DNA from: Perkinsus olseni
Taxonomy: Eukaryota; Perkinsozoa; Perkinsida; Perkinsidae
Direction: 5' to 3'
Assembly (NCBI GenBank): GCA_013115135.1
Contig: JABANP010000286.1
Location: 1 to 64,000, forward strand
Length of the DNA: 64,000 bases
Notes under the pieces: generated by a model
Databases searched by the model: none
What the model was told of the DNA's origin: nothing
The model's input: the letters and a program-made list of their open reading frames with translations, nothing else
Program-made: the position numbers and the translations under genes
Shown: positions 1 through 64,000 of the stretch, piece by piece
Layout: each line of letters begins with the position of its first letter
Position numbering within the stretch: the stretch's first letter is position 1

Positions 1-1490
1 TCGTCGACATCGATAAGCGAATCGCTTATCGATGTAATCGATACACGATGTAATCGATACATATGTGCCCGATGTATCATGCATCGATTGTTATCGATGT
101 CGATATCTCTCCTTGAGCCCACAAAAGTGTTGTGACAACACGGCTTCCCTGGCTACCTGACAAAACCGACTAAATCTTATTGCGAGTGTAATGCCCGAAT
201 CCGATAGCCGGATGACTCTAGTATTATCCTCAAATCGATCACGGAAGTCTGACGATGATCAAAACAAAATCAATAGGGCAAAGCCTCTCCAGCTTCTTGA
301 CTTCTCCGTTTGAAGCAGTAACTTAGTTTCTGTAATGCAGCGAACAGAATTGACACTTGTCAAGTGTCACTTGATTGGAGTAGTTGATCTCAAACTTGAA
401 TCACCAACCACAGAAAACTTGATCCTGCCTGACTGGAAGGACTCCACCGCCTACCGAGTGGACAATGTCACAATCATAGAGTAAGCGCCTCCGACATCAC
501 AATTCATTGGAAGTTACTCAGCCCGCTAAGCTCGTGGAGACATTGATTAGAGTGAGAACTTCGAGTACTCCAAGATCAAGTTGGTCAGGGGTCTTGTAAT
601 TCTCCATCTGGGTAGCTCAAGCTTGGACAATGAGCGGCTTCAAATCAGCGGGACACATTCAGCGCCGCATTCAGAATCCGATCGAGATGCATGAGCATTG
701 GACTACCATACCCCGACGATATCTGCACGAAATCGCAAGGTAATTGAATACTGTAGCTCTTTTCAGGTCCGTCACGGACTTGAAGTTGTCTTCAGGTCAT
801 CAGGTTGTCCCCATGGTGAAGGACGGAAAATTTGCAATCTCATTGGCAGACTAACCCAGTTACATAGACGCGTACTTTATTTCATTTCCTGAGGAAAGCT
901 TCTTCACAGCCCTGGGCTGTAAAGTGGCCAGTGGGCCACTGAACTTTCGCCCAAAAACGTTCGTCTTCTCGTTTGTCCTCGAACTCGCTTGAAGGCTTTA
1001 AGTTGAAGCCGATCAGTCAGTTTTTGAGATGATCTTTTCTGTCATGAATTTCATGCGAATCTCTACAGGTGATATACATGCAGTGTGAAGCGTGTGTCAA
1101 AACTCAAAAGTGTACGAATTGCCATTGAACGGACCAGTAAACTCAAAATTGTTACTATATCGGTTACATAGCGGCTAAATGGTTACTAGCCGCGCCCGAT
1201 ATAATATAATGACCATAACAGTCGATGACCTTACTGAAATGGGCCGGCGCTTCGCTAGGATAATAGCTTGGGGCGCGTCTGAAAAAAGTCGAGTTTGTTC
1301 AATACTTGAGGGCTTGCAGTGCCACACTTGCGCGTTCCTGGCCATGGGTCCGAGCTGGGCCCGAGCAACCTTACGCTCCTTGCGTAAGGTCCTTAAGCAG
1401 CGGCTCTTAAATGCCATAAGTAACTGCACCTTAGCTTCCTTGCTTAAGGACCTTACGTAAGGACCTTGAGTCCTTACTTCAAGGATTGAT
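1..1490. other. Intergenic, repeat-rich, no gene recognised
   Basis: No convincing coding region. It opens with a perfect 21-nt palindrome (11-31, centre base 21) followed by several ATCGATAC/TATCGATG-like words to about 110. Around 1371-1480 the sequence is a mosaic of inverted CCTTACG/CGTAAGG and CCTTAAG words next to the foldback element. ORFs here are short and without recognisable domains. Confidence 0.5.
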
Positions 1491-2245
1491 CCCAGGATGA
1501 GATTTCAAGATCGCGTTTTATGAACTGTGTTTAGGATCGATCCCGAGATCAGTCTTGGAGCCGATTAAAGTGCTCTGATTTCCGAGTCCAAGTTCTCGGA
1601 AAAGCGGCTTTTCCGAGCTCGGACAAAAACTATGGATTAAAGTGAGTTCTAAAATCCGAGCTTTTTTCCGAGCTCGGAAATCGTGTGACTCGGTTCCTAG
1701 TGAGGCGATTTCACGATTGTCGATTAAAGTGCTGAGCTTTCCGAGTTCCAAGTACGAAAAGTTTTCAGGGTCTTTGGACTCCCGGAAATCCGGACCCGAG
1801 CTCGGAAAACCCACAAAACCACTCGCCAACAATGAGCGCTCACTCATAGAAAACCATTGAGTCTTCGCCAAGAAATCCCGACAGGGAGAAACGCTCTTCG
1901 CACGCAAAGATTCGCGGCGTTCCACTCTTTCCAAGTTACTCGGGAAACACCTAAATATCGAGTATTTTTCCGAGACCGGGCTAGTGATGCTGATGAGCAC
2001 TTTAATTCGGGTAAAGTGACTCGGTCCGAGTTCTCGGAAAAAGCCCTCGGGAAATCGGCTTTTCCGAGGGATCGCACTTTAATCCGTGGACTCTCGGAAT
2101 GGGATTTCCAAGGTTCAGAACTCGGTAACCGAGTACTTGGACTCGGGACTCGGAACGCCTTAGCACTTTAATCGGCTCCTGAAAAGTTGCAGGACAGAGT
2201 TCTCTGAACACCTTTTCGGGATCGATCTTCGAAGTCGATCCTGGG
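1491..2245. mobile_element. Foldback/MITE-like element with ~85 bp imperfect terminal inverted repeats
   Basis: The left end (1491-1574) and the right end read on the opposite strand (2245-2162) share CCCAGGAT, then AAGATCG, and end in a perfect 17-nt block GAGCCGATTAAAGTGCT (1558-1574 against 2161-2177). The interior is filled with diverged copies of GATTAAAGTG and of TCGGAAA/TTTCCGAG words in both orientations (for example about 1634, 1725, 1990 and 2074), so the whole unit can fold back. No transposase is encoded, so it would be non-autonomous. A target-site duplication was not identified. Related ATCGATCCCGGGA words occur at 9014-9130, suggesting a dispersed family. Confidence 0.6.
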
Positions 2246-3318
2246 ACTGGTTCATTGGTCTTTTACTGAACAGCTCGAATATGATAGATACTCGGCCTTC
2301 CACTGCCATCTACGACCATCTCAAATTTACTAAAGTCGCGGAGTTTTCACGGCGAGAAACGAACCTGGGTCATTCGCTTAGTACATACGTATCATCCTGT
2401 TGAGGTACGTAGCATGAACAGTGCGTAGAGTCTACGTAGACTCCTTCACGTCTCCTTCTTCAGTGCTGGCGTCTACGACGTAGTCGCCAGCAGTGAAGCG
2501 TCGACCGAAATGTTCTGCAATACATCAAGCACACGGCTCGGAGTAGTACATGACGGGTATCACAGCCCTGTAATTTGCAGGGTTATTTGCCGGCTTCAGC
2601 GCTGATGGGCTACGCTGTTTTCCACACCGCTGACGCGTCACCCGCGCTGGCAGGTCAGCGGCGAGCAACTCTGCCCGGCTTGCCGACCTGGTCGAGCTTG
2701 TTGTTGGGAGTAAGCTTCACAATCAGTCAACTTGTCCTTAGATGTAGTCGGTCAGGGTTGAGGTTTGTACGGTCTGCAGTAGATCATCTGCCAGGCGCGG
2801 ACATCTAAGAGACATCCCTCGGCGACTGTCCCTGTGCTCCGTTGTTTCCCTCATCGAGAGCAGTACGATACGCCTGATCTCATACAGAAGCCCCCCAACT
2901 AGATGGAAGTTAGGGTGTGCTTCTAATGGTATCATGAGCATCCTCCTACGTCAGGTCGGCAAGTTGCAGGCTGCAACTATGATGACGCAGCTGGTCGGCG
3001 CATAATTTCTCCTGTAGTCTCCCTACGTCACCGACACGCGTGACGCGTTACATGTGACGTGACACGTCCTGAAGCTGGGACTCATGTTCATCAGCTGTGA
3101 AGAACATCCGCCACCTGTGAGAACACTCGCGCTCCGAAAGTTCCGAACTCTTGGGCTTCGGAATCCTAAGTTTGGATGGAAGCCATTCGACACCACACTT
3201 TCTGTATCACCCATTACATGCCAGGGTCCCAGGGGTCGCAAGGCTACGATGGACTGGAAATCGCTATTTCGCCGAGTAGACGTCCCCATTTTCATGATCA
3301 GTTTTTTTTTCTCGAAGC
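2246..3318. other. Intergenic, nothing recognised
   Basis: Only short unrecognised ORFs. It contains a perfect palindrome AGTCTACGTAGACT near 2428-2441 and a run of TGACGCGT/ACGTGACACGT words around 3025-3070. No promoter element can be asserted. Confidence 0.4.
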
Positions 3319-3789
3319 ATGCCAAGCTTCCTGACGTCGATGATCGTGGCTCTGCTGGCTTCTGCCAGAAATCCTCAGAAGCCCTCTAGGGGTACTCGCC
3401 AAGCACCCCCGAGTACTACTTGGGCACCTGCTGTTCTAGGCCACAAGTACGGGCACGACTTCGATGAGGGATACAGAGTTACTTTTGATCACGATCAAGC
3501 TTCTCGCGTCGTGGTGGCCGAAATAAGCTGCGATGTGCCCTACAAACACTACTATACATTCCGTGCCACTCTGCCTCTCGATGGAGGGAATGGAGGGAAG
3601 GGCTGCTCTCGCTATTATTACGTAACCGATGATGGTGTGAAGGAGTTGAAGCTCGCTAGGGAAGAAGTGAAGAAGCGCTGCGATGCCCCTCTGCCCGAGG
3701 GAGCCTTTACAGATATGTATTTCTTCGATGAGTTCATGATTATCAACCTTGACGACGGAGCCCACATAGTTGTGAATCGTATAAAATAA
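3319..3789 (+). CDS. Small secreted protein of unknown function (156 aa)
   Basis: Single-exon ORF. The first residues MPSFLTSMIVALLASA form a plausible short signal peptide. The mature part is about 140 aa, with a hydrophilic tyrosine- and aspartate-rich sequence and two Cys-bearing segments (around residues 76 and 96), alternating short polar and aromatic stretches as in a beta-rich domain (for example YYTFRATL and YMYFFDEFMIINL-like segments). No family is recognised. The ATG follows a T-rich tract (3301-3311) and is the first ATG in frame. It lies between a repeat-rich interval and the transposon gene, and shares nothing obvious with either. Inference: one of the lineage-specific exported proteins common in alveolate parasites. 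A 3' exon cannot be excluded. Confidence 0.5.
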   Translation: MPSFLTSMIVALLASARNPQKPSRGTRQAPPSTTWAPAVLGHKYGHDFDEGYRVTFDHDQASRVVVAEISCDVPYKHYYTFRATLPLDGGNGGKGCSRYYYVTDDGVKELKLAREEVKKRCDAPLPEGAFTDMYFFDEFMIINLDDGAHIVVNRIK

Positions 3790-5017
3790 TAACTTTTCCC
3801 ATGAGCGTCCAAGGTCTCCAGCGGACTTGGAAATCTGATCTGCTCTTGTGAAGGTTGCTTTTTTAGTATCATCATATCGGATGGTATACGGTTGGGCCTT
3901 TTTAAAAGCGACGATATCTAATTCAATATCGTGACGCTATCCCAGGTAGGGACTTATAGTTTTTCGGTATTCCCCTTCCAAGACTTCGCTGTAGAGTAAA
4001 CTGTTGTGTTAAATTTGAGCACATTCTGCGGGCAAGACCAACACTGTTAATCAGAGCTCCTCCGATTAAGGGGCATTTCGACCGTACCTCCACCTTCAAC
4101 GGAAACGAGTGTAAACCGAGCCGTACTTTAACGGAAACACGTCCAGCTTCTACTACCAATGCACGAAGCACTTTCCGCAGAACCACCTCTCGCCCGAACT
4201 CTACTCCCACAGAACCTACAACTAACCAACGCCAATACTGCCGCAAGCTACTCCCCTCCGAAACACTGGCCAACTGATTTGTCTCATAGCCGAACTTCCT
4301 ACGCTCTGAAACAGCCAGCACGCGACCCACCACCAGCCCACTCACACCGCTATTCTAAGCCTAATTTCGTGGCGCGCGGTAGTCTACATCACCGTGCTCG
4401 AAAGCGCTATCTACCGAAAACACCACCACTACGCGGTAAACCGAAAACCGAGCTCTAGAGGACTCTACGACTTGCGAACTGTAACTCTTTGGACGCTAGG
4501 GGCTTACAGTTCACTCTCATCCTAACTTGGGATTTTTAAGTGACTCACTGCAATTGAATCCCTCATCGCATTCGATGTGTTGCAAGTTTAGATTCTTCTT
4601 AATGTCTTTTTATCACTCAGCCTCACCATGCATTACTCTACTACTGCTACTGCTACTGCTACTCAAGCTTATCGGATACCTCCTCCTCAACACCACACCA
4701 CGCCACCAGTTTTGCCTGCAACAGGTAGTACGGGAGAAGTCACTGCTGGTCGGTCCAAAATTCGGACTCCAAATGTATTGCAAACTGCTGTGTGACTGAC
4801 AGAACCCTTCTGCTTTGTAAACTACCGTGGGGCAGATACTTTACCTTGTCGGGTGCTTCAACCCCTGGTTTACGGGGCCAGCAACACATTCTGCTAATCT
4901 TTGCACCACCCTCTGAAATTTCGTCGTATTATTCGAGGTATCATCCATTGTGTCATTCTTCGCGGAGCCTCCGAGCCTCAGATAGTAGTTTTTCTCTTCA
5001 TCCCTCAGTCCATCCGA
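3790..5017. other. Flank of the MULE gene, possible diverged inverted repeat
   Basis: No gene recognised. Read on the minus strand, about 4420-4380 (TTCGGTAGATAGCG...TTCGAGCAC) resembles 8089-8118 on the plus strand (TTCGGTATATAGTCG...GAGCAC), on the other side of the transposase gene. These could be remnants of long terminal inverted repeats, but the match is short and imperfect. A CTA/CTG run at about 4636-4665 is a short microsatellite. Confidence 0.3.
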
Positions 5018-7734
5018 ATGCAGCTCATGGACCGCGAGAAGCTTTACATCTTGCCGAACTTCGGCGGGGGCATCTATTTAGCCTACGGAGGATTCGTGTT
5101 CAAGGAGGATACTCCTGGCCGAGCCCCCCCTGGCACAACTTACTGGGCCTGTTCCAGGGTACAGCGGGCGACTCGTACCAAGCCCGCGGTCTACTGTCCG
5201 GCTCGTCTCACCGTGTATGGCGACATCAGTGGTGACGAAAATCAGCTGCTGCTGCTGAAGGCTCCCAAACCTCACGTATGTGGCGAAGAGAATGCTGAGG
5301 GTCACAGGTTGAGGATGCAAATGGACAGTCTTGTATGTTCCGGTGCTCTGGGGCCGAGAGGCACGGCTGCCGATGTCTACGATGAGTTCACCGTTCAAGC
5401 GCCGCAAGAGGTTCTGAATCAGTTACCCTCGAGAGAGACTTGCCTTGAACATATAAGGCGGACTATGCAGCGGAATGACCCGCGGCCTCCTGTGCCGCGT
5501 TGCCGCTACGGTTTCGATATCCCCCCCAAGTACACTCGAGCTGCGTTCACGTCTGAGTCCGGAGGAGCTGTCGTCGAGGAGCAGATACTGCAATTCGATT
5601 CCGGTCGTAACGATACCAATCGTTACCTCATCTTCGCCTCCCGGAGCCACATCGAGATGATTGCTCGGGGTCAGGATGGAGGACTCCCCCTTTCTGTCGA
5701 TGGTACCTTCGCGGCTTGCTGGCCCCTCTGGGGGCAGCAATACGGCGTGTTGGTCAAGCACAAGGACTGCTTCGTCATGTCGCCTTGTGCGTTCATCCTC
5801 ATGCCGAGTCGGAAGAAATCGGTATACGACCTCGTGTTCAACGACCTCCAGCAGCTCTTCACCGGCATTAAGATCACCAGCTGCATCGCAGATTTCGAAG
5901 AGCACGCGGTGCGGTCTTTCAAAGAAGTTTTCAACTCAAGAGTCTTGAGTTGAAAAACTTCAATCTTTCTCAGCGACCAGATCCTGTCTTGAGTCAAGAC
6001 AGGATCTGGTCGCTGAGGTCAAGATAAGTCTGTGCTTCTTCCACTTCAGTAAGAATGTGCTCCTACGTTTCAAACGACTGAGGATGTTCCACAGCGCCCA
6101 CAAGCACTTGAGGGATCGCCGAGCACGGTGCTTCTATAACATTCTGGCATTGGCCTTCCTACCAACACATCTGGTTCCGGCTGGGCTGTTGGTGGGATGT
6201 AAGGAGCTCGACACGGCTGATTACGATTTCGTGGTATCATACCTATCACAGTACTACACCAGGCCAAATGCTGTGCTTCCTGTCGAGGAGTGGAATATGA
6301 GAGACCGCGTACTTTCTGGACTATGCAGGAGTACGAATTCGCAAGAGGCGTTTCATAGAGTTTGGGGGAAAGAGGTGGGTGTGAACCCAAATATATGGCA
6401 GTGGATAGAAAACACCGCGCGTTTCATCGCCAAGGAACGGGTGAAGGTCGGCAATCTTGACCGAGGAGATCGACCGCGAAGAAAGAACTACTATGAGGTC
6501 ACCGATGCTTCTCTTCACGCTCTGGTTAATCTACCTGTCGACGAGGCGAGCTTGGAGAGCTGGTTCCAATCTGCCCGTACTCACTTACGCCGGTTGACCC
6601 CGCCGGGTGGCGATGAGGTTCGTCCCGAGATCGACCCTTTTCCGTACCCGTGGGAAGAAGCCACACCCCAGACTGCGACGACAGGTAGGTACGGGATCCT
6701 TACTTGAGTTGCATCTTATGATTCTCACGCTCCTTGTCTGAGGACCTGTCTTCAGGACCATGCCGCTTTGGAACGCAGAACACTTGGCAGTCGTCGGCTA
6801 ATGATGGTGGGAGCTACGCGCGTCCAGCGGGTGAGTCAACGAGCCGGATACGACAACACGGCGCTCTGATCTTCTCACATCAGGTCTGGCGAGTAACACT
6901 TCCCAACCTGTGGGATCAAGCTCCTCTGCTTGTACCCCCATTCCTGGAGCATCCTCCTCGAGATCCCACCCCTACTCCCTCTCAGCTGCTGGGGTCTTCC
7001 CACCATCCTGCCAGCAGTCGGTCTTACCCAATGATCCTTCGGTTTCTCCGAGCATCCCGGGAGCACCTACCCACCTGGCTCGCCAAAATGTGTGGCAGAG
7101 CATACCAACAGGAAATGGGAACGGAAGGCGGACTGTGACCTTGGAGGATTTAGCTGATCTCGGCAGGGAGGGAACAAGCTTATCCGACTCGGTGGTGGAC
7201 TTCTGGATGTCTCTGCTGGTTGCACGTAAGAAGCTCTCACCTCCGCCTCGACCACTGGCCGGTATGTTCTTGCATCAAGACACGCCAAGTTCGCTACCGA
7301 GTCTGAGCCAAGCTGCGGTTACCTCGACCACACTATTCATGCAACCTCTCTTCGACAGTGCCGAGAACCACTTCGCCTGTACGGTTGTAAAGAGGGGACG
7401 CATTTACTATTGTGACTCTAGCTGCATGTCATCGCAGCCTTCCAATGGTATGATGGAGCTCTTGCGGCGAATCTACGGTGCCGAAGCAGAGGTCACTGTG
7501 TTACCCACACAACAACAAACCCCAATGTCCGCGCTCTGTGGTGCATTTACTTTGGCATTCTGTACTGAGTTTCTGCTGGGCGGTGTCCAGCCTGGCAAGG
7601 TCAATCTACGTGAGTCCGACATGCGAAACCACATCATAGCATGTGTCGAGGAGAGGCGAGCTAAGCAATTCCCTCGCATGCTCCCAGGAGACGAACCTCC
7701 GATATTCTCCCGCCGCAAGAAGATCAAGCTATAG
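5018..7734 (+). CDS. FLYWCH-MULE transposase with C-terminal ULP1-like cysteine protease (4 exons, ~838 aa)
   Basis: Exons 5018-5941, 6018-6684, 6756-6830 and 6894 corrected to 6884-7734 join in frame (924+667+75+851 nt, 839 codons). Residues ~21-86 resemble a FLYWCH zinc finger (TYWACSR, YCPARL, HVCG). Residues ~210-430 are a MULE-type DDE transposase: D228 in SVDGTF, D292 in IADFEEH, the signature CFFHFSK at ~313-320 created only by splicing intron 1, and a likely third acid E418 in STNSQEAFHR. The C-terminal ~120 aa fit a C48/ULP1 protease: His718 in ENHFACTVV, Asp733 in YYCDSS, Gln in the QQQ stretch, Cys774 in ALCGAF. Established: some plant MULEs carry ULP1-like domains. Start chosen at the ATG just before the finger; an upstream in-frame ATG exists at 4901. 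The gene looks intact, so the element may be active or recently so. Confidence 0.82.
5930..6017 (+). other. Hairpin-built intron 1 of the MULE gene (intron 5942-6017)
   Basis: The 76-nt GT-AG intron is bordered by two perfect inverted repeats. The first (5930-5941 paired with 5943-5954) is centred exactly on the first intron base, G5942. The second (5969-5992 paired with 5994-6017, a 24-bp stem with single centre base G5993) ends exactly on the last base of the AG acceptor. Removing 5942-6017 restores the conserved transposase motif without changing frame, so splicing is well supported by coding logic, although no RNA data are available here. Confidence 0.85.
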
Positions 7735-8779
7735 TACGAGTCCATTGTATGCTCTGTCCCTTACAATTCTGGAGTCGCCGGTTACGCTCATTGTAACCTT
7801 AATTCGTGATCCACTAATCGTGAAGGAGAGTGATTTGGTCGTTTCTGATCCATTAATTGCCATTAAGTATACCCAGTGATACTACGGCTCAACGGTAGCT
7901 GAATTTTTATAGCTTCTCAAATTCAGTGCTGGTTGTGTTAGTCTAGTGATGGTCATCACGGAATTACCCGAGACGGTAAGTGAAGTATCTCGGGATCGAC
8001 ATTTGGACATCTCACCAATATCACTGCAATCGCCGTTGTTGAGCCACTGCATGAAATTTTCGGTATCACCTTAGTAAGCAGTGGATTCGGTATATAGTCG
8101 TTTCCGGTGAGCACTATAGTTCCGTTAGTGGTGTGTTACGTATCCGGTCCCTTGTCCACTTGGTGGTTCGGGCAGTTCCGAATTCGGTTTCTCCGTGATT
8201 CGAGAAATGGCTCTTCGTCATTCTATATATTCGTGAGTTGTACAATTCTGCTGAACGTGGTAGCACCGTGTATTTGTTCGATCACATACGTCTTCGGTAA
8301 GTGCCAATTTCGGATGATGCACTCTTCATTGAACAGGGTGTGAAGATAAAGTTCGTGGCGCGCGCAACCCACTTTCGGATGGAGGTGTCTCCCGCTTTGG
8401 TAGTATCGTGCAAAGGTCGTTTCGGTGGTTAGTGTGGGAGCCATTTCGACAACCCCGTCGTGGGGGACCCCCACTGGGGGTAGGTATCAAAATGTGAGGG
8501 AGATGGCAGCGTAGGCTACACTGTGTAACGGTTACACTGTAACCGATTTCCAAGGCTCATGGCAAAACTAGATGAGATGGTGCCGGGGATTGATTTTCTG
8601 CTTTAACCGCCTAGAAAAAGGAGCTGATCGATAATTTAGCATTGTCACTCTGACAATGCAACAATTAAGGCGAGACCAGTATGCACAACCGCTCGGCCGC
8701 CAAGCAGTTGCTTACGAGCCGGAAGGGTGGCGGACAAACGGCACCCGAAGATTTCCTTTAAACAGGAGCGTGATTCGAA
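7735..8779. other. 3' flank of the MULE gene, intergenic
   Basis: No gene recognised. It contains the possible outer inverted-repeat remnant (8089-8118, see the 5' flank) and a hairpin at 8640-8660 (GCATTGTCA/TGACAATGC, 9-bp stem). Otherwise short unrecognised ORFs only. Confidence 0.35.
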
Positions 8780-8843
8780 GTTCGAGTTTCGAACTGACTC
8801 TGAGTCAGTGACTCAGTTCAACTGAGAAATTCTCAGTTGAACT
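8780..8843. repeat. Cluster of three nested perfect hairpins
   Basis: Adjacent inverted repeats: 8780-8785/8789-8794, an overlapping pair built on CTGAGTCAG (8794-8808 and 8800-8816), and a 14-bp stem 8815-8828/8830-8843 with one centre base. The short-hairpin-then-long-hairpin order resembles the MULE intron and the 17929-18002 element. Confidence 0.7.
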
Positions 8844-10559
8844 TGAACTTATATGCAACAGAATGATGTCCATCTAATTCATCACGAAGTATGACAAGTA
8901 CACTGACTGAATAACACGATCAATGTGTGATCCTGGTAGCAGCAGCTGCTAAGCAGCTGGTATGGCAGAGTTATGTTCTGCCTAAGATCGCTTTAGTCGG
9001 GCTGCTCAGTAAATCGATCCCGGGACTGGGGATCAAATTGATTGACAATCCCAGGACTGGCCGAAGCCTTTTTCTGTTCAGGCAATCGATCCCGGGAGCA
9101 GTTCTAGGATCAATCCCTGGATCGATCCTGAATGCATTCAGAGGAGCACAGGATCCATCCTATGACCGGCCCTGGAACCCAATTTTTCAGGATTGGTAGA
9201 CACCGATCCTTGGGGCTCCGCGGCGCGCAAAACGGCATTAAATTACACAAAGTACAGTAGCAATTAGATTATCTGCTAATGGTTCCGGAAGAGCGTATAG
9301 CACTAATCGATATAACTACCGACAATAATCTCTCGTCCAGTTGAGCAGCCTCCTCTCGGAGGTTGAAGCGGTGGAAGGTGTGGCGATCCCGGTACTGCCT
9401 TGCATGCCTCCTAGATACCGGGATTTCGGAGGTCAGCTCTCGGAACCCTCATCACGAAGCCAAGAACTCGGAGTTCTTCAAGAACTGTTCTTGCCGTTCA
9501 ACTCTCATTGTGTTTGAGGATGGGTATACATCCTCGGGAGTCTACGAGCTCCACCACCAGGGTCTCCGAGCACTATACTGTCGCTAGCCAATGACCAAGC
9601 TTTGGTAGATCGGCACCTTCCGAGCGGCAGCAGCCGAACTCTGGCTAGGCCCCGAGCTATCCGGGACTTTCTCCGGGCATTCGCTCTGGGAGGGCTATTG
9701 AGTAGAGTTTCGGTCCACATGTAATACTCTGGGCACGTAGGGGAAGCCTGCGTCGCTCAGCGGGCTGCCATTGGGACGCTAGGAGCGCACTATAAGAAAG
9801 TGCGCTATTGTCGAGTGCATGAAAATCGGCAAAATATTTTTTGTCGAGTTTAGTCGGCGCGTCGCGCCGGGCGCGACTTGGATTTATGGGTGACCAAGTA
9901 TGGCGAATTCAATGGAAGAAGAATTAGGTCAAAACTCGGCGAGATGAAAGAAAAAAGTTTGCGCATTTCTAGATGGCGCGTAGATCAATGCGAAATCACA
10001 CTGGGAACACCAGTTGCACAGGGGGAGTGCTCTTTGAGCACTGTTTATCCCTTAGAGGGACTAACTTGGGCTCGCCGACACGAAACTGTCTATGTGAGAC
10101 GTAGACTGTGACAACAGGGAATCGGAGGGGTCCTGTAAAGGCAAAGCCTTGGGATTCCAGCCTGGAAGCCTGGAATTTCCAGGGCTTGGTGAAGGCACTA
10201 ACATGGTAGGAGGGCCCTTCGAGCTGTATTACAGAACCACATCACCCCCTCTGATGACTCCAGCCGCTGATCGTGTACAGTAACGGCTCGTTCTTGGGTT
10301 TAGCTAATGTTATGGTAGTCTGTACGTGTGCACACTCGCGTCCTGCGCGCGCCCCGTTTGACAAAGTCCAATGAATTGAAACGGAGTTGGCTTGCTAACA
10401 GACGTAGGACCGAATGAGGGCGAAAGGGGACAGGCGTACACAGCAAGCGTCTCCGCTTGTGCTGAGCTGAAGTACTCCGTCAGTCTCACTAGCCTATACT
10501 CTCTTACTATTGCCTGTGCACCTAATCTAGTTAACGGTTAACCCATTTATCCTCTTAAT
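8844..10559. other. Intergenic with ATCGATCCCGGGA-type repeats
   Basis: No confident gene. At 9010-9200 several degenerate copies of ATCGATCCCGGGA occur in both orientations (9014, 9088, 9112 and 9130), related in wording to the ends of the foldback element at 1491-2245. At 10150-10190 there is a small inverted-repeat patch (CCAGCCTGG, CCTGGAA, TTCCAGG). ORFs at 9363-9587 and 9878-10111 show no recognisable domain. Confidence 0.4.
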
Positions 10560-10951
10560 TTTTCAATGCCGTTCGACGCAGAGACATCAAAAGGAACGTC
10601 CTCGACCCGCTTCTACGTGAAGGAGAGATCGATGACGACATCTTGCCGCTGATCAAGGCCCAGCTCCTGGAAGGGATGAGATCTTTGGCAAGGACTTGGC
10701 GTCTCACAAAGATGAGGTTTGTACCTTCTACATGAAGGGCCATTGTCGTCGTGGTAGGAAGTGCCCCTACAACTTGTAGGGGCTTGTAGGCTACAAGCAT
10801 CCCGGTAAGGGTCGCTCCTATTTTGACCAAGACTTCCCAAAGGAAGAATTCTTCGATCCATCCGGCAAGAAGTCGAAAACCGGGGCCCATTCATCGGAAG
10901 CTGGGAAATCGTCCAAGAATGGGGCCAAACTTGGGGAGGAAAAAAATTAGA
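10560..10951 (+). pseudogene. CCCH zinc-finger protein exon, broken by a palindromic insert
   Basis: Two reading frames carry protein-like sequence. One, about 10566-10670, encodes an amphipathic segment (DDDILPLIKAQLL). After a frame change near 10670-10680 another frame encodes DLASHKDEVC and a CCCH finger: C-x7-C-x5-C, where the last Cys is followed by PYN and an in-frame TAG. The downstream frame resumes with KHPGKG and an acidic/lysine tail ending at the TAG at 10949-10951. Omitting 24 nt (10773-10796), which form two overlapping palindromes, would place a Lys-His directly after CPY and give canonical C-x7-C-x5-C-x3-H spacing. Function of an intact copy would be RNA or nucleic-acid binding. 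As it stands the exon is interrupted, and introns cannot be fully excluded. Confidence 0.6.
10773..10796 (+). repeat. 24-nt palindromic insert inside the CCCH finger
   Basis: The sequence around the insert forms two overlapping perfect inverted repeats: CCCCTACAA with TTGTAGGGG, and GCTTGTAG with CTACAAGC. CTACAA is duplicated on both sides. The insert length is a multiple of three but introduces TAG (10777-10779). Possible explanations are a mobile mini-hairpin, a template-switch mutation, or a processed insert. Confidence 0.6.
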
Positions 10952-11431
10952 CGGCCCTCATCCTCCTGGCTGGGTGGCAGCGTCGGCCTTGAGTATGCCA
11001 GGCGTTGAGATAGTTCCTGATCCCCCTTGTCCTGTTCTAAGATCTGCCTCTTGCTCGTCTGCGAGCTGATTCCGTGCCATGTTCAATCGCTCCCTTGCTT
11101 TTCAAATATATCTGTACCATGTTGTGGTCTTTCCAAGATCGGATGTTGGAAGTTCCGGGCGTGAACTTGCACAACGCCTAAAAGATTGCTCGCGTTTGAA
11201 ACAGAAAGTCGCGATAGACTACGAATATCTATTACTGTTGAAAGGATAAGCTCGGCAGAAAAGAAACCGAGCAGCTCAGCTCAGCAGCTATCTCCATGTC
11301 GCCTGAACAACAGGCTGAGTGTCAGCTCCACCACCAGCATCTTTGAAGGAGGGGCTCTCAGGATCTTGCTGCTGCGGTAGGCCTTCTTTGAGGCCCTTCT
11401 CCTCCTCACCCTTCTTACGGTACCTGATTTA
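10952..11431. other. Intergenic between the CCCH fragment and the next gene
   Basis: Nothing recognised beyond short ORFs. It holds the 3' side of the minus-strand gene ending at 11432. Confidence 0.4.
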
Positions 11432-13998
11432 CGCAGAGACGATCGTTGTAATGTTTCTGGGACTGGACCACCTCCGATAGACGAGATAAACGATGACGAG
11501 AATAAGAATGAAAGACCGCCACCGAGGCCAGGGTGATACCCGCCACCGCACCGGATGACAAACCCCTCGCACCATTCTGAGCTCGGGTACCTGCTAAACG
11601 AAAGTATTGCTTTATCTTACTTTGGCAACGAGTAGACAACAATCAGCCTCACCTCGGGTGTAGACAACAGGTTCGCCATCTAGTGCTGCATCGGGACTCC
11701 CTCCCTCGTTATCTTGGCCCTTCAACCAGTCACTTATGGAGCTGGCCGCTTTACCCTCAGCAAATCCAACTCCGCTCGAGACGGCCTCGTCATTCACCTG
11801 ACAGCGTGATCCCCGGACCGTGTAGCACACTAAGGAGGTCCCTTACGACGGCGACGATTTCAAGAATGAGGTTGTCGTCGGATTTTCCACCCAAGCGTCT
11901 GCGGTTGGTGTCGGATTTAGTAGCAAAGCCCAGGTTAAGCATATCTGGGTTCAACTCGCCCTTCAGTTTATCGTACAAAGACGTCTTCCCGGAAGCTGAG
12001 GGCTCGTAGAGACCAATGTCGATCAGCTGCCTACGGATACCGGTGATCTATAGAAAATCGGTCACAGCGGGAGTCGAAGACCCCAAAACTGCCTCACCTT
12101 GTATGCGGATATTATCAGAGATTTCCCATCTCTGGGAGGCACTCTCGGAATGGGATCTGGGTTCGGGCAGGTGAGCCCAGGAATGTCCTGCTGGTAGGCC
12201 ATGTAGTAAACCGTTTCATAGTCCATTACGGCTGAGTAACCATTCATTGGCGTCCTTCGATGGTGATGTTATCAGCATCGTCACCTCTTAGCTCCGGATG
12301 AGTGAGGTAGATGACATCTTTCAGGAGCAGATCAGGGTTCAGGATACCGTCATAAAAAATCGGGTTTGGGAACCCTTGCTGAGCATTGGTAGTGAGAGCG
12401 CTTCAATAGAGGATAATGTTAACCTTATTGAGGTCGATAAGACCGCCTTGGCAACGCACAGCTCGCCAACTTGTCAAATTTATCGCTTTGTTCCGAGCAA
12501 CGACTTCTGATACCTTTCAGATGCTGTTGAAAGCACGACCGGCAGCTGAGGCTACGGGCACCTTCTTCTCGTTGAGGCCAGCCCTCGGCATGTAGTAGTC
12601 AACCCCTTGGGCATAGATAGCTGTACTGCCAGGACCTTGTAATGCCAGTGGAGTGTTCTTCACCTGTCACCGTGTAAGAAGGCCACCAAGGAGCGTCCGG
12701 CAACCGAGTGGTACTTGACCCGATATTCCCAGAGTTCGTAGCTTCGGGGTGAGCGCTTGAATGTCGGTCTCAGAGAACATATAGTAGACATGAGCATCAT
12801 CCATCATACTGGCCACATAAGAGTCAGGTTTCGGAAAGTACCTGGTAATAACAACAGTCAAGTCGAACGGACGGGGCAGTGGCTGTACCAATCGTAGCCT
12901 GGAAAAGCCGTACCCATCCACAAAGAGGGTTTGTATGATGCTGTAGCAGCAAGCGCCGCAGCCTGCACGTAACTCGAGCGGCAGCTAGCGAAATGAGCAG
13001 CCGCCGTGCTGTACTGGAGCGGAGACAGGAAACCGTGAGTGAAGTGAAACTCTGAGGCCTACGGTGTCGGTGAGCAAACCGAAGAAGAAGATCCAGGTAA
13101 CCCTTCCTAAAGGGTTGGCCTCGTAGCGATCACTGAAGGGTAGAATCGGCGTGCGGGCCGCAACAGCCTTGTACGCATCGACCGAGCCAGACGACACGAC
13201 CACAGCGGACAGCTGAAAACGATTAGTATGGTGTTACGGGGATTTCGGATGCACCCCTACATTCAGTTGATTGAGTTTAGTAGCATTGTCGGGGCCAGTG
13301 AATGTCCCTCTGCACTTGCCAGATACGAACGAGCATCCAGTCTCCTTTCCACACTCCGACTCCGGAGCAGTGGGCGTGCAAACCCAAGTGTTGATCTGGA
13401 GATGGCTTCTGAAGCGGTGCTGATAGTGGTGATACGGCAAGCTACTTGAGGGAGACGAGCTTCGAGCAAAGGTTCACGCGGCAGCCTCAGGTCCGACTTG
13501 GTCAGATATGCAGTCACCGTGGCCAATTTTCCCAAGCCTTTATCGAGTATGCCCACCTATGGGAGCTACTATGCATGTCTCACCGGGTAACTCAGCGTAC
13601 CATTAAGGTCTCAGTGCAGCCTAGCTGTTTCACAGGGGTAGTGACCTTGATGTAGTCGGTGAAGCTTTGAGGATCATCGACGGTCGGATCCTCAGTACCG
13701 CAGCGTATGAAGAGCACTTTGACCGTGACCGAAGGCTCCGAAAGTACTTCTAGTGTGGCATAGTATCTGAGTTAACTGATACCGCTGGTGTAAAGTGAGA
13801 CACAGTCACTCACTTGTGGGACTGGTAGTTTTTAATGGTTGTGGAGTATTGGTCAAAGTACGGTATACTGGTAGGGAAGTAGTCAACACTCCTCGTCTTG
13901 TCAAAGCCGATCACAGGATCGGCGCACTGCTGCCACTGAGCTGACCCTACCACAGTACACACAACTAAGTAGGTTATTAGGGTGGTGGTGATAGGCAT
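11432..13998 (-). CDS. Type I membrane protein, weakly like siderophore/metal substrate-binding proteins (14 exons)
   Basis: Exons in transcript order: 13998-13814, 13766-13601, 13556-13446, 13395-13255, 13212-13063, 13013-12889, 12841-12715, 12663-12562, 12523-12460, 12374-12285, 12231-12098, 12047-11847, 11797-11621 and 11576-11432. All junctions are GT-AG and keep frame; introns are 38-85 nt. The protein (~638 aa) begins with signal peptide MPITTTLITYLVVCTVVGSA, has an extracellular domain with scattered Cys (RCGTE, CTETLM, VCTP), segments such as GRVTWIFFFGLL and SLWMGTAFPGYDWYF, and PDLLLKDVIYLTHPEL, and ends in one transmembrane helix (GAVAGITLASVAV then FILILVIVYLV) and a short basic tail. 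The VDYFP, VLFIRCGTE and DLLLKDVIYLTHP layout recalls TroA/FecB-like binding proteins; this is a weak family assignment. A one-base excess (T run near 11515) breaks the helix frame. Confidence 0.72.
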
Positions 13999-15335
13999 CG
14001 CTGTCGATGGCCAGCTGACAGAATCGTTTGGTAGTCGGAGTGAGGCAAAGCTTCCAACTGCACAGCGGTTCGGCACAATTTGTGGCGCACGACGCAGTTT
14101 GTGCGCACGTACACTGCAGGACTCCTGTAGTGTAACAGGAGCCGCACGCAAGCACAATGGCCGCCGCTCAAGGCCTTAAAGTTCTTTAATGTATAGGCGA
14201 GGGAGGAAGCTCGCCACAGAAAAAACATTCCCTCCCGCACCACCCACCAAAAATTAGACACAGCGTACGGGGACATCGACACAGCGTACGGATCTTCGAC
14301 ATGGCGTCCATTCTGTCCAACGTCATGAGATGTCAGGAACGAGGCTCCGTACGATGTGTGAGCGCCTCACAGCTGCCACAAGTGTCAATGCATAACCCCT
14401 TTTGAAGTCTAATCTCGCCTGTAGTTTAATCAACTTCTTCGTTAAGACGACGGACCACTATGCCACGCCCTTGGTAAAATCAATTTCGTCCGCTGGCGAG
14501 ATCGGACGGTCACTTCCGCTAGTAGCAAAACCGATCTTTCTCGACTCTAGCGAGCAACAGCTCATTCCCCTTGAACTCTTATAAGTCGAAATTAGTAACG
14601 CCTGATATGGTACATTATACAGGTCACAAGTGAGGCTTCCATCAGCAGCTTCAAGCAGCCAAACACACGAGCAGCAGCGTTAGCCAGTTGTACAGGCCGA
14701 TTAATCGTGAGCAATCACCATGGGACGAAGCCCAAATGCCAAGGAATATGAACAAAATCCAAGGAATACTTCAAAATTTAAGTCGCTGTCCCCGGAGACA
14801 GCGCAAAATGAGCGAGGGTCGCCTCAGGCGACTCGCCTGCTTGTCTTTTGGTCTTCGTGCGTTTGGAAGAATCGTCTTTTGGCTTCAACGATCCTTCCGT
14901 TTCGAGGATCTCAGAGAAGTCGAGCTTTTCGATGCGCTGTCGAGGTAAACCCCGACGGGTTTCATCGACGGTCAAACCAGGACGAAAGGGGACAAACTTT
15001 GTGTGCTAGCGACATTGGCTAGAGCGCTAGCCAGGATGGATGCAGTTTATCCTAACACTGGTCGCTGTCGAGTTGTAACATCCTGGTACTGTAGTTTATC
15101 GTCCTCGACGGGAAGGGAAGCGGTCGTGCGAAACGCGTGAACCCGAAGCCATTTTTTGTCTGTCAGCAGCTGACAGTCAGCTTGTCATCATGTTTTCCTT
15201 GGCAACGATTTGACCATGTTTGCGATTTGCGATCCAACGACTTTCCGTCGTTCAATCGCCCTTCGAACAACCCTCCGGACCGGAGGCTTCCCACGATTAA
15301 GTCACTCTTGTGAGACTGTACGTGGTGCCGTAATA
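13999..15335. other. Intergenic, nothing recognised
   Basis: Several short ORFs without domains. A small GTCGCC/GGCGAC inverted repeat lies near 14819-14833. The promoter and 5' end of the minus-strand gene starting at 13998 should lie at the left edge, but no element can be assigned. Confidence 0.4.
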
Positions 15336-15358
15336 ATCACCATCATCATGATGGTGAT
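15336..15358. repeat. Perfect 23-nt palindrome
   Basis: ATCACCATCAT and ATGATGGTGAT flank a single centre base. Intergenic; one of several perfect hairpins in the window. Confidence 0.7.
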
Positions 15359-15534
15359 ATCAGACCAGCAGGAACAGTCCCGTGTTGGACACATCATGTG
15401 TTGATCAGTGTTAAACGTATCATGCGCGTCTTACCTAAGAACCAGGTCATGCCAAATACGCCTGCCCATGGAGTTGGTCTATGCAGGTGAAAGCGTTCTG
15501 TTCGCTACAGAACAGAAGGCGCGGCTCTGTCTGT

Positions 15535-15660
15535 TAACCATCGGGAAACTCAAGTCTATGGTTTAGTGGAATCCTGAGATTCTGCCGATAATAACACTGA
15601 TAAAGTCATCAACTAGCGTCAGGCTAAGCTTAGGAGCCATAGTTGTGCACTTGCACAACT
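15535..15660 (-). repeat. Copy 1 of a dispersed ~120-bp repeat (SINE-body-like)
   Basis: Aligns with 36600-36720: both contain GGAAACTCAAGTC or GGAACTCAAGTC, a GTGGAAT stretch, ACACTGAT...AGTC, AGCGTC, AGCT and a CCAT-GTTGTG end, in the same order and spacing. In the second copy a tRNA-Pro-like head lies directly beside it, so this may be a SINE body. This copy has a 9-bp hairpin (AGTTGTGCA/TGCACAACT, ~15641-15660). Confidence 0.5.
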
Positions 15661-16368
15661 ACACTGTCTGACAGAGCAGCGTCCTCTGGCCGGGGGCATC
15701 TGGCCCAGTTGATCTGGGGCCGCCAGACTGGGGGTAAGTGAAAAATTCGGGGGGTCACGGTGACCTAAGTGCGTCCCTCAGATTTCCCCCACGAATGCTA
15801 CGTAGTACGTACCAAAAAGCTCCATTCAGTAGGCCTCTCATTGAGAAGCTCTGAAAGACTGAAGACTCCCCGGTTTCCCTCCGCTACTGATACCCTCCGC
15901 TCCGATACGAATCTGGTATTGCCTAATTCATACTAACGGTCGAAATTTGGCTTTCGCTCGCACCTCCGCTACGGAGCCTCCGCGTCATAACGAGGGCAGT
16001 TGCCGGCGCACGACTTTGGTTGGCCATTGTTAATTCACAAGTAACGCATTACTGTTGTTTACTGTTATAGACACCTTTCACACGATATGAGCATACATGA
16101 ACATATTGACAAAAATGGATAATCACTTTCACCCTTTCTCCTCGACATACCACAACATGTTCAATTCGTCTCTGACTGCAATTCAGAGTATTTGACTGTT
16201 TGCACTGATATCTAGATGGTAGGGTAGCCATTATCAATCTACTACTAACTCATAACTGTCGTTTACGATTGTAGACACCTTTCACACGATATAAACATGC
16301 GTCAAGATATTGATAAAATAAGATAATCACCTATCTTCTTCCAGTGTTGGTCGAGAAACCACAAATCC
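15661..16368. other. Intergenic, duplicated AT-rich motif
   Basis: No gene. Two similar blocks with GACACCTTTCACACGATAT-type wording occur at 16070-16088 and 16275-16293, about 205 nt apart, indicating a degenerate tandem duplication of the 3' flank of the next gene. A GGTCACGGTGACC palindrome lies near 15753. Confidence 0.45.
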
Positions 16369-17280
16369 TCAATCACGACTCAATTCCTTCTGCAAGCCCT
16401 TAATTTTATTCTCGATCTTGAGAGCATTCTTATTGACGAAGTCGTACAACCAAACCAAGTTTTTGTTCGTGTAACCCTCAGGAGCGTTGAAGGCTAGGAA
16501 GTAGTATATCCTCTTGCACGTGTCCTCGGCTCCGTCTGCTTCCCAATCGATATCCTCGATGAGACGATCCAGCGCGTGTCCCTTCAGATGAGCGAAAGGG
16601 GAGAAAGGGCCTCCTTTTGAAAGTGTTTTCTCAGCTTGGCGTCTCTTTTCCCTCCCCACTTTGACCTCAGGATCCACCAACCCACTCACCTCACGACCAT
16701 GTTCTGAAGCGCTCACCATTAACTCATCTTTGTTGTCCCTGAAAGTAAGAATGCAAATGACGAGATGAAAACTAGCAGCAACAGTAGCGAACTGAATACT
16801 TGAGGCGCCTTACTTAATGGTCAAGTCGCGTAGATAAGTCCCAAACTGCGAGTTAGCCTTGATATAAGTGAAAGCCTTCTGTTTGGTGTCTAGATGGATC
16901 CAGAGACTGAGTCTTTCGTCACCACCACTTGGGAACAGGGAAAAATCAGAGAACTTCCAGCGAAGTTTACAGAGGCTGCCCTCTTCTTTATCTTCAACGT
17001 GTGTGATCTCAAAGCCAGACTCCGCGGAGGGACTGCTTTCCCTCTCTAAAGGCACCAGGTTCCCAAAGTCCACAGTCTCTCTCACCTGCAACGACAATCA
17101 GATGAGCGAGCTCTCGTCACACTTTAATAGGCCGCCTACATGTTGGGCTTTGGGACCTTTTCGGACAAGGCTCTTCCAAAAATGCTTTATGGAAGAGGAT
17201 TTTCCACTACTACGCACGGCATTAAGTGAAGGTAGGGTGGAGAGCAGGAGCAATGCATTGCAGCGGATGATAGCCATCAC
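16369..17280 (-). CDS. Secreted protein of unknown function (3 exons, 260 aa)
   Basis: Exons 17280-17140, 17085-16814 and 16738-16369 join through GT-AG introns of 54 and 75 nt (141+272+370 = 783 nt, exact codon count with stop). The N terminus MMAIIRCNALLLLSTLPSLNA is a clear signal peptide, followed by a basic linker. The middle exon carries a beta-rich segment (SLCKLRWKFSDFSLFP, LSLWIHLDTKQKAFTYI). The last exon is charged and helical, ending KIENKIKGLQKELSRD. No family recognised and no transmembrane segment, so export is the main prediction. The splice model is well constrained because each alternative frame hits stops. A lineage-specific exported protein is the simplest reading. Confidence 0.75.
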
Positions 17281-17928
17281 TATACTAGGTTTGGCAAGGT
17301 GGTAACTGCCATTATGATCTACAGCCCTTCACAAAACCTTAGCATATTCGCTTTTTCGACTTGTACACTGTCAACGAATACGATACAGCAACTCATGGAA
17401 GCTTGTTCTTATGTCTCGGAGGATTTAGCCTCCGAGTTTCTAGGCGTAGGTCTCCGTAGTTAGTAAGAACTCGAATGATCGTAGGGGAATACTTCCGCAA
17501 ATTCTTAGCACTCATGGCTCAATATCTAGGGAAGGATTTGTCTTGCTTCGGATCCAATGAACTGCGATTTATCTTCGAGGAGAGTGGCTTTTCTCAGAAA
17601 GCTATTCTCCAGGTTTCGCTTCCGTATTGGATGGCATCTAGCCAAAATTGAGCACCACAGCAGGTAGCCACTGGAGCAAAGTAAAGCGCGCCATCTAGGG
17701 AGACCTCAGAGGCTCTGAGTCAGAGCTTGGGACCCCCTGACTTAACGCATTGTAAGCTGAGTGACACAACAAGATGATTCCTGTCTCTCTGTCTACGTTA
17801 TACTGTGGCTAGATAGCTAGTCATTTTGTACGTATACGTAATACCAATATTAGCTATGTTAGCTCCCAAGACACACTAATGTTGCGCTCCCCCTTTATAA
17901 GCAGATAGTATATTTCGACAATTCATAT
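17281..17928. other. Intergenic, nothing recognised
   Basis: No coding signal. CTCTGAGTCAGAG palindrome at about 17713-17725 shares the TGAGTCA core of the other hairpins. Confidence 0.4.
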
Positions 17929-18002
17929 GTGTAACCTGAGTCAGGTTACACCGCTAAGCATCAGGAACCTGACGTCGACTAGTTCCTGATGCTTAGCGGT
18001 TA
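17929..18002. repeat. Double-hairpin element with intron-like ends
   Basis: A perfect 11-bp palindrome (17929-17939/17941-17951, centre G17940) is followed at once by a 19-bp perfect stem (17950-17968/17982-18000) with a 13-nt loop, then TAG. The first strand begins GTGTAACC and the unit ends GGTTAG, so like the MULE intron it starts with GT, ends with AG, and is built from a short then a long hairpin. No flanking coding sequence was recognised. Confidence 0.75.
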
Positions 18003-19492
18003 GTGAACCACTCTCCTGTTGCTTGGGAAGTCTAACCTCTTAATTCCTGCTGCGTTAAAGCCAGCGGAACATCAAAATCGGGCAGGAAGTGTTTTTCGTG
18101 CGCGTTCTACTCGCGCGTCCCCATGATCAACGGAAACTGACGGACTCGAAGTCCACACCGTTTCTCGAGCACGTTGAATAGACGTGCAGCCTGCAATGTC
18201 ATAGTCGTGTCCCAGAATAGCCACTACGAAAAAACCGTTAGGGACATGATTAACGACCAAGTTGGCCCATCGCGGAAGGATGTTATCCTATCTCTCCAGA
18301 AATGCCAGAAAAATACTCACTGCGCATTACTGTTAAATCAACAGTCAAATTCCCGGGAAATTTCCCTTTCGGGAAACCCATGGACGCTGAGGTTGGGAGA
18401 GGCATACGCGAAACCAGAACCCGCAAGAGGGGACACCTCCTCGAGACCAGATTCGCGAATGCAGACCCCGGACTCCCGGGCCGGGAGTAGCTAGGGGAAA
18501 GGTGATTACGTCAAGACCATCAAACTCCAAAACCCCGAGCCACTCCGGGTCCCCCAACGTCAAGGGAATGGGAGGGATGGGAAAGAGCTATAACACTTCT
18601 TCGCACACCCACCTGGTGGGTCCCACCAACGCCTCCATATATTACGCCACGACTAGCTTATCTTTACTCCTAAGTTTGCTACCTCAACTAATCTCTTTGT
18701 GGCACAAAGTTTGTGCGCCTTTGCTTCTTGTGTGTCCATTCGTACCTTAGTCCCCTGCATTCCTCGTCACGCTATTGAACATCCTCTTCGCCCAATTCCG
18801 CGTGAGTCCAGTTCCGTAACTCTGTGAGCCCGACGTAAGTGGCAAAAATCTAGTAATGTCCGGTAACCTCTTTACGCGGCTGTGGCTTATTGAGTAGTAG
18901 CCAACCTTCCTGAATAGCTCAATAGTGTCTCTGTAAATAGCTTTTGAGTATCATCACAATAATGTCAACGATCTGTCATTAGTCGTCATTACTGACTATA
19001 TACGGTTCGTGCAACGGCTGCATCAATCCTTCGCAAGAGGCAACGTTCTGCCACTCAGTGACGTCGACAACAGATATCAGTTGCCCGAGATCTCTTATGC
19101 ATCAAGGCCTCCCCTTAGGGGCCTCTACGACGATGAGATGATACTTTCAAAAGTCCACCGTCGCCGATGGTCTTTAGGATTTTTATCGCGAAAAACGACC
19201 CCTTGAAGTTATCAACTTTTTGGGAGAAAAAGTTATAGGAATTACCCTCTCCGGGCGGTTTTGCGTGTTCAGTACCACTCGAACCTCCTGAGTTAATTTC
19301 AGGGGTAGATCCGGACTTCCCATGCTTTCAAACTTTCAGCCTTGATCGCTTCCATACCGTGGAGTAAGTGGGGTTGGATTGGTTTTTTCGGCATTTTCGG
19401 CGAGCGTCGTTAGGCGTTCTTTCTTTGAGCGCCGTTTTTTTTCACAAGGGGACTGGAATAGGTGTGCATTCTCGAATTCTAACACTCTGACA
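18003..19492. other. Intergenic, unassigned ORFs
   Basis: ORF 18302-18490 (62 aa) and 19379-19729 have no recognisable domain. No promoter or RNA gene found. Confidence 0.35.
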
Positions 19493-19541
19493 CGCCGCTT
19501 TCAATCCAATCGGATGGCATCCTATTGGATTGAAAGCGGCG
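19493..19541. repeat. Perfect 18-bp hairpin with 13-nt loop
   Basis: Arms 19493-19510 and 19524-19541 are exactly complementary; the loop is 19511-19523. The 13-nt loop length equals that of the long hairpin at 17950-18000. Confidence 0.8.
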
Positions 19542-19586
19542 ACGGATGCCAAGTCCATTTCATAAGGCGCGCCGGCACGCACATTA

Positions 19587-19623
19587 GCGCGCGCCCTGAT
19601 AATCGATTTATCAGGGCGCGCGC
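19587..19623. repeat. Perfect 15-bp GC-rich hairpin
   Basis: Arms 19587-19601 and 19609-19623 are exactly complementary around the loop ATCGATT. It lies 45 nt from the previous hairpin. Confidence 0.8.
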
Positions 19624-20208
19624 GAGATCATTGGGGAGCGCGGGATCGCCTAAAAAGTTTCTGACGGCACTGCCAGGGTCTGTCACTAAATTCTCAAAGC
19701 CTGTCACTAAATTCGGGGCGTGCAGATGATCGACAGGTCAAGGTGCAACGGATGCAACTGAGTAAAGGCGGTTTCCTGAGGAAAAAAGGTGGGAGACGTG
19801 AGGAAGGGCTGTCTCACCCGCCTTGGATTGAAGTATTGTAAGTTCACATGGCAGTAGAATAAGCGTGTTCGTAGCTCGGCTGTAAGGCTGTTACGCGTTG
19901 ACAAAGTTGACCAAGACCTAGTGGAGTGCGGACTCCCCGTCAAACGGTCCTTGAGTGGGGAAAAGATCATAAAATTTGGTAGGGGTTGGCGACCATCACC
20001 AACAGGACTGATCCTGTTTTCTGTACCTGACATGGTTCAACCTTGGATGCTTTTGTGTGCTCTGTCTCCCTTCGTGATGCCCGAATCGCGCTAGTAATAG
20101 GATCGCCGTCATTTCTACGTGTTGTGAAATGGAGTTCTTTCAATTACGACATATAATTACGAATAATTTGGTATTGGAAAATAAGCTTGAACAGGTTGTT
20201 TTTTATAA
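19624..20208. other. Upstream region of the PGM2 gene
   Basis: No gene seen. The ~70 nt before the ATG at 20209 are AT-rich, consistent with a 5' UTR/promoter region, but no defined element is recognisable. Confidence 0.4.
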
Positions 20209-22005
20209 ATGACAGAGGAATCATCTTCAGCCATCAAAAATTGGCTCTCGCTTGACTTTGACGAAGCAACTCGCTCCGAAGCATCAAGTTTCTCTCCGCA
20301 AGAGTGCGCCGACCGTCTTGACCCTCACAAAAGACTCACCTTCGGTACGGCCGGTCTTCGCGCCAAAATGGGCGCTGGCTTTGACCGTATGAACTGTCTT
20401 ACTGTCATGCAGGCTACCCAGGGTCTGTGTGTTTACCTCCTCGACACGTACGGTGAAAAGGCCCTTCGAGAACAAGGTGTTGTTATTGGTTATGATGGTC
20501 GCCATAATTCGCGGAAATTTGCACATGTCACTGCTGCTGTTTTTATTTCGAAGGATACTAAAGTGTATCTTTTCGATAAGTCCACTACCTGCACGCCATT
20601 CACGCCGTATCTCGTTAAAAGAAATGATTGTCTTTGTGGTGTCCAAGTGACAGCTTCCCACAACCCGAAGGAGGACAACGGCTACAAAGTGTATGGTCGC
20701 AACGGTGCCCAGATCGCCCCTCCGACCGATGAGGAGATCTCCGGTCGAATTGCGGACAACTTGAAACCGTGGAAGGAATCTTTGGATTTGCTCGACCTTG
20801 ATGGCACTGGCCTCTTGAAGAGCAATCTATGTGTTTGCGAACCTTATGACGATGTCTTTGATTCCTACATGAACAGGATCACCGCGGAACTGTGCCGTTT
20901 TCCTGACAAGAACGCCCACTGCCAGCTTCGCTTTGTTTACACGGCCATGCATGGCGTTGGTCTGCCCTTTACTACTGGCCTGATATCAAAGTTTGGCTTC
21001 CCTCAAGGAACGGTTGATGTGCTACAAAGTCAGGCCTTGCCCGATCCAGAATTCCCTACCGTAAAATTCCCAAATCCTGAGGAGAAGGGCGCCCTTGATC
21101 TTGCTCTTTAGCAGAAGCGAGAAAGTCGGATGCCGATTATGTTATCGCTAACGATCCCGACGCTGATCGCTTTACTGCTTGCGAGAAGCAGCCTGACGGG
21201 TCCTGGGTTCAATTCAGTGGTGACGAGATTGGCCTGCTCTTCGGGGACTGGCAGATTCTTGATGGCTCACCGTAAGGGGGTGCCTGCGGAAAACTGTCTC
21301 ACGCTGGCTTCGACGGTGTCTTCGAAGATGCTCGCTGCGTTGACTAAGTACTACTGCGGTCGCTTCGTCGACACTCTGACCGGGTTTAAGTGGCTTGCGA
21401 ACACCTCCCTTAAGATGGTCGATGAGGATCCTGATCTCGCCCACTGCCTAGCGTACGAGGAGGCGATCGGCTATGCGCTGACGATGACGGTTCCCGACAA
21501 GGACGGCGTGTCGGCTGCTGCTGTGTGGTGCGAGATGGCCAACTTTTGGCGGACGACGAAGGGGATTACGATGCTTCAAAGACTAGGGCAAATCCGAGAG
21601 ACTATCGGTTACTATGCTACTGATAATGGGTATTATATCTGTCGCGATCCCAAGGTTATGAAGAGTATCTTTGACGACTTCCGTGCTGATGGCGAGTACA
21701 AAGATTCCCTTGGAAGCTCCAAAATCTCTAGCGTGCGTGATGTGACTCTCGGCTATGACAGCCGAGCGGCGAATAAAAAATCCGCCCTCCCGACCACCCC
21801 GAACGACCAGATGATTACCATCTTTTTCGCAAATCACGCGGTGGTCACTCTCAGGGGCTCCGGTACCGAGCCCAAGCTGAAGTATTACTCTGAGATGCGA
21901 AATTTGGAGTCGACGGAGAAGGCCCGTCGGGAGCTGGCTGGTGTTATGAAGGACGTTGAGGATTACTTTTTGCAGCCGGCTAAGTATGGCCTGGAGAGGC
22001 ATTAA
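20209..22005 (+). CDS. PGM2: Phosphoglucomutase/phosphopentomutase (PGM2-type, alpha-D-phosphohexomutase family)
   Basis: Cytosolic enzyme interconverting glucose-1-P and glucose-6-P and, in PGM2 proteins, ribose-1-P and ribose-5-P. Seen: FGTAGLRAKMGAG near residue 45, the active-site loop TASHNPKEDNGYKVY with phosphoserine Ser150, the Mg2+ loop NDPDADR (~21150), the sugar-binding YEEAIGY (~21465) and the phosphate-binding RGSGTEPKLKYY (~21855). Total length (~598 codons) is normal for the family. Apparently no introns, unlike its neighbours. The frame is interrupted twice: a 2-nt excess at 21108-21111 (apparent TAG) and a 1-nt excess at about 21258 (before an apparent TAA). The 150 nt between are in another frame and still encode conserved sequence, so the breaks compensate. 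Either assembly errors, a decayed gene, or frame-shifting during expression. Confidence 0.9.
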
Positions 22006-22616
22006 TTTGTGTTTGTGTATTTTTATTAACGATTTTGGTCAGTGTTTTCTGATGCTGTTTTGCGTTCTTCGACTGTCTGTCAATGGTATCTTACACAGCG
22101 TGGCAAGCATGGATTACTCGAGGTTGAAAGATACTCGCGGAGGTCGTGGTTGGCGAGCTCGGAAAGATACCACTTTTTCGGATACTCATAGTAGTGTCTT
22201 GATGTGATAATGATGCCAAGGAGCGAACACTAGTAGTAGCTCGCTTCATATCCCTCTGGCGGCTGTGTACATGATTTACGAAATTTATGGTATGAAACAA
22301 TATTTTCTTGTCATATTATTAATCGTCTTATCGTCGATACTTTGGCCGGGACGATAGGATGCTGCTTGAGGATTGTGAAGGGTATCTTAGGTTGAAGCGT
22401 GGTCTTCATAAGAAGATGGTATCTTTCCTCCGCTTCCTTATTGCACAACATCCGTTGCTTGTCGGGCGTATCTTCACTCTGACCTCCCGTGAGTAGGTCG
22501 AGGTCGTCAGTAAGATACGCGGTACTTATCAGACCACTCATCAGAACAACGCTTGAGCTATTCTGAATCAGTCATGCTTGTAAGGAAGATACTTTTTCGA
22601 GTATCTTAGCTCGACC
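22006..22616. other. Spacer between PGM2 and CFAP57
   Basis: No gene. Already rich in GTATCTT/AAGATAC (nine copies between 22085 and 22610), which continues through the CFAP57 gene. Confidence 0.5.
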
Positions 22617-25600
22617 ATGGCCACTCACGAGTGCGAGGTCACCGTCTGCGACACCATCGGTCTCCTCGATCGCCCCTGCAGGGACAACATCATCTCTTTG
22701 ACGAAGGATAGAATCTTGTTTACTTCCGGCATTCATGTGGTAGGCTATCGTCGGTTCGTAAAAATAAAGTACATGAAAAAATATTCCTTCGAAAAAAAAT
22801 CGCGTAAAAATAAGAAAATTTTCTTTCATGACGACATCTAGTGAATGAAAAATTTACTTCCAGAAATGAAAAATCTTGTAAAAATGAAAACAAAAATTAA
22901 TTTTTCCTTGTAAAAATATTCTTCCAGGTTCTGTACGACCCAGAAGGGCGTCGACCGATTGCCGTGACGCAACCCCGTCCGATGGACAACAGCCTCTCCC
23001 AGAACGGCAAGACCCGAGGCGAAGCGTCGCAGCAGGGGGTAGGGTGTGAGCTGATGATTTGGGGATGTTGTGGTACAGACCACGATTTCCACTATGGATT
23101 CGGACGGAGGAGAAAGATTCCTTTCCGAGAGGACCCCGACCGCCGCGGTTGAGATTACCGCTCTTGCTGCTCATAGAAAGTAAGATACCAGTGAGATTTT
23201 TTTGGATAAACTTTTCGTGGATTTTTTCGAAAACAGAACGCCGTTTCGTAGGAAAATTTTCGACCAACTATCTGATTGCCCCCCCCCTAACTGAGCACAT
23301 CGGAAGAGTCTTTCCCAAACCGCAACCGTTAAACTATGACCTCAAAGCTGGGCGTATTTCCTGTGGGCAGATTTTCATATCGTAGTATCTTTTTTTCTGT
23401 CTAGAGCAATAATCAACCTCAATGCAGCTCAATAATCGGATCTTCCGCTGTTCTCTCCCGCAGGTCCGAGGTCGCCTTTCTTGCGCTGTTTTTGCCAATT
23501 CCCGGACAATCCAGGATCGAGATATTATCGACCAAACACGACACCTTGACCACAATAGCTGTCACCAACCTCACAGGGTCGAAGCGAATAGGTGCCGTAT
23601 GCATGACCAGCTCGACCGAGGATCGTTCTTCCTTAGTCGAAGCTTCCTTCACCGACGACGGTCAGCATGTTCTCCTCGCCGCAGAAGGCCCGGGCTCGGG
23701 AGCGCTGCTTTGTTGGCGATGGTCGATCGCCTCTGTTCGAGTTGATGACGATGATGATGGTGAAAAATTGGGAAAATTTTCCCCATTTTTTTGGAATTTT
23801 CAGGCGAGCAGATAAAATTAGCGGGAGCCACCACGTCCCGAGGCGTTGTTGGTTCTCACGCTGTTGAGAACAAAGTGACCGGATTGGAAGTCTGTCCGAG
23901 AAGGTGGGCGCTTGGGGTATTACGGAAATACTCGCATCAACAATATTTAAGAGTTAATGCTGTGAAGTTCATCCGCGGTGAGCGAAAAGCTGCTGATATT
24001 CGGCTGCTGAAAAACGTCTAAGACGGGGGTAATGATGTTGTTAATATACAGAAGCAGACAAGTCGCGAATTATTTGCCCCTTTCGTCCTTGAAATTAAAA
24101 GTCGGCTACTTAAATTTTGCCTGGACTCAGCCTCACTTTCTGAATATCATCTTTCGTAAGTTATGCGCTTTCTCGGTCGTCTATCGAAGTTGGACACACT
24201 GCCAACCCTTCAAGACTTTTTGCAGTCTCCTCGAGATCTTTCTGACGGTAGTTCCGGAGACAGCCCCCACAAGAACGGCGTCATGTGCTTATTGGCGGTG
24301 ATCAATATGTCAATTTTGAAATTCAGACTCGGTTTTGGAACCGTATTTTTCCTGTGGAAATTTATATTACAATCGATTCTGAGTTTCAGAACCAGTAGCC
24401 TCGACGGCGATCGGTGTCCGCGAGGGATACTGTATCCGGACTGATGAAGACATAATATTTTTATTGTTATTTTGTCATCTGTTTGGGATCTTTCTGATGG
24501 TAGTTTCAAAAACGGCGCTGGTGAGGTTAATTTCTACGCGATGCTTGCCGGAGAAAATTATGTGAGGTTGTGGGAAGTGGCAGTGCAGTCGGGAGTATCT
24601 CTAAGTCGAAGCATGGAAAAGACAAAAAACGGCGGAGCGGTGGAAATTCGGCCGCTCGAAGGGATGCTGCCGACCAAGTTCGAGAGAGGTCAGCTTAAGT
24701 GGTTGCGAGGAGGTCGATCGACTTCGTGAAGATACCTTCTTCACGGACTGCTGCTGGGTTTCCGTCACGCGCCACAAAATTCGGACGCCGATAGCAGTGG
24801 CCTTGACGGCTGAGGTGAGCCCGACCTTACGCGTATCTTGCGAGGTTGATGTTGTCAGGGTATCTTACTCGCATTTGACCTCGACCGCAACCTCGCAGCT
24901 CAACCTGTTGACTGTCGAACCGCGTTGGATTCATGCTCATCATCAACCCAAGATTCCTCTAAAAGTAGTGTCGATTAATTTTTTACGAAAATCGCGGAAA
25001 TTAAAATTTTTCGACTCGTACTTCTGAATTTTTACTTTTTTTAACAGTGAATTAATTCCGTCTCGAACGAGCGAATATCGAGCGGTATCTTTATTTATGC
25101 TCACTGACCACCTTCTCTTCAAGAGAATCTGTTGAGACCGTCGCGGCGTCTCATGCGCATGCGTGCAACGCTCATTAGTAACTACCAGAAAAGTCCCTTG
25201 AGAGCATACAGCTGGTCATCGTTTTTTGGCGAGGCAAGAATCTTACCGCTGGGTTGTTCATGCTTCCCTCAGAGCCCAAGGACGTATCTTTCACGACGAT
25301 TGTCTCTGCGGGATCTCCGGGGAGCTTCCTAGTCGGTGGATCGTCAGGCTGCGTAAGACGCCTGAGACTCTTTCGACCCCATCACGCTCATGCAGGTCAT
25401 GATATTCACAACTGTCGACCTTTCTCCGGAGAGCATGGATGACACAAAGATACCTCGCAAATCGGCCGGAGTGAGCTCTCTCTCTACCACAGCCTGGACC
25501 TGTACGCCCCTCTCCTGTCCACTCGCCATCCCCTCCCTGCCAGCCCTGCAGAGCGGCAGCAGCAGCACCCTGCGCGGCAGTTCGGCGCAGCTCAGGCCCT

Positions 25601-28600
25601 CTACGGACGCGCTGGTGTCTCTGCAATGCTCGGCCGTCTACTGGATTCCCGGCTATCGTCATACGCTCGTCTCCGCGACGACAGCCCCATCGGTGAGGAC
25701 ATTCGACCTTTTTTGTGTTACGCCAGGGTGATCCTTAGATACGCCGTACTATGAAAGGTGAGCTTGCTGCCCTTCTTAGGTGGTGATGAGCGTCGTAGGT
25801 GATGGCGGTGAGATCGAAGGGTCGGGGAGGAACATTTCCTCAGAAAGGAAAATTTATCTTTATGTAAACCATACGGAGTGGCGGCCCAAAAATTTTCCGG
25901 AAATTTTCCTGGATTTCCAGTTTTTTTCCCGGAATCTTCAAGGTTTTCCCGAAATTCTTCCGTTTCTTCCGATTAATTTTGTAAACTGCGAGGACTCAGT
26001 CTGATGTGCTGGCCGAGTGGCTTCCTGTTTCACGCGAAAAAATGGGGAACTTTCTTCCAGGTTCGCTGTAAGTACTATCACGGCGCCGCAGTAGCGGTGA
26101 GTGGTGACGGCGAAGGGACCACCGAAACTGAGGCGACCGACTGGTCCAGCAAGAGGATCTTGTAAGTTCGCCGACCTTCAAAAGGGACAGGGTTTGGGTC
26201 AGGGGAAGGCTCGGTTTGAAACCACCGCTGTCCGTGCAAGAATCGATCGACGATGAGTCTGAGGACAGCGAGGGGTCCACTCAGGGCGAGGACAGCACCG
26301 AAAGGGATACTAATACCTCATCGCAGCTGTCTGTCGTCAACAGCAGTAAAGTAGGGAGGGAGGGTTAAGTCTGTCTTCCCCCTCGGTCGATCGACGCCTG
26401 AGCGTTGTCATTGCTCGGCAGATGGTTTCTTGATATTTTTTTCCGTCTTTCGGTTGATGCTTTCCTTGCTAGGTACAGTTTCATTCGATTTTGGTGATGA
26501 CCTTGAAGCCTGCGGGAGAGTCGTTGCTGAATGACGACGAGGATGAGGAGGTCAGCGGACGAGGTCAGTGCCAGCTCGTTACACGTGTCGAGAAGGTTGA
26601 GAGAATTTGTGCTATCCAGATAGCAGGGACAGTGTGCACAATTCTCAGCTTAGCCAATATCTTTAGGCTAGACTTCATTTTCTACCACTACAACTAAGTT
26701 TTCAGACTCCAAAGTCTGACCTTGGCGTTCTTGTTGTTATCCTGGTTCCCTGGTTACCCCCGGTATTGGTACAAATTGCCGCTAGCTGTTGCTGTAGACA
26801 AGACGATGGTCCTGTTGTAGGGTAGGTGATGATTCGGTTTTACACAATTCAGAAGATAGTTATATGATGCGAACACTCTCAAGGGCCGTTAAAAACGTAT
26901 AAGAGACTGATTACCGTTGCTTCGGCGGTCCTCAAGGCTCGGGCTGATAGCCCTAGTGCTGGGCACTTGCATGTGGTCTCCTTGACGTAGGTGCCTGCGG
27001 CTTCGCTCCGCTCTCGACCAACGGATGTCACTTGAGAAGAATAAAAAGTCTGTCGACGTCAGTCACGACGGGGGTGCTAGCTTCCATCGCTGATGATTCT
27101 ACGGTGAGTAGTATCTTAGGTTGAAGCTTGCATTACGCACTGACACAAGATACGGGGATTGATAAAAATAACAACACCAAATAGCATGTTAATGAACCCA
27201 ACCCGACGCGCTGTCATATCCCGGCAGGCTGCCACCTTTGACCTCGCGTACGAAGGCTATGAAGACTTTGAGAGTGTTCTCTTTCTCCCGATCGACTCGG
27301 TATTTATACTCTGGATAGCTTCTGTAGAAGGCCATGTGCAGAGCGTGAAACAGCTGACAGCAGTCGCTGTACTCGCCCCTTCTCAGAGTGACGCCTTCGA
27401 AGGGGTCTTGCAACGCTCTGAGAGAAAAATCGATAAAAAACTCCTGCTCTCCTGCTTATTAAACCTTGGGGAGAGTCAGCGTATCGAGCACCCCTTACGG
27501 TCCAGCAGCATGGTCGGCCAGTTTCGGACGACTGGTTCGGGTGATGGTCAAGCGAGTATCATCTACTGTGGCGACGCAAAAGGCCTTCATCTTTCCTTGC
27601 TTGATAATCCCGCCCTGAAAAAATTACCGTTTGCGGCTTGCGAAGGAAGGACCTACTTTCAACGACGGGCAGAAAATTTCCTCTTCCTCGCCTCCAGCGG
27701 CCGCGGAAAGAACAGTCGCGACCTTTTCTGTGATGAGCAAGAGTAGCGCAAAGATTCTCATGGTGATGGTGAGAAGCTGCGTATGAACAATGTGATGATT
27801 GTTCGTGTCGGGAATAGATGGAAATTGATTTCGAGCGGGGAGCATTCGATCGATTTTGGGCGAGCGACTTCTCTGGCGGAAGTTGCGGATGGTGTGGTAT
27901 CAAAACTTGGAAATTTTGGGCCGCTCGAAAATTTAAACCATCGCCGATAGCGACTACTATCATCGTCATTTCTCTGTTGGTATATGTCGCGCTCGACCTG
28001 TTTCGTATCCTGCATGCTTCAACCTCGGATACGGTCGCGACGAGACGTAGTGGCGCCATAATCAGGCTGACGAAGGCTAAAGTACTCCCATAGTCGAAGC
28101 TTCTCCTGTAGGGCGACAATAGGAAATATCTTCGGGTATCTTCGCACAGCGAAGGTTTTTATTCCCGGCAAAGAGGAATCTTCAGAGCTTTACGCGCTAT
28201 GGAGAATCTTCTCGACGTCCGTTGAAATAGTTCACCGAGTCGTCGATCTTAATGACCAGCAGCGAAGCAATCATTGCGTATCTTTCAACCTCGTCAAATG
28301 CAAGCTCAACCTTCAGATACGAATCTGGAGATTCTCGCCAAATCACAATAATTCTTCAACAAAGTAACTTATTAATAATAAAACACCGGTCGTTCTGTGC
28401 TGCTGCTCCTCAGCCCCTCCGCGAACTTGGAAAAATTTACCCTCACGCAGCTTCCGAAAGGACCCAAGCCCATCGCCTTATCTCTGCACCCCCTAGGCAT
28501 ACAACTCGCTGTGGTGAGTATCTTTTCACCTTGTATCGAACCAGCTTCGACCTCTCAGTTATTTTCCGATCAAAGACTGCGTTTTTACTTCGTCTGTGCT

Positions 28601-31600
28601 CCGGACACCCTTAAGGCGTCAATGGAGATTCCGTTAGCTCAATGCGGCGGCAGCGGTCAGCATCGAGCTGCGAGGCGACCTTTTCTGCGAATGCAAGCTT
28701 TGAGGTTGGATACTCAAAGATACCTCTCTAAGATATGAAACGCTTTTCCCAGCTACTCTCCTTCTGGTCGAATTCTCGCAGTGGGAGCTGGAAATATAGT
28801 AATTTTGATCGACCCTTTCGGCAAGAAAAAAGTGGTAAGAAAAAAATAATCACTAGAAAAAATTTTTTTTGCAGATACTGGACACGCTGGCCGGTCATCT
28901 TTCTGTCATCACCGATTTGGCGTTCTCCCCTGACGGGTCGAAAGTGGCGAGTTGTGGTGTTGATGGCTGCATCTATTCTTGGACGTGTAGCAGACGTATT
29001 TCCGATAATTTCCAATAATTGTTTTTATCACGATTTTTTTCAATTTTTTGTCGATTGATATTTTGATCAAGAAAAATTTATATTTTAAATTTTTTTAGTC
29101 AACTTTTGCTGTCTAATAAGTTTCGATCCCGAGGTCCATTATTTCATCGTTATTTCCGTACACTCCCAATTTTTTTCATTCGTTTACTTCTTCTTTTTTA
29201 CAATTCCTGTAGATTTTTGCGCCATGTTTTTGCCTAATTTTTCCACCTCCCTTCTCGCTGCATTCCTGAACATCAACCACTACGAATGAATAATTTCGCA
29301 TCAAAAAAAACTAAAACTTTATTTTTTTCCCCTTTCAAAAATTATAACTCCGCAAATAAGCCTTAAATTCATAGAACAAAAATTTAATGAATTCTGAGTA
29401 TCTTAGGTTACAGCGTGCACGGCAAGAGTGAGCGCGAAGTCGAGCATATCCAAAAAGACAAACAGTCGGACCTTCTCTCGACCGTCCACTGTCATCCTCA
29501 TTTTCAGGTACACGAGTATCTTTTACGGTTTCGACTGCATCACAGTTCTTGACGCCACCGGCGAGATCACCATTTTTGCTGTTAACAACGGTCGAACGCT
29601 GACGCCGATCAGTGAGATTTTTTTCCGGAAATTTTGGGTTCTCCCGTTTTTTCTGCAGTATTTTATAAAAAAATTGGGATTTTTTTCCTCCTGGACAGCA
29701 TATTTTTGCGCGGAGATATTTTTTGCCGCGGAGACTTTTTCCCCTTTCTTTTCTAAATTTCTTTCAGAATTTTTTGTTGATTTCCGTCGTATTAGCAGGT
29801 TATTTTCGGGCGGCCACGTACGGCGCTGAGTTGACAACTTTCACAATTTCCGACTCCGGAATGATGGCGATTGGTAGGGTCCTCCCAGGCGCGGATGAAA
29901 CCCGAGGGAGAATCTTTGTAGGTACGGGCTCGGGGACGGTCTTGCTGGCTGACATCGAAAAGAATCTTTCGACTGCGGAAGATTCTGAAATGGAAATTTT
30001 GGGTGAAATTCCTTTGCATTCCAACACGGTTACAAGGTGAGTTTGAAAAATTTAAGAATTTTTTTCCCGGAAAATTGGAAAAATTTCCGAATTATTGCCA
30101 TTTGTTCAGCCTGGCATTCCATCGAGATCTGCTATTCTCCGGATGTGGAAGTGGAAATATCTTGACCACTCGCGTATGCCTCGCTCGACCTCAAGATTCT
30201 CTGCAAGGTCGACGTCTCCTTGTTCTTATCAATACGCAAGAATCTTTTGCAGATCTTGCAAATTCCGGGCCGAAAGATTCTCACCGCAAATCTGCAATCA
30301 TGATGGCGAAGCAGAACGATTTGGAGACAAGGGTGCTCTTTCTCGGAGGTAATTGAACTCCCTAATGCCTCTCACTCCACCAGTCATAGCAAAAATAGAA
30401 AAAATCTGGAAAAAAAAAGGAAAAGTGGAAAAATTGAAAAAATTTTCCAATTTTCCCATTTTTTCCACGAAAAATTGCGAAAGATGAGGAGAAAATTTCA
30501 TATGAAAAAGTAAGGCAAATAGTTAGTGTTAGGAATTATTCGAAACGGTTACAATTTCTATTAAGATATGTCGCTACGCACTGCCAAGATTTCTCCCTTC
30601 GGTCAAACGAAGTTGATAAGAATCGTATCTTTTTTTCTGTGTTGCTCAAGGTTCAAAGATACAAAATTCGCCGGGTGAAGGTTCAGGGGAAGAAGTGCAG
30701 GGATTGACTATGGACGACACTGTTCTGGTGAGGCGGGAAAAATTTCCCCGTTTTTTTTGGATTCGGAATAATTTACCCCAGATACTTCGTTCGTACTTCG
30801 ACGAACGGCTGGCTGAGATTGATGAGCTCAACGAGAGAATGGCTCGTATTCGGGCAGAAACCGAGCAGGATTTGCATTTAGCGCTCGCTCTGGTGATCGA
30901 TTGTGACCTATTCAGATACTCCCTCAATCAGAAGGATTCGGAGATGAAGGAGCGGTTGAGGTTCTTGCAGGAGCGCAACGACGCGAAAGTCGAGGAATTG
31001 CAAACAAAGTCCGAGGATTTTTACGAAAATTTCTGAGAAATTTCGGGAAAAAATTTTTTATTGGAAATTTAGCGGTTTTTCTGTGATCAGATACATCGCG
31101 ATGGTAGAAAAATTGAGCGAGGCGCAGCGAAGCGGGGCTGTGGACCGAGACGAGCTGACGCGAAAATTTTCGAAAAATCTATTAGAAACTGAAAAGGAGT
31201 AAGCACTGGTTGTGATGAGCGTTTTAAAAAATGGGTAATTTATTCACAACTGATTTGCTCTGATGAAGGTACGAAGATAAATTGAAGGTTCAATACGAGA
31301 GAGAGGAGAAAAGGCTGGAGGAAATCGATTTGGTGAGATCGATTAACGGGTTTTTTATTTTACAAACGGTTTTAGCTCGATTGTGGTTGGTGTAAATTTT
31401 TCATGCTTTTTTTCCGCCTGAAATTTCCTTCCATTGAACTTGGTAAAAATCCCGGTCTTTCGTCCGCGAACTCGCTTAACATTGGGAAAAGAGAGCTCGT
31501 GTCGCGAATCAAACAGCCGGGGAGAAGGCACTTCTGCCTGGCGACCCCCTTCCATGAGGGAGGGATGGGCGGGCGGGCGCAGAAAATCTACATCGCACCG

Positions 31601-34600
31601 ACAACAGGGTGTCCGACACAGACTCGTCAGTGAACGCCTCGGCGGTGACGCCCACTCTGTTGCACGCAAGCACACAGCTGTCTCCTGAAGCGGACTGCCT
31701 AGGATTTTCCCTCGACACACGATTTGTATCATTCATTTTATGCTGTCCTCCTCAGTTACGTCAGGACAACGACCGCCGTTTGTCGTCGCTGAAGAGAAAA
31801 TATGAAAGTAAAATTGCTGATCTGGAAAACATGCGAGGGAAGGTAGAAAACGGCGGTGAATTTTCGGAAAAAAATTTAATTTAATTTTTTACTTCCCGGA
31901 AAATTAACGCCATAATTTCATCCTCCGTGCGCTTGTTATCATCATTCTTTTGATTATCGTTCCCTGAGAAAAAATACTGTAAAAATCTATGCCAAATTTT
32001 TCAGAAAAAAATTGTCTGGTCGAATTTTCTGGGTTCAAAGTAATTTGCGGAAGATCGGGTAGTTTTTTTCCTATTCTTTTCGCACGAACATTTTTCCCGT
32101 CGTTGGTAGTTTTGGTAATCAAAATCTGGTATCAGGAAATACGAAAGTGGCGATGCCAGTACGAAGAGGTGAGGGGGGAGATGGAGCGAGATGCCGCGAA
32201 GTTTGAGGAAGCCATGAAACAACAGGAGACTGAATATGAAGGGTAGTGTGATGGTGGCGAGGTGTGGTATCGGTCAGAGGCGACTGATAAATATCTTGCT
32301 AACCCTAGGGGACAGGTGGATTGTGTGCCAACGCGGCAATTGCGTTGATTTTTATTTTTGCAATAACTTGTTAGTTGTAAAGATGATGTGCGCACAATCT
32401 CTTTGTAGTTCATAAGTAAACTGGACTCTTGTTGTGATTATAGATAACGCAACATGACAACTTGAGCCAAGATGGCTACTTTAGTAACCGACCTCTCCTC
32501 TAGAACCTCTAATGACAATAGCTGACGGCAAGATTAAGGCATCTTGCACTCTTGCTACTCCTCTATAATCAATATATAAATATTCAGCAACTCTTGAGTG
32601 GTACTCAATAACGGCTGGTGAAGATACCGTTGTAGTGAGCACTGGCCCAATCGGGAGTGGTCCAGTGAACGGGCCCGTCTGAGCTCAGCTCGATTGTAGA
32701 CACAACACACAATCTCACAATGATCAGCGTGTTGCGGATGGTGTGGTAGGGCAGTATTTTTGTCAGGGAGATCTCGCAACTTCGCGAGGAACAATCGAGA
32801 ATTCTACAATTGGGAGCGGAGCGAAGCGCCACTGCTCGTGCTGAACAAGTGAGGAAAAATTGCCGAAAAATTTCTGATTTTTTCCGTAAATTTACAGGTT
32901 GCGCTGAAACACTCGATGGCGCGGCTTCAGCGGGTTAACGTGGAAAAGGAAGATGAGTTAGAAACGCTGAGGGAAAAAGTTCGACAAATGAAAAACAAAA
33001 TGGAAAGAAGTCGAGCTTCTGCGGGTAAGTATCAGAAAATTTCGGAAAATTTTTGAAATTTTTTTGTCAGAAAAGGCGACGGAGCAACTTGATCACCATC
33101 GTATGGCGATCACCCGTCAGGACAAGATGCTTTTGAGGGCGGAGAAAGAATCAAAGAATCTTCAAAATTTCCGTTCTGTACGAAGGGGATCCGGCTGTCC
33201 TTTGTGAGCTGGATTTTTGTGGTGAGAGCGATGAAATTTTCGGCATTTCCCTGGAATTTTACGAACGGAATTTTATGTTTTTTTGGTATCTCTCGTGAAA
33301 ATCCAGTCTAGGGTTCTATTTCGAACCCGATTCGAAAGCTCGTTAGTGTTTTCAAAAGGTTCTCTTTCGTCGCGTGAAGCAGTTGGAAGAAGAGAAAGCA
33401 CCTCTGAAGGAGCAAGTCGACTCTTTGCGGATGGCGGTGAGGGAGGGTCATCCAAGAGTGAAAGTTGTGAGTCGTTTCGAACTTTTCCTAGACTTTTGCC
33501 GAGACAATAGGAATTTGAAAATCTATACAAAATTCCGGAAAAAAAATCCAAACTCGTGAGGGTACTAGCATTCGGTGGTACTCTGCAATAACTCAATTTT
33601 ACAGGTTTTCCGCAGCCTGAAGATTCCTCTTAATCTTGGCCAGTAGGTTCGCTCGATCACATCATGCGATCAGGTGCGGGATATTTACGGGGAGTTTGTG
33701 AGTGAATTTGAGACGAAAAAATCGCTCGAAGAACAGCTCGACGAAAGAGGGAGGAGTTTGACAAAAGCAAGAAGTCAGACTATTGCCTTACGCGAGAAAA
33801 ATGCGGGTGAGAAGAGAATCTTTCCCGTGCGGGGGATCTTTGAGAATCTTTACCGTGCGGGGGATCTTTGAGAATCTTTACCGTGCGGGGAATCTTTGAG
33901 AATCTTTAGGTATCGCCAATGAGGTTGGGAAGCTTTTGCAGGAAGTGCGTTATGTTATGTCGGAGAGTCAGAGTGCTGATGATCGCGACGACCGGCGACT
34001 AGTGGGTCCCGTCTCGGTTGCTGAGGACTTGAGAGTTCTTCTTTTCAGTTGGCGAGATTGGGGGAACTGGTGCATCGCGAAGAGAAGAAAATGGCGATTA
34101 AACGGGCTAAGGAGAGCGGTAGGGAGAACGGCGGTTGCCGGATGCTTGTCGCAACAAGCGAAAAAAATTCTCATAGTTCTTTAGTATTTTCATAATACTA
34201 ATTCTACTTTGATATTGTTACTTTGTTTATTACTAATTGTAATAAATTCTCAATCAATCTTCTCATAGCTCGCTCATATTCTCTTCAGTTAAAATTGCCC
34301 GTTCCAAGAAAATACCTGAGGCGAACGAGACTGAGCATGGGTTTTTATACATTCTGTTTCTCGATAAGCGATAACCATATATGAAATTTCACGTCCTAGG
34401 TCGTAGTGGGACTCGAGAAATCACAGAGAATCGTTCTGTTCTTTCATTTTGTAAGGGAGGATGGTAGATGATATCATATTGAACGTAATTACTTGATAAC
34501 TACAATAACGTGACGAAAGTCCTCCCGAGAGTGACTGAGCGTGCACTCCTCGTCGGTCTTGATATGAGGACATATCGACGTGTTGCTAGTTTTTGTACTT

Positions 34601-35638
34601 TGGGTATCGACGTCCTGTTTTGGGGGAGGCCCCTGTGTAAACAGAAGTGATGATCTCCTCCTCTGTCACCACAATGATGATCTCGAAGGTGTTCGGACCC
34701 CTGCCTACGAACCTTCGTACCGGTTTGTGTCGTGCGTTCGACACAGAAATAATAAAGTATCAGTATCAAATGAATATGCTCGTTGACACAGGGTTACAAT
34801 ATGAGAATCTTTGAAATTCGTATCTTGTTCGTCGTGAAGAGCCATGGTGAAGCTAGGATACGCCACTACCATTTACTTGTAGTAGATCATAACTCCTCCG
34901 GTGGTCCTCAGGGCCGCACGAGGACGTCGGGGAGAAGGTCCTGTTGGAGACTATCGATGATGATGACGGTGATTCTGGCACGGCCCTGGCCAAAGAGTTA
35001 CTGCACCAGCGAGATGTAGGGCTCGGTTGACACACTACCCGCTGTCTTGGGGTGATAGAACGCCCCGACTGAACGATTCTTACGGCAGCTTAATCGATCG
35101 CGGAACATCATCGAATTTTAATTCAACGTTTGGAAGACGGAGAAGTGGGGCTGATTATCAATCGAGCGCGCATTGACGAGTCTTTTATCAGTCACACGAG
35201 GATTTGCGAGGGCAGCCCGACTGACCTCGCGCTCATCATGACATGTCCTTCGCGTGATCCCGTCATCAGTTGCTTTTCGCGAAGGCTCGCAAGCTGACCG
35301 AGGTGAATACGAAGTTGGCCGAGGACGGTCTGCTTGGGCGTCGCCGAATGATGGCCGATAACTCCGCTATGATAAGGGAGCTCAATGAGCTCCGGTTGGA
35401 AAAGAAAGAGTTGCATAAAACTATCGAGGTCGCCATTCCCCTGCCTCCTCGCCGAGCAGCTTTTTCCTCAGAACTTGGAGTCGAAAATCGCCTCCATGAG
35501 CTGCAATGTGAGCCACCTAAATGAGAAGAAAAAGGACAAGTCGGGAAGGGGAGCATCGGAAGGCCCGATCCGAGCTTGCAGGTCTGTTCGGAAATCGAAG
35601 TCTCTCGCCAGCGGGTTGACGCCGTACCAGCAGCATAA
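22617..35638 (+). CDS. CFAP57: CFAP57 (WDR65) homologue: WD40 plus coiled-coil axonemal protein, many introns
   Basis: Axonemal protein of motile cilia/flagella linked to inner-arm dynein assembly. Well-resolved exons: 22617-22739, 22928-23038, 23079-23179, from 23464, 28753-28834, 28875-about 28990, 29799-30036, from 30110. Segments follow the order of human CFAP57: start and FTSGIHVVLYDPEG; VEITALAAHRK; GSGALLCWRW; PKDVSFTTIVSAG with FLVGGSSG; TGVLASIADDST; IALSLHPLGIQLAV; RILAVGAGNIVILIDP; LDTLAGHLSVITDLAFSPDG; FTISDSGMMAIG; LLFSGCGSGNIL. Then coiled-coil exons (30700-34130, for example EMKERLRFLQERNDAKVEEL, KVQYEREEKRLEEID, EEEKAPLKEQVDSL) and a C-terminal block DNSAMIRELNELRLEKKEL near 35360. 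Stop at 35636-35638 is the best candidate. Introns vary from 40 nt to over 1 kb and are T/A-rich. The exact set of exons between 23750 and 28400 is not resolved. Confidence 0.85.
33814..33907 (+). repeat. 28-nt tandem repeat in a CFAP57 intron
   Basis: Three units (33814-33841, 33842-33869 and 33870-33897) plus a partial fourth. The unit starts GAGAATCTTT and contains CCGTGCGGG. It lies directly behind a GTGAG donor after a coiled-coil exon. Units differ by one or two bases. Confidence 0.85.
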
Positions 35639-36436
35639 AATGGAGGGTGAGGAAGAGAGAGTCCACAGGAGAGTTTTGGCCTTGCAAGCCCGCAGCAGAA
35701 GTAAGAGCGCTCGAAGGATGATGATGATTTTGGCGGCGGCAGATTCCAGCATGGTCGGTCAGCCCAGCGGAGATATCTTCTCGGAGCATGCGGAAACGCT
35801 CGAGGGGGAGGGGTATCTTTCATCAGTGTCATGTGCATGGATCGACCTCTCTGCCAGGTACAGACTGTCCAGGCTGCAGTTTGATTACATCACAGAGTCG
35901 CATCCCACCACGCAAGGCTCTTCTACGGGTCTTCGCCGCACTCAGGGAAGCGAGGGGTGAGCCTCTGGAAGAGTTTGAGATTTTTCCCGTTGTGTTCGGC
36001 TGCAGAATCTGTCCGTATTATTCAACATTTGATTGCAGGTTCTCCTCAACTTCACCGGTAGCCGGGGTGAAGCTCCCCCAGATCTAATTCATTCTCTCGC
36101 ACGGCTCGGTCGTCTCTTATTCAATCTGCTCGTTGCGTTATTGAGTAGTGCAGAGGCGGTCGTTTGAAGGGAAAAATATATTTTGCTAAAATAGGGAGCC
36201 GACAATTGCCACCGGGTTGTTGGCACAAGTCCCGGATTGTCTCGGGCCCTTCCTGTCATCTCCGACGGACTGACGTAGAGCCGCAACGACGGTCGTATCC
36301 TTTATGTGTTGCATGGGCTTTTGGACAGAAGAGGTTATTAGTGATGAGGAATGGCGTTTGGGTGAACTTCGTGGCGGTCTGCGGGTTCTCAAACACTGTA
36401 CATGCCCCATGGTGCCATCAAGACAGGTGTATCACC
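35639..36436. other. Downstream of CFAP57, possible further exons
   Basis: Open frames with Arg/Ser-rich sequence (35639-35960) and a possible exon after a TTGATTGCAG acceptor at ~36040 (VLLNFTGSRGEAPPDLIHSL, then LLFNLLVALLSSAEAVV and stop). These could be extra 3' exons of CFAP57 or a separate small gene; not decidable from sequence alone. Confidence 0.3.
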
Positions 36437-36516
36437 GACAGTTTGGCCGAGTGGTCCAAGGCGCTAGCCTAAGGCGTTAGTCCGGAAGGGCGCGAGTTCA
36501 AATCTTGTAGCCGTCA
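36437..36516 (+). tRNA. tRNA-Leu (anticodon AAG)
   Basis: Class II tRNA fold: acceptor GACAGTT with AGCCGTC (one A-C mismatch and one G-U), D-arm TGGCCGAGTGGTCCAAGGC typical of Leu/Ser, anticodon stem CTAGC/GTTAG with 7-nt loop CTAAGGC (AAG, decoding CUU), short variable arm TCCGGAAGGG, T-arm with TTCAAAT loop, discriminator A. No CCA encoded and no intron, as expected for a nuclear gene. Confidence 0.85.
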
Positions 36517-36599
36517 TAACACACATAAACCATCCTCCCTACCTCCCGATCCCGCTCCCTTCGATCAGCCGTAATGTACGCAGCATACGCTGTGATAAG

Positions 36600-36903
36600 T
36601 GGGAACTCAAGTCAGTGGTTGGGTGGAATTATGAAACCCTTTCTCTCCGAAACTACACTGATGGAGTCCTCCATCAGCGTCGAGTTGAGCTGAGGTTCCA
36701 TCGTTGTGTAAGCCACTGATGAAGTGCGGCTCTCGGCGGACTCTCCCAAGCTGCTGCTTCAGCTCTAGCCTCATACAAGAGGAAGGATGCAACTAACAGT
36801 TGAACTGTATAACTTGGACGGGGCTGGGCCGAAAGTCGAACCTGAAACCTCTTAGGCACCAAGCGCGAATCATATCACTAGATCACACAGCGACCAGATG
36901 AAA
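36600..36903 (-). mobile_element. tRNA-Pro-like SINE, with copy 2 of the dispersed repeat
   Basis: On the minus strand 36903-36824 resembles a tRNA-Pro gene: GATCTAGTGATATGATTCGCG (A-box region, split by a mutated arm) and GGTTTCAGGTTCGACTTTC (B-box region). It cannot form a proper acceptor stem, so it is a SINE-type head. The adjoining body down to 36600 matches 15535-15660. A 7-bp hairpin GATGGAG/CTCCATC lies near 36662. Confidence 0.55.
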
Positions 36904-37240
36904 CATGCTTCAGATGGACAAAAGCAATAATCCTCGTCCGTGAGTGAGAACGGCCACATTCACGATCCACTGCCTACCTCCAAATAACGACTTTCATCTA
37001 CTGACCACATGTGATGGGGTTGGTCCACCGCTGGAGGCCCCACTGTGCATTCCATAGTGTGAAATGATGCAGTCTCCGAAGCATGAGTTGCACCTCGCTG
37101 TGGCGAAGGCAGGGCAGTTGTAGAAAAAGCGGATCTCGGCGCTCCCTGAGAGTATCTAACGGGTATCTAGGCTGTGAAAATTCTCATACAGTGCGTAATC
37201 GTCAGCCTAGCGATTCCTACGAAATTTGTACTATCCAAAA
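36904..37240. other. Intergenic, nothing recognised
   Basis: No gene or repeat identified apart from the neighbouring tRNA-derived pieces. Confidence 0.4.
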
Positions 37241-37285
37241 CTAAACACGACTTTGCTGGGACTCGAACCCACCATCTTTGCTAAC
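37241..37285 (-). repeat. tRNA T-arm-like fragment
   Basis: Minus strand reads GATGGTGGGTTCGAGTCCC followed by AGCAAAG, a good T-arm/B-box with no matching 5' half next to it. Probably the remnant of a tRNA-derived SINE. Confidence 0.4.
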
Positions 37286-37499
37286 TGAACGGGGGAAAAG
37301 CAACTTGAGTGGCGGACTTTTCGAGTCCTGGAGATGATGCTTGTCGTGGAACGCCGGGGCGAGGCTTTGTGTGATGGTCGTGGGCACAGCCCCCCGGATG
37401 TGTAACCTGATCCTGCCAGGAGGAAAGGAAGTCTCTCTGGTTGATTATAACCCTGAGAATAGCTTCTTGACAATCTGTCTGATTGCACCGAATGTCAAT

Positions 37500-37633
37500 G
37501 CTACAGAAAGTCTCCAACTGAGCACATCGGCTTCGAGTCTAACTAAGCCGGAACCGTTAGCGTTGAACTATAAACTCACACACACAATCTTTGGTTCCGA
37601 AGACCGACGGCTTATCCATTAGGCCACAAGACC
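37500..37633 (-). mobile_element. tRNA-Arg(TCG)-like SINE head and body
   Basis: Minus strand from 37633: GGTCTTGTGGCCTAATGGAT, then an anticodon arm with loop CTTCGGA, then the sequence departs from a tRNA at the variable region. The following body (to ~37505) shares CCGATGTGCTCAGTT, GGTTCCGG or GGTTGCGG, and ATAGTTCAACG or ATAGTTTAACG with 23340-23286, in the first CFAP57 introns. This is a second tRNA-headed repeat family. Confidence 0.5.
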
Positions 37634-38876
37634 ACACGATCTCACGTACTTCACCGGGGGCTTCCTAATTGCAGGGAGACTGACAGGACCAGTTACTCGG
37701 GCTCATTCAGTAGCGCCGGTATCAAATATAATACACTCGAATCAGAACGCTAGACGACACGCGACTCACGCCGTAGCCTGACAGCGAGGATCGACTACGC
37801 AGGCAAAACTGCGTTGTGCAGTTGTGTAGGTCAATCGCTGGTTGCTATGTTACCGTTTCCGACCACAGCAAGGTTCTGTCAAGTAGAAAGAGAATACTGT
37901 ACTTGGAAAATGACATTGGTATTTTGCGTCGACTATCGGCTATCAACGTCGTTGCCCGGAGACCCTTCTGCAGGATTGTACCCTATGAACTAGCTAGCGG
38001 GAGTTCGATTCACCGCCTGTGAAACTCGAAAGTGCATGATTTGAGAAAACTCTGTTGTACGTGAGGTCCTGCCTAGTATCTTATAGCTAGCTCATCACGT
38101 ATGTGACAACTATCAATAAGAAGCGACGAAGTATAGTAGCTCGAGCAATCGAAGAAAGTGCGCACGGAACGACTGCCAGAGGTCGCCACGAATCGCTCGA
38201 AATTCTGATGGCAAGGGCAGTTGCGCAATTCAGCACCTAAACCCGACGCGATCGAGTATGGTCATCCCTAACGAGTTGACAGTAGGGGAATCCAGGCTTG
38301 CCCGGATGATGGGCGGAGTTTCGAATATCTGAGCGGCTACCAGGGAGAGCGGGCTATTTCGATGGTGCGAGCCTCTCATGAGGACTCATCCAACAGCTCA
38401 GTCCTCGCGGAATGGTCATGTCACAAGAAGCTCGGCTGCTTCCGGATTACTCGTCGGACGCTCTGCTCACTGGGTCGTCTCCGGCATGCCGGTTAACGGT
38501 GACTCGTTGAATGAACACGGGGCCTATAAAATGATTCTATTGAAATCGCCGATAGAAGCGACAAATTGATGGTTCTATCGGCTGGGTCCCAGCCGCTGGG
38601 AAAGATGGTATTGCACTCTCAATGGCCAATCATTAATACGTTTGTCCGCTAGGCTGACAAACTGGGACTATGTGAGCGACTGAGTGATATGTCAAAGAAC
38701 AGATACGATTTTCGTAGACCCATTCATCCCTAGCTGTGGCCTAGAGAACGTTGAGGCAAAATTCAATATTAAAAAACAACAGTATTAGTCGACCACAGGA
38801 TGTACGGATTTCCCCATCTCGGATTCCAGAGTACGAGGTTGACCCAGGCACTTACGTTGACCCCGGAAGAGAACTG
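37634..38876. other. Intergenic, nothing recognised
   Basis: ORFs are short and without domains. GGCTGGGTCCCAGCC hairpin near 38580. No RNA gene found. Confidence 0.4.
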
Positions 38877-40661
38877 TTACTTGTTCAAAGCATTCTCAGC
38901 AGTATTGCCGATGAGGTCGAGCTCAATGCCGGCTCCAGCGATGCCGAACTTCCCATATGCAGAGACGACGTTTTTGGGGGCAGCTGTGCATCCGATTTCA
39001 CCGACGATGGTGAACTCGATGAGGGTGCCGAGTACGGGAACGTTCAATCCGAAAGTAACTGTGGCCCCGATAGCCGCGTCGAAGCTGAAGCTACTGTGAT
39101 CGTATCGACCACCTCCAAGGCCCGTCAAGCACGCCCAGATAGAGACAAAAATACCAGCACCTAGTTGCCGGATGAAAGCACAGCCTGTCGTCCAAGTCCA
39201 GGGCGAAGTTCTCATGGTCGTCGTTGAGCGTGAGTGCTGCATAGACAGCAAGCTCGGCCGTCTTCCTTGGGTTGTCGACATCCGGTAGACGCATACACAT
39301 CAGCCGGGCGCCCTTTACGTTAACAACCTTCATCGTTGGGCTGTGCCGTCAACGTTCAGTATACACCGGCTTCAGTTTGTTTTCTCTTCCCCACTCAGTT
39401 AATATCAGTGTGAGTGTGGGAGGGAGGGGGGGGGAAGAAAATGATTCTGATTGATCTTATTCTGAGATCCCCGCCTTTAACGCTTCCCACAAGCCTCTCA
39501 TGTGACCTCACACGCGTGCTACAGCTATCGTCGCGCGCCCCTATGTGTACGCACACACAATCGTCGTCGTGTGTTGCCATACTCACGCTGAAACTGGCGG
39601 CCGTAAACTGTCCGACCACGTCAAGTTTGACGAAGAGGCAACTCCTACCTCATTGGTACCGTTCGCGCGTGCATGAGGGAACTCGAAATTGAATGCTGTT
39701 AGCAGCTGTCGACGAGCACCCATCTTTTTCAAGTATGTAGCAGCAGCCGTGGAGAGGAGGACGAGGAGGGGCGTAGACGACGACGTCGTTCAGACATCCA
39801 ACTGACCATGGCCAGAGAGCAAGTTATCGCGGAAGCTCAAGTGCCCAGTATCGGGTGCTGCGGTATCGCCTGTCGCTGGCTGCGTCAACGGCTCACCGTC
39901 GTCGATGTTGTACAACTCACAGACAAGTTCGTGTGTTTTTTCTGAGGTTAACACACCATCATTCCCCTGGAAGTTGGTGAAGGTTATCTCCTGGTCAATA
40001 TCATCGTTATTCCTTCGGTTGGAGGCCACCAGGTTGAGAGGCTTATCGTTCTTCTCGTCCATGTAGAGGGTCCAGGTATCGGGCGCGAGGTCTGCCAAGT
40101 AGGAAACAGAAAAGTTGGCGCCTGTGGAGGGGTCGATACCATCGTAGCTCTCCTTCAACCACTTGTTAACCATCACACCGTCCTTCTCCACCATACCGTG
40201 AAGAGACTAGCCGGCGTCCTCGAGCGTTATCGAGTCGAATGGGGTGAACGGGGGAGAATCTGCCCCTGTGGGAGCTTCGCCGACGAGGACCGCCTTGCCA
40301 TCGACGAGCCGTTCAACAGTGGTAGTCTACCACTGGTAGAGCTCGAGATCGAAGTGCGCATGAAGTACTGATAGGGGTAGCTGGGGTGGGCTTCCACCAT
40401 AGTCTCAGAGCCATCGCTTCCGGCGATCACGTGAGCCCTGGTCGTGAGGGTGCCGTCGTCCATGCCGGGGAGTGTGAGGCCTTGCGTCGCAACAGCGGTA
40501 GCTGTGCTGCAGGAAGGTGCGTTGCCATGAGGATCCTTTAGACCCTGAAGGCAGTAGGATTTGATCTCGACTTGAAACTCGTAGTAGTGGGGAGTCCCAG
40601 GAGAGTTCAACGCCAGAGAGCCAACGAGAAGGGAGGATGCACTCAAGAGAGTGGACCACAT
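38877..40661 (-). CDS. Secreted protein, LolA-like N-terminal part, possibly decayed
   Basis: Starts at 40661 with MWSTLLSASSLLVGSLALNS, a clear signal peptide, then a Cys-containing domain. Segments that read like beta strands (FDLELYQW, TVERLVDGKAVLVGEAP, LAPDTWTLYMDEKNDKPLNL, ITFTNFQG) recall eukaryotic LolA-like lipoprotein-fold domains, a weak assignment. Downstream exons near 39333-39130 (LPDVDNPRKTAELAVYAAL, HENFALDLDDR) and 39110-38877 (DAAIGATVTFGLNVPVLG, GIAGAGIELDLIGN, stop at 38877) look like one C-terminal Gly-rich domain. Odd points: a palindrome at 40318-40334 with an in-frame TAG, another TAG at about 40208 in the frame joining 40230 to 40194, and one frame change near 40350. 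Either undetected short introns or a decaying paralogue. Confidence 0.5.
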
Positions 40662-40999
40662 GAAAGAGAAGTGCTTAAGAGCTGCGGACAAAGAAAATGA
40701 AATACGGGGGACTCGAACTTTGACCAACTTATCAGAAGGCAGACAGTATCGACAAACCTCGAATTGAATACCCCCTCTGTTTCACTGGCACAGGGCCTGT
40801 GTGTGGATTCGTTATATTTTACGCAAACCCTCAGCCAAGGCTTATACGTACGCGCGGCGGGATTTCTCAGGATCGCTCCCTCCACGACGCCCTGAGCATA
40901 CTCGGCCAAGCCAACTCATATTTGGTTGAACGATCGAAGACCGAGGCGATTCGTAACGGTAGGCGACCTCCTTGTTAACTTATTCAATCGTTACACTTC

Positions 41000-41335
41000 T
41001 AGACTAGGACTCCGAGTGTCTTAGGACGGGCCATACGCGCACTGCGCTCCTTGTCGTCCGGATGGTTGAACCTCAAAGCACAGCCTATCGCTGTCGGCTG
41101 TGGCTCACTAACTGCGTGCACAAAAGTGCTATTAGCGAGCCCAGTATAGCAGGGTCTCCGACTGCGGGTAAACCCCGGGAAATTTAAACGAGAACTCACG
41201 TCAGTCTTGGAAGTGGACAGCGGTCGTCACCTGTGGCGACAGCAGGAGGTCTGTGAGACACACGCCTGCAGCATGAGCAGCTGCCCCACTCATCGCCATG
41301 GACAAGATACATGTCACATGACCATGTCTTGCCAT
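41000..41335 (-). CDS. Possible small two-exon secreted protein
   Basis: Minus-strand ATG at 41335 opens MARHGHVTCILSMAMSGAAA, a moderately hydrophobic signal-like stretch, followed by a GT-AG intron (donor after CGCCACA, acceptor CCCGCAG) that keeps frame into an exon reading FVHAVSEPQPTAIGCALRF and ending LGVLV-stop at 40999-41001. No family recognised. Weak: short, single candidate intron. Confidence 0.3.
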
Positions 41336-42221
41336 CTATCGTGATTCCGACGCCGTAGATTCATGGCCCATCGATCGACAGCATCGTGGAATGGAGGCGC
41401 TGGGATACACAACTCGAGTGTCGGTGGGGGACACTAAGTTGTACCACTGCGAGGATCTGTGTAACTAGTCTCTAGGCCGCACCGTATCCGATACCTGCAG
41501 GAATCAGATCTCGACGCTTGCGGCCAATGAAAGCGAAGATCAATCAGAATCCCGGAGATTTTACGGATTTTTCACCGAGTATGAGTTGGCGGTCTGGGAC
41601 AGATGGGTGTACTCCGCTTGCCACTGTCTCACTCCCAAAGATAGTATCGGGCTTCGCGAGCAAATCGAGTCTCTCGAAGAGAGCAGGCCTACGATGCATC
41701 CCATGGTCGCCGAGTGGGTTTCGTGTTCAACCCCCTCATGCGTGAGGAATATAGCAGTGACGCGGGAGATAAGAGGTCATCGAAGGAGACGGCTGTCACC
41801 AGTCGGCGGCGGCGCCAGAATTAGAAAACTTCGCTTTTAGAACGACCGTTGATTCTCGCTGATCCAACGAGAAAACCACAACATTGGGAGGACTGAGCGG
41901 GCGTGGACGTTGATGAGTCCGCGCATTCCTTTGTTCGGCACAGTGAATCGCGTTTGGAGTACTTGGGTGTTCCGCCTCCTCTGTTCGCTGGGGGTGAATG
42001 GACAAATTCCATCGGCAAGACACATGAGAAAATATGAAATTCAGAATGCGTACCAAGATTGCACATCATCATTCTGCATGATTCGTTCGAGATGTTGAAG
42101 GAACTGGCGAGCCTGTGAGAGCTTGAAACCCTGGGTGGTTACCAAGTCAAGAACTACATGAAAACAAGTTACGCGGACATCAATAAAAAGGGACTTCATC
42201 ACGCTACTCAGCGGCAGGTGC
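41336..42221. other. Intergenic, nothing recognised
   Basis: No coding signal on either strand beyond short ORFs. Confidence 0.4.
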
Positions 42222-42446
42222 CTAACTAGTCTTGGTAGTGCCACTCGTCCTAGTAGAAGTCGTGGTCGTGGTTCCACTCGTCCTAGTAGAAGTCGTGGTC
42301 GTGGTTCCACTCGTCCTAGTAGAAGTCGTGGTCGTGGTTCCACTCGTCCTAGTAGAAGTCGTGGTCGTGGTTCCACTCGTCCTAGTAGAAGTCGTGGTCG
42401 TGATTCCACTCGTCCTAGTAGAAGTCGTTCTGGCGAAGTGCACTGA
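42222..42446 (-). CDS. 3' exon of the threonine-rich mucin-like gene (36-nt repeat)
   Basis: Minus strand encodes five near-perfect copies of a 12-residue unit TTTTTSTRTSGT (36 nt each, 42235-42420) and ends GTTKTS-stop. It starts after a CATTCTTCAG acceptor at 42447 and follows a probable 315-nt intron (42447-42761). Thr/Ser-rich repeats of this type are heavily O-glycosylated in surface mucins. The phase with the upstream array is uncertain because that array carries small indels. Confidence 0.5.
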   Translation of the reverse strand, partial: SVHFARTTSTRTSGITTTTSTRTSGTTTTTSTRTSGTTTTTSTRTSGTTTTTSTRTSGTTTTTSTRTSGTTKTS

Positions 42447-42761
42447 CTGAAGAATGCTAATCCACTTTCAATCGCAAAAGTATTGCGATTGAATGTGTGC
42501 GAAATGTTTTGGTTATTTATCTCGCTATCAACTCAACTCGGTCAGAGTTACTATTAGAAATAGCTACTTATTAAATCGCTACCTATAATCTGTCACTCGT
42601 ATACGATTGTCATATTTGAAATAGCGGAGTCAAGTTGGATCATCGAGAGCAAATTCTGAGTGAGAAACTAATCGGCAGATATTACCAGACGTGAATCGGC
42701 TACGAACACGTCCAACACCTCCGACCAAAAGTACCATTCCCTCTACTCGGACGCCAGTTAC
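42447..42761 (-). other. Probable intron with a hairpin near its 3' end
   Basis: Donor AAG|GTAACTGG at 42761 and acceptor at 42447 on the minus strand. A 10-bp perfect hairpin (42468-42477/42483-42492) lies just before the acceptor, another case of a palindrome next to a splice site. Confidence 0.4.
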
Positions 42762-45158
42762 CTTCGCAAGCTGGTCCTAGTGGTTGTGGTGGTCGATTTG
42801 CTAGTACTAGTAGTTGAGGAATTGGTGGTAGTGCTCGTGGTCGTGCTGGACTTGGTCGTAGTGGTTGACGACTTGGTAGTACTGGTAGTTGAGGAATTGG
42901 TTGTAGTGCTCGTGGTCGTGCTGGACTTGGTCGTTGTGGTTGACGACTTGGTAGTACTGGTAGTTGAGGAATTGGTAGTACTAGTAGTTGAAGACTTGGT
43001 GGTAGTGCTCGTGGTCGTGCTGGACTTGGTCGTAGTGGTTGACGACTTGGTAGTACTGGTAGTTGAGGACTTGGTAGTACTAGTAGTTGACGACTTGGTA
43101 GTACTGGTAGTTGACGACTTGGTTGTAGTGCTCGTGGTCGTGCTGGACTTGGTCGTAGTGGTTGACGACTTGGTAGTACTGGTTGTAGTGCTCGTGGTCG
43201 TGCTGGACTTGGTCGTAGTGGTTGACGACTTGGTAGTACTGGTTGTAGTGCTCGTGGTCGTGCTGGACTTGGTCGTAGTGGTTGACGACTTGGTAGTACT
43301 GGTAGTTGAGGACTTGGTTGTAGTGCTCGTGGTCGTGCTGGACTTGGTCGTAGTGGTTGACGACTTGGTAGTACTGGTAGTTGAGGACTTGGTAGTAGTG
43401 CTCGTGGTCGTGCTGGACTTGGTCGTAGTGGTTGACGACTTGGTAGTACTGGTAGTTGAGGACTTGGTTGTAGTGCTCGTGGTCGTGCTGGACTTGGTCG
43501 TTGTGGTTGATGACTTGGTAGTACTGGTTGTAGTGCTCGTGGTCGTGCTGGACTTGGTCGTAGTGGTTGACGACTTGGTAGTACTGGTAGTTGAGGACTT
43601 GGTTGTAGTGCTCGTGGTCGTGCTGGTCTTGGTCGTTGTGGTTGATGACTTGGTAGTACTGGTTGTAGTGCTCGTGGTCGTGCTGGACTTGGTCGTAGTG
43701 GTTGACGACTTGGTAGTACTGGTTGTAGTGCTCGTGGTCGTGCTGGACTTGGTCGTAGTGGTTGTCGTCTTGGTTGTAGTAGTAGTGGTCGTCGTGGTTG
43801 TAGTGGTCGTGGTCGTAGTAGTTGTGGTCGTCGTGGTCGTAGTAGTTGTGGTCGTCGTGGTTGTAGTAGTTGTGGTCGTAGTAGTCGTGGTCGTAGTAGT
43901 TGTGGTCGTCGTGGTCGTAGTAGTTGTGGTCGTCGTAGTCGTGGTCGTCGTAGTTGTAGTAGTCGCCGTGGTTGTAGTAGTCGTGGTCGTCGTGGTCGTA
44001 GTAGTTGTGGTCGTCGTGGTCGTAGTAGTCGTGGTCGTAGTAGTTGTGGTCGTCGTGGTCGTAGTAGTTGTGGTCGTCGTGGTCGTAGTAGTTGTGGTCG
44101 TCGTAGTTGTGGTCGTCGTAGTTGTGGTCGTCGTAGTTGTGGTCGTCGTGGTCGTGGTCGTCGTGGTCGTGGTCGTGGTGGTCGTGGTCGTCGTGGTCGT
44201 TGTCGTGGTCGTGGTTGTCGTGGTCGTAGTAGTTGTGGTCGTCGTGGTCGTAGTAGTTGTGGTCGTCGTAGTTGTGGTCGTCGTGGTCGTGGTCGTCGTG
44301 GTCGTAGTAGTCGTGGTCGTAGTAGTCGTGGTCGTAGTAGTTGTGGTCGTCGTGGTCGTAGTAGTTGTGGTCGTCGCAGTTGTGGTAGTCGTGGTCTGTA
44401 GTAGTCGTGGTCGTAGAAGTCGTGGTCGTAGTAGTTGTGGTCGTCGTAGTTGTAGTCGTCGTAGTTGTGGTCGTAGTAGTTGTGGTCGTCGTGGTCGTGG
44501 TCGTCGTGGTTGTGGTCGTCGTGGTCGTGTGGTCGTGGTCGTAGTAGTTGTGGTCGTCGTAGTTGTAGTAGTCGTGGTTGTAGTAGTCGTGGTCGTGTGG
44601 TCGTCGTGGTCGTAGTAGTTGTGGTCGTCGTAGTTGTAGTAGTCGTGGTCGTAGTAGTCGTGGTCGTCGTGGTCGTAGTAGTTGTGGTCGTCGTGGTCGT
44701 AGTAGTTGTGGTCGTAGTAGTTGTGGTCGTCGTAGTTGTGGTCGTCGTGGTCGTAGTAGTTGTGGTCGTCGTAGTTGTGGTCGTCGTGGTCGTAGTAGTT
44801 GTGGTCGTCGTGGTCGTAGTAGTTGTGGTCGTAGTAGTTGTGGTCGTCGTGGTCGTAGTAGTTGTGGTCGTCGTAGTTGTGGTCGTCGTGGTTGTAGTAG
44901 TCGTGGTCGTCGTGGTCGTGGTCGTAGTAGTTGTGGTCGTCGTGGTCGTGGTCGTCGTGGTTGTAGTAGTCGTAGTGGTCGTAGTAGTCGTGGTCGTAGT
45001 GGTCGTCGTGGTCGTGGTCGTAGTAGTTGTGGTCGTCGTGGTCGTAGTAGTTGTGGTCGTCGTGGTCGTAGTAGTTGTGGTCGTCGTGGTCGTAGTAGTC
45101 GTGGTTGTAGTAGTTGTGGTCGTCGTGGTCGTAGTAGTTGTGGTCGTCGTGGTCGTCG
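42762..45158 (-). repeat. ACN (threonine-codon) array, Ser/Lys-Thr units then pure Thr
   Basis: On the minus strand 42780-43780 encodes TKSSTTT/STTTKSS-type units, with a higher-order repeat of about 60-75 nt, and 43780-45158 is almost pure ACN. Three small indels (about 44392, 44530 and 44594) shift the frame. It belongs to the same mucin-like coding strand as 53622-57126 and is cut off from it by two LINEs. Long Val- or Arg/Ser-rich frames on the plus strand are artefacts of the repeat. Confidence 0.8.
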
Positions 45159-45265
45159 TTTTTGTTTTGTTTTGTTAGTGAGGCTCTAGTGCGATATTTC
45201 CTGCCAATCGGCAGTATGACCGCTCGCCTCGCACCCGTGGGTGCTAGGTGATCAAATGCTCCCTC

Positions 45266-48200
45266 TCAGTGCCTCCGGGCCTGGCCTCCCCCCGAGGACC
45301 AGTCCGGTGCCACGAGACGTAGGAACTTGATCATCTTCCAGAAGCCGTCTCCACAGATACTCTCTCGAATCAGCCTCATCCCTTGCACTGTGGGTGTGTC
45401 CCTGGACCATCTCCCATCGGGGATCCGCCTCCGGAAGGCGGCCCACCTCGCCTTTCTCATTTCTCGAGACTCGCACCAGCACCAATGAACCAATGTCTCC
45501 TTGTGCTTGCCACAATGCCTACAGGTCATTGGCTGGTTTCCGTACTCCTTGCTTCTTCCCCTATAGCCCCTGGTATTGCTGTGGTAGCTCAGCAGCTCCC
45601 AAACCTTCCTCCTGGGGCCTCTCCTAGCCCTTAAACACCTCCTAGTTATGGTCTTCAGTTGCTCCCCGGCCGTACGTAAGGCCAATCCTATTGCACGCTA
45701 AGCCTCTGGCCTTTTTCTCCCATCTCTCTTCCAGCTCAACCTCCGCTCTTTGTCGGATCTCCCTCGCAGTGAAGTCGCCGGGGGCTGGCACTGAGCAGGT
45801 GCGTACGTTCCCTGCCTCTCCCCTCCGGCCAATGGATGCCGCTAGATCTGAGGCTTCATTCCCTGGATCCCCTGCATGCCCTCGCGTCCATGCAATGCAT
45901 ACCGTTATGCTGGCCGCCGTCAGCTCTTCCACGAGGGATCTTATCGACCTTATCAGCTCCGTCTCCTTGCTACCACCTATCGATTGGATGGCAGACCTCG
46001 AATCCAAGCAGATCTTGATGGCCTTTACTCCGTCTCCCCTCTCTCCTCCTTGATCAACTACTTCCTTGCTCCACTGGAGGGCTTTCAAAACTCCCAATTG
46101 CTCCGCCTGGCATATGTTTGCCGGACCGTCTATTTTGAACGGTCTGAAATCCTCTAGCCAGCCCGGTGCGTCGTACTTGTTATGTCTGACCTTAACGACA
46201 GCCGAGCCCACCTCCATCCTGGTTTTGCTCAACGCTAGCAGTGAGCCATCACTATAGTAAGTGAGAGTGCCGGGGGTTCCCTCATCGCGATCGATCCCTT
46301 CTGGTGCCAGCCGAAGATCCCTCGGTGGGTCCCAATCCCTCCCAATGTGGCGCTCTTTCGGGCCTTCAGGGTTCGAGACCCCCATTTCTTCAGAAGTTTG
46401 GCGATCCAACCCGGACATTCCGTGTCGTTGGTGTGCAGCCAGTATTTGGCTGTCCTACGTCTGGCTTCCCACCATATGGGGCGGGCTACAGTGGATGCCA
46501 CTTTCGCCATGAGCTCCGTGGGAGTTGCCCTAACACATCCCATCAACATTCGTCCAAGACAGGCCTCCAGTCTTGTACATTTATCCTGAAACCATTTAAG
46601 ATCCGAAGCCGGTGCCCATATCTCCACCGAGTAGAGCAGGGTTGATACCACCGATTGCTTCCACGTCTTCAGGAGTACCTCAGGGCTTGCTCCCCAGTCG
46701 GCCCCCGCCAGTCGTCTGCACCTCGCCACTAACGCTCCCGCCTTTGTCAGGGCCCTGCTGGCGTGGTTTCTCCAGTTTTTGGAAATCCATACCCCCAGCC
46801 ATTTCATTTCCCTCTTCAGGTGTACCACTTCCTCTGGTCGTTCCCTGCTGAGCTCCTCTCGGAGGAGCTCCTCCGTATCGTCCGTTAAGCACAGTATCTC
46901 GTGCTTTTCTGGATCGGTTGCCATGTCAGCCCTTCTCGCCCACGACTCGACCGAATCGGTCGACTGTGAGATCCCTCTGGACAGAGTTACTACATCCAGT
47001 GCCCGGATTATCGCCAGGGCGTCGTCAGCGAATATCCTAGGCTCCACTGTGAGAACCAGTCTCCCTCCTGCGCGAACCTCGTGGCGTAAGGATTTCTCCA
47101 GACTATACGTCCCTATGCTGAAGATACATGGTGAGAGGGATCCCCCCTGCGTGATGCCCCTCGTTCTCACTCTGCTGGACCCGTCCAGGACCACCTTGTT
47201 ATCGGCCAGGTAGCTCTCTATGAACTCTCCCCAGGCCGCTGATGATGTTGCCTTGATCACCGACTCCTTCAAGTGGGCATGTGACACGTGGTCGAAAGCC
47301 GATTTCAGATCCCAGGTGCATAGGGCCGTCTTGAGCCCATCCTTGTCCTTGTTATGTACTACTCTGGCCACGGCTTCCAGTGCCGTGGAGCAGCTGCGAG
47401 ACCTCGTGAACCCATGGACTCCTCTTGGCGGTGTCGTCCGAGCGGATATGCGGTTCTTCAGTAGAACCTCTATCGCTTTAGCCGTTGTTGCCGTGAGGGA
47501 TACTGGCCGGACTGCCCGAGGGCCTACCCCTCGTCCTTTATCCAATAACACCCAGTCTGCCCTTTTAAAGGGCATTGGGTGGTGCCCCTAATCTAGGCAG
47601 GACTCGACAAGCTTCGTGAACTGGATCCTCCAGCGGCATTCCGGATGCTCCATAGCTCTAACCACATGCTCGTAGGACGCCCCATCCCACCCCGGAGCTT
47701 TATTGCGTTTTCCCTTGATTTGCTTGAGCATCCTTTCCAGTTCCGCAGCTTGAATCTCCCCTCCCAATGGTCCTAGAAGGGATGGGCATCTAGTCCTGAC
47801 CACTGTGGTGCTCGGCCTGTTGTCCTCTCCTATATAGTAGGAGAGTACAGCTTCCCTTGTCGTATTCGGTCCTGGGCGTGTGCTTGTACTTGAGGAATTT
47901 GCTCGCCTCTCGTTCCGTGATTTCCGACATCCCCCTTTTGAAGCCCTGCCCCTTCGCTCTTGCGATTGCCTTGTTGTAGTCCTTGCGGGCTTGTTTCGCC
48001 TGCTCTCTGGCGCCCGCATCCGGCGCTCCCGTCCGGTGGGCCACCCTTAAGGATCTCTGTGCCTTCTTCAGTTTCTTCCGAAGCTGGTCCAACTCCCTAG
48101 TCCACCAGCTGGCCGTTGGGCGAGTTTTGCCCGCGGCTTTATTCTTCGGCGTCGAGACGACTAGAGCTTTTCTAAGAGAGCTCATCAGCTTCTCCGCCCA

Positions 48201-49026
48201 GTCATCTATATCCTTGGTGGAAGACACCTTGGGTGTCAGAATTGGCACTTTCCCAATGCTCTTATCAAATACCTCCCAGTTGGTTTTCCTGGGGTCCCTG
48301 CGAGACTTGGCCTTCCGTTGCTGGCCCATTGTCCTGAAGGTAGCGAGGATTCCTCGATGGTCCCCTATTGTGTCCGTCATCTCTGTTTTCACCCAGTGCA
48401 ATCCCCTCGAGGCTACCATGTCAATGTAGCTCGGCGACCTCGTTGGGTCATAGGGGATGAAAGATGGTCCCGCTCCCACATCATTAACCGACAGTAGGGA
48501 ATTCTCCAAGAGGAAGAATTCCAGGTCCTGGCCTCGCCTCCACTTCCCATCCGGGTCACTTCCTGTGAAGGTGTCGGGCGACCAAAGGCCCGAGCTCGCG
48601 TTCGTGTCCCCTCCCAGTATGAGGATTTCCTCTAGATCATCCGCGATCGCCTGGTCTAGACCCCTTATAGTTTCCGCCATGGGAATCAGTTTGTCAGCGT
48701 AGAGGCTAACAAATTTGGACCTCCAATTGTCCGTGCTGGCATGCACCACTGCTATGTCCTCTGGCTGTTGCTGGACTTGGGTGATCCTGCAATGGCGAGG
48801 TATCAAGATTGCTGCTCTACATAACTCTCTGGCCCCTGGGGTTCGGAGCTCTCGGGTTTCTGGCCGATCTAATTACCGTGAAACCATTATAGGTATCCTG
48901 GGTCATGAGATGTCGTGGGCACTCTTGTAGTAGAATGACCACGTCCTTCAATCCTTTGTCTACGATATTACACTTGAACCAGTCCTCTAAAACCCCCATA
49001 CTCTTACCTACATTGATCGATGCCAC
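45266..49026 (-). pseudogene. LINE1 ORF2: endonuclease, reverse transcriptase, RNase H
   Basis: Endonuclease from 49026 (ASINVGKSMGVLEDW; ILGGDTNASSGLW; SYIDMVASRG; IGDHRGI), reverse transcriptase 47575-46235 (AVRPVSLTATTAK; GVHGFTRSRSCSTAL; TWDLKSAFDHVSHAHL; GITQGGSLSPCIFSI; catalytic FADDALAI), RNase H 46418-45642 (YSDGSL; DSRSAIQSI; WTRGHAGDPGNEASD) and a C-terminal zinc motif CRHCGKHKETLVHWCWC. At least four frame breaks (near 48820, 47800, 47580 and 46300-45660) make it inactive unless they are assembly errors. Confidence 0.85.
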
Positions 49027-49142
49027 TGTAAGGTAAGTGTCTCCGGCAGCCTCTCTGGGGTTAGTAACTGGGCTGCCGTCGATTGGGGGTGATCAGTGTG
49101 AGCGTCCGGCCTCTCTCTGGCCGGATGAAAACCCATTATTGC

Positions 49143-49687
49143 TCAGTCCCATCTTCCAGTCGTCACCCAGGCCGCCAAGGGGGTTGCGTTCACTAGTGAA
49201 GAACCCACTGTACCCTGACTTTCCACCACAGAGCAGTACTCCGAAGATGCATCTGCTTCTGATGGCGCAGTGTCCGCCCAGTCGAATCTTGCTGCAGGTA
49301 GCGCACCCACTGCAGGGAGTGGGGATTCCATCCTGAGTGTAGCGCCCCTGCGGTTGGCCCCTACGGTATGTCCTCTGGGTTCTGGTCGTTCCTTCCTGCA
49401 ATTCCCCTCCAAGGCTGAATGCCCCGTAGCGTTACATATCGAACATACACGGTGAATGCCCCTGAAGCCTCTCACCTCCGGGCATTCCCGTACCTGATGC
49501 TTCTTGCCACAGTTGATACACTGTGGGCTTGCCGTACACTGATCTCCCACCACCGGGTGTAGCTTGCCGCAGCGGTAACACAGTGGGTTAGGGGACATTT
49601 TTGATATCCTGTAGGATCTTAGTCCGATAAAGACCTTACCCACCTTCAACACCCCTTGAAGATCCGTCCTAGGACCTTTAATTATAT
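49143..49687 (-). CDS. LINE1 ORF1 (gag-like) C-terminal part
   Basis: RNA-binding structural protein of the element. The fragment begins LKVGKVFIGLRSYRI and holds CCHC-type knuckles: CYRCGKLHPVVGDQC, CINCGKKHQVREC and CSICNATGHSALEGNC. The tail is Ser/Ala-rich and ends GRWD-stop at 49143. N-terminal part missing through 5' truncation. Confidence 0.8.
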
Positions 49688-50092
49688 TAGTAGTTGTGGT
49701 AGTAGTCGTGGTTGTAGTAGTCGTGGTCGTAGAAGTTGTAGTCGTCGTGGTTGTAGTAGTTGTGGTCGTCGTGGTTGTAGTAGTTGTGGTCGTCGTGGTT
49801 GTAGTAGTTGTGGTCGTCGTGGTCGTGGTCGTGGTAGTAGTCGTGGTCGTAGTAGTTGTGGTCGTCGTAGTTGTGGTCGTCGTGGTTGTAGTAGTCGTGG
49901 TCGTCGTGGTCGTCGTGGTTGTAGTAGTCGTGGTCGTAGTAGTTGTGGTCGTCGTGGTTGTAGTAGTCGTGGTCGTAGTAGTCGTGGTCGTAGTAGTCGT
50001 CGTAGTCGTGGTAGTAGTTGTGGTCGTAGTAGTTGTGGTCGTCGTGGTTGTAGTAGTCGTGGTCGTCGTGGTCGTGGACGTGGTAGTAGTCG
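49688..50092 (-). repeat. ACN array fragment between the two LINEs
   Basis: About 405 nt of threonine-codon repeat on the minus strand, framed by the 5' end of LINE1 and the 3' end of LINE2. It matches the unit types of both outer arrays, so the three arrays were probably one. Confidence 0.8.
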
Positions 50093-53000
50093 TTTTGTTT
50101 TGTTTTGTTAGTGAGGCTTCTGCGACTAGGCGCTACGCAACATGTCCTGACTGAGTCAGTATGGTTGCTAGCCTCGCGCTTATGAAAGCGCTGAGTCCGG
50201 GCCTTCCGGGCTCGTCTAAGTGTGAGTTCCTCCTGACCAAGTGGCTTGAGCTGGATCCCCCTAGTTCGAGCGACTGGAATCCAGTCAGGCACTACTTTGG
50301 TCAGGAATTTATTCAGGCCGCTATTACGTTCGCATACCGCTTTCCTTAAGAGTCTCAGCCCCCTGATCTTGTCCGACTCGTTACCCGGGCCGACTTCTAG
50401 TATGTTCCTGTTTAAGTTGTCGGTACGGGCACGCCTCATTCTGGCTGAGTTACACCAGAAGAAGTGTGCTATCGTTTCCTTCTCCCTGCCGCAATACCTG
50501 CATTGTTGTGTGGCGTTGCCATACCTTTTGCTTCGTCCCTTAAAGCCTCGAACGTTGCCATGGTAGGACAGGAGTTCCACAAATTTCCTTCTTTGTATCT
50601 TGCTCCATCTAGTAGTTCTCCTCATTATGGAGCGCAATTGTATGAGCCCTAATGATAACCCCAGTCTGTTGACTGCTAGGGGGCTGCCCCTCTTCTGCCA
50701 AATTCCCTCAATTTCTTTATCCATTGTTTTCCGGATTTCCTCGAATGTGTGAGAGACCGGAGTCTCTACCCGTACAACTTTTATGTCGGTACTCGTGCCG
50801 GACCCTCCTTTCCTTGCAGCCCAGTCCGAGAGTTCGTTGCCTGTTGTACCACAGTGCCCTTTGACCCATGATATAGTGGTGAGAGTCCCGGAAGCGCAGA
50901 TGCTTTCGAGTGTATCTCTTAACCGGACAATTTGTGGCGTAGGCCTGTCGCTTGTGATGCTTTGTATGGCTGCTCTCGAGTCTAGCCATATCTGTGCTTC
51001 CCGTAATGGGCGCTCGTTCCTGGCTATGGTTTCTTCTATCAATAGGGCTGCTTCTGCAACTCCGGCCAATTCGGCTTGACATATGTTTGCTCCGCCCACT
51101 AGCCGTATCGAGCGCAAGCTAGCCACTCCCAATTGATTGAGAGTAGCCAGTCCTGCCCCTGTTTTGTTGGTCTGGTTGGGCACTTTCAACAGTGAACCAT
51201 CGGTGAACACCACCAATTGATCCTCCGTGGACGTTGACGGAGCTGAGCCACTTCCTATATTGATCTTCATCCGGCTAGGAGCTTGCCAGTCAGTCTTCGT
51301 CCTGGACTCCCTTTTCAGGTGTGGGTCTTTTACTCCCCATTTCCTGAGTCGTTTTTGCCAGTGTGTCGGTGTGACAATGTCTGGATTGTGCATCCAAAAC
51401 TTTGCGCATCTCTTCCTTCCTGTCGTTCTGACCGGTTCTGTTATGCTCTGTAGTACCTTGCTCATCAGAGCGTTGGGTGTAGATCTGATGCATCCGTAGA
51501 TGAGCTTAGCCATAGAGGCTTCTAATCGCGTGATACCTTTAATCACTTTGGCCGAGTCCAGTGATTCTCCCCATGCCTCAACCCCATATAATAGACTGCT
51601 GACGATCTGCTGTTTCCAGAATAAAATGAGCTCCGGAACGGCCGGGCCCCAGCTTGAGCCCCCTAATTTCCTGCACTGCCCTATAGTGGCCAGAGATTTT
51701 GCTATGGCCTCTACGGCGTGGTTCTCCCAAGAGTTCGATATCCTAGCCCCAAGCCATTTCAGACTATCCTTGACGGCGAGATGGTGACCGTTGCCTGGTT
51801 CGATCGCTGCTGCCTCCTGCAGCATGTTCCTATGGTACTCCGAAGGGCAGCAGACATTGTGTTTGGTGGGGTCAGTAGCCAAGTCTGCTCGATCTGCCGC
51901 CCTCCCTACTATCTCCGTGGCGGCCTTCAGGCCCCTCAACAGACCCCGTCCCGTCAGTGCTCTGATGATCGCGAGGACGTCGTCGGCATATATCAGTGGG
52001 TGTATCTGGTAATCTCCGTTGTCTACCGTAAGGTTGTTGTCAAGGTCCCATGTACTGATTGCGAATAGGACAGGCGACAAGGAACCACCCTGGCTGATCC
52101 CTCGAGTGCGGACTCTCTGCTCACCATCGAGATGGATGGTGTGTCCTGTGAGGAACGATTCGATGATGTGCTGCCATGCCCTCCCTGCTTTGCGACCTAT
52201 CGAGTTGATGATGTGCCTATGGCTTATTTTATCGAAGGCGCTCTGTACATCGAAGGTGGCTATTGCCAGATCTTCTTTACCCGATCCGCTGAGTTCTCTC
52301 GCGACCTCTACGAGTGCCGTGCTAGTGGAGCGACCGGCCGTGAATCCGAAGACCCCAGGCGGTGCTTGGCCACACGCTTTCTCGAGCCTATCTTTGAGCA
52401 GCATCTCCACGTACTTGCTTAAGACGCTTGTCAAGGAGACGGGGCGGAAGGCCCGCGGGCCTATTCCTCTTCCTTTAGACAGTAGGAAGAGGTCACATCT
52501 TTTGAGGCAGCTGGGAAAGTGGCCCCATTCCAAAATAGAGTTCACTAGAGCCTCCAGCTGTTTGCCCCATACCGGTGAGGATATGCCCGCTACCAGGTGC
52601 TCGTACGTGACCTGGTCGTATCCTGGAGCTTTGCCCTTTTTCTGTGATATTTTCTTCACCACTCTTTTTATCTCCGTCTCGCTCAAGGCTCCGCCTAGGT
52701 CGTCTAGTAGATTTGGGCACCGAATCGCTGGTGTGGCATGTCTTTCTGTCTGTGTGCCGATATAATAGTCAAGTATTTCTTTGACGTCATAGTCCTCTTT
52801 CTTGGGGGCTCGTGCCTTTGTTCTTCTGCCTATGTCCTGCGATGTGAGGGAACAGGCCGTTTCTCTGTAGTACACTAGTTTTGCGTTCTTGATGGCATTA
52901 AAGTACGCTCTCTTGTGTGCTTTAGTATTATCAATCAGGAGATCTAGGCTTTGGGAGCAGCTACCGAGCCCGGTTGGCAGGCCCCTCCTGGCATTCTTCA

Positions 53001-53621
53001 ACTTCTGCTCGGCTATCTTCAGTTCCTTCCGCTTGGCCTCTAGGTTCCGGTTCCACCAAGGTGCAGACGTTCCCACCCTGCGGGGAGTCTTTTGTTTCGG
53101 GGTGGATCTGCATATCGCCGAGCGTATGGAAGCCATAATTGCTTTTGCCCACAGATCTATGTCCCCCGTATTGTTTATTATGGGGATTACTGGGCATGAA
53201 CTGTCGATAATATCGCGAAACTTCTCCCAGTTAGTCCTTCCGGGGAGGCGGCGTTTCTTGGAGGTGGGGGAGCCTTCGTCCGTAAGTTTGAATAGTGTCC
53301 CCAACGCTAGGTGGTCCCCCGTAGTGTCGAGGTTGTAAGTTTCCAGGGGAAAAGCCCTACCTGTCGATGCGATAAAGTCTATGAATGTGCCCGATATGCT
53401 ATGATCGTGGGGCTCGAATGACGGGATATTCTTGTTGTTGCTGCATATTGTGAGATTCTGGCTGGAGAGCATGTCCTCAAATGCTCGGCCTCTCCTCCAT
53501 CCAATAGGGTTCCTAGAGTTAGGTATCGCGTGCCATAGAGGTGAGTATGCGTTGGAGTCACCCCCGACGATAGTCGCATTGTGTTTGCCCCGCTGGCCGA
53601 TGACGGTTTCGAGGCTGTTGA
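50093..53621 (-). mobile_element. LINE copy 2, 5'-truncated, inserted in the ACN array
   Basis: A second LINE in the same orientation, clearly different in protein sequence from LINE1. Starts at ~53621 inside the endonuclease domain and ends with GCCTCACTAACAAAACAAAA joined to ACN repeats at 50093. The array resumes on both sides. Confidence 0.87.
50093..53621 (-). CDS. LINE2 ORF2: partial endonuclease, reverse transcriptase, RNase H (open)
   Basis: Open over its whole length. Endonuclease C-terminal half (IVGGDSNAYSPLWH; FIDFIASTG; TTGDHLALG), reverse transcriptase (AFRPVSLTSVLSK; GVFGFTAGRSTSTALVEV; TFDVQSAFDKISHRH; GISQGGSLSPVLFAI; catalytic IYADDVLAI), RNase H (FTDGSLLKV; DSRAAIQSI; WVKGHCGTTGNELSD) and zinc motif CRYCGREKETIAHFFWC. 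There is no stop before the element end: the frame runs RRSLTNKTKQN and on into the repeat, where it reads as Tyr/His/Asp until 49687. The first in-window ATG is 53472, but truncation makes the true start unknowable. This is the least damaged mobile ORF in the window after the MULE. Confidence 0.88.
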
Positions 53622-56600
53622 GTGGTCGTCGTGGTCGTGGTCGTCGTGGTCGTGGTCGTCGTGGTCGTGGTCGTCGTGGTCGTAGTAGTCGTGGTCGTAG
53701 TAGTCGTGGTCGTGGTCGTGGTCGTCGTGGTCGTAGTAGTCGTCGTGGTCGTAGTAGTGGTCGTGGTCGTGGTCGTCGTGGTTGTGGTCGTCGTGGTCGT
53801 GGTCGTCGTGGTTGTGGTCGTCGTGGTCGTAGTAGTTGTCGTAGTTGTGGTCGTCGTGGTCGTAGTAGTTGTCGTAGTTGTGGTCGTAGTAGTTGTGGTC
53901 GTCGTAGTTGTGGTCGTCGTGGTCGTAGTCGTCGTAGTCGTCGTAGTCGTAGTAGTTGTGGTCGTCGTGGTCGTAGTAGTTGTGGTCGTCGTGGTCGTAG
54001 TAGTTGTGGTCGTCGTGGTTGTAGTCGTCGTGGTTGTAGTCGTCGTAGTCGTAGTAGTTGTGGTCGTCGTGGTTGTAGTCGTCGTGGTTGTAGTAGTTGT
54101 GGTCGTCGTGGTTGTGGTCGTCGTGGTTGTAGTAGTCGTGGTCGTAGTAGTCGTGGTCGTAGAAGTCGTGGTTGTAGTAGTTGTGGTCGTCATGGTTGTA
54201 GTAGTCGTGGTCGTAGTAGTCGTGGTCGCAGTAGTCGTCGTAGTCGTAGTAGTTGTGGTAGTAGTCGTGGTCGTGGTCGTAGTAGTCGTGGTCGTAGTAG
54301 TCGTGGTCGTAGTAGTCGTGGTCGTCGTGGTCGTGGTCGTCGTGGTCGTCGTGGTCGTGGTCGTCGTGGTCGTAGTAGTCGTGGTCGCAGTAGTCGTCGT
54401 AGTCGTAGTAGTTGTGGTAGTAGTCGTGGTCGTAGTAGTCGTGGTCGTAGTAGTCGTGGTCGTAGTAGTCGTGGTCGTCGTGGTCGTGGTCGTCGTGGTC
54501 GTAGTAGTCGTCGTGGTCGTGGTCGTCGTGGTTGTGGTCGTCGTGGTCGTGGTCGTCGTGGTCGTAGTAGTTCTCGTAGTTGTGGTCGTAGTGGTCGTAG
54601 TAGTTGTAGTCGTAGTAGTTGTAGTAGTCGTGGTCGTAGTAGTCGTGGTCGTAGTAGTCGTAGTAGTTGTGGTCGTGGTCGTCGTAGTAGTTGTGGTCGT
54701 GGTCGTCGTGGTCGTAGTAGTTGTGGTCGTCGTGGTCGTAGTAGCCGTGGTCGTAGTAGTCGTGGTCGTAGTAGTTGTAGTAGTCGTGGTCGTAGTAGTT
54801 GTGGTCGTAGTAGTTGTGGTCGTAGTAGTTGTGGTCGTCGTGGTCGTCGTGGTTGTAGTAGTTGTGGTCGTAGTAGTTGTGGTCGTCGTGGTTGTAGTAG
54901 TCGTGGTCGTGGTCGTCGTGGTTGTAGTAGTTGTGGTCGTCGTGGTCGTGGTCGTAGTAGTTGTGGTCGTCGTGGTCGTCGTGGTTGTAGTAGTTGTGGT
55001 CGTAGTAGTTGTGGTCGTGGTCGTCGTGGTTGTAGTAGTCGTGGTCGTCGTGGTCGTAGTAGTCGTGGTCGTAGTAGTCGTGGTCGTGGTCGCGGTCGTA
55101 GTAGTTGTAGTCGTGGTTGTAGTAGTTGTAGTAGTCGTGGTCGTCGTGGTTGTAGTAGTTGTAGTAGTTGTAGTAGTTGTAGTAGTTGTAGTAGTTGTAG
55201 TAGTTGTAGTAGTCGTGGTCGTCGTCGTAGTTGTAGTAGTTGTGGTCGTGGTCGTCGTAGTTGTAGTAGTCGTGGTCGTGGTCGTGGTCGTCGTAGTTGT
55301 AGTAGTTGTGGTCGTGGTCGTGGTCGTGGTCGTCGTAGTTGTAGTAGCCGTGGTCGTGGTCGTCGTAGTTGTAGTAGTCGTGGTCGTGGTCGTCGTAGTT
55401 GTAGTAGTTGTGGTCGTAGTCGTGGTCGTGGTCGTCGTAGTTGTAGTAGTTGTGGTCGTGGTCGTCGTAGTTGTAGTAGTTGTGGTCGTGGTCGTCGTAG
55501 TTGTAGTAGTTGTGGTCGTGGTCGTCGTAGTTGTAGTTGTAGTTGTAGTGGTTGTGGTTGTGGTTGTGGTCGTCGGAGTTGTAGTAGTCGTGGTCGTGGT
55601 CGTCGTAGTTGTAGTAATCGTGGTTGTGGTCGTCGTAGTTGTAGTAGTTGTGGTCGTGGTCGTGGTCGTCGTAGTAGTTGTGGTCGTGGTCGTCGTAGTA
55701 ATTGTGGTCGTCGTGGTCGTGGTCGTGGTCGTCGTAGTTGTAGTGGTCGTGGTCGTGGTCGTAGTAGTCGTGGTCGTCGTGGTCGTCGTAGTTGTAGTAG
55801 TTGTGGTCGTGGTCGTCGTAGTTGTAGTAGTTGTGGTCGTGGGCGTCGTAGTTGTAGTAGTTGTGGTCGTCGTAGTTGTAGTAGTCGTGGTCGTCGTAGT
55901 TGTAGTAGTCGTGGTCGTCGTAGTTGTGGTCGTCGTGGTCGTGATTGTAGTGATTTTAGTCGTAGTGGTTGTAGTCGTGGTGCTCTGCTTTGTAGTAGCA
56001 CTAGTCGTGGTGCTCTTGGTTGTGGAAGTCCTAGTCGTCGTACTCTTGGTCGTAGTAGTCCTAGTCGTCGTACTCTTGGACGTAGTGGTCCTAGTCGTAG
56101 TGCTCTTGGTTGTCGTAGTCCTAGTCCTAGTCGTAGTGCTCTTGGTTGTTGTAGTCCTAGTCCTAGTCGTAGTGCTCTTGGTTGTTGTAGTCCTAGTCGT
56201 GGAAGTCATAGTTGTTGTAGTCCTAGTCGTGGAAGTCATAGTTGTAGTAGCACTTGTCGTGGAGCTCATAGTTGTAGTAGCACTAGTCGTAGAGCTCTTA
56301 GTTGTAGTAGTCCTAGTCGTAGTGCTTTTTTGGTTGTAGTAGTCCTAGTCGTAGTGCTCTTGGTTGTAGTAGCACTAGTCGTGGAGGTCATAGTTGTAGT
56401 AGCACTAGTCGTAGTGCTCTTGGTTGTAGTAGTCCTAGTCGTAGTGCTCTTGGTTGTAGTAGTCCTAGTCGTAGTGCTCTTGGTTGTAGTAGTCCTAGTC
56501 GTAGTGCTCTTGGTTGTAGTAGTCCTAGTCGTAGTGCTCTTGGTTGTTGTAGTCCTAGTCGTGGAAGTCATAGTTGAAGTAGCACTAGTCGTGGAGGTCA

Positions 56601-57126
56601 TAGTTGTAGTAGCACTAGTCGTAGTGCTCTTGGTTGTAATAGTCCTAGTCGTAGTGCTCTTGGTTGTTGTAGTCCTAGTCGTAGTGCTCTTGGTTGTAGT
56701 AGTCCTAGTCGTGGAAGGCATAGTTGTAGTAGCACTAGTCGTGGAGGTCATAGTTGTAGTAGCACTAGTCGTGGAGCTCATAGTTGTAGTAGCACTAGTC
56801 GTGGAGCTCATAGTTGTAGTAGTGTCAGAGGTAGTACCCGAGGTCGTAGTGGTCTCAGTTGTAGTGGTTCTTCTCTTCGAACGCTTCAACATGCGTTGAC
56901 GATCTTCGTACTCCATACCAGATATCTCTACACTACTTTGATAATCTACACTAACAGATCTAGGTTCATCATCACCCAATGTGGTAGTAGTAATGCTATA
57001 ATCACAATTGTTATAGGCTGGCTGAGCGTCCATCTTCGCAGCCCCAGTCACCAGCGGGACCTTCTCAGCTGAAATAACCGACAGAAATAAATTAAGAATA
57101 ACAGTGATGGCCAAGGTGCGAGCCAT
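53622..57126 (-). CDS. Signal-peptide, giant Thr-rich mucin-like protein (5' part, interrupted)
   Basis: ATG at 57126 opens MARTLAITVILNLFLSVISA, a strong signal peptide, followed by a ~65-residue non-repetitive region (YNNCDYSITTTTLGDDEP; SSVEISGMEYEDRQRML; RSKRR). Then come repeats of TTTKSTTTRT / TTTMTSTTSAT type to ~55990 and almost uninterrupted Thr (ACN) down to 53622. The Thr frame stays open for ~880 codons. Near 56330 a T run is 2 nt longer than in sister units and shifts frame. Predicted role: densely O-glycosylated surface or secreted mucin. LINE2 ends the reading frame at 53621; downstream arrays (49688-50092 and 42222-45158) are the likely lost 3' part. Confidence 0.7.
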
Positions 57127-58124
57127 TAGCGCTATTGACGCGAAAAAACCGGAAGCATACACTAAGGCAAAGCAGAAGACTTGAAAGATCACCTTACCCG
57201 CGTGGACCACCCGATACTGGATACTAGCCCATAAACGAACGCAAGTAAAATATAGATCGCATTGAAGTGCTAACACTCGGACTAGAAGTCGTGAAAGGTT
57301 GAAGACGTTCAGACGAGCAAGTATAGTGCGGAATATCTTACTCGCGCGGACCGATGAAACGCTCGCAGAGCTAAGCCTTGTGCGTGCAGAATCCTTGTGA
57401 CACTCTTCCCTGTGCGTCGGGGCCCGTGGCGAACTTACTTAACGAAACTCGTTTTAATCATCATGACTTCTCCGGGCATCGACTGCGATAGTGGCTCGCC
57501 GGGCGCCTGGCTTGCTATTTCCCAGGCAGTCGATGAGAGCACATTACGATGATGTATATTTGATTAACAGACTGTGATGTACATCAACTAATGCAATGTT
57601 GACAACTCTTTCCACGGCCTTTCTCGACCGCAAGTTTAAGCCCTGTGAACTGATTCTCCACGTGGTCGGACGATGCCCCGCGACTGGAAACAGAGCACGC
57701 GTGTCGGGCAGGGCCGTATAGTACAGACCCTACTAATCGCAGTACTATGACGGCTAGGTTATAAGCCGAAGTAACGCGTGCCATAGCACAGACTGATTGG
57801 AATGGCTACTCTATAGCGTGGGGTGGTGAGATTGAAGTCTCAGCTCTGACTGAAGCAACCCGCATTGGGCTCGTGAACGAACCGCGTGCGCGAGGTTTCA
57901 CGTGTATCCCGGGGGCGAAGGCCGTCGTTGTCGTGTAGGACTGGCCAACGGTTCAGGGGAGTTTTCAACCAACAGTCCTCGCACACATCGCGTAATGGGG
58001 GGTAGAGGGTAGGTACGTACCCGGGGGTAGGTTAAAGGGAAGTTTTGACGCTTCATTCGGTGGTCTCTGTACAAGTCGGCCGCAAAGCTCGGCAAAGTGT
58101 CTCTCTATCCACGGGCGATGTTGT
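57127..58124. other. Upstream of the mucin gene, intergenic
   Basis: No gene recognised. Should contain the mucin promoter on the minus strand; no element identifiable. Confidence 0.4.
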
Positions 58125-58183
58125 ACCCTCGAATCGAACCCGCGACCTCGAGCGTGTAAGCCAGGTGGCCCAACCAGCCGACC
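58125..58183 (-). mobile_element. tRNA-Val(TAC)-like SINE head or tRNA pseudogene
   Basis: Minus strand from 58183: GGTCGGCTGGTTGGGC, then an arm with TTACAC in the loop position, GAGGTC, then GCGGGTTCGATTCGAG (T-arm/B-box). The 3' acceptor strand does not pair with GGTCGGC, so not a functional tRNA. Confidence 0.5.
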
Positions 58184-59468
58184 AAACTTGCAAAAAATTT
58201 CTGTGCTGATTAGTCATGGGTAGCGATACACTCTTTCGACTTGTCTGACTTGTTAGTACTCCCGGCTTGCCTCGCACGGTCTGGGACTCTCTATGGGATG
58301 AATATATGTGAATGGAGCGCCCGAACAGGGATCATGCGGCATATGCAAAGCGAGGCAATTATCCTCCTGCCGCTCCCTCCGAGCGAGTCCCTCGGGTGCA
58401 GCTGAAGGCAGACCAAATGCTGATCGTGCGCCTTCTCATTTTGTCTTCGCTCAGATTCCGGTTCTACCCACCAAAGGGACTCCTTCCATCCCTGTTCCAA
58501 TGCCTCAGACACCGAGTCGCTTCCATTCTCTTTGATGTCATCAAAAGAGGACTCGGAACCTATCGAGCGCCGATGGAGGCCGCCTCATTGGGAGTTCCAG
58601 GGTTTCCTGCGTCTGGATAATGATGAGAAACCAGAAGATATCGAAGAAGGCATCCAAAGGCTTCGCCAGCGCGTATCTGCTCGGTTCGGAGATACTGACA
58701 ATGCTATGAAGCATAGCCTATGATCTCTACCTGCAACCATAGATATCCCACGAAACCCAATAATTATGCATACTTGAAGTGCGTCCAGCAGTGCTGAATC
58801 AGCACGACGGTCGTCCTGTACGGTATCGCGTTGTTATCAACCGTGAGAATCACAATTTTCGTCTCGAAAACTATAGGAACAACAAGGATAATGAGGGTGC
58901 GGAGCGCGGGTCCATTGACAGTCTTTACAGAACTACTAGGTGCCTGACTCGCTGCGAGAGCGCATGTTACAAGTGCTAGAAGTGTCGAGACCAACCACTG
59001 CAATTAACACACATCAGCACTCCAGCTCTACACCCACTACGAAGTAGTTGGCATCGAGATGACCCTCGCATGGATTGGCGCATATATTGGAGTCTTCCAC
59101 ACCGAGCGAGCAGACTACTTAGCTAACGAAGGTCGGCTCACGGGAACAAAATTTGATGTCCCGACGCCGATAGCAACCACAAACAGCAGCGACATGGTCG
59201 CGAACCTTACCTTCAATTCTTTCCAGTGAACTCTTCACACTAGTATCTGTGATGGGAAAAGCACCCATTTGTAACAGCAACAGGACTCCTGTTACAGGAG
59301 CATTCTTATCTTCCGCTGAGCAGAGTCCGCTCCATGGCAGCGGAACACACTTGGCATGGCTAGAAGTAATGACAGAGGAGCACACTCTTATACGAGAAAC
59401 TCTTTGAAGATCCGGTATCCCGCCTGTTGATTATTACAACTTTTCCAATCTTGAGCCTTTGCTCCCTG
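58184..59468. other. Intergenic with weak secreted-protein signal
   Basis: A minus-strand frame at 59003-58764 reads VSTLLALVTCALAAS, signal-peptide-like, but lacks an ATG and may be part of an exon after a TTAATTGCAG acceptor. ORF 59119-59385 (minus) has no recognisable domain. Nothing else supported. Confidence 0.3.
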
Positions 59469-59575
59469 TTGTAGTGGTAGCAGTAGCTCTGGTCGTAGTT
59501 GTGGTCGCCGTAATGGTAGTAGTACTTGGGGTCGTCGTGGTAGTTTTGTTTTTCTGTGAGGGAACGGCAGTTCGC
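59469..59575 (-). repeat. Short ACN array joined to a LINE-type 3' end
   Basis: Minus strand: CCCTCACAGAAAAACAAAAC (59563-59544) followed directly by ~75 nt of threonine-codon repeat (59543-59469). The junction is very similar to both LINE 3' junctions, and the frame entering it reads CRSLTEKQN against RRSLTNKTKQN in LINE2. Probably the 3' stub of a third, strongly truncated or diverged insertion. Confidence 0.5.
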
Positions 59576-59587
59576 CACTAGCATAGC

Positions 59588-59616
59588 GGTATGCCCGTAT
59601 AATATACGGGCATACC
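59588..59616. repeat. Perfect 13-bp hairpin
   Basis: Arms 59588-59600 and 59604-59616 are exactly complementary around AAT. It lies 20-45 nt from the LINE-like stub. Confidence 0.75.
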
Positions 59617-60791
59617 GGCGTATATCGGATATACTATATCCCTCTACCGCAAGACTGATATTTTTTTTGTCAGCTAGCCCGAATAGGGCCACAACGAGCG
59701 GAAGGAACAGACCAGACCATCTCCTTGCCTCCTGGCAGGATTCGCTGGGGCTGTGTTCGACGACCGAAGCGCTAGCACTGCTGCGGTCCAACACGTGAGT
59801 TCCATCTCCAGGACTCGAGAGCCCAATGGGCGAGCTAGTCCAACTGCTAGTGTGTGCCGTCATCCCCCGGCTGGACTCCAGCCGCTGGAGATTTAGTATC
59901 AGCGAGTTCCATTACGGGTTTTCCTATTAACCATTAACTAGTACCAGCCCGTAACGGGTCCGTTCCGTCACATACGGAACTTCCGTATTTTTACACACAC
60001 ATGTTACATTGAGGAATTGTCAGTCACTACAGCACAATGTTCGTGGTGAGTTACTTGGGCATTTCCTCAAAGCACGAGTAGTAGGACGGTCATACTAGGA
60101 TCAGTTACCCCCGCTGCGCACGCAACCAGACCACCACTACTACCAGCACGACCGCAACCACTAGTACTGCGATGGACAGCGATGCTAGTCTAGCGTATTG
60201 AATACGCCGTATTCCGATCTAAGCACAAGTTTTCAGCCCCGCAACGTACCCAACCGAATGCGGTTGCCCCAGACAGCACCGAAGGCGTGGCCTCGTTCCG
60301 GACAAAACCGAAAGCGGGCTTCAAATTTCAGAAAATGCACGTATCATTTCTTTGCTCGTCAAAATTCTTCCTTCCCACTCGTCTTCCCCACTCTGGGGTT
60401 ACTGTTCTTGGAAATTTGTTAGCCGCCAGAGTTCCTCTCTCTTGTCCCCGCTAGCCAGATCTTCGCAGCTTGGTACGCAGGCGTGGAGTGTTTCCAGAAT
60501 GGCAATCCCAGTGTTAGTAGTCTGCCCATTGAGAACACTGCTCTGGTTTGAGTTTGACATAGATAACCGTACTGTTTGAAGTGGATGTTACTCAGTCTCA
60601 AAAGCTTACAATTAAAAGTAGTAATATCAATAATATCTAGCGCTAGAGAGACAACATAGCTGACAGTGGATTATACGACGCAATATAGAGACATCGCAAG
60701 ACAGCAAGATCACGATACTATAATCGCGTTACACTTACAAACCACCCCCGCACCGTTCATATCACAACGGGGCGAGCATAACAATACGCGA
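59617..60791. other. Possible 3' LTR zone of the retroelement, not delimited
   Basis: No gene. The retroelement coding region ends at 60792, so a polypurine tract and 3' LTR should lie here on the minus strand. A pyrimidine-rich stretch on the plus strand at ~60424-60442 could be the polypurine tract, but without the 5' LTR in the window the LTR cannot be defined. GCGTATTGAATACGC palindrome near 60193-60207. Confidence 0.3.
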
Positions 60792-63700
60792 TTATAGCTG
60801 ATGGGCATAACTAACCATCCTCGAACACTTACGGACTGGTCTAGTACGTATAGCACTTGAAGCCGCAGCATCATGATGGCCATTGCCGTGACCACTATCA
60901 GCATCCTCATCATCAGTCTCCTCACATCGATCACGCTTAGAGCTCGCAGCTTGTGGAATTTCCCCATCATCATCACAGAACTTCTTCACATAGCGCAAAT
61001 GAACCTCTCGTAAAGTGCCATTATCGTCCTTAATGATGCAGCGTAGACCACGCAGGGCGACAACTTCCTGAGGCTTCGACCAACGAGGGGCAAGCTTGCT
61101 AGGCGACCTCTCAGCCAGCAATACCCTATCACCGACCTTCAGCGACTCCTTGGTCTGCTTCCGGGCTAGAGTCTGATCGAAGCTATTACGAGCTTCTTCA
61201 CGGCGCTCCAGCCAAATCATATTGAAGTCTCGAAGGCAGTCATCCCGCCTTCTGCGGATATCAGAAGCGCGCTTACGCAGAACCTCAACCAACTTGGCTT
61301 CTTCCGCAGCAACATCTTCGCCAGAGGCTTCCTCTAGATTGATACCACCGAAAACTCCTTGAGAAGACCAACGGTCTCGCGGCGCAATGTCGTCAAGAGA
61401 AGCAGGTGGCTTGGGAATGGTACCGGTCATCAGCATTTGAGGCGTGGTATCACGAGCACCTCGCCAATCCATACCATAGCTGTTGAGTTGATTTTGCAGC
61501 ATAGCAGCCAAGGCAAAAGGAGAGTTTACATACATGGCGCCGGTACCATATTTGAGATCGAGCAAGAACTTCCGCAAACTAGAGGCAAGATCCTTATGTC
61601 GGCGTTCATAATACCCTCCTGTCCATGGAGAATAGCCCACCGCTACTGTATTCTGTACTCCATGCGCTAATAACCACGACGCCACCTCTTGAGACACCAG
61701 ATTGCCCCCACCATCGCACCGCAAATGCCTCGGATAGCCATACAGGCTAAAGGCATAAAGGTATGCGTTCACGACGCAGGCCGAATCCACAGGCTGAGGG
61801 AGAGGAACCAATACGGTAAAGCCTGTATAAGCACAGGTTATAGTCAGCATCGCCGTCCAATGCAAATTGAACTCAGACTCAAGCTCCCTACCGAGCATAA
61901 ATATATCCGATCCAACCGAATACCATGGCAGCGGAACTTGAAGACGCTGTCCAGATCTCGACACGCAGAGATCTGAGGCACACTTAGTGGAGCGCTGGCA
62001 CACTTCACATTTTCTCACAAACGCCTTACAGTCTCGGCGTAAGGTAGGCCACCAATAAGCCAGCTGTACCATGCCGGATAACATTTGAGCAGATCCATGA
62101 ATCCCATACTCATGAAACTCGCCCAATATAGAAGAGCGAAGGCCATCACAATCAGGCATAACAGCCTGCTTAACGACCGGCTCATCAGCTCGCCATCGAC
62201 CTAGATGGAAAAGGAAGTCCTCCTCCACACAGAACTGGCGACCCTCCCTGCGATCTTTCTCACAGGATTCGCGGATCTTAACCAACTGCTCATCTTTCTT
62301 CTGCTGAGAAGACAACCACAACATAGCCTCCTCGTAACTATCCTTCCCTGAGAAAGTAACCATGACAGAGTGCATCTTCTCATCCGGGACAGTTAGTTGG
62401 TTATAAACATCATCTACCTCGCGCTTAGTTCTATCATCGACATTAAGCTCATTGGAGGAATCATCAGCACGAACAGGAAGCACTTTCACCTCACCAGCCA
62501 CATCGCCGCCAAGGTCATCGTCGGCCAGCCTTCGGGCAGACATATCTGTCCAACGAAGGGCATCCACCTCTCGAGGCAACCACACACACTTATCAACATA
62601 TGCCTCAAAGAGCTCCCAACGCTTGATCCATACACCGGCATATGGCTCAGACGTATAGCCGAAATCACCCTGAACATCGCGCCAAGTCTTACACAGATTG
62701 GCGTTATCATTCAGACTAATAACGCGGTCTCCTCTTAGAGCATCCAGATTCTCCGACACGCACTGCAGCTGTGCCCCTCGTTCCCGCCACGTAGAACTTC
62801 TCAACTGCTCTCTCTTCTTCCACACTCCTCCGCAGAGACGAACAGGGAGAACCCTATAAGTCATTCCACTAGGAGGCATGGGGAAAATATCATCACAGGG
62901 GCTGACATTATACAGTCGTTCCTCAAGTTCCGGGAACAAAGCAGGACAAGCCGAGTCAGCGTTCAACACCACCACCCCTAAAATAGCGCCATACCATGAC
63001 TGCACATTAGAATCAGTGACTACCAAGGTGGCTATACAGCGACCCAAATACAGAGGCGTGAGACCCCTCATAAAACTCTGAGCCAACACATGCCAAGCAA
63101 CAGACACCTCCTTCCATTGTGCGTCTTCAACAGCATCATTATTGAGCAATTTCTTGACAACACCATTGAGACAACGCAGAGCATCTTGGTCCTGGTCTTC
63201 CAACCAATGGCCAAACCACTGGAAGACACCAGCCCATTTCCTCAAGAACTTAAGCCTTGCAGACGAGGACTTACATTTCTTAACGAAAATCTCCCACTCG
63301 GCTTCAAAGGCGGCCGATGACAAGTCTCGCCGCTGTGGGCAAGGAGTGAGCAGAGGCAGTCCAATTTCGCGGCCGGAAATCATATGGCCGCAGAAGACCA
63401 GATGATCAGTAGCTCTCTGAACCTTAGAGTCACGACACTCAAAACCGAAGCTCCTCACCACCTTAATCAGAGCATCCAATCCATCATTAACCATTTGAGC
63501 AGTAGGTCCAGCAACAATAACATCATCTTGAAGGCTGCGGAGGCTACAATCAATACCCAAATCCTTCAAATTTCGGCGAGCCTCCACAAGCATCACCTCC
63601 ACCGAACGACCAAATAGGCCTGACGATTGCTTATAACCCATAGGCAGCCTATTCCAGGCGAAGACTACTTCAACGCCTTGATCGTCCAACACTCTCGTCG

Positions 63701-64000
63701 CCATATGCTTCTGCATCTTGGAGCTTATATACACTCCGTGAAAAGCATCTCGCAAATCTATGCGACCAAAGTAGGCCCCATGACTACGAGGAAGGGAGCC
63801 AATAAGATCGTTCACTCCGTATTGAGAGAGCTTACTTCTATCCTCGGATTCCAAAGAAGGCGTGCTTGTACCGATCTTATTAGTGAATCTCAGATCCAAG
63901 GTAACCCTGAAATGAGCCAACAACTTCTCGTCATCCTTCTTTTTCAAGAATATCAGGCAAGACCTTCCAAGACTCCGCACCCTTCTTGGCCACTAGAACA
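60792..64000 (-). CDS. Ty3/gypsy-order retroelement pol (partial at window end)
   Basis: Runs off the window; ORF from at least 63980 to the stop at 60792 (~1062 aa visible). Reverse transcriptase ~residues 20-210 (FRVTLDLRFTNK; RIDLRDAFHGVY; RLPMGYKQSSGLF; catalytic LQDDVIVAG instead of YxDD), RNase H from ~315 (D323 in VTDSN, E402, D425), HHCC zinc finger ~622-661 (HEYGIH; CEVC), integrase core D692, D756 (RCDGGGN) and E792 (YYERRHK) with exactly 35 residues between D756 and E792, and a C-terminal SH3/chromo-like segment (KVGDRVLLAERSPSKLAPRW). RT before integrase is the Ty3/gypsy order. Open throughout, so potentially recent. No envelope gene seen. Confidence 0.88.

What the first reader, a model, noticed from the sequence alone, without database searches (positions are those of the whole stretch)
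42762..53640. Two different LINEs inserted in the same orientation into one threonine-codon microsatellite
Both elements are flanked on both sides by ACN repeats, point the same way, are 5'-truncated, and share an identical 3' terminus feeding straight into ACN codons. Known R1-clade elements target rDNA, telomeric or ACAY repeats. A family using a protein-coding threonine microsatellite as its homing site would be new to me, and it would concentrate insertions in mucin-like surface genes.
Basis: partly seen in the sequence, partly recalled or inferred. Interest (0 to 1): 0.87.

Follow-up and report, generated by a model that had tools for sequence, protein, structure and literature searches.

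The report
LINE retrotransposons homing to threonine codons
In the genome of the clam parasite Perkinsus olseni, several different jumping genes are found again and again, all pointing the same way, inside DNA that spells long runs of the amino acid threonine, while a related family of jumping genes is not.

Summary
Two LINEs lie in the same orientation inside one ACN (threonine-codon) array, both 5'-truncated, sharing a 26-nt 3' end that runs directly into ACN codons. The terminus CTCACTAACAAAACAAAA has six exact matches; all six copies (two families, 3 + 3) join ACN-rich DNA in sense, including a TSGPVTSTTT repeat and a Thr/Ser linker of a Cys-rich gene. Five of six further LINE families examined also do so, to different degrees. 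Over eight families 20 of 27 junctions have at least 8 ACN codons in 20 in sense, 0 of 27 in antisense, against 0.07% of background windows. A related family with a (GAA)n tail gives 0 of 12, an abundant family 0 of 11. Families that hit ACN have AC-containing tails, suggesting tail-to-target pairing (inferred); some (CAA)n-tailed copies miss ACN, so the tail is not sufficient. R1-clade membership was not tested. Microsatellite-targeting LINEs are known; a threonine-coding target shared by divergent lineages appears new. Assembly of the arrays cannot be verified here.

The parts
56821..57126 (-). Start of the host threonine-rich gene (MARTLAITVILNLFLSVISAEK..., signal-peptide-like by eye) leading into the ACN array
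   Evidence: ORF; FOZ60_015965 of Perkinsus olseni is 80% identical over 86% of the 100-residue query. No signal-peptide program was run.
53621..56820 (-). ACN (threonine-codon) array, 5' flank of element 2
   Evidence: mean local ACN 0.88 on minus, 0.01 single-frame on plus (measured from 53622)
50093..53620 (-). Element 2 (family A2): 5'-truncated LINE with RT (PF00078) and RNase H (PF00075), 3' tail (CAAAA)n
   Evidence: other copies C123 (99%) and C145 (94%), both also joined to ACN arrays
50093..50118 (-). 3' terminus of element 2, AGCCTCACTAACAAAACAAAACAAAA, running into (A)CG ACT ACT ACC
49688..50092 (-). ACN array between the two LINEs
   Evidence: Single-frame ACN 0.97 on minus (measured over 49682-50095)
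45159..49687 (-). Element 1 (family A1): LINE with an ORF1 piece that looks zinc-knuckle-like by eye (no Pfam match), APE-type endonuclease (PF14529), RT, and RNase H below the curated cut-off; 5'-truncated; reading frames interrupted
   Evidence: 99.8-99.9% identical copies on C474 and C376
45159..45185 (-). 3' terminus of element 1, AGCCTCACTAACAAAACAAAACAAAA plus one A, running into (A)CG ACG ACC ACG
42773..45158 (-). ACN array, 3' flank of element 1; its distal part carries K/S-interrupted repeats and ends ...TSLRR before AAG|GTAA
   Evidence: the same kind of end occurs at two ACN stretches of C123

Best explanation
Several LINE families of Perkinsus olseni use ACN-rich, threonine-coding repeat DNA as a preferred, orientation-specific integration site. 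Proposed steps: (1) the LINE endonuclease nicks the strand complementary to ACN (the NGT strand); (2) the LINE RNA, held by the reverse transcriptase through a 3' stem-loop, lays its AC-containing tail ((CAAAA)n, (CAA)n or (CA)n) against the nicked NGT strand, and this short pairing helps prime cDNA synthesis; (3) cDNA synthesis often stops early (5' truncation), and second-strand cleavage about 12 bp away leaves a short target-site duplication. The result is sense insertion with the tail merging into ACN codons. The repeats act as a renewable landing zone, comparable to rDNA for R1. Shown here: preference, orientation, association with tail type, 5' truncation, one 12-bp duplication in an assembled copy. 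Inferred: nicking preference, annealing, tolerance by the host.
For: Genome-wide, 6 of 6 copies with the exact terminus join ACN-rich DNA in sense. Family A1 is three copies 99.8-99.9% identical in three different targets: pure ACN array, 30-bp TSGPVTSTTT repeat, Thr/Ser linker of a Cys-rich gene. Over eight families 20 of 27 junctions have at least 8/20 ACN in sense and 0 of 27 in antisense; merging copies with the same 3' flank, 17 of 24; outside C208, C145 and C123 but keeping A2's pattern-found copies, 13 of 19. Controls: related family F6 with a (GAA)n tail 0 of 12, abundant family F7 0 of 11 readable; Fisher p against these 23 is 2.4e-8, 1.6e-7 and 1.1e-6 for the three counts. Family C copy C123:62050-67550 has ACTACTCAGTCC at both ends. 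A1, A2, F3, F4 and F6 fold a comparable 3' hairpin with AUACUG before the tail.
Against: F2 and F5, with (CAA)n tails, have only 1 of 4 junctions in ACN, and F1 has 1 of 3 outside it, so an AC-containing tail is not sufficient. Family C copy C855 (98%) is not in an ACN run. Four old copies (C24, C63, C266, C923) are not. The cut-off of 8/20 was set after the junctions had been read; at 12/20 or more, 15 of 27 remain in the table (C376, C474, C686 and both C123 copies of C drop out). No clean target-site duplication was found for elements 1 and 2, nor for two of three full-length family C copies. Families C, F2, F3 and F5 were first read on array contigs, and F4 on a contig chosen for its A1 copy. 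14 of 37 loci matched by element 2's protein were not followed to their 3' ends, and that search itself scored 41 of 170 candidates. No biochemistry.
Confidence: 0.8

Rival explanations
1. Permissive-region accumulation: the LINEs insert broadly, and only insertions in long dispensable ACN arrays survive selection or cluster in silent regions.
For: Contigs C145, C123, C208 and C126 hold both ACN arrays and several LINEs. Insertions in unique genes would often be purged.
Against: Orientation is one-sided (20 sense, 0 antisense of 27). Families F6 and F7 of the same genome are at diverse non-ACN sites (0 of 23 flanks read). One A1 copy is in a short Thr/Ser linker and one in a different 30-bp repeat.
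Confidence: 0.1
2. The ACN arrays are products of the LINEs: repeat tails such as (CAA)n expand into ACN arrays after insertion, so the flank is a consequence and not a target.
For: Tails are simple repeats that share AC with the array; F1 C39 and F5 have long (CAA)n tails. Microsatellite families generated by RTE retrotransposons are reported in Lepidoptera (PMC2887409, title and abstract start in the listing).
Against: Expanding a (CAAAA)n or (CA)n tail does not give ACN. ACN also lies on the 5' side of several copies. Targets include coding linkers of a Cys-rich gene and a 30-bp minisatellite. One family C copy has the same 12 bp at both ends.
Confidence: 0.04
3. Assembly artefact: repetitive arrays and near-identical LINEs were joined wrongly.
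For: Arrays are long and repetitive. Two of three full-length family C copies have 5' and 3' flanks of different repeat types, and pairing the 5' flank of one (C123a) with the 3' flank of another (C145) gives a 12-bp match, so some flanks may be swapped. C145 ends in an inverted copy. On C474 and C376 the LINE reaches to within 169 and 8 bases of the contig end.
Against: The pattern recurs on C208, C145, C123, C126, C130, C207, C376, C474, C686, C900 and C39 with several different flanking repeats, and in none of the 23 F6/F7 flanks read. Misjoins would not be expected to enforce orientation. Swapping flanks between copies of one family would still leave those flanks ACN.
Confidence: 0.06

Closest known systems
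Microsatellite-targeting non-LTR retrotransposons: Togen (TG)n and some HERO families (PMC4640811, passages read); Kibi, Koshi and Dong (recalled; of Kojima & Fujiwara 2004 only the title in that reference list was seen)
   Same: A LINE whose insertions concentrate in a simple repeat
   Different: Togen and HERO are in the RLE-encoding group by those passages. Here the elements have an APE-type endonuclease (seen in A1; weak in F3), the target is a degenerate trinucleotide defined by threonine codons, and several divergent families share it.
R1-clade elements (R1, TRAS, SART, Waldo; Waldo's ACAY target is from the finding text and recall)
   Same: Works like R1: target-sequence preference, APE-type endonuclease, 3' end that can pair with the target, target-site duplication of similar size (R1: 14 bp, 8-13 in variants; PMC2718515, passages)
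   Different: Clade membership not tested; target is coding ACN DNA, not rDNA or telomere
TcTREZO of Trypanosoma cruzi (recalled; the listing only shows papers that hold the term)
   Same: A repeat element preferring a surface-protein gene family
   Different: Recalled as gene-family specific; here ACN-rich DNA is what different host genes have in common

Membership tests
Non-LTR retrotransposon (LINE) | Reverse transcriptase; 5' truncation; simple-repeat 3' tail of variable length | tested here: met
   RVT_1 in A1, A2, C, F2, F3, F4, F5; truncation; A tails of three to four CAAAA units. F1 only by protein match.
APE-type LINE with RNase H | Apurinic-endonuclease-like domain and RNase H domain | tested here: met
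   PF14529 in A1 above the curated cut-off, in F3 below it (20.7 against 27.4). PF00075 above cut-off in A2 and F2, below it in A1 and C. Not seen in every family; several pieces scanned were incomplete.
R1 clade | RT phylogeny placing it with R1/TRAS/SART/Waldo | not tested
   No R1 reference was used; the tree holds only families of this genome and eight relatives from public sequences.
Target-sequence-specific LINE | Most copies joined to one target type in one orientation (A1, A2, C, F1, F3, F4) | tested here: met
   A1 3/3; A2 3/3 (3/5 if the two old 82-83% fragments are counted); F3 4/5; C 6/8; F1 2/3; F4 1/1. Small numbers.
Target-sequence-specific LINE | Same property for F2 and F5 | tested here: not met
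   F2 1/3, F5 0/1
Target-sequence-specific LINE | Endonuclease cleaves the target sequence preferentially | not testable with these tools
   Needs biochemistry
Target-primed reverse transcription | Target-site duplication | tested here: inconclusive
   12 bp in one family C copy; none clean for elements 1 and 2 or for two other family C copies; repeats make them hard to recognise

The most novel reading that the evidence does not exclude
A guild of LINE lineages, from at least two separate branches of the RT tree, has settled on threonine-codon repeats of protein genes as a shared, renewable integration zone, and the 3' tail repeat unit of each LINE helps choose the target: a change of tail from (GAA)n to (CAAAA)n or (CAA)n goes with a change from dispersed to ACN-directed insertion while the 3' hairpin stays comparable. 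Protein-coding low-complexity DNA would then play the part that rDNA and telomeres play elsewhere, coupling retrotransposition to the evolution of mucin-like proteins.
Probability: 0.45. Interest if true: 0.87.

Novelty: new variant of a known kind. Interest (0 to 1): 0.76.

Why it matters
The LINE targets named in the passages read are rRNA, tRNA and spliced-leader genes, telomeric repeats, other transposons and microsatellites (PMC4640811). Here the target is degenerate and defined by a codon, so it lies inside coding DNA of threonine-rich proteins of a shellfish parasite, and several lineages share it. That offers a natural comparison of what sets LINE target choice: families with comparable 3' hairpins but different tails, one dispersed and others directed. 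It also suggests a source of rapid structural change in repeat-rich protein genes.

Tried and rejected
Considered and rejected: chance (background frequency; control families); a single duplicated event (three A1 copies have different flanks); a gene-family target (C474's Cys-rich gene and the C208 host are different types by eye and have different database relatives); LINE tails as the source of the arrays (A and C tails do not yield ACN). A fixed insertion register within ACN codons was examined (the ACN-rich junctions share one register per tail type) and not used, because my parsing of tails that contain AC forces most of it. Target-site duplications for elements 1 and 2 were sought and not found. 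Solved-structure searches were little use: no match for the stretch with the A1 endonuclease, only R2, group II and related RTs for element 2. RT tree: A1, A2, F3 and F4 in one starred group, C with F5 and a further C145 copy in another; F2 unplaced; most other forks open; F1, F6 and F7 not included.

Rows dropped or not read: the F3 copy C145:77245 (3' end lost in an inverted repeat); the A2 fragments C266 and C923 (82-83%, read, not ACN) are outside the 27; short fragments C912, C296, C490, C335 and C85 were not fetched. Searches were crowded by cross-matches of simple repeats (488 and 66 matches; the list was cut). F6: 12 of the 24 places were fetched for 3' flanks and all 12 scored; the query copy C231 departs from the family before the tail. 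F7: 12 of 42 listed places fetched, 11 readable. Of the 27, the C123a and C123b copies and the C145 and C207 copies of family C, and the C130 and C207 copies of F3, share flanks pairwise. A Fisher count used 17 of 23; the right denominator is 24.

Literature: searches listed nothing that, by title, abstract start or term counts, describes LINEs targeting threonine-codon repeats or LINE target sites in Perkinsus; most subscription papers are not held. Read as passages only: PMC4640811 and PMC2718515; other papers as listings only.
Full report
What is there. The window is contig C208 of a 61.5-Mb, 968-contig assembly. Element 2's protein is 99% identical to FOZ62_026218 of Perkinsus olseni, so the source is that mollusc parasite or a very close relative. 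On the minus strand a threonine-rich gene begins near 57126 and runs into an ACN array interrupted twice by LINEs: element 2 (about 50093-53620) and element 1 (about 45159-49687). Both point in the ACN sense. Element 2 has RT and RNase H domains; element 1 has an APE-type endonuclease and RT, and an RNase H below the curated cut-off, in interrupted frames. They are different families, 45% identical in the RT region, yet end in the same 26 nt, AGCCTCACTAACAAAACAAAACAAAA, followed at once by ACN codons. As assembled, the host frame is interrupted before element 2 is reached.

The 18-nt terminus CTCACTAACAAAACAAAA has six exact matches in the genome and three more with one or two mismatches, whose surroundings show no LINE tail by eye; the backwards control pattern has six matches at up to two mismatches, so the inexact ones are at chance level. 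All six exact matches run through three to four CAAAA units into ACN-rich DNA in sense: C208 twice, C145, C123, C376 and C474. DNA searches with element 2 and with element 1's 3' end list no further copy at 85% identity or more; two A2 fragments at 82-83% (C266, C923) are not in ACN. The three A1 copies are 99.8-99.9% identical over 4.5 kb but have different flanks: the pure ACN array, a 30-bp repeat coding TSGPVTSTTT, and a Thr/Ser linker of a gene with repeated Cys-rich modules. The last two score 10 of 20 ACN and do not reach the 60% array threshold. Relatives of the Cys-rich gene, FOZ60_002228 and FOZ60_011497, are short P. olseni proteins of similar layout.

More families. The contigs carrying A2 hold ACN arrays with several LINE families, mostly in one orientation, with ACN in the same sense. 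Family C (5.6 kb, three copies 99.0-99.4% identical) ends in (CA)n; F1, F2, F3 and F5 end in (CAA)n; F4 ends in CAAAA units. The 3' ends of C, F1, F2 and F3 were searched through the genome (those of F4 and F5 were not) and flanks read. Scoring the first 20 codons after the tail, the junctions with at least 8 ACN in sense are: A1 3/3, A2 3/3, C 6/8, F1 2/3, F2 1/3, F3 4/5, F4 1/1, F5 0/1; 20 of 27 in all, and 0 of 27 in antisense. The cut-off of 8 was set after reading the junctions; at 12 or more, 15 of 27 remain by the table. Three pairs of copies share their 3' flank and may be duplicates; merging them leaves 17 of 24. Dropping the copies on C208, C145 and C123, except the two A2 copies found by the genome-wide pattern, leaves 13 of 19 (some shared flanks still counted). 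Failures include one recent family C copy (C855), two F2 copies, one F1 copy and F5; C24 and C63 are old copies (83% and 78%).

Controls. In 153 kb of other DNA the same score is reached in 0.069% of 43,478 windows; that sample is not random, being the rest of this window, 60 kb of C123 and fetched loci. Family F6, about as close to A as F1 and F3 by protein match (31-33%), ends in (GAA)n and has 0 of 12 in ACN, highest 5 of 20. The abundant family F7 has 0 of 11 readable of 12 fetched. Fisher p against these 23 is 2.4e-8 for 20/27, 1.6e-7 for 17/24 and 1.1e-6 for 13/19. Insertions are near-independent only where flanks differ.

Mechanism. Fixed orientation and a tail merging into the target are what target-primed reverse transcription with target preference would give. 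The association of tail and target (AC-containing tails in ACN, (GAA)n dispersed) points to pairing between the RNA tail and the nicked NGT strand, much as flanking target sequence in R1 transcripts is thought to anneal to the bottom strand (PMC2718515, passages). But F2, F5 and one F1 copy show that a (CAA)n tail alone does not confine insertion, so an endonuclease preference is probably needed as well. A1, A2, F3, F4 and F6 fold a comparable hairpin with the letters AUACUG just before the tail (z -1.8 to -3.2), probably the part the reverse transcriptase binds (inference). One family C copy has ACTACTCAGTCC at both ends, a 12-bp duplication; the other two full-length copies have flanks of different repeat types, from recombination between near-identical elements or from assembly.

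What is known. Target-specific LINEs are known for rRNA, tRNA and spliced-leader genes, telomeric repeats, transposons and microsatellites; the APE-encoding ones fall in the Tx1 and R1 clades (PMC4640811, passages). This is therefore a new variant of a known kind. Searches listed no report of a threonine-coding target or of LINE targets in Perkinsus; they cover open-licence papers only. Whether these families belong to the R1 clade was not tested.

Bottom line. Weak points are the unverifiable assembly of long arrays, partial sampling of LINE copies, a threshold set after the fact, and the untested biochemistry.

Noticed in passing
window 45159-45270 and 50093-50200; L042 6800-7500; L029 1380-1500; L059-L070: Five LINE families (A1, A2, F3, F4, F6) have a comparable stem-internal loop-stem with AUACUG directly before the 3' tail, although tails and targets differ.
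   Followed up: partly
L043 280-370, L045 85-160, L029 about 1580-1660: The 3' UTRs of families F1 and F3 contain internal GTGGTN tracts, complementary to the ACN sense strand, which might contribute to target recognition.
   Followed up: no
G000:C145 45492-60831 (L029-L031): An ACN-rich tract of about 15 kb by a threshold script, far longer than a usual microsatellite.
   Followed up: no
L032, C145:77245-78307: Inverted copy of the F3 3' end near the contig end, either a real palindrome or an assembly artefact.
   Followed up: no
window 42740-42790 and C123 about 61770 and 76205 (L039, L040): ACN stretches on C208 and C123 end in the same short sequence (TSLRR, then AAG|GTAA, splice-donor-like), suggesting paralogous host genes with a shared exon boundary.
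   Followed up: partly
window 60792-63980 (minus): ORF of 1062 aa with reverse transcriptase and integrase domains (zinc-binding PF17921 above cut-off; integrase core PF00665 just below), an LTR-type retroelement near the threonine-rich gene.
   Followed up: no
G000:C843:1174-2175 and 4777-5262: A LINE matched by element 2's protein lies near ACN-like repeats on the same small contig; its junctions were not read.
   Followed up: no
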